A DNA stretch of 46,932 nucleotides from Clostridia bacterium (GTDB lineage Bacteria > Bacillota > Clostridia > Christensenellales > Aristaeellaceae). Shown here one piece after another: positions 1-46,932 of the stretch (the stretch's first letter is position 1; every line of letters starts with the position of its first letter). The stretch is taken from positions 1-46,932 of the forward strand of contig JAFXJP010000021.1 of NCBI GenBank assembly GCA_017532155.1, written 5' to 3'. Made by a program: the position numbers and the translations under genes. The notes beneath the pieces are model-generated. The model searched no databases, was not told where the DNA came from, and worked only from the letters and a program-made list of their open reading frames with translations.

Positions 1-32
1 CCGGGGGCGAGCTTGCTCGCATACCGGATTCC
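1..32. repeat. Partial copy of dispersed palindromic element (REP-like)
   Basis: A GCGAG/CTCGC hairpin with a CTTG tetraloop is flanked by CCGG on both sides. The same plan (CCGG, inner stem, CTTG or CAAG loop, CCGG) recurs near 6.73 kb and 16.53 kb. This copy is cut by the window edge. No gene overlaps it. Confidence 0.5.
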
Positions 33-101
33 AACCCCTTTTTCATACAGACTGCCGCGGCAAAGGAAACAGCCAACTTCCAACACAAACGCAGGTTCTT
101 T

Positions 102-128
102 GGTACTTTCTTGACGCAAGAAAGTACC
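102..128. repeat. Perfect 11-bp stem hairpin
   Basis: GGTACTTTCTT pairs with AAGAAAGTACC across a 5-nt loop. No U-tract follows closely on either strand, so it reads as a palindromic intergenic repeat more than a simple terminator. It lies downstream of the first minus-strand gene. Confidence 0.5.
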
Positions 129-154
129 GTCCTCCTCGTCTCCCCGTCTCCCCG

Positions 155-442
155 TCACAGCTCCGCGTAAAAATTCTTCTGCTTCTTCTTATCCGGATCA
201 ATGTACTGCAATTCCATCTTGTCAAAGCTGACGCTCTCGATAAAATGCTCGGGCAAAAAGTGCGTAAGCCCAAAGGAATCCCAGTCGCGCTCGTGGCGAG
301 GCATAATGACAGGCCGGCTCAGATCCAGCTGCTGGCAGATTTCATCCAGCGCCTCCTGCCAGGTTTCGTAGCTGCAGGGGGCCGTTTTGCTGTCCACAAT
401 CCTGTTCTTTTTAATTACTCTCACCCAAAGCTGACCAGCCAT
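155..442 (-). CDS. Hypothetical 95-residue protein
   Basis: Small soluble acidic/basic protein that I do not recognise. The start is supported by GGGAGG a few bases upstream of ATG and a promoter about 30 bases further up. It has no signal peptide, membrane segment or cysteine pair. Aromatic residues are frequent in the second half, and the C-terminus is lysine-rich (DPDKKKQKN) before a short tail. It is the last gene of a minus-strand run that begins with two XRE regulators, but it has its own promoter, so co-function is not implied. It is likely real because of its RBS, promoter and codon usage, which match neighbouring genes. Confidence 0.7.
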   Translation of the reverse strand: MAGQLWVRVIKKNRIVDSKTAPCSYETWQEALDEICQQLDLSRPVIMPRHERDWDSFGLTHFLPEHFIESVSFDKMELQYIDPDKKKQKNFYAEL

Positions 443-469
443 CTTTCATCCTCCCAAACGATATGCCTT

Positions 470-498
470 ATTATGGCACAAACGTGCCGGGAAGGCAA
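470..498 (-). promoter_or_regulatory. Sigma-A-like promoter for the 155-442 gene
   Basis: Minus strand TTGCCT, 17-nt spacer, CATAAT, just past the stop of the upstream XRE gene. A GGCAC/GTGCC mini-hairpin overlaps the spacer. Confidence 0.5.
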
Positions 499-507
499 GC
501 GGAAAAA

Positions 508-1182
508 TCACGCCTCGCGCAAGCGATTGATCAGCTTCATCAGCGTTTCCTGTCTGACAAAGGGCGCCAGTGCGCGAATCATATCCGTGTCCATCATTTC
601 ACAGCGATCCAGCAGCGCGTCCAGATACTGCGTGGACAGAAAGGGCGCCAACGCCCTGAGTGAGCGCTGGTCAATCTTTCCATTGCAGCTGTCCAGCAGC
701 TGCTCCAAAGTCCGCGTGCGCAGAAAGGGCGCCAAGCGCCGCAGCGCATCGTAATTCACCTCGTCGCGCGCCTCCATCGCCAGCTTTTCAAGCTCCGCCG
801 CCGGCAGGAAGGGCGCCAGCTGCGTCACCAGCTTCATGTCGAGCCGTTTTTTATCCTTGGGCGCATCCGCTGCGTGCTCCACCGCCCATGCTGCGTGCCC
901 GGTCACCTCAGGCGCAAGCTCTGTCACTTCCGCCTTTTCTTCAGCCTCGCTGCCAAGCAGCGCATCCACCGTTGTATGCAGCGCACGGGCCAGATCCACC
1001 AGCTTGCTGATATCAGGCATGCTTGCGCCGCGCTCCCAGCTTGAGACCGCCTGATAACTGATGCCCAGGTGCTCAGCCAGCTCTGCCTGCGTCAGATCCC
1101 GCTCACGTCGCAGGCAGGCAATGCGCGCGCCGATCTCCTGCATATTAAACATGGCCAAATTCTCCGCTTCGTAGTGTTCCAT
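508..1182 (-). CDS. XRE-family regulator with C-terminal 27-residue helical repeats
   Basis: 224 residues. Residues about 17-76 form a Cro/C1-type helix-turn-helix (LTQAELAEHLGISYQAVSSW is the recognition region), so it should bind DNA. A charged linker follows. The last ~110 residues hold four repeats of 27-28 residues, each with the core LAPF(L/V) followed by a leucine-rich helix. This resembles a small solenoid that could bind a partner or dimerise; that role is inferred. AGGAGG lies 8 nt before the chosen ATG. It is a paralogue of the 357-residue protein upstream (same HTH wording and repeat type) and shares an unusual promoter layout with it. Target genes are unknown; autoregulation is plausible. 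Confidence 0.88.
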   Translation of the reverse strand: MEHYEAENLAMFNMQEIGARIACLRRERDLTQAELAEHLGISYQAVSSWERGASMPDISKLVDLARALHTTVDALLGSEAEEKAEVTELAPEVTGHAAWAVEHAADAPKDKKRLDMKLVTQLAPFLPAAELEKLAMEARDEVNYDALRRLAPFLRTRTLEQLLDSCNGKIDQRSLRALAPFLSTQYLDALLDRCEMMDTDMIRALAPFVRQETLMKLINRLREA

Positions 1183-1211
1183 GAGAACGCCTCCTTCTGT
1201 TTGATGGCCCC

Positions 1212-1257
1212 ATTATAGGCGTTCCCGATGGAGAAAAACCAGCAACCAGCGTTTGAA
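1212..1257 (-). promoter_or_regulatory. Conserved promoter copy 1 (TTCAA-N7-TTGCTG-N22-TATAAT)
   Basis: Minus strand TTCAA, 7 nt, TTGCTGG followed by a T-run, 22 nt from TTGCTG to TATAAT. The same words with identical spacing occur upstream of the 72-residue gene and of the second XRE gene. Confidence 0.7.
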
Positions 1258-1431
1258 TCGACCAAAAGCAGTGTTTGATCTCTCCTGCAGTTGTCTGCCC
1301 GCGTTCACTTTTTCATAGTGCGCTTCAAAGCGAGCCATTTGCCGGATTTCTTCGATATGTTCCTTTGTTTCTTCGTATCTGTCCTGTTTTTTCTCTCCGC
1401 TGTACGGATCAATAAAATGAATCATACGCAT
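1213..1431 (-). CDS. Hypothetical 72-residue charged protein
   Basis: Not recognised. The chosen ATG follows AAGGAGG with a 7-nt spacer; a longer reading starting further upstream would overlap the promoter and lacks an RBS. The N-terminus reads MRMIHFIDPYSGEKK. The middle is a long charged, probably helical stretch (EETKEHIEEIRQ), and the end is basic and aromatic (FKRWLLVFLHRERL), which could be an amphipathic membrane-contacting helix. It sits between the two XRE repeat proteins and has the same promoter architecture as both, so the three are probably controlled together. It may be a partner of one of the regulators; that is inference only. Confidence 0.7.
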   Translation of the reverse strand: MRMIHFIDPYSGEKKQDRYEETKEHIEEIRQMARFEAHYEKVNAGRQLQERSNTAFGRFKRWLLVFLHRERL

Positions 1432-1459
1432 TTCGCAGCCTCCTTGCTTGATGAGGGCA

Positions 1460-1505
1460 AGTATAAGGCCGCTTGAGCGTGAAAATCCAGCAACTCGCGG
1501 TTGAA
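1460..1505 (-). promoter_or_regulatory. Conserved promoter copy 2 (TTCAA-N7-TTGCTG-N22-TATACT)
   Basis: Upstream of the 72-residue gene: TTCAA, 7 nt, TTGCTGG, 22 nt, TATACT on the minus strand. Spacing is identical to the other two copies. It lies just downstream of the 357-residue XRE gene's stop. Confidence 0.7.
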
Positions 1506-1527
1506 TTTGGGTCAAATTGCGTTTGAA

Positions 1528-2601
1528 TCAGCTGTTTCGCATGCGCCTGAGCAATTCGCGCATTTGCCGTTGATTCATGTAAGGCGCAAGCTCTTCGAGC
1601 ACATCGCTGTCTTCAACGTCGCATTTTTGGATGATCCTATCCAGCGCCGTCTCCGATGCGTGACAGGCCAGGATTTCCACCATTTCCACTGACAGTTTCC
1701 CCGCATAGCGCTCCAGCGCGCGCTCTATCACCTCGTCATCCATGTGACAGATGATCTCCTCCAGCGCGTCTTCATCGCCTTCGTTAAGCGCCTGCACCGC
1801 GCATTCCTCCAGCGCGCCGTGGCTCATGTAAGTAGACAGCTCCTCAAGCATTTCGCTCGTCAAAGGCTCCTGTGCGCGCTCCATGGCGCGGTCGATGGTG
1901 TCCGGCTCCAGATAGCAGGCAATCTCCTCCACCGTATCGTCATCGCCGTTATCAATCGCCCGCACCAGCTCATCCTCCAGCGTTTCCTGATCCATATAGC
2001 ACGCCAGCGCACCGATGGTGTCGCTGGAAACCCTGCCGCGCGAGGCTTTCTTCTGATCCTCCATGTGAATGGTCACGCGCGCATGCTTGTCCTGCCTGGG
2101 GATGGTAATGATAGGCTTGCCATCCTCTTCGCTGTACTTGACATTGCCGGAAACCTCAAGCTGCATCTGCTGCAGCTTATCATGCACCGCCTTCATGCCG
2201 TCGCTCAATTTTGCATTGACGTGCGACATCAAATCATTGAGGCTGTCGCCGAAAAACGCAAACGTCTCTGCCTTTTTGCTTTCCGTCTCTTCGGCAGGCT
2301 TTTCATTGACAGGCTTTTCTTTCGTCTCATTCGCTGCTTCCTGGGGCTGTTCACCGCTGAGCAGCGCATCCACCGTCGTGTGCAAAATGCGCGCCAGCTC
2401 TACCAGTTTGCCAATATCCGGCATGGTCGCGCCGCGCTCCCACGAGCTGACTGCCTGATAGCTGATGCCCAGACGATCGGCCAAATCCGCCTGCGTCATA
2501 TTCTCTTTCCGGCGAAGGGCTGCAATCCTTTCGCCCACCTTCTGCATATCAAACATATTCTTCTCCTGATGTAAAAAAGTGCCGCTATCTCTGGTTTCCA
2601 T
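1528..2601 (-). CDS. XRE-family regulator with six C-terminal helical repeats
   Basis: 357 residues from the ATG preceded by AAAGGAGG; an upstream in-frame methionine lacks an RBS and would run through the promoter. Residues ~20-82 are a Cro/C1 HTH nearly identical in wording to the downstream paralogue. A low-complexity Glu/Lys linker (KEKPVNEKPAEETESKK) follows, then a ~70-residue beta-rich block including GKPIITIPRQDKHARVTIHM. The last ~165 residues contain about six 27-residue repeats of the form eeL(A/S)(C/P)(Y/H)M....LE.aL. The repeats look like a short alpha solenoid. It is probably a transcription regulator sensing a partner through the repeats; the ligand and targets are unknown. Confidence 0.87.
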   Translation of the reverse strand: METRDSGTFLHQEKNMFDMQKVGERIAALRRKENMTQADLADRLGISYQAVSSWERGATMPDIGKLVELARILHTTVDALLSGEQPQEAANETKEKPVNEKPAEETESKKAETFAFFGDSLNDLMSHVNAKLSDGMKAVHDKLQQMQLEVSGNVKYSEEDGKPIITIPRQDKHARVTIHMEDQKKASRGRVSSDTIGALACYMDQETLEDELVRAIDNGDDDTVEEIACYLEPDTIDRAMERAQEPLTSEMLEELSTYMSHGALEECAVQALNEGDEDALEEIICHMDDEVIERALERYAGKLSVEMVEILACHASETALDRIIQKCDVEDSDVLEELAPYMNQRQMRELLRRMRNS

Positions 2602-2630
2602 GGGGATACCTCCTTTGCTGTGATGGGCAC

Positions 2631-2676
2631 AGTATAGGGCATCCAACCGGCAAAAAACCAGCAAGCAGCACTTGAA
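2631..2676 (-). promoter_or_regulatory. Conserved promoter copy 3 (TTCAA-N7-TTGCTG-N22-TATACT)
   Basis: Upstream of the 357-residue XRE gene. Minus strand TTCAA, 7 nt, TTGCTGG plus T-run, 22 nt, TATACT. It has the same words and spacing as copies 1 and 2. Confidence 0.7.
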
Positions 2677-2697
2677 AAGCGCAACTCAAGCGGCGCT

Positions 2698-3570
2698 TTA
2701 GTCGTGAATTCCCAGAATCTCGTTCGCTTCATCCAGCTGACGGCGGCTGATGGCAATGTTCGAGCTGTTGGCCGCCACGCTGTCAAAGATCCCCTTGACG
2801 ATCGATTCAATCTCGCTGCCGGCAGAATAATCCGTCGGCGCAATAAACTGCACGCGGCCGTGCACCAGCATATCGCACACCTCGCGGTTTTTGTCGCCCG
2901 TATATACCGCAATGGCGTGACCGCCGCGGGAGATGACCAGCTTCATGCAGGGCACGTCGGTGGTGCCGTCTCCGATGTAAATCATATTGGTAAAGGGGAC
3001 GCGGCGCATATCGTGCGGAGTATGCTCATTGAGGCGCTTGTTGTCCGTCACGTCCATCACGCCCTTGTTGATGCGGTAAATGAACTGCGTTTTGCTGGTG
3101 TAATTGACCGCCTGCGCCGCCCATTCCGGCTCGCCGGTCTCTTCATTATACACATATTCCGCAGCATATACGCGCTCAAAGCAATTGGCAATGGACGTGC
3201 CCTCGATGATCTCCTTCTGCCCGGAGGACAATACGTAATGCTCCACCTTGAATCCCAGGCTTTCGCCATAGGCATTGATGCGCTCAAACCAGGTATCCAC
3301 GCCCTTGAACAATTCCACCTTGGCGCCCTGCGCAGTAAATGTCTCACGGCTCAACGGCATGCCGCGCTTTTTGGCCTCGCGCAGCATCACATACATATAT
3401 GCCAGAATGGAATCCATCTGGTGCTTGGCAGCAGCTTCCTGGCACAGTCCCCAGAAAGCACCTGCCTCCATGCCGAGCTCGGGAATAAACGCATACTCCT
3501 GCATATCGCGGGGAGAAAGCGTATGGTCAAAATCGTACATCAGCGCCAGGATGGGCATATTTTCCTTCAC
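2698..3570 (-). CDS. HAD-superfamily phosphatase
   Basis: About 290 residues. HAD motif I is DFDHTLS near the N-terminus (Asp nucleophile and Asp acid/base), motif II is the Ser in LSSGQ, and motif IV is GDGTTDVP. The large insert between motifs I and II is a cap domain. It therefore probably hydrolyses a phosphate ester in the cytoplasm; the substrate cannot be told. The start is uncertain: GTG (chosen, with GGAAGGGG 9 nt upstream) or an ATG four codons later. The stop leaves only a short gap to the flanking genes, and the next minus-strand gene upstream (flavodoxin-like) ends 69 bases away. Confidence 0.85.
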   Translation of the reverse strand: MKENMPILALMYDFDHTLSPRDMQEYAFIPELGMEAGAFWGLCQEAAAKHQMDSILAYMYVMLREAKKRGMPLSRETFTAQGAKVELFKGVDTWFERINAYGESLGFKVEHYVLSSGQKEIIEGTSIANCFERVYAAEYVYNEETGEPEWAAQAVNYTSKTQFIYRINKGVMDVTDNKRLNEHTPHDMRRVPFTNMIYIGDGTTDVPCMKLVISRGGHAIAVYTGDKNREVCDMLVHGRVQFIAPTDYSAGSEIESIVKGIFDSVAANSSNIAISRRQLDEANEILGIHD

Positions 3571-3639
3571 AGGGCATTCCCCTTCCACATTTTGTTGTCT
3601 ATATGATAGCAGAAACGGCCTTTTTCTGTCAATCAATGC

Positions 3640-4146
3640 TCAATCCTGCAGATACGCAAGCACCTTTTCCAGGTTTTCCGCCTTTACAAAGCTGCCGCCG
3701 TGCTGCAGCACGTCAATCAGCTTTTCTTCGTTTTCGCTCTTGTTTTCAATCGCAGAAATCTTCTTGATCAGCACTTTGGTCACGATCTTCATCATAAACC
3801 GATACATGCCCTTGAGTTTATCCGGCCGATAGCCGCCCTGCAGAGCAAAAAAAGCCACCTTATCCGGAATCTTCGAGCTTTTTTTCGTCGCTTCCGCCTG
3901 TGCGCTTGTTGCATTCAGGCCAACAGAACACGCAGCGCAAACGTCAAATTTCTCCGCCGCTTTTTTATAATCCACCAGCGTGCCCGCCATCAGCCAGCTC
4001 ATGTACAGCACTCTGGTCTTTTTATTCAGCTTCTCCGCTGCCTGCTCAAGCGTGTAGGCAGGCAGGCCCGTGCTGCCCGACAGCATCTGCGCATATTCTG
4101 CCGTAAAGCCTGTCGTGGACGAATACACAATCGCATCAACTTTCAT
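3640..4146 (-). CDS. Flavodoxin-like protein
   Basis: 168 residues. The N-terminus VDAIVYSSTTGFTAEYAQML fits the flavodoxin pattern: a hydrophobic strand followed by an S/T-rich FMN-phosphate loop (SSTTGFT). A later segment FFALQGGYRPDKLKG resembles the second flavin-contacting strand of menaquinone-dependent protoporphyrinogen oxidase-like flavodoxins. It is probably a cytoplasmic FMN protein used as electron carrier or oxidoreductase. AAGGAG precedes the ATG. It is close behind the UPF0126 gene (15-nt gap), so the two are likely co-transcribed. The substrate is not evident. Confidence 0.8.
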   Translation of the reverse strand: MKVDAIVYSSTTGFTAEYAQMLSGSTGLPAYTLEQAAEKLNKKTRVLYMSWLMAGTLVDYKKAAEKFDVCAACSVGLNATSAQAEATKKSSKIPDKVAFFALQGGYRPDKLKGMYRFMMKIVTKVLIKKISAIENKSENEEKLIDVLQHGGSFVKAENLEKVLAYLQD

Positions 4147-4161
4147 CGTTATTTCTCCTTA

Positions 4162-4797
4162 TCAGTCTGCTCGCGGCAAGTTCCATTTAAATACAGCCGA
4201 CAGTATGCGAATGACAAATACCAGCACTGCGCCAATGATCATGGCCGTTACATGTCCTGTCATCGACCACAAAACCGTGCACACCACTGCCCCCACCAAC
4301 GAAGCGCAGGCATACACATGCTTGACAAAAATGAACGGCGTTTGCCCTGCCATGATATCGCGCAGAATACCGCCGCCGACGCTTGAGAGCGTCGCCACAA
4401 ACACCGTCAGGAAAAAGCCGCCGTCCGGCACAGTTTCTTTGGCAATGCTCACGCCAATGGCCGTAAACACACCAAGGCCCATCGAGTCGGCCAAAAGCAT
4501 CGTCAGATCATAGGCTGCATGCGTGCCCGTCAAGTACCGGCGCACAGGCCGGATGAATATAATGAGCGATACGGCGATGGACGTAATGGCATAAACGGGA
4601 TTACGGAATGTATGCGGCGGCGTATATCCCAGCAGCAGATCGCGAAAAATGCCGCCGCCCACCGCTGTGGTCAGGCCCAGTACGCACACGCCGAAAATAT
4701 CCATCTTTTTGCGAATGGCGACAATCGAGCCAGAGGCCGAAAATGCAACAGTACCGATCAGCTCAAGCATCAGTACAAATACGTTCATGGCGTCCAT
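4162..4797 (-). CDS. UPF0126/TRIC-type membrane protein
   Basis: 211 residues with about seven hydrophobic helices. It carries two related halves, each with the family hallmark GGG(I)xRD (GGGIFRDLLLG and GGGILRDIMAG) after a V(G) turn. Bacterial members of this family are structurally homologous to TRIC trimeric cation channels, and some have been linked to glycine uptake. It is located in the cytoplasmic membrane. An acidic MDAMN start follows AAAGGAGG. It is followed closely by the flavodoxin-like gene and preceded by the XRE/S24 gene 21 nt upstream, suggesting one minus-strand operon. The transported substrate is not predicted. Confidence 0.88.
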   Translation of the reverse strand: MDAMNVFVLMLELIGTVAFSASGSIVAIRKKMDIFGVCVLGLTTAVGGGIFRDLLLGYTPPHTFRNPVYAITSIAVSLIIFIRPVRRYLTGTHAAYDLTMLLADSMGLGVFTAIGVSIAKETVPDGGFFLTVFVATLSSVGGGILRDIMAGQTPFIFVKHVYACASLVGAVVCTVLWSMTGHVTAMIIGAVLVFVIRILSAVFKWNLPRAD

Positions 4798-4818
4798 ATT
4801 GAAACGCCTCCTTTGGTT

Positions 4819-5565
4819 TTACAGTTCCGCTTCCAGACGTACGCCGCGGCCAACGATCTTCAGTTCGTCCACGCTCATGATTTCGCTCTCGCACGATGCA
4901 TCATAACGCTGCAAAAGCACCTTGAAGTTATCCAGCTTTTTGACCATACGCAGCATGCGGCCAACAGGCGTCTGAATCAGCATGATCGCCCCGTCAACCG
5001 GCGCCGCCGCAGGCACCACCAGTACCAGATCCCCGCGCATGATGCGGAAGCCGCGCATATCGTTATCCGGCGCCATGAAATAATACACCTTATCGGGCGC
5101 TGCGCCTTCCACCTTGCCCTTTTCTACCGGCAGCAGGCGATGCCCCACTTCCTTCATCACGGCATTGTAGATCGGCACACGCTTGAGCACATCGGCCAGC
5201 GCATCCAGCCAGATAGAGCCCGTCACGCCCTTATCCTCAGTTGAAGCAACCTTTTCAGCCTCGGGACGCTGGCGCACGATCTCAGTCTTTCGCTTCATGG
5301 TCTGCTGTGCGCGCTGCATTTCATCCGTCGCGGTCTGCAGATCAACCGTCGCTGCGATATCCTCCAGGCTGAAATCCGCCTCGGTCTGCTGCTGCAAGCC
5401 CATGGATTTGAGGATTCTGCGCGCCTGATCATCAGCGATAATCTTGGTGCCCAGTTCGACTTCCAGCAAATATTTTTCGCTCACGCCGTTTTTCTTAGCC
5501 ACCTGCTTGGCAGAAAGGCCCCGGCGCGTGCGTTCCAGTTTAATCAGATCACCCAGTCGGCTCAT
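4819..5565 (-). CDS. XRE regulator with degenerate LexA-like (S24) C-terminal domain
   Basis: 248 residues. An N-terminal HTH (residues ~5-55, RTRRGLSAKQVAKKNGVSEK) is followed by a helical linker with a Gln/Lys-rich region. The C-terminal half, from MAPDNDMRGFRIMRGDLVLV onward, aligns by eye with the S24/LexA fold (xxGDSMxPxixxGDxvlv). The expected catalytic Ser is Asp here, and I see no convincing catalytic Lys in the RMLRMVKK segment, so self-cleavage is doubtful. The domain may only dimerise or sense a ligand. It has its own promoter and leads the operon with the UPF0126, flavodoxin and perhaps HAD genes. Confidence 0.8.
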   Translation of the reverse strand: MSRLGDLIKLERTRRGLSAKQVAKKNGVSEKYLLEVELGTKIIADDQARRILKSMGLQQQTEADFSLEDIAATVDLQTATDEMQRAQQTMKRKTEIVRQRPEAEKVASTEDKGVTGSIWLDALADVLKRVPIYNAVMKEVGHRLLPVEKGKVEGAAPDKVYYFMAPDNDMRGFRIMRGDLVLVVPAAAPVDGAIMLIQTPVGRMLRMVKKLDNFKVLLQRYDASCESEIMSVDELKIVGRGVRLEAEL

Positions 5566-5606
5566 AAAAAACCTCCAAATAAGCGCATAGATTCAATGAT
5601 ACTATA

Positions 5607-5634
5607 AGTATACCCGAATTTTTACAAATATCAA
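5607..5634 (-). promoter_or_regulatory. Promoter for the XRE/S24 gene
   Basis: Minus strand TTGATA, 16-nt spacer, TATACT, 42 bases upstream of the ATG. It is divergent from the promoter at 5647-5675. Confidence 0.6.
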
Positions 5635-5646
5635 GCCATTCCTGAT

Positions 5647-5675
5647 TTGACAGCCCGTTTCTTCTCTGTTAAAAT
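5647..5675 (+). promoter_or_regulatory. Promoter for the secreted metallo-beta-lactamase-fold gene
   Basis: TTGACA, 17-nt spacer, TAAAAT. AAAGGAG follows 8 nt before the ATG at 5705. Confidence 0.75.
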
Positions 5676-5704
5676 GTATTGAACCCAAGTTAAAGGAGAC
5701 TTAC

Positions 5705-6607
5705 ATGAAAAAATTCCTGGCTATGCTTTGTGCCGTTACGCTCATTTTTTCCCTCTGTCCCGCACTGGCGGAAGAAACGCCTGTGCAGCGCGTATTCTCC
5801 GCCGGGGAGGCAGAGCCCTTTGGCGCAAACGAAAACCTGCTGCATTTTTATGTTTGCCCGCTGCTGGGCGCCGACTGCATGATTCTTGTGCAGGGTGACG
5901 AAGCCATGCTGGTGGACATGGGCAAGGCCAATCAATATGAAGTAATCAAGGGGGTTCTAAGCGACCTTGGCATCACGCACATCAAGTACGCCTTCAACAC
6001 CCATCCCCACGACGATCATCTGGGCTCGATGAAATATCTTGTAAATGATTTCACTTTCGACGCCTTCATGACGGCTTTCCCGGATGATTACAGCGGCGAT
6101 TCGATCATTCAGCGCTCCACGCTCAAGATCATCAACGAAAAGGGCATCCCGGTTGAAAAAATCGACGACGGCTACACCTTCACCTTGGGCGATGCAAAGC
6201 TCACCGTCATGCGCCAGACCAAATACAAAAACCCCAATCCCATGTCCTGCATGCTGATGGTGGAATTCGGCGAATGCAAAATGCTGCTCACAGCGGACGT
6301 CATCGGCAGCGCACAGCAGCTGTTTGCCGACACCAAGGATCTGGACGCGGACGTACTTAAGTTCCCGCACCATGGTCTGAACAAGGTTCTGGCCGATTTC
6401 CTCACGGACATCTCTCCTGAGTACGCCATCTTTACCCACGGCTATGCCAACACCAAGGATGCGCAAAAGCAGCTGCAAAAGGCGGATATTTGGTATGATT
6501 TCGCCTCCTGGGGGCTGATTCACCTGACCACGAACGGCGAATACTGGATTGTGGAGCAGGAGCTGACGGAAGATGGTCAGCGGTATGAAGAGAAGTATAT
6601 GAAGTAA
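5705..6607 (+). CDS. Secreted metallo-beta-lactamase-fold hydrolase (ComEC-like)
   Basis: 300 residues with a clear signal peptide (MKKFLAMLCAVTLIFSLCPALA, cleavage near residue 22). The metal motif HxHxDH is present at residues 100-105 (NTHPHDDHLGS); a later Asp in LTADVIG and the histidines in FPHHGL complete a two-metal site. The order and wording resemble the C-terminal hydrolase domain of ComEC and stand-alone extracellular relatives. The substrate is unknown; phosphodiesters are the usual guess for ComEC-like members. It ends before a hairpin-rich intergenic stretch with an intrinsic terminator. A second, larger protein of this fold with a lipoprotein signal lies 4.5 kb away. Confidence 0.88.
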   Translation: MKKFLAMLCAVTLIFSLCPALAEETPVQRVFSAGEAEPFGANENLLHFYVCPLLGADCMILVQGDEAMLVDMGKANQYEVIKGVLSDLGITHIKYAFNTHPHDDHLGSMKYLVNDFTFDAFMTAFPDDYSGDSIIQRSTLKIINEKGIPVEKIDDGYTFTLGDAKLTVMRQTKYKNPNPMSCMLMVEFGECKMLLTADVIGSAQQLFADTKDLDADVLKFPHHGLNKVLADFLTDISPEYAIFTHGYANTKDAQKQLQKADIWYDFASWGLIHLTTNGEYWIVEQELTEDGQRYEEKYMK

Positions 6608-6615
6608 GGATACGT

Positions 6616-6650
6616 TAGGGAGGCGGCTTTGGAGGCCAAAGCCCCTCCCT
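6616..6650. repeat. Strong intergenic hairpin after the metallo-hydrolase gene
   Basis: GGGAGG plus GGCTTTGG pairs with CCAAAGCC plus CCTCCC across a 3-nt loop. No T-run follows. It is the first of several hairpins between the metallo-hydrolase stop and rplT. The rest of that 338-base gap holds a terminator, three small hairpins (6771-6786, 6786-6808, 6848-6869) and no credible gene. Confidence 0.55.
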
Positions 6651-6706
6651 AAAACCCACCCGAAAGCCTGCGTTTTGGCATACGTTAATGTTGCGGCAGG
6701 CTATAC

Positions 6707-6766
6707 GAAAAAGACTCCGGACGACGGATGGAAAAGCAAGCTTTTCCCCCGCTGCCGGAGTTCTTT
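6707..6766 (+). terminator. Intrinsic terminator containing the dispersed CTTG/CAAG palindrome
   Basis: An outer stem (AAAAAGACTCCGG with CCGGAGTTCTTTTT, one bulge) encloses an inner GGAAAAG/CTTTTCC hairpin with a CAAG loop and is followed by a T-run. Its inner part is an inverted-orientation copy of the element at 16509-16549. Confidence 0.7.
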
Positions 6767-6884
6767 TTCTGCCCGTTTCACGGGCACGATCACGCGGGGC
6801 GTGATCGGCCTGCCGCGTACTTGGATGGCTGCGCCCGCGGGGATGCGCCGTTTTGCTGCGGCAAAACGAGCGGGATTTTGAGAA

Positions 6885-6921
6885 TGAAAAAAACGCCGTT
6901 GCATTTCTGCAACAGCGTTTT
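6885..6921 (-). terminator. Intrinsic terminator of the infC-rpmI-rplT operon
   Basis: On the minus strand a 12-bp stem (AACGCTGTTGCA with TGCAACGGCGTT, one mismatch) is followed by a run of seven T. It lies 25 bases past the rplT stop. Confidence 0.85.
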
Positions 6922-6945
6922 ATTTGCAATCAGCAAAGAAAGCGA

Positions 6946-7296
6946 TTAGGCTTCCTTGGCCAGCTGAGCCAGCTGAGCGAACGCCTCGGCGTCGTTCACA
7001 GCCAGGTCGGCCAGCATCTTGCGGTTCACTTCAACGCCCTTCTTCTTCAGGCCGTTGATCAGGGTGGAATAGTTCATGCCGTTCAGACGAGCGGCAGCGT
7101 TGATGCGGGCGATCCACAGGGTGCGGAACTCGCGCTTACGCAGCTTGCGGCCAGTGTAAGCATAGCGCAGGGAGCGGCGAACCTGCTCGCTGGCAGTGCG
7201 GTACTGCTTGGACTTCGCGCCAAAGTAGCCCTTCGCCAGCTTGAACACCTTACGACGCTTCTTATGGGCAGTTACAGCCCTCTTAATACGTGCCAT
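6946..7296 (-). CDS. rplT: 50S ribosomal protein L20
   Basis: 116 residues, the usual L20 length. The family opening [19 protein letters not shown] binds 23S rRNA early in large-subunit assembly, and the middle [19 protein letters not shown] and the globular C-terminal half ([15 protein letters not shown]) are intact. In Firmicutes L20 also represses its own operon by binding the infC leader, and the leader here carries a terminator hairpin. It is third in the infC-rpmI-rplT order conserved across Bacillota and is followed by a strong terminator. The RBS AAGGAGG precedes the ATG. Confidence 0.98.
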
Positions 7297-7323
7297 GGAA
7301 AATCCTCCTTGCCGGAATCAGGC

Positions 7324-7524
7324 TTATTTGTACGGAATCAGCGTGCGGATGGTAGCGGCTTCGGCCTTGTTCTGCAGAATGCCGCCCTTACGCATGTGAC
7401 GGATGCGCTTGGTAGTCTTCTTGTTGAGGATGTGGTTGCAGTTCATGCTCTTGTGCTTAACCTTGCCGGTCTTGGTCAGGGAGAAGCGCTTGGCTGCACC
7501 GCGGTGAGTCTTTTGCTTAGGCAT
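7324..7524 (-). CDS. rpmI: 50S ribosomal protein L35
   Basis: 66 residues. The N-terminus MPKQKTHRGAAKRFSLTKTG and the internal HILNKKTTKRIRHMRKGG are diagnostic for L35, a small basic protein of the large subunit. It lies between infC and rplT with short spacers (42 nt to infC, 27 nt to rplT), so all three are translated from one message. AGGAGG lies upstream of the ATG. Nothing is unusual. Confidence 0.98.
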   Translation of the reverse strand: MPKQKTHRGAAKRFSLTKTGKVKHKSMNCNHILNKKTTKRIRHMRKGGILQNKAEAATIRTLIPYK

Positions 7525-7566
7525 GGTGTGTCCTCCTTCCAGGATGATATCTGGCTTAAGCTGGCC

Positions 7567-8109
7567 TTATTTCTGGGCCTTCTCTGCCTTAGCGGTTTTT
7601 TCCACCTTCGGTCCGAGAATCATGATCATGTGGCGGCCGTCCAGCGAGGGACGCTTTTCAACCGTAGCCACGTCCTTGGTGCGCTCAATGAAGTCCTGCA
7701 TAACCTTCAGACCAATTTCGCTGTGCGTGATCTGACGGCCGCGGAAGCGGATGGAAACCTTCACCTTATCGCCGCCCTGAAGGAACTTGATGGCGTTCTT
7801 GGCTTTGGTCTGCACATCGTTTTCTTCGATCGTTGCAGAAAGCTGCACTTCCTTTACGGAAATAACCTTCTGGTTTTTGCGCATTTCGCGCTCACGCTTG
7901 GCCTGCTCATAGCGATGCTTGTCATAATCCATCAGCTTGCATACGGGCGGCTGGGCGTTGGGTACGATCTTGACCAGATCCAGCTGCGCTTCTTCGGCAA
8001 GTTCCAGCGCCTTGGCAGTAGGCAGTACGCCCAGCTGCGCGCCGTCAGCGCCGATCACACGCACCTCTCGGTCGCGGATCTCTTCATTGATCATCAATTC
8101 GGCGGCTAT
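7567..8109 (-). CDS. infC: Translation initiation factor IF-3 (probable ATA start)
   Basis: About 181 residues with both IF-3 domains: N-domain [18 protein letters not shown] and C-domain with [17 protein letters not shown]. It binds the 30S subunit, checks start-codon pairing and prevents premature 50S joining. The start is notable. GGAGGTG lies exactly 7 nt before an ATA codon, followed in frame by GCC GCC GAA TTG ATG ATC AAT. The first TTG and ATG are 19 and 22 nt from the RBS, too far. A rare non-AUG start is known for infC elsewhere (AUU in E. coli) and gives autoregulation because IF-3 rejects such codons. A short lysine/alanine tail ([11 protein letters not shown]) ends the protein. 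Confidence 0.95.
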
Positions 8110-8140
8110 GTCGATGCACCTCCATCATGTTTCTGAACAC

Positions 8141-8170
8141 AAAAAATCGGCGGATGAAACCACCCGCCGA
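8141..8170 (-). terminator. Leader attenuator upstream of infC
   Basis: On the minus strand TCGGCGG pairs with CCGCCGA across a 10-nt loop and six T follow directly. It lies between the promoter and the infC RBS, as in L20-controlled leaders of Bacillota. The antiterminator fold was not worked out. Confidence 0.75.
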
Positions 8171-8258
8171 CAGCAATACATCTTATCGGTTTGCCAGCAC
8201 CAGGCGAAACGGAATTCGCAAGGTGAGGAGCGGGCGGCTCCTGCTTTACGCATCGATT

Positions 8259-8287
8259 ATTATAGCAGAGCGCCCGCCCCATGTCAA
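8259..8287 (-). promoter_or_regulatory. Consensus promoter of the infC operon
   Basis: Minus strand TTGACA, 17-nt spacer, TATAAT: a perfect sigma-A promoter. It predicts a leader of about 143 nt before the infC start, containing the attenuator at 8141-8170. Confidence 0.9.
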
Positions 8288-8314
8288 GCCTTTATTTAAT
8301 TATTTTTTCATTTA

Positions 8315-9817
8315 TTACTGCGCTGCTTCCGTCGACTGCTGCGCGGCGGTCTGCTCTTCAATGGCCTTGTTGATTTCAGCCGTCACATTGGCAATCATTT
8401 CTTCGTCAACGGTGATCACAACGCCTTCGCTCCACTCCGCCATGCCCTTGTCATAAGCATCCTGCATATAGTTGCTTTCAAGGAACGTAACAATTTCCGT
8501 GCGAATATCATCAGTCATGATCAGGCCGCCCTGCACATCGCGCAGATAGTAAATGACATGGATACCAAAGCCGCTCACAACAGGCTCGGAATACGTGCCG
8601 GGCGCCGTCATATGCTCCTGGAAGGAACCCTTGACAAAGTCCTGATCATAGATGATGCTTTCCGGATGCACTTGATAGCCGCTTTCCAGCGTGGCCGGAT
8701 CCTGCATGCCGGGGTCGGTGTTGTATTCGCCAATCAGCGTGACAAAGCTTTCGCCCTTTTCAAGACGCGCGTAGATATCATCAATCTCGGTCTTCTTGGA
8801 GTCAACAATCGCCTGACGCGCCGCAGCCAGCTTGTCTTCCGCCGCCTTAACAGCCGCTTCGTCCACCGTTTCGGCGCTGGCCGCTTCATCCAGTTCTACC
8901 TGCGCAGCCTCCCAGGCGTCCAGCAGCGTCTGATCTGCCTCCAGGAGGATATGCAGCACGCCGCGATAGCCCTCGGGCGTGTACCAGCTTTCATAGCCGT
9001 AGTATTGGGTGGTGTATTCATAGTTGGGCACGTCATTTTCATACACTTTCTGATACTGCGCACCATACTCGTTGAATACGTTCTGGATTTCCTCTTCAGT
9101 GGGCACATAATCGCCGCGCATGTCAGCTTCCATACGGGCGTAAGCTTCGTTCATCAGCGCATTTTCCAGCGCAGTCGCCTCAGAATAGCCCTGCGAGGCA
9201 TAATACGCCTCGGCCTGCGTGCGCAGCTGCGCACGGGCTTCCTCGGTATCCTCGGTCAGATAATTGTTCACATAAGTATCCAGCTGCGCTTCCCATTCAG
9301 CCGCGGCTTCATTGCGGAAGGCCGCCATCTCCTCTTCGGTGAACTGATCATAGCCAGCCTCAGCGATATGCTTTTCGATGATCGCCGTCTCCGCCAGATA
9401 CTCAACCGCTTCCTGATAATTCGGATATTCTTCCACATAGCCGTAATAGTACAGCAGATAGGCAATTTCGTCCGCTTCGGCAAGCGTAATTTCGCGGTCG
9501 CCGATGGTGGCCAGCACAGGATTGGTGGAAGCCAGTTCCAGAGAATCTTCCGCCGCAGCATCCACATCTTCGGCAGGCTCGGTTTCTTCAGCCGCAGGCA
9601 CATCGGTAGGCGCCTGGGTGGCAGGCACATCGGTAGGTACCTGGGTGGCAGGCACAGTGGTAGGCTCCTGCGTGGGAACATCGGTAGGCGCCTGGGTCGG
9701 AGCATCGGTTACAACAGGTGTTTCGGTGGCCTTGGGGGCTTCCTTCTGGCAGCCGGTCATCATCAGAATCAGCACCAGCACCAGTGCCAGCGCCAGACAG
9801 CGGGTCAGTTTGTTCAT
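8315..9817 (-). CDS. PrsA-like lipoprotein foldase (peptidyl-prolyl isomerase)
   Basis: 500 residues. Lipoprotein signal with lipobox MTGC (Cys23), so it is anchored to the outer face of the membrane. Residues ~29-80 are a Thr/Pro/Ala-rich spacer of repeated units (APTDVP, ATQ) that would cross the wall. Next is a SurA/PrsA-type N-domain starting NPVLATIGDREITLAEAD with long helices. The parvulin-like domain begins around YRGVLHILLEA and ends with SEPVVSGFGIHVIYYL, the typical end of a PpiC domain. An Ala/Glu-rich helical insert (~residues 300-345) is unusual. It probably assists folding of exported proteins. The region is acidic throughout. It has its own promoter. Confidence 0.87.
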   Translation of the reverse strand: MNKLTRCLALALVLVLILMMTGCQKEAPKATETPVVTDAPTQAPTDVPTQEPTTVPATQVPTDVPATQAPTDVPAAEETEPAEDVDAAAEDSLELASTNPVLATIGDREITLAEADEIAYLLYYYGYVEEYPNYQEAVEYLAETAIIEKHIAEAGYDQFTEEEMAAFRNEAAAEWEAQLDTYVNNYLTEDTEEARAQLRTQAEAYYASQGYSEATALENALMNEAYARMEADMRGDYVPTEEEIQNVFNEYGAQYQKVYENDVPNYEYTTQYYGYESWYTPEGYRGVLHILLEADQTLLDAWEAAQVELDEAASAETVDEAAVKAAEDKLAAARQAIVDSKKTEIDDIYARLEKGESFVTLIGEYNTDPGMQDPATLESGYQVHPESIIYDQDFVKGSFQEHMTAPGTYSEPVVSGFGIHVIYYLRDVQGGLIMTDDIRTEIVTFLESNYMQDAYDKGMAEWSEGVVITVDEEMIANVTAEINKAIEEQTAAQQSTEAAQ

Positions 9818-9868
9818 TTTGTTTTCAGCATCCCTTTCTCTTTACCAATGTCATGCATTGTGTATTGT

Positions 9869-9897
9869 ATTATGACATACCCTCGCCTGAATCGCAA
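9869..9897 (-). promoter_or_regulatory. Promoter of the PrsA-like gene
   Basis: Minus strand TTGCGA, 17-nt spacer, CATAAT, about 50 bases upstream of the ATG. Confidence 0.55.
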
Positions 9898-10001
9898 GCG
9901 TTTAGCGCCCATCTTGTAAAAAGTTACACTCAGGACACATTTTCCCGCCATTCAGCGATTTACAAAGCCGCGTGCTATCCATTATAATAAGGTATGTATC
10001 T

Positions 10002-10439
10002 TTACCGTTTTTCGGCAAAGAACTGTTTGAGCAGCGCGGCGCATTCTTTTTCCATGACGCCGCCAAGGCATGTCACCCGGTGATAAAAGCTGGGATCGTG
10101 CGGCAAATCATACACGCTGCCGCAGCAGCCCTGCTTTTCATCATAGGCGCCAAACACGCACATGCCCAGCTGCGCCATCACCATCGCGCCTGCGCACATG
10201 GGACAGGGCTCCAGTGTAACGTACAGCGTGCAGTCTTTCAGCCTGCGAGTGTGCAGCTTTTCACATGCGCGCTGCATGCACAGCACTTCGGCATGCGCAA
10301 AGGGAAAGTCCCCCGTCTCGCGCTCATTGTGCGCCCGGGCGATGATCTCGCCGTTTCGCACCAGCACCGCGCCCACCGGCACATCTCTGCCGCTCAGCCG
10401 TGCTTCCCGGAGCGCCTCCTGCATGAATTGCTCGTGCAT
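10002..10439 (-). CDS. tadA: tRNA-specific adenosine-34 deaminase
   Basis: 145 residues. Zinc deaminase signature: HAE at 49-51 (zinc His and catalytic Glu) and PCPMC at 78-82 (zinc cysteines). The spacing and the words DVPVGAVLV, FAHAEVLCMQRA and LEPCPMCAGAMVMA identify TadA rather than cytidine deaminase. It converts A34 of tRNA-Arg(ACG) to inosine for CGN decoding, which matches the CGC/CGT-dominated arginine usage of this block. It is transcribed away from the nitroreductase gene. Confidence 0.95.
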   Translation of the reverse strand: MHEQFMQEALREARLSGRDVPVGAVLVRNGEIIARAHNERETGDFPFAHAEVLCMQRACEKLHTRRLKDCTLYVTLEPCPMCAGAMVMAQLGMCVFGAYDEKQGCCGSVYDLPHDPSFYHRVTCLGGVMEKECAALLKQFFAEKR

Positions 10440-10472
10440 GCTCCCCCACCCTTCTGAAAATAACTACCGTAT

Positions 10473-10501
10473 ATTTTAACATGACCGCCCCAAAAGGGCA
10501 A
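10473..10501 (-). promoter_or_regulatory. Probable tadA promoter
   Basis: Minus strand TTGCCC, 17-nt spacer, TAAAAT, about 33 bases upstream of the tadA ATG. The -35 is weak. Confidence 0.45.
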
Positions 10502-10513
10502 GGAGGTACTATG

Positions 10514-11074
10514 ATGTCCAATGCCGTTCTTGATACCATCGCCGCCCGCCGCAGCCATCGCGCCTATCAGGATACGCCCGTATCCCAGGAGCATATCGAT
10601 CTGATGCTCAAGGCCTTCCTCGAATCTCCCAGCGCCGTTAACAAGCAGCCCTGGCATATTTCCGTCGTGCGCAATCAGCAGCTGCTGGATGATATGAACG
10701 CCGCTATCCGTGCAGAGGTGATGAAGCGCACTGCCGCCGACCGCAGCCCGCGCTTTGAGGATAACAAGTTCCACGTTTTCTATCATGCGCCGCTTGTGTT
10801 CTTCCTCTCCGCCGATCCCACCTGGCGCTATGCGGCGCTTGACAGCGGCATTGCTGTGCAGAATATCGCCCTGGCTGCCGAAAGCCTGGGGCTTGGCAGC
10901 GTCATCCTCGGCATGCCGCGCGACGCCTTTGCCGGCGAAAAGGCTGACGAATTCAAAAAGGCGCTTGATTTTAAAGCGGGCGAAGAATTCATGATCGCTA
11001 TCGCCGTAGGCCATCCTGCCGACGATAAGCCTGCCCATTCTATCCAGGAAGGTCACATTTCCTACATTGATTGA
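10514..11074 (+). CDS. Nitroreductase-family protein
   Basis: About 186 residues. The N-terminus IAARRSHRAYQDTPVSQEHI is the FMN-phosphate binding R(S/R)xRxY motif of nitroreductases. A later PSAVNKQPWH contacts flavin, and the C-terminal LGLGSVILGMPRDAF is typical of the family. It is probably an FMN-dependent NAD(P)H oxidoreductase, cytoplasmic and dimeric; the substrate is unknown. AGGAGG lies upstream of two adjacent ATG codons, and the second (chosen) has the better 7-nt spacing. The stop is followed within 20 nt by the start of a lipoprotein gene, so they likely share a transcript. Confidence 0.92.
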   Translation: MSNAVLDTIAARRSHRAYQDTPVSQEHIDLMLKAFLESPSAVNKQPWHISVVRNQQLLDDMNAAIRAEVMKRTAADRSPRFEDNKFHVFYHAPLVFFLSADPTWRYAALDSGIAVQNIALAAESLGLGSVILGMPRDAFAGEKADEFKKALDFKAGEEFMIAIAVGHPADDKPAHSIQEGHISYID

Positions 11075-11093
11075 TCGGAGGCCTATTCTGACC

Positions 11094-12299
11094 GTGTTTT
11101 TTAAACGCATGCTGCTTTTGCTGCTGGCGCTAGTCTGCCTGCTTTCCTGTATGGGCTGCACGGCAGACGCGCCGCAAAACGCCGCCGCGCCTGACGTTTC
11201 CCAAAGCCAGACGCATCTTGCCGTGCTCAATGTAGGCAAGGCTGACTGTATGCTGCTCTTTGTACAGGATAAAACCTACCTGATTGACACAGGCTGGGAG
11301 CGCACCTACGGCACATTGCAGGAGGCGCTGCGCCAGTATAATGTACAAAAGCTTGACGGCGTGATCCTCACGCATTGCCACAAAGATCATGAAGGCGGAT
11401 TAATGCGCCTGGCCAAGAGTGATATGCCCGTTGACGTCTGGTATGCGCCCGCCCTTTATTATGATGTAAAAGAAGGCCAGCACACACTCGTGCTGGCGGC
11501 GGCGCAGCGCAATGAAAGCGTCACCTGGCTGCAGGCCGGCGATGAAATCCGCATTTCTGATACCGCCTTCTTCCGCGTGCTTGGACCGCTGTCCGTCAAT
11601 ACCGAAAACGAAAACAACAATTCCCTCGTCCTCTATGTCGAAACGCCGGACGGCACGCTGCTGCTGGCTGCCGATATGAAGCAGGAAGAGGAAAACGAAC
11701 TGCTGCAGGCGAGCGTTGTGCCTGCTGCCAACGTGCTCAAGGTAGGCCATCACGGCGACAGCGGCGCCTCCAGCGATTGGTTTATCCGCACCGTCAAGCC
11801 CGAGCTTGCCATCATTTCCACCTCCACGAAGGAGGAATATGACACCCCCGCCGCCTCCGTGCTCAAGCGCCTTGGTCTGCACGGCGCCACCACAGTCGTC
11901 ACGCAGGATTTCACCCACGGCATTTATGTCACCCTGCACGAAGGCCGCGCCTATTATCAGAATATCAATTGGAAGGTGCCCGATTATTCCCAGGGCATCC
12001 GCGCCACGCTCAATGTCGCAGAAGATCTGTTAACGCTGCGCAACAGCTCCTCCGCCGATATTCCGCTCAAGGGCTGGACGCTCTACTCCTCGCGCGGAGA
12101 TACCACCATCGTGCTGCCGGACGACGCCTTCATCCCCGCCAACGGCGTATATAAAATCGGCACGCACTCCACCGGCGTTGACGCCTCCATCCGGCTTTCT
12201 GTCAACCGCCTCTGGCACAAATCAAAATTTGACCAGGCCACGCTCTATGACGCGTCCGGCAACGTCGTCCTTGTTACCGACAACGGCATGCCCGAATAG
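11094..12299 (+). CDS. Lipoprotein metallo-beta-lactamase (ComEC-like) with lamin-tail domain
   Basis: About 401 residues. GTG start with GGAGG 12 nt upstream; a TTG overlapping the previous gene is a possible alternative. The signal MLLLLLALVCLLSC fits a lipoprotein lipobox (LLSC). The hydrolase domain begins LAVLNVGKADCMLL, with the metal motif HCHKDH, a later Asp in LLLAADM and VGHHGDSG: the ComEC extracellular hydrolase pattern. After residue ~300, IRATLNVAEDLLTLRNSSSA and LKGWTLYSSRG mark a lamin-tail-like (LTD) domain, which is often fused to extracellular nucleases. It is therefore probably a surface-attached hydrolase acting on nucleic acid or phosphodiesters; that substrate is inference. 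Confidence 0.87.
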   Translation: MFFKRMLLLLLALVCLLSCMGCTADAPQNAAAPDVSQSQTHLAVLNVGKADCMLLFVQDKTYLIDTGWERTYGTLQEALRQYNVQKLDGVILTHCHKDHEGGLMRLAKSDMPVDVWYAPALYYDVKEGQHTLVLAAAQRNESVTWLQAGDEIRISDTAFFRVLGPLSVNTENENNNSLVLYVETPDGTLLLAADMKQEEENELLQASVVPAANVLKVGHHGDSGASSDWFIRTVKPELAIISTSTKEEYDTPAASVLKRLGLHGATTVVTQDFTHGIYVTLHEGRAYYQNINWKVPDYSQGIRATLNVAEDLLTLRNSSSADIPLKGWTLYSSRGDTTIVLPDDAFIPANGVYKIGTHSTGVDASIRLSVNRLWHKSKFDQATLYDASGNVVLVTDNGMPE

Positions 12300-12343
12300 G
12301 ATGCACAGGGGAGCATTTCCCCTCCGAAAGGAGCGTGTCATCC

Positions 12344-12901
12344 ATGAAGCATTTTGATCATTGTCAGTGCGATAAATGCCGCCAGCAGCGCCCCATGCGC
12401 CCGGAAGCAGCCTGCGGCTTTCTGATGCAGCAGATTGTGTCTCAGGGCCGCCTGCAGGAGCGCTGCCGCCGCTTTTGTCTTTCCCTGTCGCCGCTGCCGC
12501 GTCTACTGGCGCCGCCTTATTCCATCCGGGATGTGCAGGTAAACGGCGATATCACCGTCCTGCCGTCCGATTGCTGCGCGCAGGAGGCTGCCGTTACGCT
12601 GCCGCTGTCTGTGCTCGTATGCGATCAGAAGGGCGACAGTCACCGCGCGCAGGCCCAGATCACCGTGCATGTACCGCTGCGCCAATCGCATCACGAGCAA
12701 ATCAGCAGCTATTATGCGCAGGCGCAGGTGCATCTGTGTCCGCAGTGCTATTGCTTTGACGATCCTACACAGGCAAGCGTTTTTCTGACAATATGCGTGC
12801 AGGTATTTGGCGTGCAGCTCAAAGCCCTGTATGCGCCCTCTCCCTGCGCGCCCGCCTGTCCGCCGCCGCTGCCTTTGTATCCGCAGCCCCGCTGCCAGTA
12901 A
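12344..12901 (+). CDS. Cysteine-rich hypothetical protein
   Basis: 185 residues, function not recognised. The N-terminus MKHFDHCQCDKCRQQ resembles a zinc-knuckle. Cysteines recur to the end (LCPQCYCF, SPCAPACPPP), giving well over ten in all. The middle (residues ~60-140) alternates hydrophobic residues and looks beta-rich. The proline-rich tail PPPLPLYPQPRCQ is low-complexity. There is no signal peptide. AAAGGAG lies 10 nt before the ATG. It lies between a lipoprotein hydrolase and a giant repeat protein. A spore-coat-like or metal-binding role is possible, but nothing here proves it. Confidence 0.7.
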   Translation: MKHFDHCQCDKCRQQRPMRPEAACGFLMQQIVSQGRLQERCRRFCLSLSPLPRLLAPPYSIRDVQVNGDITVLPSDCCAQEAAVTLPLSVLVCDQKGDSHRAQAQITVHVPLRQSHHEQISSYYAQAQVHLCPQCYCFDDPTQASVFLTICVQVFGVQLKALYAPSPCAPACPPPLPLYPQPRCQ

Positions 12902-12908
12902 GTGGCAT

Positions 12909-12938
12909 TTGACAAGCCCCGCGTCTTTGCAGTATGAT
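12909..12938 (+). promoter_or_regulatory. Promoter of the SdrD-B-repeat protein gene
   Basis: TTGACA, 18-nt spacer, TATGAT, with TACGGAGG upstream of the ATG at 12968. Confidence 0.7.
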
Positions 12939-12967
12939 GAATTGATTTCCCCTACGGAGGTTTACTT

Positions 12968-15900
12968 ATGCGAAACGTACGAATGTATGTGCTGCTTTTC
13001 CTGCTGATGCTGTTTCTTCCCCTCTGCGCACAGGCAGAGGGCGGCCAGCTCAGCGGCTATGCCTGGGTGGACGCCAAAGGCGATCAGCACTTTGATGAAA
13101 AGGATGACCGGCTGCGCGGCGTAGCAGTCTCTCTGTACAGCGTGCAGGGCGATGAAGAAACGCTGGTAGAAAAAGTCACCACCGCCAACGACGGCTCTTA
13201 TTCTTTTGCCAATCTGCCCGCCGGTCATTATCGCCTGGCTGTCACGCTGCCTGAGAATTATCAGTCCATTCATCCCAGGGAGGGCGGTAGCGTTATTCTG
13301 CCTGCCTGCGGCGTAAACAGCACGTCCGCTGTCTTTTCGCTTGCCGAAAACCAGGCGCTTGACAGCATGCATATCGGCGCTTCCAAGGCCTCCGGCTATA
13401 TCAAGGCCTATGTTTTCCACGATGAAAATGCCAATGGCGGCCGCCGTACCACAGAAGAAATGCTGCGCAATGTGGAAACCGAGCTCCTGTACGAGTACAA
13501 CGGCGAATGGATTGTCATCGCCGCCGCCAAATCCGATAAGGACGGCTGCGTCACCTACTGGGATCTGACGCCCGGCACTTACCGGCTGTCTGTTACGCTG
13601 CCCGATCCTTATATCGTCGGTCCGCTGGGCGAAAAACAAACCGGCTGGTACAATGTGATCATCCCCGCCGACAGCCCTTCCGGCGTATCCGCGTCCTTTG
13701 ATGTGCCCCGCGGCGGCAGCACCGGCCTTGGCATCGGCGCCATCGAGACAGGCAGCATCGAGGGTCTGCTCTGGCATGACCTGAACAGCAACGGTCAGCA
13801 GGATGAAAATGAACCCGGCTTTGCCGGCGCTGCCGTTACACTGCAGTGCGAGGCCGTAGGCGCCAACCGCACGCTTACCAGCGATGAAAACGGCGCTTAT
13901 CGCTTTGATAAGCTGGCTGAAGGCGATTATACCCTCTCTGTTACGCTGCCCGACGGCGTCATGTTCACCCTGCCGGGCGGCGAATCGCTGTTCACCGACG
14001 GCTATCTGCTCACGCAGTCCACGCTCGTTTCCGTTATCAAGAATGAAACTGCCCCTGTGCAGAAAATCGGCGTTATGCCCGCAACCAGCCTGGAAATTGA
14101 AGTATACAACGATCTGAACGCCAGCGGCACGCGCGATGAGGGCGAAATGCCCTTTGCCGGCGCTGCGCTGAATATCCTGGTGGATGGCAATGCGCTGATC
14201 AGCGCCCAGTCGGGCGGCGACGGCCTGATTACCATTCCCGTGCTGCGCGGCGGCGCTATGACGCTGGAGCTTTCCCTGCCCGACGGCCAGGTCTTCACCG
14301 TCCCCGGCGAGGGCAACGCCTTCCATGCCCTCAGCGCCCAGAGCACCATTGCATTGCCCGCCACGCTGCCGCATGGCGAAAAAACCTGCTTCACCGCCGG
14401 CGTTACGCTGCCAGCAGCGATTTCCGGCACGCTATTTAACGATGTTAACGTCTCCGGTCTGCCTGAAGCCGAAGAAGGCGGCCTGGCCGGCTTTGTCGTG
14501 CAGGCCATCAATGCCGACGGCAAAGTCGCCGCCCAGACCACAACCGATGAGAATGGCTTTTATCTCCTTGAGGCGCTGCTGCCCGCCGCGCATCATATCC
14601 GCTTCTGCCTGACGGATGCTTACGTTTTCTCCGATTATGCTGATGTGGACGCCGCCAATCGCAATCAGGTTGTGCAGCAAACCGCGCTGTACGGCGAAAC
14701 AAATGCTTTCGCCCTCGCCCCGGGACAGCAGATTGAATCCGTCTGCGGCGGCGCTTTCCGCAGCGCAACCGTCAGCGGCAGCGTGCTGCTCTCTGCCGGC
14801 AAGGCGGCGGAAGCGCTCTCGGGCGGTATGGAAAATGTGCTGGTCGAGCTGCTGGATGCCGAAGGCTTCCCGGTATCTGAAACCACCACGACCCAAACCA
14901 TTGCCGACGGCTCCTTCTATCTCAAGGGCGCGCTGCCCGGCGAATACTGCCTGCAGTTTACGCTGCCCGCAGGCTGCATCTTCTCCGATCCGCTGCTGGA
15001 TGACAGCGTGTACACCACCGAATTGTTTAAGCTGGACACCGCAACCGATCTGACGCTGCCTGCGCTCAGCGCCGTGCCCGCCGGCAGCCTCAATGGCGTG
15101 ATGTACTATGACGGCAATGTAAACGGCCAGTATGACGCCGATTTCGAAGCCACCTATGACAATATCATCGTCACGCTTGTCAATACCGATTACGACATGA
15201 CCTACGAAACGCGCACCATGGACGGCGGCTGCTTTGCCTTCTATGATCTGCGTCCCGGCGCGTATACGATCTCGGTATCCCTGGATGAAAGCCTGTGCTT
15301 TGCGCATGATGATTCTTCGCTGATTCCCGCCTCCATCCAGCCCGCTGTCACAGCCGATTTCACGCTCCTTTCCGGCCAGCATTATGACAGCAGCAACATT
15401 GCCATCGCCACGCCCGCCGGCATTTCGGGCACGCTGTATTTCGATCTTCTCAACAACAATATCCTCGACGCTGATGACGCCGGCGCCGGTGGCATTACGC
15501 TTGTGCTGCAGTCGGCAGACGCGCTGCATTCCTACACCGCCATCACCGATGAGAACGGTCAATTCACGCTTTCTCCCATCGTTTCGGGCAATTATCATCT
15601 GCTGGTGTCGCTGACAAGCGATTGCATTCCTGCTGATGGCAATCCCGCCCAGCTGATTGACGGCTTCTATCTGAGCAACGTGCGCATTGAGGACGGCGAG
15701 CAGGCAGAACTGCAGTATGCCATTTTGCGTTACGCAACGCTCTCCGGCCGCGTATACAGCGTGGATGGCACGCTCAAGGGCGCTGCCGGCCGCACGGTCA
15801 CGCTGTATCAGGACGATGCGCAGCTGCAGCAGACGGTTTCTGATGAGAACGGCGTATACAGCTTTGGTTCCCTCAAGCCTGGCATTTACACGCTCGCCTG

Positions 15901-16453
15901 TGATCTGCCGGATGATACCTACGCATTCGCCCGCGCCGGCAGCGACAGCGTGATCACAAACGGTGAAACGCCCGTCTGCGCCAGTATTCCGGTTGCCATG
16001 GGCGAAAGCGTTTCCACCCGCATTGGCATCGGCACGCCCGGCTGCATTGGCGATACCGCCTGGCTGGACCGCAATGGCAACGGCCTGCAGGACGCCGGTG
16101 AGGAAGGCATTCCCGGCATTGAAATTGCGCTGTATCAGTACGGCGAAAAAATTGCGGAAACCGTAACGGATGACTATGGCCGCTATCAGTTTGCCGATAC
16201 CTTCCCCGGCGCTTATGTGATGAAGGTCACCATGCCCAAAGAACTGCGCGCCACGGTGCAGCGCAGCGATTTCCCGCTGCTCGCCAGCATTCTGCCTGAA
16301 TCCGATGACGCAATCGTCGAATTTGACGGCGTGATCATCCCCAGCGGCGGCCGCAATCTGAACTGCGATCTGGGCTTTGTGCTGGTGGAAGAGGATGTGT
16401 ACCCCGGCTCGATGGTCAATCTGCCGAAGATTGACTGGGATTATGAAAAATAA
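12968..16453 (+). CDS. Secreted protein with about ten SdrD B-like (Cna-B-type) domains
   Basis: 1161 residues. A signal peptide (YVLLFLLMLFLPLCAQA) is followed directly by ~110-residue domains. Each begins with a strand plus an acidic calcium-type loop (WVDAKGDQHFDEKDD, WHDLNSNGQQDENE, NDLNASGTRDEGE, YDGNVNGQYDADFE, LDRNGNGLQDAGEEG) and ends with GxYxFxxLxxGxYxLxVTLP. Domains 6 and 9 have lost most of the acidic loop. The fold is an immunoglobulin-like rod in staphylococcal Sdr adhesins. No LPXTG motif, transmembrane tail or S-layer domain is visible, so attachment is unexplained. It may be released or bound by a partner. It has its own promoter and a double hairpin terminator. Confidence 0.9.
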   Translation: MRNVRMYVLLFLLMLFLPLCAQAEGGQLSGYAWVDAKGDQHFDEKDDRLRGVAVSLYSVQGDEETLVEKVTTANDGSYSFANLPAGHYRLAVTLPENYQSIHPREGGSVILPACGVNSTSAVFSLAENQALDSMHIGASKASGYIKAYVFHDENANGGRRTTEEMLRNVETELLYEYNGEWIVIAAAKSDKDGCVTYWDLTPGTYRLSVTLPDPYIVGPLGEKQTGWYNVIIPADSPSGVSASFDVPRGGSTGLGIGAIETGSIEGLLWHDLNSNGQQDENEPGFAGAAVTLQCEAVGANRTLTSDENGAYRFDKLAEGDYTLSVTLPDGVMFTLPGGESLFTDGYLLTQSTLVSVIKNETAPVQKIGVMPATSLEIEVYNDLNASGTRDEGEMPFAGAALNILVDGNALISAQSGGDGLITIPVLRGGAMTLELSLPDGQVFTVPGEGNAFHALSAQSTIALPATLPHGEKTCFTAGVTLPAAISGTLFNDVNVSGLPEAEEGGLAGFVVQAINADGKVAAQTTTDENGFYLLEALLPAAHHIRFCLTDAYVFSDYADVDAANRNQVVQQTALYGETNAFALAPGQQIESVCGGAFRSATVSGSVLLSAGKAAEALSGGMENVLVELLDAEGFPVSETTTTQTIADGSFYLKGALPGEYCLQFTLPAGCIFSDPLLDDSVYTTELFKLDTATDLTLPALSAVPAGSLNGVMYYDGNVNGQYDADFEATYDNIIVTLVNTDYDMTYETRTMDGGCFAFYDLRPGAYTISVSLDESLCFAHDDSSLIPASIQPAVTADFTLLSGQHYDSSNIAIATPAGISGTLYFDLLNNNILDADDAGAGGITLVLQSADALHSYTAITDENGQFTLSPIVSGNYHLLVSLTSDCIPADGNPAQLIDGFYLSNVRIEDGEQAELQYAILRYATLSGRVYSVDGTLKGAAGRTVTLYQDDAQLQQTVSDENGVYSFGSLKPGIYTLACDLPDDTYAFARAGSDSVITNGETPVCASIPVAMGESVSTRIGIGTPGCIGDTAWLDRNGNGLQDAGEEGIPGIEIALYQYGEKIAETVTDDYGRYQFADTFPGAYVMKVTMPKELRATVQRSDFPLLASILPESDDAIVEFDGVIIPSGGRNLNCDLGFVLVEEDVYPGSMVNLPKIDWDYEK

Positions 16454-16454
16454 A

Positions 16455-16492
16455 AAGGACGCCATAAAGTGGCTTTAAACGCCGAAGTCCTT
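16455..16492 (+). terminator. Hairpin directly after the repeat-protein gene
   Basis: AAGGAC pairs with GTCCTT around a loop that itself can fold. A weak T-run follows. A stronger terminator lies just downstream. Confidence 0.45.
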
Positions 16493-16500
16493 CCTTGATA

Positions 16501-16558
16501 AAAGAAATCCGGAACCGCAGGAAAGCTTGCTTTCCCCATCGGATCCGGATTTCTTTTT
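16501..16558 (+). terminator. Intrinsic terminator containing dispersed palindrome
   Basis: A 12-bp perfect stem (AAAGAAATCCGG with CCGGATTTCTTT) encloses an inner GGAAAG/CTTTCC hairpin with a CTTG loop. It ends in T-runs on both strands, so it can serve the convergent CARF-nuclease gene as well. The inner ~41 bases match the element near 6.73 kb in opposite orientation. Confidence 0.8.
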
Positions 16559-16621
16559 TATATTACTGTCACGACGCAAATGCAGCCAGCTTCCAATAGA
16601 AGCGCATCTCCCTCATCCGCG

Positions 16622-17806
16622 TTACCGCGTCAGCGCCTTCAGGCATGCTTTCAAATTGCCGCTTTGCAGATCATGCAAATCAATCACATCAATTTCCAGT
16701 TCCCGTCCACGATTGCGCATCGAAGCGCTGCTGCCGCCGCGTTCGCAGGTCACAATCGCCGCACGCGCCACCTTGCTACCAAAGCGATCACGCAGGATTG
16801 CCAGTTCATTGAGCGCCTCCGTCTGAACCGAGCCCGTCTTGCAGCTGATAAAATAGGTGCTCACGCCGCGCGTGCACATCACGTCCAGTTCGTTGGTCAC
16901 GCTGTCCTTCTGCACTTTGCCGCCATTCCAGTCCACAATAGCGCTCACGCGCACGTCATCAAAAAGCCCTGTGTCCAGGCACGCCTTGTATGTATACATC
17001 TCCAGCGCGCTGCCCACATCGCGCAGCCACTTGCGAATGACGGCATCATGGAATGTAAACGCCACGCTGTCATTTCCGCTGATGCGCAAATCCGCAATCA
17101 GCCCGGCTTCCTCCATTGCCCGCAGCGCCTTTTCGTTGGCATATACACGGCGGCCGTAATCGCCCTTGACGGTATACGCGCCCTCCACGTGCATCTGGGG
17201 CGCCGTGCCCTCCGGGCACTGGGAAATGCGCTGCATATAGTTGACAATCTTCGGCCAGTCCCGACGGAACCTGAGATACACATTAAACAACTTATCGATC
17301 AGCGACATGTATTTTGCTATATCTATGTCATCGCCTACGCGGCCGGTGCGCATGGAACCGCCGGCAATCTCAAAGCTGTCGCGCACGGACAGCTTCACCG
17401 TACAGGGCAGATTGTGCGCAAACGGCGCATTGTGAATATCAAAGAAAGCATTGCGCTTGCGGCTGTAGGTAAAGGCCGGCGTATCGCTCACAGCACACAG
17501 CGCACCGCTGGCAAAAAGCGCGGCGTCCGTACCGCCCGCCACATCGATGGCGCAGTCCGGATAAACCTCTACCAATTCCTTCAGGCACTTGCCCACCTGC
17601 GATGCGTCCAGCAGGCTGGCAGGCTTAAAAATCAGCTCGCAGTGAACGCCGCGCCGCGCAAAATACGCACGCATTTTTTCCTGCATGTGCTTGTTATTCC
17701 CCACCTCCGGCGGGCACACAAACACCGTACGCTCCGGTCTGAACATTTCCGTGCACAATACATTCAGCAACGGTCTTTCATCGTATAGCTCAATCAGCGT
17801 CTTCAT
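16622..17806 (-). CDS. CARF-domain PD-(D/E)XK nuclease, Card1/Can2-like (DUF1887)
   Basis: 394 residues. Residues 1-125: Rossmann-like CARF domain, with the ligand-loop pattern DVAGGTDAALFASG at 88-101 (the family usually has GGTK). Residues ~130-265: helical/winged connector. Residues ~268-394: restriction-type nuclease domain with E269, NELDV (Asp308) and FISCK (Lys323). In Card1/Can2 relatives the last motif is usually ExK; here the Glu position is Ser321. Known relatives are switched on by cyclic tetra-adenylate from type III CRISPR effectors and cut nucleic acid. No cas gene or array is in this window, so the activating signal is unknown. It has its own promoter and is divergent from the YitT gene. 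Confidence 0.85.
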   Translation of the reverse strand: MKTLIELYDERPLLNVLCTEMFRPERTVFVCPPEVGNNKHMQEKMRAYFARRGVHCELIFKPASLLDASQVGKCLKELVEVYPDCAIDVAGGTDAALFASGALCAVSDTPAFTYSRKRNAFFDIHNAPFAHNLPCTVKLSVRDSFEIAGGSMRTGRVGDDIDIAKYMSLIDKLFNVYLRFRRDWPKIVNYMQRISQCPEGTAPQMHVEGAYTVKGDYGRRVYANEKALRAMEEAGLIADLRISGNDSVAFTFHDAVIRKWLRDVGSALEMYTYKACLDTGLFDDVRVSAIVDWNGGKVQKDSVTNELDVMCTRGVSTYFISCKTGSVQTEALNELAILRDRFGSKVARAAIVTCERGGSSASMRNRGRELEIDVIDLHDLQSGNLKACLKALTR

Positions 17807-17844
17807 TCACACGCCCCCACTCTTGAAAAGAACTAATTATTAAT

Positions 17845-17874
17845 ATTGTACTCCTGCGTAGACAGTCTCGTCAA
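17845..17874 (-). promoter_or_regulatory. Promoter of the CARF-nuclease gene
   Basis: Minus strand TTGACG, 18-nt spacer, TACAAT, about 39 bases upstream of the ATG. Confidence 0.65.
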
Positions 17875-17971
17875 GCAGCTGTAAAATTTGCAGGAAAAGC
17901 TGCATTTTCCAGTAGCTTTTTCGCGGCAATGGTGCTATAATGTGCGGGCATTCTTTCAAGGAGGCCCTGAT

Positions 17972-18862
17972 ATGCCCACACAGAAGAAGCGCCAGCTGGC
18001 GCTCGAGTACCTGATTATCGCACTTTCCGCCGTGCTGATGGCGCTGAATTATCAGGTATTTATCCTGCATAACGCGTTTGCCCCCACCGGTATCAACGGC
18101 ATTGCCACCATGATCCAGTATCTGTTTGATTTCAGCGTGGGCTACATCTCGCTGATTGTCAACATTCCCCTGGCCATCTTCTGCTTTTTCAAGGTGGGCA
18201 GGCATTTTGCACTCAAAACCTTCACAGCCGTTCTCACCTTCTCCCTGGCGCTGCTGATGCTTCAAAACGACATCATCGACGTGTCGCGCTTCATTTATCA
18301 TACGGATGACGGCCGCTCCACCATCCTGGCCCCCATTGCCTCCGGCGCGGTAAACGGCCTGGTATATGGTCTGAGCATCCGCAGCGGCGGCAGCACCGGT
18401 GGCATTGACTACATCGCCGCCTATGTGCACAAAAAGCGCCCGGACTATTCCATGATGAATATCATCCTGTGCATCAATGCCGCTGTTGCCTCACTTTCCT
18501 ATTTTGTCTATGATTTCAACATCGAGCCTGTTATTTTGTGCCTGATGTACAGCATGATCACCAACAAAGTCAGCGACAGCATCATTAAGGGCGGCAAAAA
18601 AGCGCTGAAGGTGGAAGTGATCACCAACAATCCCGATGAAATCACGCACGACGTGATCAATATTCTCCGTCACAGCGCCACCGTGCTCAACGCCAAAGGC
18701 GGCTACACCCACGCTGACAAAACCATGCTGGTATGCGTAATCAACAAGCATCAGATCACCAAATTCCTGGAGATCATCGGCAATTACCCCGGCTCCTTCG
18801 CCTGCATTACCGATGTCAATCAGACAGTCGGCAATTTCAAGCAGGTCAGCAGAAATGCATAA
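17972..18862 (+). CDS. YitT-family membrane protein (YitT plus DUF2179)
   Basis: 296 residues from the ATG after AAGGAGG. The N-terminal ~190 residues hold five to six hydrophobic helices with the YitT family pattern HNAFAPTGINGIATMI and the glycine-rich SGGSTGGIDYIAAY. The C-terminal ~90 residues (KALKVEVITNNPDEI to GSFACITDV) are the soluble DUF2179 domain, a likely ligand-sensing module. It is a cytoplasmic membrane protein; its transport role is unproven for the family. A TATAAT at 17936 probably marks its promoter, though no good -35 is visible. It is followed by a terminator fused to the next promoter. Confidence 0.92.
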   Translation: MPTQKKRQLALEYLIIALSAVLMALNYQVFILHNAFAPTGINGIATMIQYLFDFSVGYISLIVNIPLAIFCFFKVGRHFALKTFTAVLTFSLALLMLQNDIIDVSRFIYHTDDGRSTILAPIASGAVNGLVYGLSIRSGGSTGGIDYIAAYVHKKRPDYSMMNIILCINAAVASLSYFVYDFNIEPVILCLMYSMITNKVSDSIIKGGKKALKVEVITNNPDEITHDVINILRHSATVLNAKGGYTHADKTMLVCVINKHQITKFLEIIGNYPGSFACITDVNQTVGNFKQVSRNA

Positions 18863-18871
18863 CGAAAACAG

Positions 18872-18899
18872 CCCTTTTTCTTGACGGAAAAGGGTTTTT
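18872..18899 (+). terminator. Terminator of the YitT gene
   Basis: CCCTTTT pairs with AAAAGGG across a 9-nt loop and five T follow. The loop contains the TTGACG of the next promoter. Confidence 0.75.
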
Positions 18900-18909
18900 C
18901 TACTATAAT
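18881..18909 (+). promoter_or_regulatory. Promoter built into the preceding terminator
   Basis: TTGACG lies in the terminator loop, the 17-nt spacer is the 3' stem arm plus T-run, and TATAAT follows. It drives the rqcP-like gene and probably the ABC exporter genes behind it. Confidence 0.75.
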
Positions 18910-18980
18910 AATTATCCCTCTTAAACCGTTTTATTCTCCCTGAAGGCCGTTACAGACAATATCGGAAAAGGAGAAAAAAC

Positions 18981-19253
18981 ATGCGTCTTGACAAATTCCT
19001 CAAAGTGTCCCGCATCATCAAGCGCCGTACCGTCGCCAAGGAAGCCTGCGACGGCGGCCGCGTGTCCATCAACGGCAAGGTCTGCAAGCCCGGCGTCTAA
19101 GTAAAGGAAGGCGACGTGCTGGAGATCCGCTTCGGTTCGCGTCTGGGTCGTTACCAGATCACCGATGTGCGCGAGGTGGTCCGCAAAGAAAATGCTGCCG
19201 AAATGTACCGCGTGCTCGAGGAGGACGAGAGTATCCTCCAGGCAAGGAGCTGA
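18981..19253 (+). pseudogene. rqcP: S4-domain RNA-binding protein RqcP/YlmH-type, interrupted by a stop
   Basis: The frame encodes a 90-residue S4-domain protein beginning [20 protein letters not shown] and continuing [15 protein letters not shown], but codon 40 is TAA (19098-19100). Reading then resumes in frame: VKEGDVLEIRFGSRLGRY to the TGA at 19251. A single G-to-T change from GAA would restore the usual KPGVEVKEGD. RqcP works with RqcH on stalled 50S subunits to add alanine tails. The promoter and RBS (AAAAGGAG) are intact and the rest of the frame is undamaged, so the stop is either a recent mutation or a sequence error. It ends 2 nt before the ABC ATPase start. Confidence 0.85.
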
Positions 19254-19255
19254 GC

Positions 19256-20218
19256 ATGCCCTACATCGAAACAAAAGACCTGACCAAAACCTTCATTGTG
19301 CGCAGCAAGAAGGATGGTCATATTTTGCGTGAGAAAAAAGCCATCTGCGCGCTGGATCATGTATCCTTCAGCGTGGAAAAAGGCGAGCTTTGCGGCTATA
19401 TCGGCCCAAACGGCGCTGGCAAATCGACGACCGTTAAACTCCTGTGCGGCATCCTGACCGCCGAAAGCGGCCAGGCCACCGTCGGCGGCCTCACGCCCTG
19501 GAAAAGCCGCAAGGAGCACGCCCGTCACATCGGCGTGGTCTTTGGACAGCGCTCTCAATTGTGGTGGGACGTGCCCGTCATTGACAGCTATCAGTTGCTG
19601 CGCGACATCTACCGCATCCCGGAACACCAGTACAAAAAGCGCCTCGATGAGCTGATCGGTGCGCTGAGCCTTGAAGATTTCCTGCACACGCCGCTTCGGC
19701 AATTAAGCCTTGGCATGCGCATGCGCGCAGAACTGGGCGGCAGCCTGCTGCACAGCCCGGAATTATTATTCCTGGACGAGCCTACCATCGGCCTGGACGC
19801 CGTAAGCAAGCTGCAGCTGCGCGAATTTCTGCTTGAAGAAAACCGCCAGCACGGCACCACCATCATGCTTACCACGCACGATATGGAAGATATCTCCGCC
19901 CTGTGCCAGCGCGTGATGGTGCTGGGCCACGGAAAGCTCCTCTTTGACGGCAGCCTGCAGTCGCTCCTTAACCGCTACGACACGCTGCGCACTGTGCATG
20001 TGCGCTATCAGGCAGGCGGCCGGCTGCCTCAGCTGCCCCCCTGTGCGCTCGCAAAGCAGGAAGGCGATGCTTATATCATCACCTATCCGCCCAAGGAGCT
20101 GCCTACCGATCACATGCTCACGCTTTTGCAGTCCGGCGGCGCAATCGCCGAAATGACGCTGCATGAGCGCAATATTGACCATATGATCGCCGACATGTAC
20201 AGGGAGATGGCGCTATGA
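19256..20218 (+). CDS. ABC-2 exporter ATP-binding subunit
   Basis: 320 residues. Walker A GPNGAGKST (near residue 54), Q-loop GQRSQLWW, signature LSLGMRMR, Walker B LLFLDEPT and the switch His in TTHDMEDI are all present. The N-terminal KTFIVRSKKDGHILREKKAI insert and the ~90-residue C-terminal extension are typical of the ATPases that pair with DUF990-type permeases. It powers export through the two permeases encoded next, with which it overlaps by 4 nt (ATGA). The exported substrate is unknown; drugs or lipids are common in this class. Confidence 0.93.
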   Translation: MPYIETKDLTKTFIVRSKKDGHILREKKAICALDHVSFSVEKGELCGYIGPNGAGKSTTVKLLCGILTAESGQATVGGLTPWKSRKEHARHIGVVFGQRSQLWWDVPVIDSYQLLRDIYRIPEHQYKKRLDELIGALSLEDFLHTPLRQLSLGMRMRAELGGSLLHSPELLFLDEPTIGLDAVSKLQLREFLLEENRQHGTTIMLTTHDMEDISALCQRVMVLGHGKLLFDGSLQSLLNRYDTLRTVHVRYQAGGRLPQLPPCALAKQEGDAYIITYPPKELPTDHMLTLLQSGGAIAEMTLHERNIDHMIADMYREMAL

Positions 20219-21006
20219 GAGTGTATCTATCCACATTTCTCCTGCGCCTGAAGCTGGAAACACAGTACCGCGCGGCAGCCATCGGCGGCATGATCTGCCA
20301 GATGTTCTTCGGCCTGATTCTCATCTACCTCTACCGCACCATCCAGGCGCCCACGCAGCCTGAATCCGTTCTCGCTGCAACGGCGACGTATGTATGGTTT
20401 CAGCAGGCGTGCTTTCGCATGCTGGTGTCCAGCGACGGTGAATTGACGCAGACCATCCTCAAGGGCGATATCGCCTACCACCTGGTGCGGCCTGTGGATC
20501 AGTACTGGTACTGGTTTGCACGGTCGCTGGCGCAAAAGGTAATGGGCTGCGCGCTGCGTGCCGTGCCGATGCTGCTGTTTGCGCTGCTGCTGCCTTATGG
20601 CATTGGCCTGTCGCTGCCCCGCAGCGCGGCGCACCTTGCACTGTGTCTGTTTTCACTGGGGCTTGGCTTCATTGTCGTGTGCGCCGTTGAAACCATCTCC
20701 AGCGGCCTGATCCTGCGCACACTGGATAACCGCGGCGTCACTGCCGCGCTGAGCCTCATCATGGTCTTCCTGGCGGGAAACATCATTCCGCTCAACATGT
20801 TCCCCGATTCCTGGCAGCGCCTAATGCTGCTCAACCCCTTCGCACAGATCATCGATACGCCCATCCGCCTGTATACGGGCGAATGCGCGCTAAGCGATGT
20901 TCCTCTGCAGCTGCTCGTTCAGATCCTCTGGATTGCGGCGCTTGTGCTGCTGGGCCGGCGCATCTGGGCGCAGAACCTGAAGCGCGTCATCGTGCAGGGA
21001 GGTTAA
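20215..21006 (+). CDS. ABC-2 permease (DUF990-like), subunit 1
   Basis: 263 residues with about six membrane helices. The N-terminal amphipathic start FLLRLKLETQYRAAAIGGMI and the ILKGDIAYHLVRPVDQYWYW segment are typical of DUF990-like ABC-2 permeases, where the latter forms a cytoplasmic coupling helix. It is translationally coupled to the ATPase (4-nt overlap) and followed 2 nt later by a second, related permease, so the exporter is probably a heterodimer of these two with the ATPase homodimer. Confidence 0.9.
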   Translation: MRVYLSTFLLRLKLETQYRAAAIGGMICQMFFGLILIYLYRTIQAPTQPESVLAATATYVWFQQACFRMLVSSDGELTQTILKGDIAYHLVRPVDQYWYWFARSLAQKVMGCALRAVPMLLFALLLPYGIGLSLPRSAAHLALCLFSLGLGFIVVCAVETISSGLILRTLDNRGVTAALSLIMVFLAGNIIPLNMFPDSWQRLMLLNPFAQIIDTPIRLYTGECALSDVPLQLLVQILWIAALVLLGRRIWAQNLKRVIVQGG

Positions 21007-21008
21007 AG

Positions 21009-21806
21009 ATGGATTCTGTCAGACTTTACCTCAAATCCTGCCGCATGCTGATGAAATCGCAATGGCAGTACCGCACCTCTTTTGTGCTGCAAACCCTCTC
21101 TCAGCTGATCATGATGGGCACAGAATTGCTGGCGGTGATTTTCCTCATCAATCGCTACACTACCCTCGGGCAATGGAACGGCGGAGAAATCCTCTTCTTT
21201 TTCGGCGTGATCATTACCTCGTTCTATCTGACGGAGGCGTTTGGCCGCGGCATTACCAACTTTGCGCCGCTGATCAACAAAGGCACGCTCGACACCATCT
21301 TGATCCGCCCGCGCAACATCCTTTTTCAGGTGCTGTGCTCTCAGGCTGATCCAAGGCGTCTTGGCGCCATTCTGATTGGCGTTGCCGCGCTGATGATGGG
21401 CTGTGCGCAGGCGCAGGTGTCGCTTAATCTCACCAAATTCCTGCTGCTCGTCTGGTCGATCATCGGCGGCAGCGCGCTGGTGCTGGGGCTGTTCATGATC
21501 GAAGCCACGCTGTGCTTTTTCAGCGTAAAGAGCATCGAAATGGTGAATATCCTCACCTACGGCGGCCGCAGCACCTGCCAGTATCCGATCGATATCTATC
21601 CGCGCTGGCTGCAGCTGCTCTTCAGTGTGGTCGCGCCCTTTGCGCTCACCACGCATGTGCCCGCTGCCTATATCTTAGGAAAGCCGCTGTGGAATACCGG
21701 CCTTGCAGCCGCTTTCATCGCGCCTGTATCGGGCTTTATCTTTCTGTTTCTCATGACGCTTGTTTTCTATCAGGGACTCAAGCATTACCGATCTACCGGG
21801 AGCTGA
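21009..21806 (+). CDS. ABC-2 permease (DUF990-like), subunit 2
   Basis: 265 residues, six predicted helices. The start ATG is chosen because GGGAGG lies 8 nt before it; an earlier in-frame start would lie deep in the previous gene. The matching coupling segment INKGTLDTILIRPRNILFQV parallels that of subunit 1. The late GGRSTCQYPIDIYPRWLQ loop is a hallmark of this subfamily. It is third of the export operon and followed within 5 nt by recO. Confidence 0.9.
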   Translation: MDSVRLYLKSCRMLMKSQWQYRTSFVLQTLSQLIMMGTELLAVIFLINRYTTLGQWNGGEILFFFGVIITSFYLTEAFGRGITNFAPLINKGTLDTILIRPRNILFQVLCSQADPRRLGAILIGVAALMMGCAQAQVSLNLTKFLLLVWSIIGGSALVLGLFMIEATLCFFSVKSIEMVNILTYGGRSTCQYPIDIYPRWLQLLFSVVAPFALTTHVPAAYILGKPLWNTGLAAAFIAPVSGFIFLFLMTLVFYQGLKHYRSTGS

Positions 21807-21810
21807 TTAC

Positions 21811-22530
21811 ATGGCTGCTCATTCCTGCGAAGGCATTGTGCTGCGGCATGCGGATTACCGTGAAAACGACCGCATGCTCACTTTGCTGACCCCGCAGGGA
21901 CGCATCGATGCGCTGGCCCGGGGCTGCAAGCGGCCCAAATCGCCGCTTCTCCCCGCCAGCGAGGTATTTACGCTGGGCAGCTTTGAGCTGTTTGCCAGCA
22001 AGGACAAATATACGATCGTCTCCTGCATGATCACCGATTCCTTCTATCCCCTGCGCGAGGACTTTGATAAGCTTGCCTGCGCCGCCTACATGGCCAATGT
22101 CTGCGAGGCCGCCGTGCAGCCGGGCGATAACGCGCAAAAGCCCTTCCTGCTGCTGGCGCGCGCGCTGGGATATCTGAGCTATCAGGATTACCCACCGCGC
22201 CAGGTGCTGTCAGCCTTCCTGTTGCACCTTGCCACAGCGCTGGGCTATCGTCCGCGCTTTCAGCACTGCGTGCACTGCGGCCAAAGGTTTGACACCTCCC
22301 GCGGCGCGCTCTTTGATATTGAAGAAGGCGGCACGGTGTGCACAGACTGCGCGCAGTACGTGCGCCGCAGCAGCGTATTAAAGCCGATGGAGCTGAGCTG
22401 GCTGGAAGAATCGCTGACTGCCGGCGTAAAAGGCGAAACCGACCCTGCGCATGCGCCGCTGCCGCTTTTGCAGGCGTACATCGAGGATCGCCTTGAAAAA
22501 CACATCCCGCCGCTGATGGCGCAAATCTGA
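21811..22530 (+). CDS. recO: DNA repair protein RecO
   Basis: 239 residues. The N-terminal OB-fold opens EGIVLRHADYRENDRMLTLL, followed by GRIDALARGCKRPKSPL. The central helical domain and a C4 zinc site (CVHCGQ ... CTDC) agree with RecO. It loads RecA onto SSB-coated DNA with RecR in the RecFOR pathway. The chosen ATG has GGGAG 10 nt upstream. It is read directly behind the exporter genes. The downstream hairpin (22549-22570) lacks a strong T-run, so the DUF4317 gene may receive read-through. Confidence 0.95.
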   Translation: MAAHSCEGIVLRHADYRENDRMLTLLTPQGRIDALARGCKRPKSPLLPASEVFTLGSFELFASKDKYTIVSCMITDSFYPLREDFDKLACAAYMANVCEAAVQPGDNAQKPFLLLARALGYLSYQDYPPRQVLSAFLLHLATALGYRPRFQHCVHCGQRFDTSRGALFDIEEGGTVCTDCAQYVRRSSVLKPMELSWLEESLTAGVKGETDPAHAPLPLLQAYIEDRLEKHIPPLMAQI

Positions 22531-22548
22531 AATCTGTGATACAATAAA

Positions 22549-22574
22549 AGCCGGGTCGTATGACCCGGCTGACA
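22549..22574 (+). terminator. Weak terminator-like hairpin after recO
   Basis: A 9-bp perfect stem AGCCGGGTC/GACCCGGCT with a 4-nt loop is followed by GACATTTT. The T-run is short and displaced, so termination is uncertain. Confidence 0.5.
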
Positions 22575-22596
22575 TTTTGAAGATAAGGAAAGCATT

Positions 22597-23730
22597 ATGA
22601 ACGTTAAAGAAGTAAATGAGCTGCGCCGCCGCTTTAACATCGACAATACCAATATCACCTGCATTCACGGCTGCTATGTGAACACCAAGAAAGAGATTAT
22701 TTCGCTGTTCAAGCTGCCGCCTATCAATCTTCCGCAGGAGGAAAGCGAAAAGTACCTCTCGCTGTTTAAAAAGGTGTTGTCCGGCACGCTGGGCAAAAAT
22801 CTGGTGGACATTGCCTTTGCCAATGAGGACGTAGGCGTGAGCGACGAGCACAAGCTGCTGATGGCGCTGCGCGATACGCGCCTGACAGACGATGACATGG
22901 TGCTGGTTTTCTTCCAGCGCATCATCGACGCGCTGCCGCTTGTGGACAACGCGCTGATTCTCCTCACGCACGACGCCTACGATGTGCCCTTTAAGCACAA
23001 GGATGAATCCCGCGGCGATTCGGAGGAAATGTTCAATTACATCACCTGCGCCGTCTGCCCGGTCAAGCTCAGCCGCGCGGCGCTCAGCTACTGCCCGCAG
23101 GATAATGAATTCCATCCCAACGATCCTGACTGGATTGTCGGCGTACCCGAAATGGGCTTCCTCTTCCCCTGCTTTGATGAACGCGCCGCCAATATTTACA
23201 ACGCGCTGTGCTACACCAAGGATACCGCCGACAACCACACGGAGTTTTCCGCCGCGGTCTTTGGCGCCAATCCGCCACGCCCTGCCGCCGAGCAGAAGGA
23301 AACCTTCCAGGCAATCTTGCAGGATACGCTGGCGGAGGAATGCAGCCTGGAAGTGGTGCAGGCTGTGCACGATCAGATGCGCGAGCGCATCGCCGAGCAA
23401 AAGCTTGATAAGGAAGCCGGCCCGCTGAAGATTTCCTCCACTGAAGTGAAAAAAGCCCTTGAAACCTGCGGCGTTCCGCAGGAAAAGGTCGAGGCCTTCG
23501 AGGAAAAATACCAGGAGGAATTCGGTCGCGGTATGGACGTGAACGCCGTCAATATCGTCGATACCAAGCAGTTTGAGGTGCGCACGCCCAACGTGGTCAT
23601 CAAGGTTGATCCCACCCGCAGCGATCTGGTGGAAACGCGCATCATCAACGGCTCCAAATACATTTTAATCCGCGCCGACGAGGGCGTGGAGGTAAACGGC
23701 GTGAACATCTCTATCCAGCACAATTCATAA
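22597..23730 (+). CDS. DUF4317-family protein
   Basis: 377 residues. The opening NVKEVNELRRRFNIDNTNIT and the conserved CIHGCYVN and SYCPQDNEFHPNDPDWIVG segments match DUF4317, a family common in gut Clostridia with no known function. It is soluble, with no signal peptide or membrane helix. Acidic helices in the last third (EKVEAFEEKYQEEFGRG) precede a beta-rich end. AAGGAAAG precedes the ATG. It is convergent with the MATE gene and overlaps its stop by 6 bases. Confidence 0.88.
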   Translation: MNVKEVNELRRRFNIDNTNITCIHGCYVNTKKEIISLFKLPPINLPQEESEKYLSLFKKVLSGTLGKNLVDIAFANEDVGVSDEHKLLMALRDTRLTDDDMVLVFFQRIIDALPLVDNALILLTHDAYDVPFKHKDESRGDSEEMFNYITCAVCPVKLSRAALSYCPQDNEFHPNDPDWIVGVPEMGFLFPCFDERAANIYNALCYTKDTADNHTEFSAAVFGANPPRPAAEQKETFQAILQDTLAEECSLEVVQAVHDQMRERIAEQKLDKEAGPLKISSTEVKKALETCGVPQEKVEAFEEKYQEEFGRGMDVNAVNIVDTKQFEVRTPNVVIKVDPTRSDLVETRIINGSKYILIRADEGVEVNGVNISIQHNS

Positions 23731-25014
23731 TTTCTGCCGGAAATAGAACATCACCGCAAGCGCCGCCACAACGCCTTCCGTCGCCGGGAAGCTCAGCCAT
23801 ACGCCCTGCATCCCGAAAGCCGCAGCCAGGAGAACCGCCATCGGCAAAATCAGCACAATGCCGCGCAGGATCGATATGATCTGCGCAGGCTTTTCCTGCT
23901 CCGCCGCTGCGAAAAAGGCGCTGAGCACGATGTTGCAGCCCGCAAACAGCGCGCCGGAAAAATACATTTTCAGGCCAGTCTCTGCCATCCATTGCAGAGG
24001 CTGGTTTTGTTCGTTGTTGAATACCTGCACAATCTGCCGCGGAAACAGCATCATCGCACCGCAAACAACAGCGCTTACCAGCGCCATCGCTGTCATTTCA
24101 TACCGCAGCACGCGCCGCATATCGCCGCTCCTCCCCGCGCCCCGCGCATGGCTGATCAGCGGCTGCGCGCCCTGCGCCAGCCCCGAGTACACCGCCAGCA
24201 CCACCAGCGACAGATTGGCAATCACGCCATATGCCGCCACGCCCGTATTGCCCGCAAGGCCCATAATCAGGCTGTTAAATGCGATCATCACCACGCCCGA
24301 GGACACCTCGCCCACCAGCGCCGATACCCCCAGCGGCAGCGTGCGCAGCGCTTTCGGCACATTGCACGGCCGCGCCTTAACGGAAAGCGCAGTTGTCTTT
24401 TTCAGCACATGGCTCATCAGCAGCGCCGCGCCCAGCAGGGAAGCAAGCCCCGTTGCCAGCACCGCGCCCAGCATGCCCATGCCCAGCGGAAACATGAATA
24501 TGTAATCCAGCACAATATTGGAAAAGCTGCTCAGCAGCATGGCGCCCATCGCCAGCGACGGCGCGCCGTCATTGCGCACAAAGCAGTTGAGCATATCATT
24601 CAGCATAAATCCCGGCGCAAAGAGCAAAATCACCTGAATATAGATTTTCGTCATGCCAAACACCTGCGGATCCGCCTGCATCCAGCGCGTGATCATTTCG
24701 CTTCCCAGCGCGCCCAGCAGCGCAAGCGCTATGGCGATACACGCCGTAATCCGCAGCATCCGCGCAAACAGCGCCTGGGCGTTTTCCTTTTTGCCTTCGC
24801 CCAGCAGCACTGCGTACTTGGTGCCGCCGCCAACGCCCAGCAATAATCCCAGCCCATGCACAAAGCTATACACCGGAATGGCCAGGTTCAGCGCCGTCAG
24901 CCCATCCGCCCCCAGCGCCACCGAAACAAAATACGTATCCACCAGAATATAGCAGCTGAGCGCCAGCATGCCCATAACATTGCTGAGCGCATATTTTAAG
25001 AACTTTTTCAGCAT
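23725..25014 (-). CDS. MATE-family exporter 1
   Basis: 429 residues and twelve predicted helices arranged in two related halves. The opening FLKYALSNVMGMLALSCYILVDTYFVS matches the MATE pattern; the repeated half begins near LPLGVSALVGEVSSG. It probably exports cationic drugs or metabolites using a Na+ or H+ gradient. The start is the ATG after GGGAGG; an earlier in-frame ATG lacks an RBS. A large hairpin lies between this start and miaA and may control it. It is only distantly similar to the second MATE gene at 27.2 kb. Confidence 0.92.
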   Translation of the reverse strand: MLKKFLKYALSNVMGMLALSCYILVDTYFVSVALGADGLTALNLAIPVYSFVHGLGLLLGVGGGTKYAVLLGEGKKENAQALFARMLRITACIAIALALLGALGSEMITRWMQADPQVFGMTKIYIQVILLFAPGFMLNDMLNCFVRNDGAPSLAMGAMLLSSFSNIVLDYIFMFPLGMGMLGAVLATGLASLLGAALLMSHVLKKTTALSVKARPCNVPKALRTLPLGVSALVGEVSSGVVMIAFNSLIMGLAGNTGVAAYGVIANLSLVVLAVYSGLAQGAQPLISHARGAGRSGDMRRVLRYEMTAMALVSAVVCGAMMLFPRQIVQVFNNEQNQPLQWMAETGLKMYFSGALFAGCNIVLSAFFAAAEQEKPAQIISILRGIVLILPMAVLLAAAFGMQGVWLSFPATEGVVAALAVMFYFRQKL

Positions 25015-25030
25015 GACATCCTCCCGAACA

Positions 25031-25092
25031 AAAGAAAAAACGCCGTCCTTTCGCATCTTCTAAGGCCTAACGATGCGAAAAACAGCGTTTTT
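25031..25092 (-). terminator. Two-tier hairpin between miaA and the MATE gene
   Basis: Outer stem AAAACGC/GCGTTTT and inner 9-bp stem TTTCGCATC/GATGCGAAA, followed on the minus strand by a T-run (TTTTTTCTTTT). It ends miaA transcription or acts as a leader attenuator for the MATE gene, whose RBS lies only a few bases further on. Confidence 0.7.
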
Positions 25093-25143
25093 GCTTACCC
25101 GGCGGCAAGCATGAATTGATTATAAAAGCGTTTTTTCTTTCTG

Positions 25144-26040
25144 TCAAGCACCCAGGAATTTTTCAATTTCCCGGATTGCCTGCGCCTTGGGATCATTCTG
25201 CATATCCAGCCAGATGATGCTCTTGTCGCGGCGGAACCACGTCATCTGCCGCTTGGCAAAGCGCTTGATGGCCTTGCTCAGTTCATCGAGCATCACGTTT
25301 ATATCGGAGATTTCGCCCAGCAGATACTGCGCAATGTAGCGGTATTCAAGGCCGAGGCGGTAGAGGAAATCGCGCGTTACGCCCGCGTCAATCAGGCGCT
25401 GCACTTCATCAAGCATGCCCTGCTGCATGCGCATCTTAAGTCGCTCGTCAATGCGCCGGCACAGCGTTTCACGATCCCACGTCACGCCCAGACGCAGCAC
25501 ATCATATCTGGGCTGCTTGGTGTCCGCACGCATATCGCCATCGTGAATCTTCTCCAGCACACGCATCACCCGGTTGCGGTTGCGGGGATCCACCTCCGTT
25601 TCCGGCATCACCTTGATGAGCATGGCGTAAAGCTCTTCCGTCTGGAGCTTTTCAAGCTCGCGGCGGTAATTGAGATCAGGCTCGATATTGGACAGCACAT
25701 AGCCGTCGCATACAGAATCCACATACAGCCCTGTGCCGCCCACGATGAAGGGCGTTTTGCCGCGGGAGAGGATATCGTCAATCGCCTCGTAGGACAGGCG
25801 CTGAAAATCCGCCATGGAGAAAAAATGTCCCGGCTCGCACACATCCAGCAAATGGTGCGGGACGCCCTGCATTTCTTCTTCCGTCACCTTGCCGCTGCCC
25901 AGATCCAGTCCCTTATATACCTGTCTGGAATCGGCTGAAATCACCTCGCCGTGAAAATGTGCGGCAAACTGAATACCCAGGCCGCTTTTGCCCGAGGCAT
26001 TGGTACCCACCACAGCGATTACGCGGGGTTTTGTATCCAT
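25144..26040 (-). CDS. miaA: tRNA dimethylallyltransferase
   Basis: 298 residues. P-loop GTNASGKSGL near the N-terminus (the family usually has GPTASGKS), then ISADSRQVYKGLDLGSGK and the substrate region VGGTGLYVDSV. The late motif RFAKRQMTWFRRD contacts tRNA. It adds the dimethylallyl group to A37 of tRNAs reading UNN codons. It is preceded by the TSUP and zinc-ribbon genes on the same strand with small gaps, so a shared message is likely. Confidence 0.96.
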   Translation of the reverse strand: MDTKPRVIAVVGTNASGKSGLGIQFAAHFHGEVISADSRQVYKGLDLGSGKVTEEEMQGVPHHLLDVCEPGHFFSMADFQRLSYEAIDDILSRGKTPFIVGGTGLYVDSVCDGYVLSNIEPDLNYRRELEKLQTEELYAMLIKVMPETEVDPRNRNRVMRVLEKIHDGDMRADTKQPRYDVLRLGVTWDRETLCRRIDERLKMRMQQGMLDEVQRLIDAGVTRDFLYRLGLEYRYIAQYLLGEISDINVMLDELSKAIKRFAKRQMTWFRRDKSIIWLDMQNDPKAQAIREIEKFLGA

Positions 26041-26054
26041 GAAAACATCCTCAC

Positions 26055-26813
26055 TTACAGATAATCAATCAAAAGCTTAACAATCAGCACAACCATCATG
26101 CACATCATCACAATACGCACGAATTTGGCGCCCTTTTTGATGGCCAGCGCCGAGCCGATATAGCCGCCCGCCGCCGCGCACAGCATCGCCGGCACCGCCA
26201 GCGCAAAAAGAATATTTCCGTTCAGCGCATGCGAAAGCAGCGCGCTGATATTGGATGCAAGATTCACAATCTTGGCGCTGCCGGATGCCGTCACGGTATC
26301 CATGCCGACAATCCAGGTAAAGCCCATGATCAGCAGCGTGCCTGTGCCCGGGCCGCAAAAGCCGTCGTACAGACCAATCAAAAGCCCCGTCAAGAAACAC
26401 AACGCATACTTCGTTTTCGTCAGTTCCAGATGCTCGCGCTCAGGCGCATTGCGCTTTAAAATCATCACCAGCGCCATCACAGGAATCACGCCGAGAATCA
26501 CCAGGCGCATGATATGCTCCGGCGTGTGGGATAATAATTCCGCGCCCAGATATGCGCCGGGAATCGCGCCCGCCACCGCACAAAGCGCAGGCACCAGCAG
26601 CACCTTTTTGCTGCGCAGAAATTTAATCGCCGCAATCAGCGTGCCAAAGGAAGCCGACAGTTTATTGCTGCCGCTCGCCAGCGCCGTGGGCAGACCTGCC
26701 ACCATATACGCCGGCAAACTGATCAGTCCGCCGCCGCCGCCGATGGCGTCAATCAGCGCCGCCACAAAGCACAGCGGCAGCACGATCATATACATCGTAG
26801 CCGTTACTGCCAT
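26055..26813 (-). CDS. TSUP/TauE-SafE-family membrane permease
   Basis: 252 residues, about eight membrane helices. The signature FVAALIDAIGGGGGLISLPA at the N-terminus and its partial repeat GLYDGFCGPGTGTLL mid-protein identify the TauE/SafE (TSUP) family, which moves small organosulfur or carboxylate anions. The substrate is not predictable. The start codon overlaps the end of the zinc-ribbon gene by 10 nt, with GAGGAGG inside that gene, so translation is coupled. miaA follows 14 nt downstream. Confidence 0.9.
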   Translation of the reverse strand: MAVTATMYMIVLPLCFVAALIDAIGGGGGLISLPAYMVAGLPTALASGSNKLSASFGTLIAAIKFLRSKKVLLVPALCAVAGAIPGAYLGAELLSHTPEHIMRLVILGVIPVMALVMILKRNAPEREHLELTKTKYALCFLTGLLIGLYDGFCGPGTGTLLIMGFTWIVGMDTVTASGSAKIVNLASNISALLSHALNGNILFALAVPAMLCAAAGGYIGSALAIKKGAKFVRIVMMCMMVVLIVKLLIDYL

Positions 26814-27049
26814 CCGTCGTCCGCCTCCTCATCCTCAATGGGGTTGCCGCGGTCGAGGGCATCCTGCGCTTTTTCAATATCACGGGCAATCCACTGCACA
26901 AATTTCAGATCCTTTAATTGCTCCCGGCTGACCACCGTATTGGTGCCAAGGCAGGCCTTGCAGCGCCAGCCGCAGTCCGGGCACACGCAAATATCCTTTT
27001 CTTCTGAATGAATCATGAATGCTCCGCATTCAAGACAACCGCAGCGCAT
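26804..27049 (-). CDS. Small zinc-ribbon protein
   Basis: 81 residues. Three Cys pairs in the first half (CGCLECG, CVCPDCG, CKAC) form one or two zinc ribbons, followed by an acidic helical tail (DIEKAQDALDRGNPIEDEE). It has no DNA-binding helix that I can see, so a protein-interaction or RNA role is possible. AAGGAGAGG lies upstream of the ATG. It overlaps and is translationally coupled to the TSUP permease gene, the only context clue. Confidence 0.75.
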   Translation of the reverse strand: MRCGCLECGAFMIHSEEKDICVCPDCGWRCKACLGTNTVVSREQLKDLKFVQWIARDIEKAQDALDRGNPIEDEEADDGWQ

Positions 27050-27120
27050 AGCGTTCCTCTCCTTCTTCGGTATTGCATCAGTATATCACAAAGCCCTTAA
27101 AATATCTATAAAAACATCGG

Positions 27121-27149
27121 TTGACAAGCGACAAAATCTGCGTTATGCT
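27121..27149 (+). promoter_or_regulatory. Promoter of the second MATE gene
   Basis: TTGACA, 17-nt spacer, TATGCT, about 35 bases before the RBS (TAGGAG). Confidence 0.7.
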
Positions 27150-27189
27150 GACCCTTGCTGAATATATTTCCATATAGGAGTTACTGATA

Positions 27190-28590
27190 ATGACAAAAAA
27201 GCCCTTTTCAATTTTCAAGCAGGGAAAATGGACGCTGCTGCCCGTCATCTGGGCGCTGGCCTGGCCCACCATGCTTGAGCAGCTTTTGCAGACGGCCGTG
27301 CAGTATATCGACGCAGCCATGGTCGGCCGTCTGGGCGCCGAGGCCACGGCTGCCGTTGGCGTCACCACCACCGTCAGCTGGCTTCTCAACGGCACGGTCA
27401 TGGCGCTGGGCGTGGGCTTTCTTTTCTTTATCGCCCGCGAATACGGCGCCGGCAACAAGGAACGCGCCGCACAGGCTTCCTCGCAGGCCGTTCTGATTGC
27501 TCTGATCTCCGGCGTGGTCTTTACCATCCTGCCGCTGCTATTATACAAGAAGATTCCCGTATGGATGCAGGCAGACGCCGCCATTCAGGAAACCGCCGCG
27601 CTGTATTTCCTCATTCTGTATATTCCCATGCTGCCGCGCTCGGCTTCCATGATCTTTGCTACCGCGCTTCGTGCGACGGGCGATACCAAAACGCCCATGA
27701 TCATCAGCACGCTGATGAACGTAGTCAACGTCATCCTCAACTTCCTTCTTATTTACCCCACGCGCGATATTTCGCTCTTTGGCCTCACCATTCCGATGTG
27801 GGGCGCAGGCCTTGGCGTCATCGGCGCTGCAATCTCCAGTGCCATTTCCTTCGTTTTCGGCGGTATCGGCATGACCTATAAGCTGTGGAAGCACCCTGTT
27901 ATTTCGCCCAGGGGCCAGAAGCTTCGCCCCGATATGACCGTGCTGCGTCCCTGCCTGAAGGTAGCTATCCCTGCAGCGCTGCAGCGCTTTGCCACCTCCT
28001 TTGGCTATGTGGCCTTTGCCTCGATGATCAACAGTCTTGGCACCGTCGCCACCGCCGCGCACTCCATCGCCAATACGGTGGAATCCGCCTTCTACATTCC
28101 CGGCTACGGCATGCAGGCGGCCGCCGCTACGCTGACAGGCAATACCGTTGGCATGAAGGATAAGCGCCGCATGAAGGATCTCACGCAGATGCTGCTGCTG
28201 ATTGAAGTATCGCTCATGGTCATCTCAGGCGGCCTGCTGTTTGCCTTTGCGCCGGGCATGATGCAATTGTTTACCACAGACATGGCCGTTGTGCTGCTGG
28301 GCGCGACAGTGCTGCGCATGGTGGCGCTCTCTGAGCCCATTTACGGCGTGTCCATTGTTATCGAGGGCGTGCTGCAGGGCGTTGGCGACACGATGTCCGC
28401 CTTTGCCTTCAATGTCATTGGCATGTGGGGCGTGCGCATCGTGGGTACGTTTATCTGCACGCAGCTGCTGGGCATGGGGCTTGTATCCGCCTGGGCCTGC
28501 ATGATTGCGCACAATGTGCTGCTGTTCGTGCTTTTGCTCATCCATTACAAGCGCGGCAAATGGAACCCGCTGAACAAACAGGAAGCATAA
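27190..28590 (+). CDS. MATE-family exporter 2
   Basis: 466 residues with twelve helices. The N-terminal segment ALAWPTMLEQLLQTAVQYID and the downstream AAMVGRLGAEATAAVGV are the NorM/DinF-like MATE pattern, and the second-half equivalent AIPAALQRFATSFGYVAFAS is clear. It probably effluxes cationic compounds. It has its own promoter and a strong terminator, so it is a single-gene unit convergent with the GNAT gene. It is a different subfamily from the MATE protein at 23.7-25.0 kb (longer, with different helix 1 wording). Confidence 0.94.
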   Translation: MTKKPFSIFKQGKWTLLPVIWALAWPTMLEQLLQTAVQYIDAAMVGRLGAEATAAVGVTTTVSWLLNGTVMALGVGFLFFIAREYGAGNKERAAQASSQAVLIALISGVVFTILPLLLYKKIPVWMQADAAIQETAALYFLILYIPMLPRSASMIFATALRATGDTKTPMIISTLMNVVNVILNFLLIYPTRDISLFGLTIPMWGAGLGVIGAAISSAISFVFGGIGMTYKLWKHPVISPRGQKLRPDMTVLRPCLKVAIPAALQRFATSFGYVAFASMINSLGTVATAAHSIANTVESAFYIPGYGMQAAAATLTGNTVGMKDKRRMKDLTQMLLLIEVSLMVISGGLLFAFAPGMMQLFTTDMAVVLLGATVLRMVALSEPIYGVSIVIEGVLQGVGDTMSAFAFNVIGMWGVRIVGTFICTQLLGMGLVSAWACMIAHNVLLFVLLLIHYKRGKWNPLNKQEA

Positions 28591-28593
28591 AGA

Positions 28594-28623
28594 GAGCCGC
28601 CGGAAATCCGGCGGCCCTTTTTT
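28594..28623 (+). terminator. Terminator of MATE gene 2
   Basis: An 8-bp perfect stem GCCGCCGG/CCGGCGGC with an AAAT loop, then CCC and a T-run. Confidence 0.9.
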
Positions 28624-29173
28624 ATGTCAGCGTTTGATAATCCGTGTATTCCACAATGCCCCGGATCTCCTCCAGCGCACCGGGAACAAGTGCCTTGACC
28701 ATCAGGCAGTCGATATACGGTACATGCACCGTTTTGCCGGGCAGGATGCCGTGATCCGCCGCCGTCACAAAGCCGCGGGCATGATAATTGCGCGGATTTC
28801 CCTCCACAATCACCGCTTTAAAGCCCATTTGCCTTGCCTTTTCAAAGCCATATTCGATCAGTTCCTTGCTGATGTGCTGGCGCTGCAGCGCTGTTTTAAC
28901 AGCTGCCGGCGTCAGGATCAGCAATTCGTTTTCATATTTCCCCTGCAGATGAAAGCGCGAAAACATCACATAACCGATCACCTCATCCGTATCTGCATCC
29001 ACCATCAGCAATTCCAGTTCAGGCAAATAATAGCGCTTTGCACGGATTTCCTCCACCAGCGAACGCACAATCTTGCCCTCTTGCTCGTTTTCATGCGCTG
29101 TAAACACCCTTTCTACCAGCTCAAGCGACGGCAGCAGATATTTATCCTCCATGCATTTGATCTGACGGGTCAT
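28622..29173 (-). CDS. GNAT-family N-acetyltransferase
   Basis: 183 residues. The central LELLMVDADTDEVIGYVMFS is the GNAT motif-A strand region; the acetyl-CoA pyrophosphate loop corresponds to ALQRQHISKELIEYGFEKAR (Q/RxxGxG/A-like, degenerate), followed by GFKAVIVEGNPRNYHARGFV typical of YhbS-like acetyltransferases. The acceptor substrate is unknown. The start overlaps the rsgA stop by 4 nt (ATGA), so the two are translationally coupled. Confidence 0.85.
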   Translation of the reverse strand: MTRQIKCMEDKYLLPSLELVERVFTAHENEQEGKIVRSLVEEIRAKRYYLPELELLMVDADTDEVIGYVMFSRFHLQGKYENELLILTPAAVKTALQRQHISKELIEYGFEKARQMGFKAVIVEGNPRNYHARGFVTAADHGILPGKTVHVPYIDCLMVKALVPGALEEIRGIVEYTDYQTLT

Positions 29174-30201
29174 CCTCTTCTCTCCTTTTTCATCTGCTTG
29201 TTCAATTTGCTGATTTCCTTATGCCACTGCTGCTTTTTACGCAGGAAAGCCGCTTTATCGTCAGCATATTCTGCTTCTTCTCTCAGCTTCAGATAGCTTT
29301 CCAGCCGCGCGGCGTCCAGTTTGCCGCTCTCCACCGCTGCCCGCAGCGCGCAGCCCGGCTCTTTTTGATGCGCACAATCCCGGAAACGGCACTGGCCGAT
29401 AAATTGCTCTACGTCGCTAAAAGCTTCGTTCAGCCCCTGCGATACATCCCACATGCCCATTTCCCGCATGCCGGGCGTATCGATGATCATCGCGCCGGAC
29501 GGCAGCCTGATCAGCTGGCGGAAGGTCGTTGTATGCCTGCCTTTGTCATCCCCTGAACGGATGCCGCCTGTGATCATCACTTCCCGGCCGCAAAGCGCAT
29601 TGACAAGGCTTGATTTGCCAACGCCGGACGAGCCCAGAAATACCACCGTCCTGCCCGTGTGCAAATACGCTTCCAGTTCCTTCATCCCCTGCCCGGTCGC
29701 CACACTGATGACATGTACCGGCACGCCGATGGCTATCTCCTGCGCCTGCATAAGATAAGGCCCTGCGTCCTCTGTCAGGTCCGCCTTGGTCAGCAATATC
29801 ACCGGCGTCGCGCCTGACTGCCAGGCAAGCGCCAGATACCACTCCAAACGTTTGGGATTAAAGTCATGGTTCAGCGACTGCAGAATCATCACATCATCAA
29901 AGTTTGCCGCCACCGCCTGTTCGCCGCGTCCGGGCAAGGGATCGCGGCGGGAAAAATATGTCCTGCGCGGCAGCGTTTCCACAATCAGGCTGTCTCCCTG
30001 CGCATTGTATTGCATGCGTACAAAATCGCCGACCGTTGGAAAAGCCTGTCCGCCGTCATAGTATTCTTTTGTTTTCAGCCGTGCATAGCCCGCGCCGTGA
30101 TCACTGATGATTTCATAGCGTTCCTTATGCACCGCCGTTATTCTGGCAACTGTGCCTGCTTCGTAATCGGCCTGATAGCCGTATTCCTTTAATATATTCA
30201 A
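29170..30201 (-). CDS. rsgA: Ribosome small subunit-dependent GTPase A
   Basis: About 343 residues. OB-fold N-terminal part, then the circularly permuted GTPase order G4 (LTKAD), G1 (GSSGVGKSSLVNAL), G3 (DTPGMREMG), and a C-terminal zinc site (CRFRDCAHQKEPGC). It acts late in 30S maturation. Start: the chosen TTG has GGAGG 9 nt upstream and gives MNILKEYGYQ. A second, stronger RBS (AAGGAGGG) with ATG lies ~55 nt earlier but is in another frame, one base off in a run of six A. The upstream region holds tandem terminators and a small RNA, so expression may depend on read-through. Confidence 0.93.
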   Translation of the reverse strand: MNILKEYGYQADYEAGTVARITAVHKERYEIISDHGAGYARLKTKEYYDGGQAFPTVGDFVRMQYNAQGDSLIVETLPRRTYFSRRDPLPGRGEQAVAANFDDVMILQSLNHDFNPKRLEWYLALAWQSGATPVILLTKADLTEDAGPYLMQAQEIAIGVPVHVISVATGQGMKELEAYLHTGRTVVFLGSSGVGKSSLVNALCGREVMITGGIRSGDDKGRHTTTFRQLIRLPSGAMIIDTPGMREMGMWDVSQGLNEAFSDVEQFIGQCRFRDCAHQKEPGCALRAAVESGKLDAARLESYLKLREEAEYADDKAAFLRKKQQWHKEISKLNKQMKKERRG

Positions 30202-30296
30202 TTCTTCTTTCCTCCATCTTGCATTGTATCGGGGCAAAATCTTTTTTCATGTTTTCAATCCCTCCTTTTTTCGCCTTCCGTACCGCAAATGGACGC

Positions 30297-30338
30297 AAAA
30301 ATACCGCATCAGACAACCTTCACGGTGTCCGACGCGGT
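30297..30338 (-). terminator. Terminator/attenuator in the rsgA leader
   Basis: A 13-bp stem with two G-U pairs (ACCGCGTCGGACA with TGTCTGATGCGGT on the minus strand) is followed by ATTTTTG. It lies between the small RNA and the rsgA RBS. Confidence 0.75.
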
Positions 30339-30352
30339 TGCATTCAGATATG

Positions 30353-30547
30353 AAAAAACACACCCCTGCGGCGTGTGCTACAACAATCGCGTTATAGAAA
30401 TTCACCTAAGGTTCTCTGGCGGTACGACAACAAAAGCGCCTGTGCGCGCCTTATTTCATCGCACCCATATATTCAGTTACAGAAAGGCGTCCTCCAGAAC
30501 AGTCATCACGCATATCTCCTTTCCCGTCCGGTTCACCGGACATATTT
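30353..30547 (-). ncRNA. Structured small RNA with own promoter and terminator (possibly raiA-motif-like)
   Basis: About 195 nt between a perfect promoter and a CACACGCC/GGGTGTG hairpin with six T. Nested pairings are visible. GUCCGG/CCGGAC with a UGAA loop lies at the 5' end. GUUC-UGG (30494-30500) pairs with CCA-GA-GAAC (30411-30419). Inside it CGCCUU (30484-30489) pairs with AAGGCG (30447-30452). No credible protein is encoded (only a 20-codon frame). The size, layout and several single-stranded words recall the raiA-motif RNA of Firmicutes, but I identify it from memory only. It precedes rsgA on the same strand. Confidence 0.65.
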
Positions 30548-30553
30548 ACAAGC

Positions 30554-30582
30554 ATTATATAAAAAAGCTCCCCGCCTGTCAA
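30554..30582 (-). promoter_or_regulatory. Perfect promoter of the small RNA, built into the merR terminator
   Basis: Minus strand TTGACA, 17-nt spacer, TATAAT. TTGACA lies in the loop of the merR terminator and overlaps the merR stop codon; the spacer is the 3' stem arm plus T-run. Confidence 0.85.
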
Positions 30583-30598
30583 TCCTCTTGCGGCGGGG
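30561..30598 (-). terminator. Terminator of the merR gene
   Basis: CCCCGCC (inside the last merR codons) pairs with GGCGGGG across a 15-nt loop, then AGC and six T. The stem begins in coding sequence. Confidence 0.75.
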
Positions 30599-30962
30599 AA
30601 TTTTCCTCCAAAGCATCTGCAAATGCATGAAAATCCATATGCGGCGTATTGCACAGCGATTGCATTTTCTGCAACATCGCCTCTGTGCGCATTTCGCGTT
30701 CGCGCAGCTTTTGCATATGCGTTTCAATTACCTTCTGCACGCATTTTTCATCCTGCATCATGCTGCTGATCTCCTCCAGCGAAAACTCCGCCCTGCGCAG
30801 CGTACCCACACGGCGCAATGTACGCACATCCTCCTGCGAATACTCATAATAATTGCGTCCGTTCAGTTCATAGCTGGTGGGATGAATCAGCCCACGTTCA
30901 CAATAAAAGCGCACCGCCCGCGCAGTAAGCCCGCTGAGAGCACAAACCTGCTTGATCTTCAT
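30579..30962 (-). CDS. MerR-family transcription regulator
   Basis: 127 residues. The N-terminal winged HTH reads MKIKQVCALSGLTARAVRFY and continues with YCERGLIHPTSYELNGRNYYEYS; the RAVRFYCERGLI helix-wing region is diagnostic. A coiled-coil dimer helix (HMQKLREREMRTEAMLQKM) follows, then a short effector tail ending EENSPPQED with one Cys in the hinge. The inducer cannot be read. AAGGAG lies 8 nt before the chosen ATG. Its promoter has the 19-bp spacer that MerR proteins act on, so it probably controls itself. Other targets are not visible nearby. Confidence 0.9.
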   Translation of the reverse strand: MKIKQVCALSGLTARAVRFYCERGLIHPTSYELNGRNYYEYSQEDVRTLRRVGTLRRAEFSLEEISSMMQDEKCVQKVIETHMQKLREREMRTEAMLQKMQSLCNTPHMDFHAFADALEENSPPQED

Positions 30963-30992
30963 TTGCATTGCTCCTTTTAATGTTGCAAGCAA

Positions 30993-31023
30993 ATGGTACA
31001 CGATGACGTTAGGGCATTGTCAA
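30993..31023 (-). promoter_or_regulatory. MerR-type promoter with 19-bp spacer
   Basis: Minus strand TTGACA, 19-nt spacer, TACCAT, with the palindrome ACG-TCAT-CGT centred in the spacer. This is the layout that MerR regulators untwist to activate transcription. Confidence 0.7.
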
Positions 31024-31098
31024 GCCCATTTGCAGAAAATATTGCCAAATTATTAAATTTTTACATTTGTAAATAACATTTTTGTAATAGCAGGGTAT

Positions 31099-31128
31099 AA
31101 AAAAAGCTCTCCGGCGCACCGGAGAGCC
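31099..31128 (-). terminator. Terminator of the 31137-31655 gene
   Basis: A 9-bp perfect stem GCTCTCCGG/CCGGAGAGC and seven T on the minus strand. Confidence 0.88.
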
Positions 31129-31136
31129 CTGATGTT

Positions 31137-31655
31137 TTACTGCAGCGGCATAAAGCCATCCAATACCGCTTTGAGCTCCTGCAGGCAGCTTTCATCCGCT
31201 ACGCCGGTGCTCAGATTATACATTTCAAAATAGATCGCATTGCCGCCCAGGATCGTCTCAGCATAGTACACCTGCCCTACGCCCGGATGCCGGGCGCTGA
31301 CAATCACAAAGGGCTGCGTGCCTGCATAGTAAACTTCCACTGCCCTGCCGCCCGTTGCATCGCACACCGCCTGCTGATATAGATCCAGCGAGGCCGCGCC
31401 TCGGATTGAAGCGCCCATGCCGCGGTCCGTGTATTCCAGGCCGCAGTCGATGCTGTGCTGCGCATCATACAGAATGAAAAACCAGTTGCCGCTCGTGCTG
31501 CTGTTCAAATAGCTGTACTGATCCAGCGCATAGCGTTCGTCATCATAGCGCAGCGTAAACAGCGCGCCGCCGTCCTTGGCCGTATAGCTGCCCGCCAAAG
31601 CAGCAGGCGACCACATAAGCAGTACACACAGCAGCGCAGCAATCCATCTCTTCAT
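31137..31655 (-). CDS. Secreted hypothetical protein
   Basis: 172 residues with a signal peptide (MKRWIAALLCVLLMWSPAALA, cleavage near residue 21-22). The mature part is beta-rich (GSYTAKDGGALFTLRYDDERY, NWFFILYDAQHSIDCGLEY) and includes a long helix near the end. No known motif is seen. The two mature cysteines are far apart. It looks like a PsbP/DUF1795-type small alpha-beta fold, but that is only an impression. The start is the ATG at the signal peptide, with AAAGGA 11 nt upstream. It has its own promoter and terminator. Confidence 0.75.
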   Translation of the reverse strand: MKRWIAALLCVLLMWSPAALAGSYTAKDGGALFTLRYDDERYALDQYSYLNSSTSGNWFFILYDAQHSIDCGLEYTDRGMGASIRGAASLDLYQQAVCDATGGRAVEVYYAGTQPFVIVSARHPGVGQVYYAETILGGNAIYFEMYNLSTGVADESCLQELKAVLDGFMPLQ

Positions 31656-31688
31656 CGGTAAGGCAATCCTTTCGTATCTCATGCCCTG

Positions 31689-31717
31689 AGTATACCATAA
31701 ATTGTTACGCTTCGCAA
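31689..31717 (-). promoter_or_regulatory. Promoter of the secreted hypothetical gene
   Basis: Minus strand TTGCGA, 17-nt spacer, TATACT, about 33 bases upstream of the ATG. Confidence 0.6.
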
Positions 31718-31719
31718 TG

Positions 31720-32280
31720 TCAATGAATGGTAAAGCTCTTGCGGATTTTTTCATAACGGGCCGCATAAATGGCATCCTGCACGCTTTCCACCACCAGGAA
31801 GGCGCCCATCACGCGCATGAGCGTCATCAGCGTGCCAAAGGGATTGATCAGCACAATCAGACCAAACACCAGCGATACCAGCGCGCCAATCAGCGTTATA
31901 AACCACCGCAGATCGCCCATGCGCTTTAAATCAAACGCACCCTGGGTTTTCAAAATGCCGCCGACAAAAAGCACCAGCCCGAAGATCACAGGCAGAAGCG
32001 ATGCTATCGTCTCCTGCGCAAAGCCTACCACCAGGCCCAATACGATCAGCAAAAGCCCGGACGCCATCCCATCGCCCGAGATAGCCTGCTGCACACTGGC
32101 ACGGAAATAGCCAATCAGGTTGATCGCTCCCATCGCCATCAGCACAGCAGCCAGGCCCCAGAACACCACGCTGGTTGTCATCTGCGGAAACAAAAGCAGG
32201 CACAATCCAGCCACCAGCGCAAACGCAATATAAAATACAGATTTTGAATGGTCTTTGAGAATAAAGATCGTCTTTTTCAT
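31720..32280 (-). CDS. DUF308/HdeD-like membrane protein
   Basis: 186 residues, six hydrophobic helices in three pairs. Helix pairs repeat the pattern GLxLLxFP ... GxxxLIGYFRA and VVGFAQETIAS, GLIVLINPFGT, typical of DUF308/HdeD repeats. It has been tied to acid stress in enterics; the role in Clostridia is unknown. The start is the ATG following AAAGGAGAGG. It is divergent from the penicillin-binding protein gene. Confidence 0.88.
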   Translation of the reverse strand: MKKTIFILKDHSKSVFYIAFALVAGLCLLLFPQMTTSVVFWGLAAVLMAMGAINLIGYFRASVQQAISGDGMASGLLLIVLGLVVGFAQETIASLLPVIFGLVLFVGGILKTQGAFDLKRMGDLRWFITLIGALVSLVFGLIVLINPFGTLMTLMRVMGAFLVVESVQDAIYAARYEKIRKSFTIH

Positions 32281-32412
32281 CAATTATCCTCTCCTTTCAT
32301 ATCCTTTTTACGATATTATTATCAACCGAAGATGAATTTTACTGACAATTCCATACATTTGCGCAGATTTTTTCTTTTCAGGACAAACTACCGCAAGAAA
32401 GGGGTGCATACT

Positions 32413-34896
32413 GTGCGGCGCGAAGAGAAAAAATGGGAAAAGGCCCAGGCGAAAGAGGATAAACGCCTGCTGCAAAAATATGAAGGCAAAAAGAAAAAGC
32501 ATATCCTGCGTAATTTCCTGCTCATCTGTTTTGCATTTACCGTTATGATGCTCATCGCGGGCTATTTCATTTTTGACGTTCCCTCCTGGCAAAAGCTTGA
32601 TCTTGACCGCATCACCGCCGTTGCGCAGACCGGCGTCATCTATGACGCAAACGATGACGTTGTCACCGCGCTCAAGGGCAGCGAGGACCGCACGCTCATC
32701 CGGCTTGACGCCTTGCCCGATCATGTCAAAAACGCTTTCATCGCCGCCGAAGATCTGCGCTTTTACAAGCATCCCGGCTTTGATATTGTGCGTATTTTCG
32801 GCGCTGTGATGGCCAATCTGCGCTCGCGCACCTTTTCTGAGGGTGCCAGCACCATCACCCAGCAGCTGGTCAAGCTCTCGCACCTCTCCGCCGAAAAAAC
32901 CATCGCCCGCAAGCTGGAGGAAATCTATCTTGCCCTGCAGCTGGAGGCCGCCTGCACCAAGGATGAAATCCTTCAAATGTATCTGAACTATGTTTATTTT
33001 GGCCGCGGCGCTTATGGCATCGAGGCTGCGGCGCGCTCCTACTTTGGCCTGAGCGCCAGCGAGCTTTCCCCGGCAAAGGCTGCCGCGCTGGCCGCCATCA
33101 TCAAAGCGCCTTCGGCCTACGCACCGCATCTGAATGCAGATAACAACCGTTCAAGGCGGGAATACATTCTCAATACCATGCTGGAAAACGGGTTTCTGAC
33201 ACAAGAAGAGCATGATGACGCTCTGCATGAAGAAATCGTCGTCCAGCCCCTGCCCGCGCAGGAAAATGCCTATGGCTGGTACATCGACGCCGTGATGGAC
33301 GAGGCCGGTCAATTGCTGGGCATCTCAGGCGATCAGCTGCTGGGCAGCGGCTACCGAATCTATACCGCGCTTGATCCTCAGTATCAGCAAAACGCCAATC
33401 AGCAATATAAAAACGCCTCTCTCTTTCCCGAAAACGCTGCAGACGGCGAACAGCCGCAAAGCGCCATGGCCTGCATCGACGTTTCCTCCGGCGCTGTAAA
33501 ATGTATTGTCGGCGGCCGCGAATACACCGTGCAGCGCGGCCTCAACCGCGCTACGCACATGCTGCGCCAGCCGGGCTCTGCCCTCAAGCCTCTGGCGGTA
33601 TTTGCCCCGGCCATCGAACACCACGGCGTTACACCCGCCACCGTATTAAACGATGCGCCCACCACCTTTGCCGGCGGCTATGCTCCGCGCAACGCCGGGC
33701 ACAATTATCACGGCTACGTCACCGTGCGTGAAGCGCTCAAATGGAGCATGAACATTGCCACCGTCGCCATGCTCGACCAGATTGGCGTTGCCGTAGCGCG
33801 CGCTTATCTGCAAAAGGTCGGCATTCCCCTTACCGACAGCGACTGGGGCTTATCGCTGGCGCTGGGCTCGCTCACCTACGGCGTATCCCCCGTGCAGCTG
33901 GCCGCCGCCTATGTCCCCTTCGCCAACGGCGGCATCTATTATGCGCCGTATTTCATCCGCCGCATCGAGGATGCGCAGGGCAATGTGCTCTACAAGCATT
34001 TCATTCGCGGCGAGCGTGTGCTCAGCGAGGAATCCGCCTATCTGATGACAAGCCTTTTGCAGTCCGTCACCACCGCCGGCACGGGCGCCAAGCTGTCTGC
34101 CGCCGGCACGCCAGTCGCCGGTAAAACCGGCACCGTCAATATGGAATCAGGCGGCAACCGCGATATCTGGATGACCGCCTATAATGCCGAAATCTCCACC
34201 GCTTTCTGGATGGGCTTTGACAACCCCGACAGCACCCACCGCCTGGCCTCCTGGGTGTCGGGCGGCGATTACACCGCAGCGCTCGCCACGCAGTTTTTTA
34301 AAGCCGCCTATCAGGGAAAGCCCAAGCCCGCCTTCCGCACGGCGGAAAATATCATCTGGCAGACCGTGGACCGCGCCAGCGTCGAATGGCTGGGCGAAGC
34401 CATGCTCGCCAGCGATCTGACCCCCTCTTCCTATAAGTATTCCGAAGTCTTCAACAAAAACAATAAGCTGTCCAAATATTCAACCGCCTGGAAGCCGCCG
34501 GCCTCGCCGCGCGCCTTCTATATCACCCACAACGACAGCGGCAATCCCGTGCTGTGCATCACGGCGGCCGAAAACTCCCTCATCCGCGTGCAGCGCGATT
34601 CCTACGGCGAAAGCATTGTGCTGACAGAACTATCCGCCTCCGCCGGGCAGACGCTCTATTATGCCGATACCGCCGCCCGTCCGGGCGTCGTATACACCTA
34701 CCGCATCACGCCCGTGCATCAGGAGCTTTTGCAAAACGGCATATTGCTGGAAGGCACGCAGTCCGTGCAGATTGCCCAGGCCCGAGCGCCCGTCAACGGC
34801 GGCAATCTCTGGGATACGCTGCGCAATTTCTTCAGCGGCACAAATGACGAAACCGAATCTGCCGACGCGCTGTATTTTGCCCCGAATGACCAATAA
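32413..34896 (+). CDS. Class A penicillin-binding protein (PBP1a-like)
   Basis: About 827 residues. GTG start with AAAGGGG 8 nt upstream. A short basic cytoplasmic stretch and one membrane helix (residues ~35-55) precede a GT51 glycosyltransferase domain with the catalytic AAEDLRFYKHPG and STITQQLVKL. The transpeptidase domain has PGSALKP (Ser nucleophile), SMN and GKTGT in order. A C-terminal FN3-like domain (FYITHNDSGNPVLCI ... TYRITPVHQELL) follows. It polymerises and cross-links peptidoglycan outside the membrane. Nothing suggests resistance-type changes. Confidence 0.96.
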   Translation: MRREEKKWEKAQAKEDKRLLQKYEGKKKKHILRNFLLICFAFTVMMLIAGYFIFDVPSWQKLDLDRITAVAQTGVIYDANDDVVTALKGSEDRTLIRLDALPDHVKNAFIAAEDLRFYKHPGFDIVRIFGAVMANLRSRTFSEGASTITQQLVKLSHLSAEKTIARKLEEIYLALQLEAACTKDEILQMYLNYVYFGRGAYGIEAAARSYFGLSASELSPAKAAALAAIIKAPSAYAPHLNADNNRSRREYILNTMLENGFLTQEEHDDALHEEIVVQPLPAQENAYGWYIDAVMDEAGQLLGISGDQLLGSGYRIYTALDPQYQQNANQQYKNASLFPENAADGEQPQSAMACIDVSSGAVKCIVGGREYTVQRGLNRATHMLRQPGSALKPLAVFAPAIEHHGVTPATVLNDAPTTFAGGYAPRNAGHNYHGYVTVREALKWSMNIATVAMLDQIGVAVARAYLQKVGIPLTDSDWGLSLALGSLTYGVSPVQLAAAYVPFANGGIYYAPYFIRRIEDAQGNVLYKHFIRGERVLSEESAYLMTSLLQSVTTAGTGAKLSAAGTPVAGKTGTVNMESGGNRDIWMTAYNAEISTAFWMGFDNPDSTHRLASWVSGGDYTAALATQFFKAAYQGKPKPAFRTAENIIWQTVDRASVEWLGEAMLASDLTPSSYKYSEVFNKNNKLSKYSTAWKPPASPRAFYITHNDSGNPVLCITAAENSLIRVQRDSYGESIVLTELSASAGQTLYYADTAARPGVVYTYRITPVHQELLQNGILLEGTQSVQIAQARAPVNGGNLWDTLRNFFSGTNDETESADALYFAPNDQ

Positions 34897-34944
34897 AAAA
34901 GTTTCTGTATTTGTACATTTTATACCTTTATATCCATTCCCTTT

Positions 34945-34965
34945 CTCTATATATTGTGGTATAAT
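34945..34965 (+). promoter_or_regulatory. nrdG promoter region with NrdR-box-like site
   Basis: TATAAT at 34960-34965 is directly preceded by CTCTATATATTGTGGT, which matches the NrdR box consensus (CACwATATwTwGTGT) well. The -35 (TTCCCT, 17 nt up) is poor. It suggests dATP-linked NrdR repression of the class III system. Confidence 0.6.
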
Positions 34966-34999
34966 GCCCGACGGTGTCAAAATGAAGGGAGTTTATGGG

Positions 35000-35695
35000 A
35001 TGCTGTTCGCCGGATTACAAAAGCTGACGCTGCTGGATTATCCGCAGCATACCGCCTGCACGCTCTTTACGCAGGGCTGTAATCTGCGCTGTCCCTTCTG
35101 CCACAATTCGTCGCTTCTGGACGCCTGCTGCGCGCCGGAAAATCCCATCCTGGCTGAGGATGTGCTGACCTTCCTGTATAAGCGCCGCGGTACGCTGGAC
35201 GGCGTATGCATCACCGGCGGCGAACCGCTGATGCATGATGAATTGCGGGAATTCATCCTCCACGTGCGCAATATGGGCTTCCTGGTCAAGCTTGATACCA
35301 ACGGCTGTTATCCGGATAAGCTGCGCCATCTGATAGACGAAGGCCTGCTGGATATGGTTGCCATGGATATCAAAAACGCACCCGCCCGCTATGCCATGAC
35401 GGTGGGCATGCCGCAGTTTGATATTTCCCCCATCCGCGAAAGCGTCGCGCTGCTGAAGGAAAACAAAATTTCCTACGAGTTTCGCACCACGGTAGCGGAT
35501 GAATTGCACCGCGATGAGGATATGGAACAGATTGCCGCATGGCTTCAAGGCGATTCTAAGTACTTCCTGCAGTCTTATCTCGAATCCGACGCTGTGCTTC
35601 ACAAAGGCCTGCATACCCCCTCCAGGGAGAAATTAAAACGGTTTCTCGCTATATTGCAGCCCCTTGTGCCTCACGCCGCCATCCGAGGCGAATAA
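35000..35695 (+). CDS. nrdG: Anaerobic ribonucleotide reductase-activating protein
   Basis: 231 residues. Radical-SAM motif CNLRCPFC (Cys27, Cys31, Cys34) binds the [4Fe-4S] cluster, and GGEPL is the SAM-binding motif. The opening FAGLQKLTLLDYPQHTACTL fits the NrdG/PflA-like group that activates NrdD by making its glycyl radical. The start ATG follows GAAGGGAG with an 8-nt spacer. It precedes nrdD, opposite to the more usual nrdD-nrdG order, and each gene has its own NrdR-like site. Confidence 0.93.
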   Translation: MLFAGLQKLTLLDYPQHTACTLFTQGCNLRCPFCHNSSLLDACCAPENPILAEDVLTFLYKRRGTLDGVCITGGEPLMHDELREFILHVRNMGFLVKLDTNGCYPDKLRHLIDEGLLDMVAMDIKNAPARYAMTVGMPQFDISPIRESVALLKENKISYEFRTTVADELHRDEDMEQIAAWLQGDSKYFLQSYLESDAVLHKGLHTPSREKLKRFLAILQPLVPHAAIRGE

Positions 35696-35709
35696 ATCGA
35701 TAACGTTTC

Positions 35710-35747
35710 ACTGGATACACAACATATTGTGTATCCAGTTATTTTTT
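35710..35747 (+). terminator. Terminator after nrdG that also carries an NrdR-box-like palindrome
   Basis: A 13-bp perfect stem (ACTGGATACACAA with TTGTGTATCCAGT, CATA loop) and T-run. Its centre ACACAACATATTGTGT (35717-35732) resembles an NrdR box. Confidence 0.75.
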
Positions 35748-35758
35748 CAATCTACATA

Positions 35759-35787
35759 TTGACAGGAGCCACAATATATGGTATGGT
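35759..35787 (+). promoter_or_regulatory. nrdD promoter with NrdR-box-like site in its spacer
   Basis: TTGACA, 17-nt spacer, TATGGT. Most of the spacer is CCACAATATATGGTAT (35769-35784), an NrdR-box-like site, so a bound repressor would block polymerase. It lies ~52 bp centre to centre from the site in the terminator above. Confidence 0.75.
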
Positions 35788-35854
35788 GGTATCGCTCGGT
35801 CGAAGGGCCGCGTACCAAACAAAAAAATATTATGAAAACAGAGAGGATTCATTC

Positions 35855-38224
35855 ATGTACAATGTCATGAAGCGCGACGGCACGATTGCCGATTTCGATA
35901 TCGCGAAGATTTCCGTGGCCATCACCAAGGCCTTTGAAGCGGAAAAGGTCGCCTACCATCCCACCGTCATTGATCTGCTCGCCCTGAAGGTTACCAGCGA
36001 TTTTGCCAGCAAAATCAAGGATAACATCATCAGCGTGGAAGATATTCAGGACAGCGTGGAAAGCGTGCTGAGCCAGGCCGGCTATACCGGCGTTGCCAAG
36101 GCGTACATCCTCTACCGCAAGCAGCGTGAGAAGGTGCGCAACGTCAAGGCCGCCATGCTCAACTATAAGGATCTGGTGGACAGCTATCTGGACTCCAGCG
36201 ACTGGCGCGTGAAGGAAAACTCCACCGTCACCTATTCTGTCGGCGGTCTGATCCTCAGCAACAGCGGCGCCATCACCGCCAACTACTGGCTGAGCGAGAT
36301 TTATGATCCTGAGATTGCCGAAGCGCATCGCTCTGCGGCCATCCACCTGCACGATCTTTCCATGCTCACCGGCTACTGCGCCGGCTGGTCTCTCAAGCAG
36401 CTGATCATGGAAGGTCTGGGCGGCGTCGGCGGCAAGATCACCTCCAAGCCCGCCAAGCATCTGGCTTCTCTGTGCAACCAGATGGTCAACTTCCTGGGCA
36501 TCATGCAGAATGAATGGGCGGGCGCGCAGGCGTTCTCCTCTTTCGATACGTATCTTGCGCCCTTCGTCAAGGTGGATAACCTCTCTTACGACGATGTAAA
36601 GAAGTGCATTGAGTCCTTCATCTACGGCGTCAACACGCCCTCCCGCTGGGGCACGCAGGCGCCCTTCTCTAACGTCACGCTGGACTGGACGGTTCCCAAC
36701 GACCTCAAGAACCTGCCTGCCATCGTCGGCGGCAAGGAGATGGACTTCACCTACGGCGACTGCAAGCGCGAAATGGACATGGTCAACAAGGCCTTCATCG
36801 AAATCATGATCGAAGGCGACGCCAACGGCCGCGGCTTCCAGTACCCCATCCCCACCTATTCCATCACCCGTGATTTCGACTGGAGCGAGACCGAGAACAA
36901 CCGTCTGCTCTTTGAGATGACGGCCAAGTACGGCACGCCCTATTTCTCCAACTACATCAACAGCGATATGGAGCCCAACGACGTTCGATCCATGTGCTGC
37001 CGTCTGCGCCTTGACCTGCGCGAGCTGCGCAAGAAGTCCGGCGGTTTCTTCGGCAGCGGCGAAAGCACCGGTTCCGTGGGCGTTGTTACCATCAACATGC
37101 CCCGCATCGCCTACCTGTCCGAAAATGAAAAGGACTTCTACAAGCGCCTCAACCACATGATGGATATCTCCGCGCGCTCGCTGCACATCAAGCGCGCCGT
37201 CATCACCAAGCTGATGAACGAGGGCCTGTATCCCTACACCCGCCGTTATCTGGGCTCTTTCGATAACCACTTCTCCACCATCGGCCTGGTGGGCATGAAC
37301 GAAGCGTGCCTGAACGCCAAGTGGCTGCGCGCCGACCTGACCGAGGAAAAGGCCCAGAAGTTCACCCAGAATGTGCTCAACCACATGCGTGAACGCCTGA
37401 GCGACTATCAGGAGCAGTACAACGGCGAACTGTTCAACCTCGAAGCCACGCCGGCTGAATCCACTTCCTATCGTCTGGCCAAGCATGATGTGAAGATGTA
37501 TCCCGACATCATCACCGCCAACATGAACGGCGATACCTACTACACCAACTCTTCTCACCTGCCCGTCAGCTACACCGAGGATATCTTCTCCGCGCTGGAT
37601 GTGCAGGATGAGCTGCAGACGCTCTACACTTCCGGCACCGTGTTCCACGCCTTCCTGGGCGAAAAGCTGCCCGACTGGCGTGCTGCCGCGACGCTGGTTC
37701 GCAAGATCGCCGAGAACTACCGTCTGCCCTACTACACCCTCTCCCCGACCTACTCGGTCTGCGCCGAGCACGGATATATTTCGGGCGAAGTCTACTCCTG
37801 CCCCCACTGCGGTCAGCCCACCGAGGTATACAGCCGCATAACCGGTTACTACCGTCCCGTCCAGAACTGGAACGACGGTAAGAGCCAGGAGTTCAAGGAG
37901 AGAAAGATCTACAACATCGAGACCTCCCGTCTCCGCAGCGAAGGCAGACCCGCCCGTGAGGAGGCTCCCGTTGAGGAAAGATGCGACCTTCCCGACGGCG
38001 TAATGCTCTTTACCACCAAGACCTGCCCCAACTGCCGTATGGCAAAGACCTTCCTTGAAAAGGCGGGCATTGCCTACCGTGCCATCGACGCCGAGGAAAA
38101 CGCCGATATGGTCGGCCGCTTCAACATCAAAAAGGCACCCACTCTCGTGGTAGTTTCCAACGGCAAGACCGGTATCTATTCCAACGCCTCCGAGATAAAG
38201 AAGTTTACCGAGGCCGACAAATGA
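35855..38224 (+). CDS. nrdD: Anaerobic ribonucleoside-triphosphate reductase with C-terminal glutaredoxin-like domain
   Basis: 789 residues. ATP-cone (~5-95, MKRDGTIADFDIAKISVAI) for allosteric control, then the catalytic barrel. The glycyl-radical loop is SRITGYYRP (Gly664). A zinc site precedes it (CAEHGY ... CPHC). From ~residue 710 a glutaredoxin-like domain with CPNC (Cys724, Cys727) follows, MLFTTKTCPNCRMA. It makes dNTPs without oxygen; the fused domain may supply reducing thiols. Codon usage changes near 37.75 kb: no Ile ATA before 37838, then ATA, AGA and TCG are common. The C-terminal part may come from another genome. The stop overlaps trxB by 4 nt. Confidence 0.95.
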   Translation: MYNVMKRDGTIADFDIAKISVAITKAFEAEKVAYHPTVIDLLALKVTSDFASKIKDNIISVEDIQDSVESVLSQAGYTGVAKAYILYRKQREKVRNVKAAMLNYKDLVDSYLDSSDWRVKENSTVTYSVGGLILSNSGAITANYWLSEIYDPEIAEAHRSAAIHLHDLSMLTGYCAGWSLKQLIMEGLGGVGGKITSKPAKHLASLCNQMVNFLGIMQNEWAGAQAFSSFDTYLAPFVKVDNLSYDDVKKCIESFIYGVNTPSRWGTQAPFSNVTLDWTVPNDLKNLPAIVGGKEMDFTYGDCKREMDMVNKAFIEIMIEGDANGRGFQYPIPTYSITRDFDWSETENNRLLFEMTAKYGTPYFSNYINSDMEPNDVRSMCCRLRLDLRELRKKSGGFFGSGESTGSVGVVTINMPRIAYLSENEKDFYKRLNHMMDISARSLHIKRAVITKLMNEGLYPYTRRYLGSFDNHFSTIGLVGMNEACLNAKWLRADLTEEKAQKFTQNVLNHMRERLSDYQEQYNGELFNLEATPAESTSYRLAKHDVKMYPDIITANMNGDTYYTNSSHLPVSYTEDIFSALDVQDELQTLYTSGTVFHAFLGEKLPDWRAAATLVRKIAENYRLPYYTLSPTYSVCAEHGYISGEVYSCPHCGQPTEVYSRITGYYRPVQNWNDGKSQEFKERKIYNIETSRLRSEGRPAREEAPVEERCDLPDGVMLFTTKTCPNCRMAKTFLEKAGIAYRAIDAEENADMVGRFNIKKAPTLVVVSNGKTGIYSNASEIKKFTEADK

Positions 38225-39096
38225 CCGATATAGTCGTTATCGGCGGCGGCACGGCAGGACTGACTGCCGCAATATACGCCAGACGTGCCGGAAAAAGCGT
38301 GCTGATCATCGAGGGCGAGAGCATAGGCGGTCAGATCGCCTTCTCCCCCAAGGTCGAAAATTATCCCGGTATCATGTCCATCTCGGGTGCGGAGTTCACC
38401 GACGCTCTGCTTGAGCAGGCGTTGGCGTTGGGCGCCGAGCTGACCTTTGAAAGGGTCACCGCCATAGAGGGGCTCACCGTCGTCACCGAGGACGGCAGGC
38501 ACGACGCAGGGGCGATCATAATCGCCTCGGGCGTCAAGCACCGCCATCTGGAGATAGAAAACGAGGACGTTTCGGGAGTTTCCTACTGCGCCGTATGCGA
38601 CGGAGCCTTTTACAAGGACAAGACCGTTGCGCTCGTCGGCGGCGGAAGCACCGCCCTTACCTCGGCAGAGCTTTTATCGGGGCTTTGCAAAAAGGTCTAC
38701 CTCATCCACCGCCGTGACGTCTTTCGTGCCGAGGCATCCCTTGTCGAACGTGTCAAGGCCCGAAGCAACGTAGAGTTCATCGTTCCTGCCACCGTTTCGG
38801 AGATCAAGGGAAAGGACGAGCTTTGCGGCGTGGTGCTCAACACACCCAACGGAAGCCGCAGCCTTGAGATCGAGGGACTCTTCGTCACCGTCGGTCAGAT
38901 ACCTCAAAACGCACCCTTCGCCTCTGCCGTAGCGCTCGACAGCGACGGCTACGTCATCGCAGGCGAGGACTGCCGCACATCCGCTCCTCACATCTACGCC
39001 GCAGGCGACTGCCGCACAAAGACCGTCAGACAGCTCACAACAGCCGCCGCAGACGGTTCGGTTGCAGTAATGTCGGCACTTGCGGATATGGAGTAA
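38221..39096 (+). CDS. trxB: Thioredoxin reductase-like flavoprotein
   Basis: 291 residues. FAD-binding GGGTAGLTAA at the N-terminus, redox-active CAVC (Cys123, Cys126; the family usually has CATC), NADPH-binding GGGSTA, and the C-terminal FAD motif YAAGDCR. It reduces thioredoxin/glutaredoxin-type proteins with NADPH. The ATGA overlap with nrdD means the two are translated together, and the likely partner is the CPNC domain fused to NrdD. It is about 20 residues shorter than typical TrxB, with both nucleotide domains present. Confidence 0.93.
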   Translation: MTDIVVIGGGTAGLTAAIYARRAGKSVLIIEGESIGGQIAFSPKVENYPGIMSISGAEFTDALLEQALALGAELTFERVTAIEGLTVVTEDGRHDAGAIIIASGVKHRHLEIENEDVSGVSYCAVCDGAFYKDKTVALVGGGSTALTSAELLSGLCKKVYLIHRRDVFRAEASLVERVKARSNVEFIVPATVSEIKGKDELCGVVLNTPNGSRSLEIEGLFVTVGQIPQNAPFASAVALDSDGYVIAGEDCRTSAPHIYAAGDCRTKTVRQLTTAAADGSVAVMSALADME

Positions 39097-39100
39097 AATA

Positions 39101-39146
39101 AAAAGCAAAAAACGCACCGTAGTTTTACGGTGCGCTTTTTGTTTTG
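39101..39146. terminator. Bidirectional terminator between trxB and the CDF gene
   Basis: A 9-bp perfect stem CGCACCGTA/TACGGTGCG with A-run before and T-run after. It serves both convergent genes. Confidence 0.9.
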
Positions 39147-39149
39147 AAT

Positions 39150-40277
39150 TCAGTTGAATGCGTCGGAATCGAAGGTTATCTCGGTTTGATATCTGCCCGG
39201 GTACAGGCTTTCAAGGCGGGCATCGATCATATCCTTGATCTCCTTTTCCCGTCCCGCAAGCTCTTCGGGCAGGGACAGATCAAAAAACAGCTTTGTAAAG
39301 CCGTCGCAGGGAATGCTTCTGAAATCGTGAATGGAAAGGCGGTTATCCCTATCCACAAGCACCGCAATTACGGTGTGCTTGAGCTCGTTGAGCTCGGGAT
39401 CGTCGGTCACGACGGGGTCGTAGTGGACCGTCAGCACGGTACCGTAGGCGTTAAACTCTCGCTCGAATCGGTCGATGACCTCGTGGACGTAGAGCGGGTC
39501 GAGCCTTCTGTCTATCTCCAGATGTACCGAGCAGAAGGATATTCCCGGGCCGTAGTCGTGTATCATCAGATCGTGGTAGCCTATAACGATTGGATATTCC
39601 TTTATCTTATCCAGGATCAGCCCGCGCAGACGGCTGTCATTCTTTTTTCCGAGGATCGGAGAGGAGGTCTCACGCACAAGCATTACGCCGTTTATGAGTA
39701 TAAACAGTGCAACGGCAAGCCCGGCGAAGCCGTCTATCTTTACCTTTGCAAAATGCTCTGCGATGCTCACCGCAAGTATCACCGAGGTTATCACCGCATC
39801 GTTGCGGCAGTCTGCGGCGGTGGCCTTGAGGGTGACCGAATCGATCTTCCTTGCCATACGGCTGTTGTAGATGTAAAGGGCAAGCTTTACCGCTACCGAC
39901 AGGGCAAGTATCACCGCCGTCAGAAGCGAAAAGTTTATTGCGGTAGGTGCAAATATCTTTTCGACCGAGCCCTTGGCAAGCTCGAAGCCGACCACGATTA
40001 TAAATATCGAGACGATGAGGCTGGAGATGTATTCAAATCTTGCGTGTCCGTAGGGATGGTCCTCATCGGCGGGCTTTTTTGCAAGACGGAAGCCGATAAG
40101 CGTCACGACCGAGCTTACGCCGTCAGAGAAGTTGTTGACCGCATCGGCCACAATCGACATCGACGAGGATATCAGACCGACGGCGAGCTTTCCCAGTGCG
40201 AGCAGCAGGTTTACCGCTACGCCTATCTGCCCCGCTCTTTGGCCCATATTCGCACGTTTTTCGTTGTCCTGACTCAT
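39150..40277 (-). CDS. Cation diffusion facilitator (CDF) metal exporter
   Basis: 375 residues. Six helices in the N-terminal ~205 residues. The metal site in TM2 reads SIVADAVNNFSDGVSS and HPYGHARFEYISSL follows TM2, both CDF hallmarks (HxxxD in TM5 is present as DCRND/ATAADCRNDAV). A cytoplasmic C-terminal region of ~170 residues is longer than usual and contains the ferredoxin-like CDF C-domain plus an extra segment. It exports Zn, Mn, Fe or Co; which one is not readable. The start overlaps the ABC exporter stop by 4 nt. Confidence 0.93.
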   Translation of the reverse strand: MSQDNEKRANMGQRAGQIGVAVNLLLALGKLAVGLISSSMSIVADAVNNFSDGVSSVVTLIGFRLAKKPADEDHPYGHARFEYISSLIVSIFIIVVGFELAKGSVEKIFAPTAINFSLLTAVILALSVAVKLALYIYNSRMARKIDSVTLKATAADCRNDAVITSVILAVSIAEHFAKVKIDGFAGLAVALFILINGVMLVRETSSPILGKKNDSRLRGLILDKIKEYPIVIGYHDLMIHDYGPGISFCSVHLEIDRRLDPLYVHEVIDRFEREFNAYGTVLTVHYDPVVTDDPELNELKHTVIAVLVDRDNRLSIHDFRSIPCDGFTKLFFDLSLPEELAGREKEIKDMIDARLESLYPGRYQTEITFDSDAFN

Positions 40278-42226
40278 TTTGTCTCTTCGGAACTCCCCTC
40301 TGCGTTTTCTCGCTCCTGATGTTCGGTTATATACCTATGTGCCTGGGTGGTAAAGAGTCGGTGGTATGCCCCCTGCGCCTTCATAAGCTCGGCGTGGTTG
40401 CCCATCTCCACAAGCTGTCCCTGCTCGAGAACGAGTATCTTGGTGGCGATTGTTGCGCTTGAGAGGCGGTGTGAGACAAAGAAGGTCGTCTTATCCTCCC
40501 TCAGACGGTCAAACTGGTTAAATATCTCCTGCTCGGCAATGGCATCCAGCGACGCCGTCGGCTCATCAAGAATGAGCACGTCGGAATCGGAGTAAAACGC
40601 CCTCGCTATGGCGATCTTCTGCCACTGGCCTATGGAGGGCTCTATGCCATCCTTTTCAAACACACGCATAAGCGGAGTGTCATAGCCGTTTGGCAGCAGG
40701 TTTATAAATTCGTCGGCGGATGCCGCAACGGCGGACGTCCTTACAAGCTCACGGTCAAGCGGCTTTTCTATCTCTCCGAATGCGATGTTTTCATTTACCG
40801 TGAATGCATAACGTCCGAAATCCTGGAAGATCGCACCGTACATACCGTAAAGCTCCTCGGTATCGTACTCTCTGATGTCATATCCGTCAAGCAGTATCTC
40901 ACCCTCGGTCGGGTCGTAAAGGCGGGTAAGCAGCTTTAAAAGGGTGGTCTTGCCCGCTCCGTTGAGTCCCACAAGCACCACCGTATCGCCGGGATCGACT
41001 CGGAAGGAGATATCTTTGAGGACGTCACGCTTGGTCCCGGGATAGCGGAAGGAGACGTTTTTGAACTCGATGGTGTGTCCGCAATGTCTTTCGACCTTTC
41101 GGGGTGTGGGCAGAGTCGGGACGATATTTCGCTTTTCGTCCATAAACACGATCATATTGTCTATGAAAAGCGTACCCTCATAGATATGCGAGGTGGTAGT
41201 GACAAGGCTCGCAACCGCCGAGGCGATGGAGGTAAGGGCCCCGGTATAGAGGGAATAGTCGCCTATCTGTCCGTTTCCGAGGGTGACAGTGCATGCTATG
41301 AAGAAAAACAGTGCGCAGTTTACCGCCGTAGTTACCAGCGAAATGCCGACCGACCAGGCCGTTTCACCCGCAATAAGCTTGCGAATGCCCGAAAAGTACT
41401 TGGCAAAGACCTTGTTGTAGTTGAAAATGAAGGTATCCGACAGACCGAAGAGTCTCAGCTCCTTGACCATATCCTTGTTGACAAGGGTGTCGGAGTAGTA
41501 GTTCATCTGACGGCGCTCCTTGGAGCGGCGGCGCATATAGTGAAAGTTCTTTTTACGGTAGGAGAATGTGATGATGGCGCTCGGAAGCGAGAGCACTATC
41601 ACGACCAACGGCGCAAACCATGCAATTGCGGCAAGTATGGCTATAAAGCTGACCGCCGAGATAAGGGTACTGACTATGCTGAAGGTGGAGCGTATGACCT
41701 CGATGGGACGGGAGCCGGCCTCTCGGTTGGCGTTTTCAAACTTTTCGTAAAACTCCGGCATGTCAAAGGAGGCGATGTCTATCTCACGGGCCTTGTTCAT
41801 TATCTTGCATTTTACGTAGTTTGTCACGACCTCGCTGGATGTACGTGTGATATAGTGGCTGATGCTGTTGATAAGGCTCACAAGGAACATATATCCAAAC
41901 TGCAGCACCATTGCAGGCAGCAGTATGCGGCTTATCTCCGAGACCTCCGGGGCTTCAAGGGTCAGCACGTTTGCCACCGAGTTTAAAAGATTTGCCGAAA
42001 TATAGGCCGCAATGACCGGTGACACGCCGTTAAAAACAGCGGTAAAGACCATCAGCAAAAGCAGCGACTTTTTCGCTTCCCAAACAAGGCGCATAATATA
42101 TCCAAGCCTTGAAAAAAAGCTTTTAAACAGTCGCTTTAAATACCCCGGAACCTCACGCAAGCTCTTGGGAAGGGGCTCCTTGAGCTTTTCGCTTGCTTCG
42201 CTGGGAGGTCCGCCAAACCACGCCAT
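40274..42226 (-). CDS. ABC exporter, fused membrane and ATPase domains
   Basis: 650 residues. The N-terminal ~340 residues carry six helices; the C-terminal domain has Walker A GLNGAGKTTLLK, Q-loop FQDFGRYA, signature EPSIGQWQK, Walker B DVLILDEPT and the switch His in FFVSHR. The signature is IGQWQ rather than LSGGQ, as in some lipid or peptide exporters. It probably works as a homodimer. The ATG is chosen because GGGG lies 8 nt before it; a GTG three codons up has no RBS. Promoter at 42263. The CDF gene is coupled behind it. Confidence 0.93.
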   Translation of the reverse strand: MAWFGGPPSEASEKLKEPLPKSLREVPGYLKRLFKSFFSRLGYIMRLVWEAKKSLLLLMVFTAVFNGVSPVIAAYISANLLNSVANVLTLEAPEVSEISRILLPAMVLQFGYMFLVSLINSISHYITRTSSEVVTNYVKCKIMNKAREIDIASFDMPEFYEKFENANREAGSRPIEVIRSTFSIVSTLISAVSFIAILAAIAWFAPLVVIVLSLPSAIITFSYRKKNFHYMRRRSKERRQMNYYSDTLVNKDMVKELRLFGLSDTFIFNYNKVFAKYFSGIRKLIAGETAWSVGISLVTTAVNCALFFFIACTVTLGNGQIGDYSLYTGALTSIASAVASLVTTTSHIYEGTLFIDNMIVFMDEKRNIVPTLPTPRKVERHCGHTIEFKNVSFRYPGTKRDVLKDISFRVDPGDTVVLVGLNGAGKTTLLKLLTRLYDPTEGEILLDGYDIREYDTEELYGMYGAIFQDFGRYAFTVNENIAFGEIEKPLDRELVRTSAVAASADEFINLLPNGYDTPLMRVFEKDGIEPSIGQWQKIAIARAFYSDSDVLILDEPTASLDAIAEQEIFNQFDRLREDKTTFFVSHRLSSATIATKILVLEQGQLVEMGNHAELMKAQGAYHRLFTTQAHRYITEHQERENAEGSSEETK

Positions 42227-42262
42227 ATTCTCCACCCCGTAATCTGTTTTTCTATATTCTAT

Positions 42263-42291
42263 ATTATATCAAAAAAGATGTAAATGCACAA
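42263..42291 (-). promoter_or_regulatory. Promoter of the ABC exporter-CDF operon
   Basis: Minus strand TTGTGC, 17-nt spacer, TATAAT. It is divergent from the HAD phosphatase promoter. Confidence 0.65.
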
Positions 42292-42304
42292 TAGTCGACC
42301 TATA

Positions 42305-42333
42305 TTGACTTTTTTGTCGCTGTGCGATACAAT
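42305..42333 (+). promoter_or_regulatory. Promoter of the HAD phosphatase gene
   Basis: TTGACT, 17-nt spacer, TACAAT. The ATG is ~30 nt downstream after CAGGGGG. Confidence 0.7.
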
Positions 42334-42362
42334 ATAGCAAACGTTTTCAGGGGGCTCACAAA

Positions 42363-43100
42363 ATGAAACTGTTCAAACCCGAAATGGTATTTTTTGACTA
42401 CGGCGGAACTCTTTTCAGCGACAGCCACGTCACCGACGACACGGCTGCCCATGCCATTGCAACGATATGCGGCGTAGGCGACACCGTCGATGCAAACACC
42501 TTCAGGGAGATCAAGGTACGCTGGAGAGAGATGATAAACTTCAGCCACTATACTAACCCCGAGCAGGAGTTTGACTGCGAATTCCCCGTATCGTCCATGC
42601 TTCGCTGTATAACCGACCTCACCGGACTGACACCTCCCTCGGATATGGTCGAGGCGGAGTACGGCTTTCACTGCCACAATGCCACCCATACCCCCATGCC
42701 CTATATCGAGGAGCTTTTAAGCACACTCTCGTCAAAGGGCATCCGCACCGGTGTTATCTCCAACAACGCACTCTCGGGTCCCGGTCTGGAGCTGTTCCTT
42801 AAAAACAATATTTCCCACCGCTTTGAAATATGCGTCACCAGTGCCGATTATATCTACTGCAAGCCCTGTCCTCTTTTGTTTGAAGCCGTCTGCCGCAGGG
42901 TCGGCGTAGACCCTAAAAACTGTTGGTACTGCGGCGACAATGCCCATCCCGACATTTTGGGCTCCCATCAGGCAGGTATGCAGGGCATCCTCGTAGACCC
43001 CACGGCTGACTCCCCCAGTTCCGTCAAGACCTACCGCAATGTCGAATACCTCTGCGTTTCCTCCTGGAAGCACCTCATCGAGGAGTTAAACACTCTGTAA
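42363..43100 (+). CDS. HAD-superfamily phosphatase
   Basis: 245 residues. HAD motif I FFDYGGTLF (Asp nucleophile, Tyr in the second position where Asp is usual in many phosphatases), motif II VISNN, motif III KPCP (Lys), motif IV CGDNAHPD. The organisation with a small helical cap resembles phosphoglycolate- or nucleotidase-type HADs. It probably dephosphorylates a small metabolite; the substrate is unknown. It has its own promoter and terminator. Confidence 0.88.
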   Translation: MKLFKPEMVFFDYGGTLFSDSHVTDDTAAHAIATICGVGDTVDANTFREIKVRWREMINFSHYTNPEQEFDCEFPVSSMLRCITDLTGLTPPSDMVEAEYGFHCHNATHTPMPYIEELLSTLSSKGIRTGVISNNALSGPGLELFLKNNISHRFEICVTSADYIYCKPCPLLFEAVCRRVGVDPKNCWYCGDNAHPDILGSHQAGMQGILVDPTADSPSSVKTYRNVEYLCVSSWKHLIEELNTL

Positions 43101-43120
43101 AGTGATTCGCTTGACATACC

Positions 43121-43158
43121 AACACCCCGCTCCGAGCAGTCGGAACGGGGTGTTTTTT
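43121..43158. terminator. Bidirectional terminator
   Basis: AACACCCCG/CGGGGTGTT encloses a TCCGA/TCGGA inner stem, then a T-run. It separates the HAD gene from the convergent DUF3021 gene. Confidence 0.88.
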
Positions 43159-43171
43159 GCACATCGTGGCG

Positions 43172-43615
43172 TTACCCGTTGTGAGTCTTTATTTTTTCCA
43201 GCTTTGCGTTGAGTTTTCGGCTTATAAGCTTCACCGATCTGGCGACCGACAGCCAGATCACAAGGTATCCGCCTACAAAGATCGCCGTGAATATCAGCAG
43301 GACGTTTGGGTCAAATGGAATCCAGTTGTTTATGAGGTAACAGCTTCCGTAGGCAAGGTAAAGAAGCAGGAAATGGCAAAGCGTCGATTTAAGCAGACTC
43401 CACTCTTCAATTTGGTAAAGTACAGATGCGCCGGCGTGTAAAAATGCAAGGATATATATTGAAACAATGGCAACAAGTATCTCCGTACCGTCAAGGTTAA
43501 AGCCCTCGACGGTCTTTTGGAGGATAGCATAGATAATGCCGAGGATTATCGGTCCGAAGCCTCCGAAGATAAGTCCTCTGTGCAAAAATTCCTTTAGATA
43601 TTTGTTCATACTCAT
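43172..43615 (-). CDS. DUF3021-family membrane protein
   Basis: 147 residues, four hydrophobic helices (RGLIFGGFGPIILGIIYAIL, ILVAIVSIYILAFLHAGAS, LCHFLLLYLAYGSCYLI, VLLIFTAIFVGGYLVIWLSV) and a basic tail. DUF3021 proteins are typically coded with a LytTR regulator and hold it inactive at the membrane. The ATGA overlap with the LytTR gene here fits exactly that arrangement. The signal it responds to is unknown. Confidence 0.92.
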   Translation of the reverse strand: MSMNKYLKEFLHRGLIFGGFGPIILGIIYAILQKTVEGFNLDGTEILVAIVSIYILAFLHAGASVLYQIEEWSLLKSTLCHFLLLYLAYGSCYLINNWIPFDPNVLLIFTAIFVGGYLVIWLSVARSVKLISRKLNAKLEKIKTHNG

Positions 43616-44043
43616 AACCCCATCCTTTCCTTGACCGCCTTTAGCTGTCTGCGTGAGACGTAGTCGACGTATCCGTTTTTAAAGCGCACCTTCAGAGTTC
43701 CCGATATTGACCCGTCGAATCGGTCTATCTTGTTGACGTTTGCAATACATGACTGGTTTATCTTCACAAAGTACCCGGGCAACACCTCCGAAAGCAGATA
43801 CAGTCTCTGCTTGAGCTGCCATTTTTCATTGGCACAGACGGCGTATACCCTGCTTCCGATGACCGCAACGCAGTATATTTCCGACGGATCGAGCTTTGCT
43901 ATCTCCTTGTCCCTATATCCAAAAAGCTCACCGCAATACCCCTCTGCCAGCCGCTGTATCTCATCGGTAAGCGGACCTCTTTTTTGTGCGTAGATGACGA
44001 CCCTTTCTTCGCAGCTGCCGTCTATTATTATTTCACATTTCAT
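43612..44043 (-). CDS. LytTR DNA-binding regulator
   Basis: 143 residues. The C-terminal LytTR domain (residues ~45-143) has LDPSEIYCVAVIGSRVYAVC, LSEVLPGYFVKINQSCIANV and the ending YVDYVSRRQLKAVKERMG; the last is the canonical LytTR C-terminus. The short N-terminal extension is not a receiver domain, so phosphorylation is not expected. It probably controls its own operon with the overlapping DUF3021 membrane protein as partner. The start ATG follows AAGGGGG. Confidence 0.93.
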   Translation of the reverse strand: MKCEIIIDGSCEERVVIYAQKRGPLTDEIQRLAEGYCGELFGYRDKEIAKLDPSEIYCVAVIGSRVYAVCANEKWQLKQRLYLLSEVLPGYFVKINQSCIANVNKIDRFDGSISGTLKVRFKNGYVDYVSRRQLKAVKERMGL

Positions 44044-44064
44044 CCTGCATTCCCCCTTGGTACA

Positions 44065-44093
44065 ATACTACTACGGGATTTTCCCTCTGTCAA
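44065..44093 (-). promoter_or_regulatory. Promoter of the LytTR-DUF3021 operon
   Basis: Minus strand TTGACA, 17-nt spacer, TAGTAT. It is divergent from the superoxide reductase promoter. Confidence 0.6.
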
Positions 44094-44165
44094 GCAAACT
44101 CCCGCATTCGGTCTAAAACCGACATCAAACGGCAGAAATGACAGAAGAAAAGTTTACCTTTTGTC

Positions 44166-44194
44166 TTGAAAATTTTGAGGTTTTGTGGTATCAT
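44166..44194 (+). promoter_or_regulatory. Promoter of the superoxide reductase-ferritin operon
   Basis: TTGAAA, 17-nt spacer, TATCAT, then AAGGAGG and an 8-nt spacer to the ATG. No Fur or PerR box was recognised. Confidence 0.6.
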
Positions 44195-44219
44195 AATAAA
44201 AAACAAGGAGGTATTTATT

Positions 44220-44603
44220 ATGTGTGACAACAATAAATTCTACATCTGCGAGCACTGCGGAAATCTTATCGGTATGATCAACGATGCCGGTGTCCCCATG
44301 ATGTGCTGCGGCAGAAAGATGACCAAGCTCGAGCCCGGTACGGTCGAAGCAAGCCTTGAAAAGCACCTTCCCGTCGTTTCCGTTGAGGGAAACACCGTAA
44401 AGGTCACCGTCGGTTCGGTAGAGCACCCCATGGTCGCAGAACACAGCATCGTCTGGGTCTACCTGCAGACCGATAAGGGCGGCCAGAGAAAGTGCCTTGA
44501 GGTCGGTAAGGCCCCCGTCGTCACCTTCGCTCTTGCCGAGGAAAAACCCCTGGCCGCTTATGCCTACTGCAACCTTCACGGACTGTGGAAGACCACTATA
44601 TAA
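44220..44603 (+). CDS. Superoxide reductase (desulfoferrodoxin)
   Basis: 127 residues. The N-terminal desulforedoxin iron site is Cys10, Cys13, Cys29, Cys30 (YICEHCGN ... MMCCG). The catalytic center II has EKH (Glu47-Lys48-His49), His69, His75, Cys117 and His120 (CNLHG), all present. It reduces superoxide to peroxide without making oxygen, a typical defence of anaerobes. It is followed 13 nt later by ferritin, so it shares a message with an iron store. An in-frame ATG 18 codons earlier lacks an RBS. Confidence 0.96.
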   Translation: MCDNNKFYICEHCGNLIGMINDAGVPMMCCGRKMTKLEPGTVEASLEKHLPVVSVEGNTVKVTVGSVEHPMVAEHSIVWVYLQTDKGGQRKCLEVGKAPVVTFALAEEKPLAAYAYCNLHGLWKTTI

Positions 44604-44616
44604 GGGGTAACAGAAC

Positions 44617-45129
44617 ATGATGAACGCAAAGGTACACGAGCTTTTAAATCAGCAGATCAACAAGGAGTTCTACTCCGCCTATCTTTATCTGCAGTTTTCA
44701 AACTACTTTGACGATGCAGGTCTTGACGGCTTTGCCAACTGGTATCTGATCCAGGCTCAGGAGGAGCGTGACCACGCAATGCTCTTTTTCAAGTACCTCC
44801 AGAACGAAAATCAGAAGATCACCCTCGAAGCCATCGACAAGCCCGAGGCTGACATCACCTGCCACATGGACGTTCTCAAGGCAGGTCTCAAGCACGAGGA
44901 ATACGTGACCTCCCTTATCAACGACATCTACGCCGCCGCATACGAGGTAAAGGACTTCCGCACCATGCAGTTCCTTGACTGGTTTGTCAAGGAGCAGGGC
45001 GAGGAAGAGACCAACGCAAACGACCTCATCACCAAGATGGAGCTCTTCGGCTCCGACCCCAAGAGCCTCTATATGCTCAATCAGGAGCTTGCTACCAGAA
45101 TCTACAACGCTCCCTCGCTCGTTATATAA
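44617..45129 (+). CDS. Ferritin
   Basis: 170 residues, normal non-heme ferritin length. Four-helix bundle with ferroxidase residues: Glu in QQINKEFYSAYLY, then EERDHAMLFF and the late KEQGEEETNAN. It stores iron as ferric mineral in a 24-mer cage. It is co-transcribed with superoxide reductase, which fits oxygen and iron stress protection. The start is the first of two adjacent ATG codons. Confidence 0.96.
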   Translation: MMNAKVHELLNQQINKEFYSAYLYLQFSNYFDDAGLDGFANWYLIQAQEERDHAMLFFKYLQNENQKITLEAIDKPEADITCHMDVLKAGLKHEEYVTSLINDIYAAAYEVKDFRTMQFLDWFVKEQGEEETNANDLITKMELFGSDPKSLYMLNQELATRIYNAPSLVI

Positions 45130-45147
45130 CCATATTAGTTCAGCACA

Positions 45148-45185
45148 AAGCTCCCCCTGCCAACTCGGCAGAGGGAGCTTTTTTA
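45148..45185. terminator. Terminator between ferritin and the fucosidase
   Basis: A long stem AAGCTCCCCCTGCC/GGCAGAGGGAGCTT with one mismatch, T-runs on both strands. It can serve both convergent genes. Confidence 0.88.
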
Positions 45186-45186
45186 G

Positions 45187-46410
45187 TTACAGCTCTATTT
45201 TTGCAATTCTTACGACGGTATCCTCCCCGTACTTAAAGGGCTTGGAGCGGATATTTACCTCACCGTCCGTCTGGGTGAAGTCAAGCCTTTCGCCGTTGTC
45301 AAGCCAGCAGACCGACCTTATCTTTTTGTCGAAGGCGAAGACATTGTCGTGCTCCGTTTTTTTGCCGATAGACACGTTTTCGTCACCGTTAATGCCCAGA
45401 TCGCATACAAACAGATAGTAAACATCATCATTGCAAAGGATAAAATTGCTCGGCTTATCCTTTATCTCTATACCCGTGGGGGTCGGAAGATGCAGTGCCT
45501 CGTCGTTAAGCCTGCCCCACTGTCCCAAGATCTCCAGTACCCCTCTGTCAATGGTGCGGAGGCTTCCGTCGGCCCTTGGACCTACGTTTATAAGGAAGTT
45601 TGCTCTGTATCTGCGGCAGACGGCAAAGCTGTTTATCAGATTGCCCACCGAGGTGTAATTAAAGTCATTTTCCGCATATCCCCAGTGGTTTGCAAGGGTC
45701 TCGCACATCTCGCTTGCAATGTATTTTGGGGAGTCCTCAAGGTTTATTGGCTTGGGTCTGCCCCGCTCAAAGGTGACGCTGTCAAGCTCGATATGCCCAA
45801 GCTCGCCACGGTGACCCAATCCCGTATTGTTTATTAACATCGTATCGGGCTGATAGCTCCTGATAAGGGAATAAAGGGCATCCTCTTCCCAGTCCTCGTT
45901 TGGCTTGTCCCACTTGCCGTCAAACCAAAATCCGCCTATTTTTCCGTAGTTTTTGCAGAGGAGCTCTACGCTTTTTCGGAGGTATTTTAAATATTCCTTA
46001 AAGTCGCTGTTGTAGCTTTCTTCATGCCAATCCAAAAGAGTATGGTAGAAAAAGGGTATGATCCCATGCTTATTGCAGGCGTCGGTAAACTCCTTTACTA
46101 TGTCACGTCCGCAGGCGTGCGGTGCGTCGTAGGTGTTTAAGCCGCAGGTATCGTAAAGAGAAAACCCGTCGTGGTGCCTGGTCGTCAGGGTTATATAACG
46201 GCAGCCTGCCGCCTTTGCGCTCAGTACCAGTTGCTCTGCCCAATCCTCCTTCGGACAAAAGCTGTCGATGGTCTTAAGGTATTCGTCCCAGGGAATGTCC
46301 AGACACTTCTTTGCCCATTCGCCCCTTCCAAGAACGCTGTAAATGCCGAAATGCACAAACATTCCAAGCCCGAGCTTTTCAAATTCCTTGATCCGATTTT
46401 CAATGATCAT
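45187..46410 (-). CDS. GH29 alpha-L-fucosidase
   Basis: 407 residues. GH29 hallmarks: GMFVHFGIYSVLGRGEWAKK at the N-terminus, TLTTRHHDGFSLYDT (conserved His-His), and the nucleophile Asp164 in GGFWFDGKWD. A C-terminal ~90-residue beta domain follows. It removes alpha-linked fucose from host or dietary glycans. No signal peptide is visible, so it probably acts inside the cell on imported oligosaccharide. The ATG after GGGGAGGG is chosen over an earlier in-frame one. Promoter at 46442. Confidence 0.95.
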   Translation of the reverse strand: MIIENRIKEFEKLGLGMFVHFGIYSVLGRGEWAKKCLDIPWDEYLKTIDSFCPKEDWAEQLVLSAKAAGCRYITLTTRHHDGFSLYDTCGLNTYDAPHACGRDIVKEFTDACNKHGIIPFFYHTLLDWHEESYNSDFKEYLKYLRKSVELLCKNYGKIGGFWFDGKWDKPNEDWEEDALYSLIRSYQPDTMLINNTGLGHRGELGHIELDSVTFERGRPKPINLEDSPKYIASEMCETLANHWGYAENDFNYTSVGNLINSFAVCRRYRANFLINVGPRADGSLRTIDRGVLEILGQWGRLNDEALHLPTPTGIEIKDKPSNFILCNDDVYYLFVCDLGINGDENVSIGKKTEHDNVFAFDKKIRSVCWLDNGERLDFTQTDGEVNIRSKPFKYGEDTVVRIAKIEL

Positions 46411-46441
46411 AATAAACACCCTCCCCTTGTAAACTGTTTTT

Positions 46442-46470
46442 ATAATAGCACACCTTGCAGCAAATGACAA
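46442..46470 (-). promoter_or_regulatory. Promoter of the fucosidase gene
   Basis: Minus strand TTGTCA, 17-nt spacer, TATTAT. No cre-like or other operator was recognised. Confidence 0.6.
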
Positions 46471-46481
46471 GATATTTACAC

Positions 46482-46518
46482 AAAATCACCCTGCCGAAAA
46501 TTCGGCAGGGTGACAGTT
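46482..46518. terminator. Terminator upstream of the fucosidase
   Basis: A 13-bp perfect stem TCACCCTGCCGAA/TTCGGCAGGGTGA with short T-runs either way. It lies 70 bases past the YbjQ stop. The 75 bases between carry a possible seven-codon protein end (AAIKASK). Confidence 0.75.
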
Positions 46519-46587
46519 TTGCTTTATAAAGCTAATTACTTGCTTGCCTTGATAGCGGCCTATGGTGCTATGCGCAAAAGAGGGAAA

Positions 46588-46905
46588 TTACTTATTTATA
46601 AACTTAACGGCTGTTCCGTATACAATTACTTCTGCGGCACCCTGCATAACCGCAGAAGATGCATAGCGAATGTTAATGACTGCGTCTGCACCTAATTCTT
46701 CTGCTTCCGCAACCATTCTTTTTGTTGCAAGGGCGCGTGCTTCATTCATCATTTCATTATAAGCTTTGAGTTCTCCGCCTACCAAAGTTTTAAAACTTTG
46801 TGCTATATCTTTGCCAATGTTTTTAGACTGGATTGTACTTCCTTTTACAAGAGATAAGGTTTCCAGTTCTTTTCCACTAATGTAATCAGTATTTACTAAT
46901 ATCAT
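46588..46905 (-). CDS. YbjQ/UPF0145-family protein
   Basis: 105 residues. The full YbjQ pattern is present: TDYISGKELETLSLVKGSTI, then the late GADAVINIRYASSAVMQGAAE and VYGTAVKF. Function is unknown; the fold is a small multimeric heavy-metal-binding-like domain. The ATG preceded by AAAGG at 8 nt is chosen over a GTG three codons up. The gene is visibly AT-rich (AAA, GAA, TTA preferred), unlike the fucosidase and ferritin beside it, suggesting transfer or another origin. It is complete, near the window's right edge. Confidence 0.92.
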   Translation of the reverse strand: MILVNTDYISGKELETLSLVKGSTIQSKNIGKDIAQSFKTLVGGELKAYNEMMNEARALATKRMVAEAEELGADAVINIRYASSAVMQGAAEVIVYGTAVKFINK

Positions 46906-46932
46906 CTTCTTCACCTTTCTTTATTTCATTTA

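Follow-up and report, generated by a model that had tools for sequence, protein, structure and literature searches.

Chimeric contigs are a described product of metagenome assembly. In one benchmark, megahit produced 22.15 chimeric contigs per genome and SPAdes 2.63 (PMC11261854), and the authors of GUNC list misassembly among the sources of chimeric contigs, although in their view mis-binning is the commoner one (PMC8201837). Here we describe a contig in which codon usage, composition and phylogenetic origin change inside one conserved gene, nrdD. The window, by which we mean the whole 46,932-base stretch of DNA that was analyzed, is C62, one of the 62 contigs of a draft genome (2,017,822 bases; 82.5% complete, 2.57% contaminated). 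On the basis of sequence comparisons, we estimate a probability of roughly 90% that this contig is an assembly chimera of two organisms joined inside nrdD. The original prediction had proposed that a conserved part of NrdD holds either an assembly chimera or a recombination joint. That proposal is supported, and phylogeny, codon usage, tetranucleotides and a second contig of the same bin, C14, favor the chimera.

Organization of the contig

The features of the window that bear on the joint are as follows.

1..37699, no strand: left block, assigned to the genus of the bin (g1), with miaA, MATE genes, PBP1A, nrdG and the first four fifths of nrdD
34661..35695, + strand: nrdG-type activase ORF adjoining nrdD (NCBIfam TIGR02495 NrdG2, residues 116-306; 73% identity to the congener G007)
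35855..38224, + strand: nrdD reading frame, hybrid, with an ATP-cone, an NRDD domain and a C-terminal glutaredoxin/thioredoxin-like domain (Pfam PF03477, PF13597, PF00462/PF00085)
37700..37739, + strand: joint, the stretch holding the switch (codon-by-codon alignment; codon-likelihood switch 37694-37733)
37740..46932, no strand: right block, assigned to another lineage (Pfam/NCBIfam; compositional outlier; no 9-kb equivalent in 10 other, incomplete, genomes of the genus)
38221..39096, + strand: trxB-like flavoprotein of the right-hand lineage (Pfam PF07992; 42-51% identity to the trxB of C14 and seven g1 genomes)

The start of nrdD at 35855 was picked by alignment to relatives. A 30-base palindrome with arms of 13 lies at 35710-35739, between nrdG and nrdD, and is, by resemblance, a putative NrdR box. 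Nine left-block ORFs were tested between 25.1 and 35.7 kb, and six of them match the locus around nrdD in the nearest congener, G007, in the same order and with 63.6-86% protein identity; left of 22 kb, the assignment of the left block is based on tetranucleotide composition. Three ORFs at 28622-30630, one of them RsgA-like, have no match in the nrdD region of G007, where their neighbors stand in the same order. Elsewhere in the left block, a 1161-aa reading frame (12968-16453) with repeated SdrD B-like/SpaA-type domains probably encodes a surface protein, and two nearby helix-turn-helix genes (956-1152 and 2360-2556) have a 74.5% identical stretch in common, perhaps reflecting a duplication.

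The right block carries the 3' end of nrdD, trxB, a CDF transporter, an ABC transporter, a HAD hydrolase, a DUF3021 protein, a LytTR regulator, an unnamed ORF, a ferritin, an alpha-fucosidase and a small conserved protein, for which the NCBIfam matches lie only below the model cut-offs. This last protein (46588-46914), 18 bases short of the contig end, is very conserved, with 97% identity over 106 residues to a protein in G099, a genome of another family.

Searches of the window for tRNAs and Rfam RNAs found none, no repeats were found at the joint, and a scan of 10 proteins encoded by the right block and nrdD revealed no mobile-element genes. The boundary has neither an integrase, nor a tRNA target, nor terminal repeats such as a mobile-element insertion would show. 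These searches bear out the claim that no mobile element, tRNA or repeat lies at the joint. The nrdD frame is likewise continuous, as predicted, and the domain order is kept. A supposed contrast in palindromes between the two sides is not supported: the left side has 9 short inverted repeats over 37.7 kb and the right side 5 over 9.2 kb, so that they are no scarcer on the right.

Codon usage and composition across the joint

Codon choice differs between the left block (8,279 codons in 23 genes) and the right block (2,451 codons in 8 genes) for Ile, Arg, Leu, Gly, Ala and Ser. AGA, AGG, GGA, CTT and GCA are more frequent on the right, and CTG, CGC and GGC are less frequent. ATA accounts for 80 of 192 Ile codons in the 8 right genes versus 16 of 492 in the 23 left genes, in agreement with the prediction that ATA is routine to the right of the joint. 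Within the nrdD frame, ATA occurs only at 37838 and 38195, and AGA only at 37901, 37946 and 37979, which confirms the predicted break in codon usage and the positions claimed for these two codons. The TCG serine codons expected at 37754 and 37781 are also present, but they are not the first in the frame, as had been claimed, since one already occurs at 37178.

We located the switch using a codon-likelihood scan with left and right codon tables that were built without nrdD, and the support interval was defined as all positions within 2 ln units of the best. The best single switch in nrdD is at 37712, with a support interval of 37694-37733. Compared with a model lacking a switch, this fit gains 32.9 ln units, whereas the corresponding gain among the 23 left genes never exceeds 6.0 (right-type 3' end) or 9.1 (right-type 5' end). 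When scored gene by gene, all 8 right genes are right-type and all 23 left genes are left-type. Every right gene scored is right-type as far as 46470, and no reversion to native sequence is seen by the end of the contig (46932).

These scores bear on the possibility that there is no joint at all, and that nrdD and its neighbors simply vary in codon usage in a domain-specific or expression-related manner. Among the relatives compared, the C-terminal domain of NrdD does vary more than the core, and one congener, G010, shows weak left-type usage (+17.2 for the 5' part of nrdD, -0.4 for the 3' part and -11.6 for trxB), such that neither its 3' part nor its trxB is left-type. However, over codons 633-786 of nrdD the window scores -27.8, whereas 8 of 9 g1 sequences score from +12.7 to +27.2, the ninth being G010. 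Two genomes of family f46 are right-type over the same codons (-14.7 for G867 and -9.3 for G819). Neither end of any of the 23 left genes approaches the gain seen in nrdD, the right and left genes separate completely, and the phylogeny changes across the joint as well. Mere variation in codon usage is in effect refuted by the codon and phylogeny tests, and we attach almost no weight to it.

Tetranucleotide composition also sets the right block apart: the values for two 4.5-kb segments of it are exceeded by just 2 of 285 background segments. No sequence among the 52 compared lies closer to the right block than to the left block. These 52 are contig portions of at least 4 kb, with the left block itself counted; at most 20 kb was sampled per contig, except for C14 and C62, which were used whole, and contigs below the segment size were omitted. 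The starts of contigs C42 and C32 have an outlier composition as well, which is probably explained by the one very long reading frame in each (1594 aa in C42, 2569 aa in C32). Thus, the codon and tetranucleotide statistics for each side, which had been proposed as a check on the joint, both change across it.

Relatives of the two flanks

Residues 1-632 of NrdD are 94.9% identical to the nearest congener, G007, while the remainder of the protein is 60.9% identical and TrxB is 49.5% identical. At the DNA level, identity to G007 is 90.6% for 35855-36800, 89.9% for 36801-37503 and 91.5% for 37504-37750, and it then falls to 67.2% for 37751-38224. Eight congener loci show 90-95% identity before the joint and 57-62% after it, with the best matches in G008 and G003 spanning only part of the first half of NrdD. 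The 3' part of nrdD is more variable than the 5' part among the congeners too. Nevertheless, DNA identity in the 3' part is 71.2-85.9% between C14 and the eight congeners, versus 63.9-67.9% between the window and C14 plus the same eight, which is below that range.

A codon-by-codon alignment places the change more narrowly. This comparison left out G009, in which nrdD is split over two contigs, and G001, which has no match. The window is identical to G007 over the 39 nucleotides at 37700-37738. The nine g1 sequences, from eight genomes and C14, all have ATG where the window has CTC (37739) and all encode Lys where it encodes Ala (37763). The drop in similarity to the congeners therefore coincides with the codon switch and puts the likely crossover at 37,700-37,739. 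This lies inside the interval of 37690..37850 in the original prediction, although slightly to the left of the 37.75 kb given there for the change in codon usage.

In a tree of NrdD residues 1-628 (34 sequences left of 38 after coverage filtering), the window falls inside g1 beside G007, with a support of 99 for g1 plus the window. In a tree of residues 633-786 plus TrxB (35 of 39 sequences passed, with C14 in and G002, which is without trxB, out), eight g1 sequences form a clade that excludes the window, again with a support of 99. The two flanks thus differ in phylogenetic origin: the trees disagree on whether the window belongs to g1, each with a support of 99. In the second tree, the window is nearest to G867 and G819 of family f46, at about 1 substitution per site; this grouping, on which the placing of the right block near f46 depends, has a support of only 69. 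Families f1, f10 and f46 are intermixed in both trees, so the deep history of nrdD is either not tree-like by family or poorly resolved, and nrdD or nrdD-trxB may therefore move between families over long times. Examined separately, as had been suggested, the two parts have different nearest neighbors in the trees.

We searched right-block DNA against genomes of the order (396), two families (5 and 103), the class (391) and f46 (16), these sets being overlapping. No close relative of the right block was found among the matches listed from the order and class samples, the three families and the genome_contigs collection. The best matches listed are scattered single genes: the ABC transporter at 71% DNA and 80% protein identity to G802, the ferritin region at 78% DNA identity to G442, the last 359 bases of the contig at 84% DNA identity to G099, and nrdD at 79-80% DNA identity to f46 genomes, in some of which the match starts at 37604 or 37649, crosses the joint and extends to about 37900. 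TrxB reaches at best 57% among its best 80 matches in genome_contigs. The right block probably derives from a lineage outside the collections searched and of the same class, since most titles among the TrxB matches listed name Clostridia or families within Clostridia. In the 10 other genomes of the genus, which are drafts of 59-90% completeness, the right block has no match beyond nrdD, trxB and short pieces.

The rest of the bin contains a genus-type version of the nrdD 3' half. For a 13-kb segment of the left block (22500-35800), the only second matches in the draft genome are two of 71 and 106 bases. In the right block, the nrdD 3' end and trxB are matched a second time on C14, and the ferritin region on C16 (71%). 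Contig C14 (35,302 b; locus L035 of the draft genome, G000) terminates inside nrdD at the base matching 37504, carries a genus-type nrdD 3' end and trxB, and over its first 11.5 kb has the gene order of G007, with gaps. We considered C14 as an exact continuation of the left block and rejected it, as the 247 bases that it shares with the window (37504-37750) are just 87.9% identical. At this identity, C14 is by sequence a different congener strain or species and thus does not supply the continuation missing from this particular strain. The bin seems to contain pieces of two congeneric strains or species.

The 12% difference between C14 and the window over these 247 bases would also fit a left block that is the contaminant, with the right block as the native part of the bin. 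However, the composition of the left block is typical of the other contigs, none of which is nearer to the right block in tetranucleotides, and residues 1-632 of NrdD are 90-95% identical to those of the genus. We regard this arrangement as scarcely credible.

Other properties of the bin concern its assembly. The ends of C20 and C39 overlap exactly by 141 b, and this single overlap suggests a de Bruijn assembler with k=141; other exact overlaps of contig ends are 103-136 b. Several 25-mers that appeared to be common to short contigs of the bin were an artefact of N runs. The window carries copies, at 1-170 and 6600-6890, of a repeat family dispersed through the bin, with 24 and 20 matches, respectively (the window's own counted), on 15 and 14 contigs of the examined sequence. 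Open frames in the pieces examined are at most 109 codons. Several copies lie at or near contig ends, and the family therefore probably breaks the assembly. The right block contains no copy, although 9 kb is too short for this absence to mean much.

Origin of the joint

We propose that a short-read metagenome assembler joined two organisms in nrdD. The left 37.7 kb would be a genuine stretch of a g1 genome, and the right 9.2 kb would come from a different lineage in which trxB likewise follows nrdD. Within a highly conserved segment of nrdD, the two genomes probably had almost the same sequence for a few tens of bases, with the donor sequence presumably matching over the joint, and the graph path of one genome would have run on into the other at homologous positions. 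Joining at homologous positions would have left the reading frame intact, so the intact frame is no argument for a biological origin. The 36-mer at 37703-37738 occurs exactly only in the window among the 391 class and 396 order genomes sampled, samples that do not include G007, which has it; copies with 2-3 mismatches, from other families, are present in nine further genomes of the order sample and one of the class sample. We infer that the junction arose in the computer (or in the library) and not in the cell.

A real homologous recombination would differ in having taken place in a g1 cell, which would have taken up at least 9.2 kb from a distant donor through one crossover in the conserved core of nrdD, with a functional hybrid NrdD as the predicted product. 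The intact frame and the kept domain order agree with this, but DNA identity to the genus past the joint is only 64-68%. The order of nrdD then trxB in g1 and in other families makes homologous exchange conceivable; yet the sequence does not return to native before the contig ends, none of the 10 other genus genomes (all drafts) has the block, and none of the 10 right-block and nrdD proteins scanned is a mobile-element protein. Past transfers would leave families intermixed in both nrdD trees, as they are, but the codons and tetranucleotides of the right block are strongly unlike those of the bin, and a genus-type nrdD 3' end with trxB is present in the bin. We consider such a recombination unlikely. 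It is similarly improbable that a crossover between families in the catalytic core of NrdD yielded a hybrid reductase with the Zn-site, the glycyl-radical loop and the fused redox domain of a distant donor, together with at least 9 kb of imported DNA.

If the contig is an assembly chimera, then attributing the apparent hybrid enzyme or the final 9 kb to this genome would be wrong. Users of the draft would assign a hybrid NrdD, CDF and ABC transporters, a ferritin, a LytTR regulator and a fucosidase to the wrong organism, or else report a transfer between families, and the low contamination estimate of 2.57% would prompt no second look. The case is a warning. It also illustrates that a codon-usage break in a conserved gene can place a joint within about 40 bases without reads.

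Compared with known systems, both halves of the window protein look like ordinary members of the class III anaerobic ribonucleotide reductases NrdD (PF13597) with a fused C-terminal glutaredoxin-like domain, and in the congeners 84-86 of residues 701-789, the C-terminal domain, can be aligned as well. Unlike an ordinary NrdD, the window protein combines the N-terminal part of one lineage with the C-terminal part of another. With mosaic genes formed by homologous recombination, it has in common a sharp in-frame switch in a conserved core, but such genes differ from this case, in which no second breakpoint is seen, no congener has the joint, the right part is of another lineage, and the sequence is a draft contig. 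The contig resembles the chimeric contigs of short-read metagenome assemblers such as megahit in its join at homologous conserved sequence, its two compositions and phylogenies, its kept frame and its fragmentary state, and it differs from them in being a case known from sequence rather than from reads.
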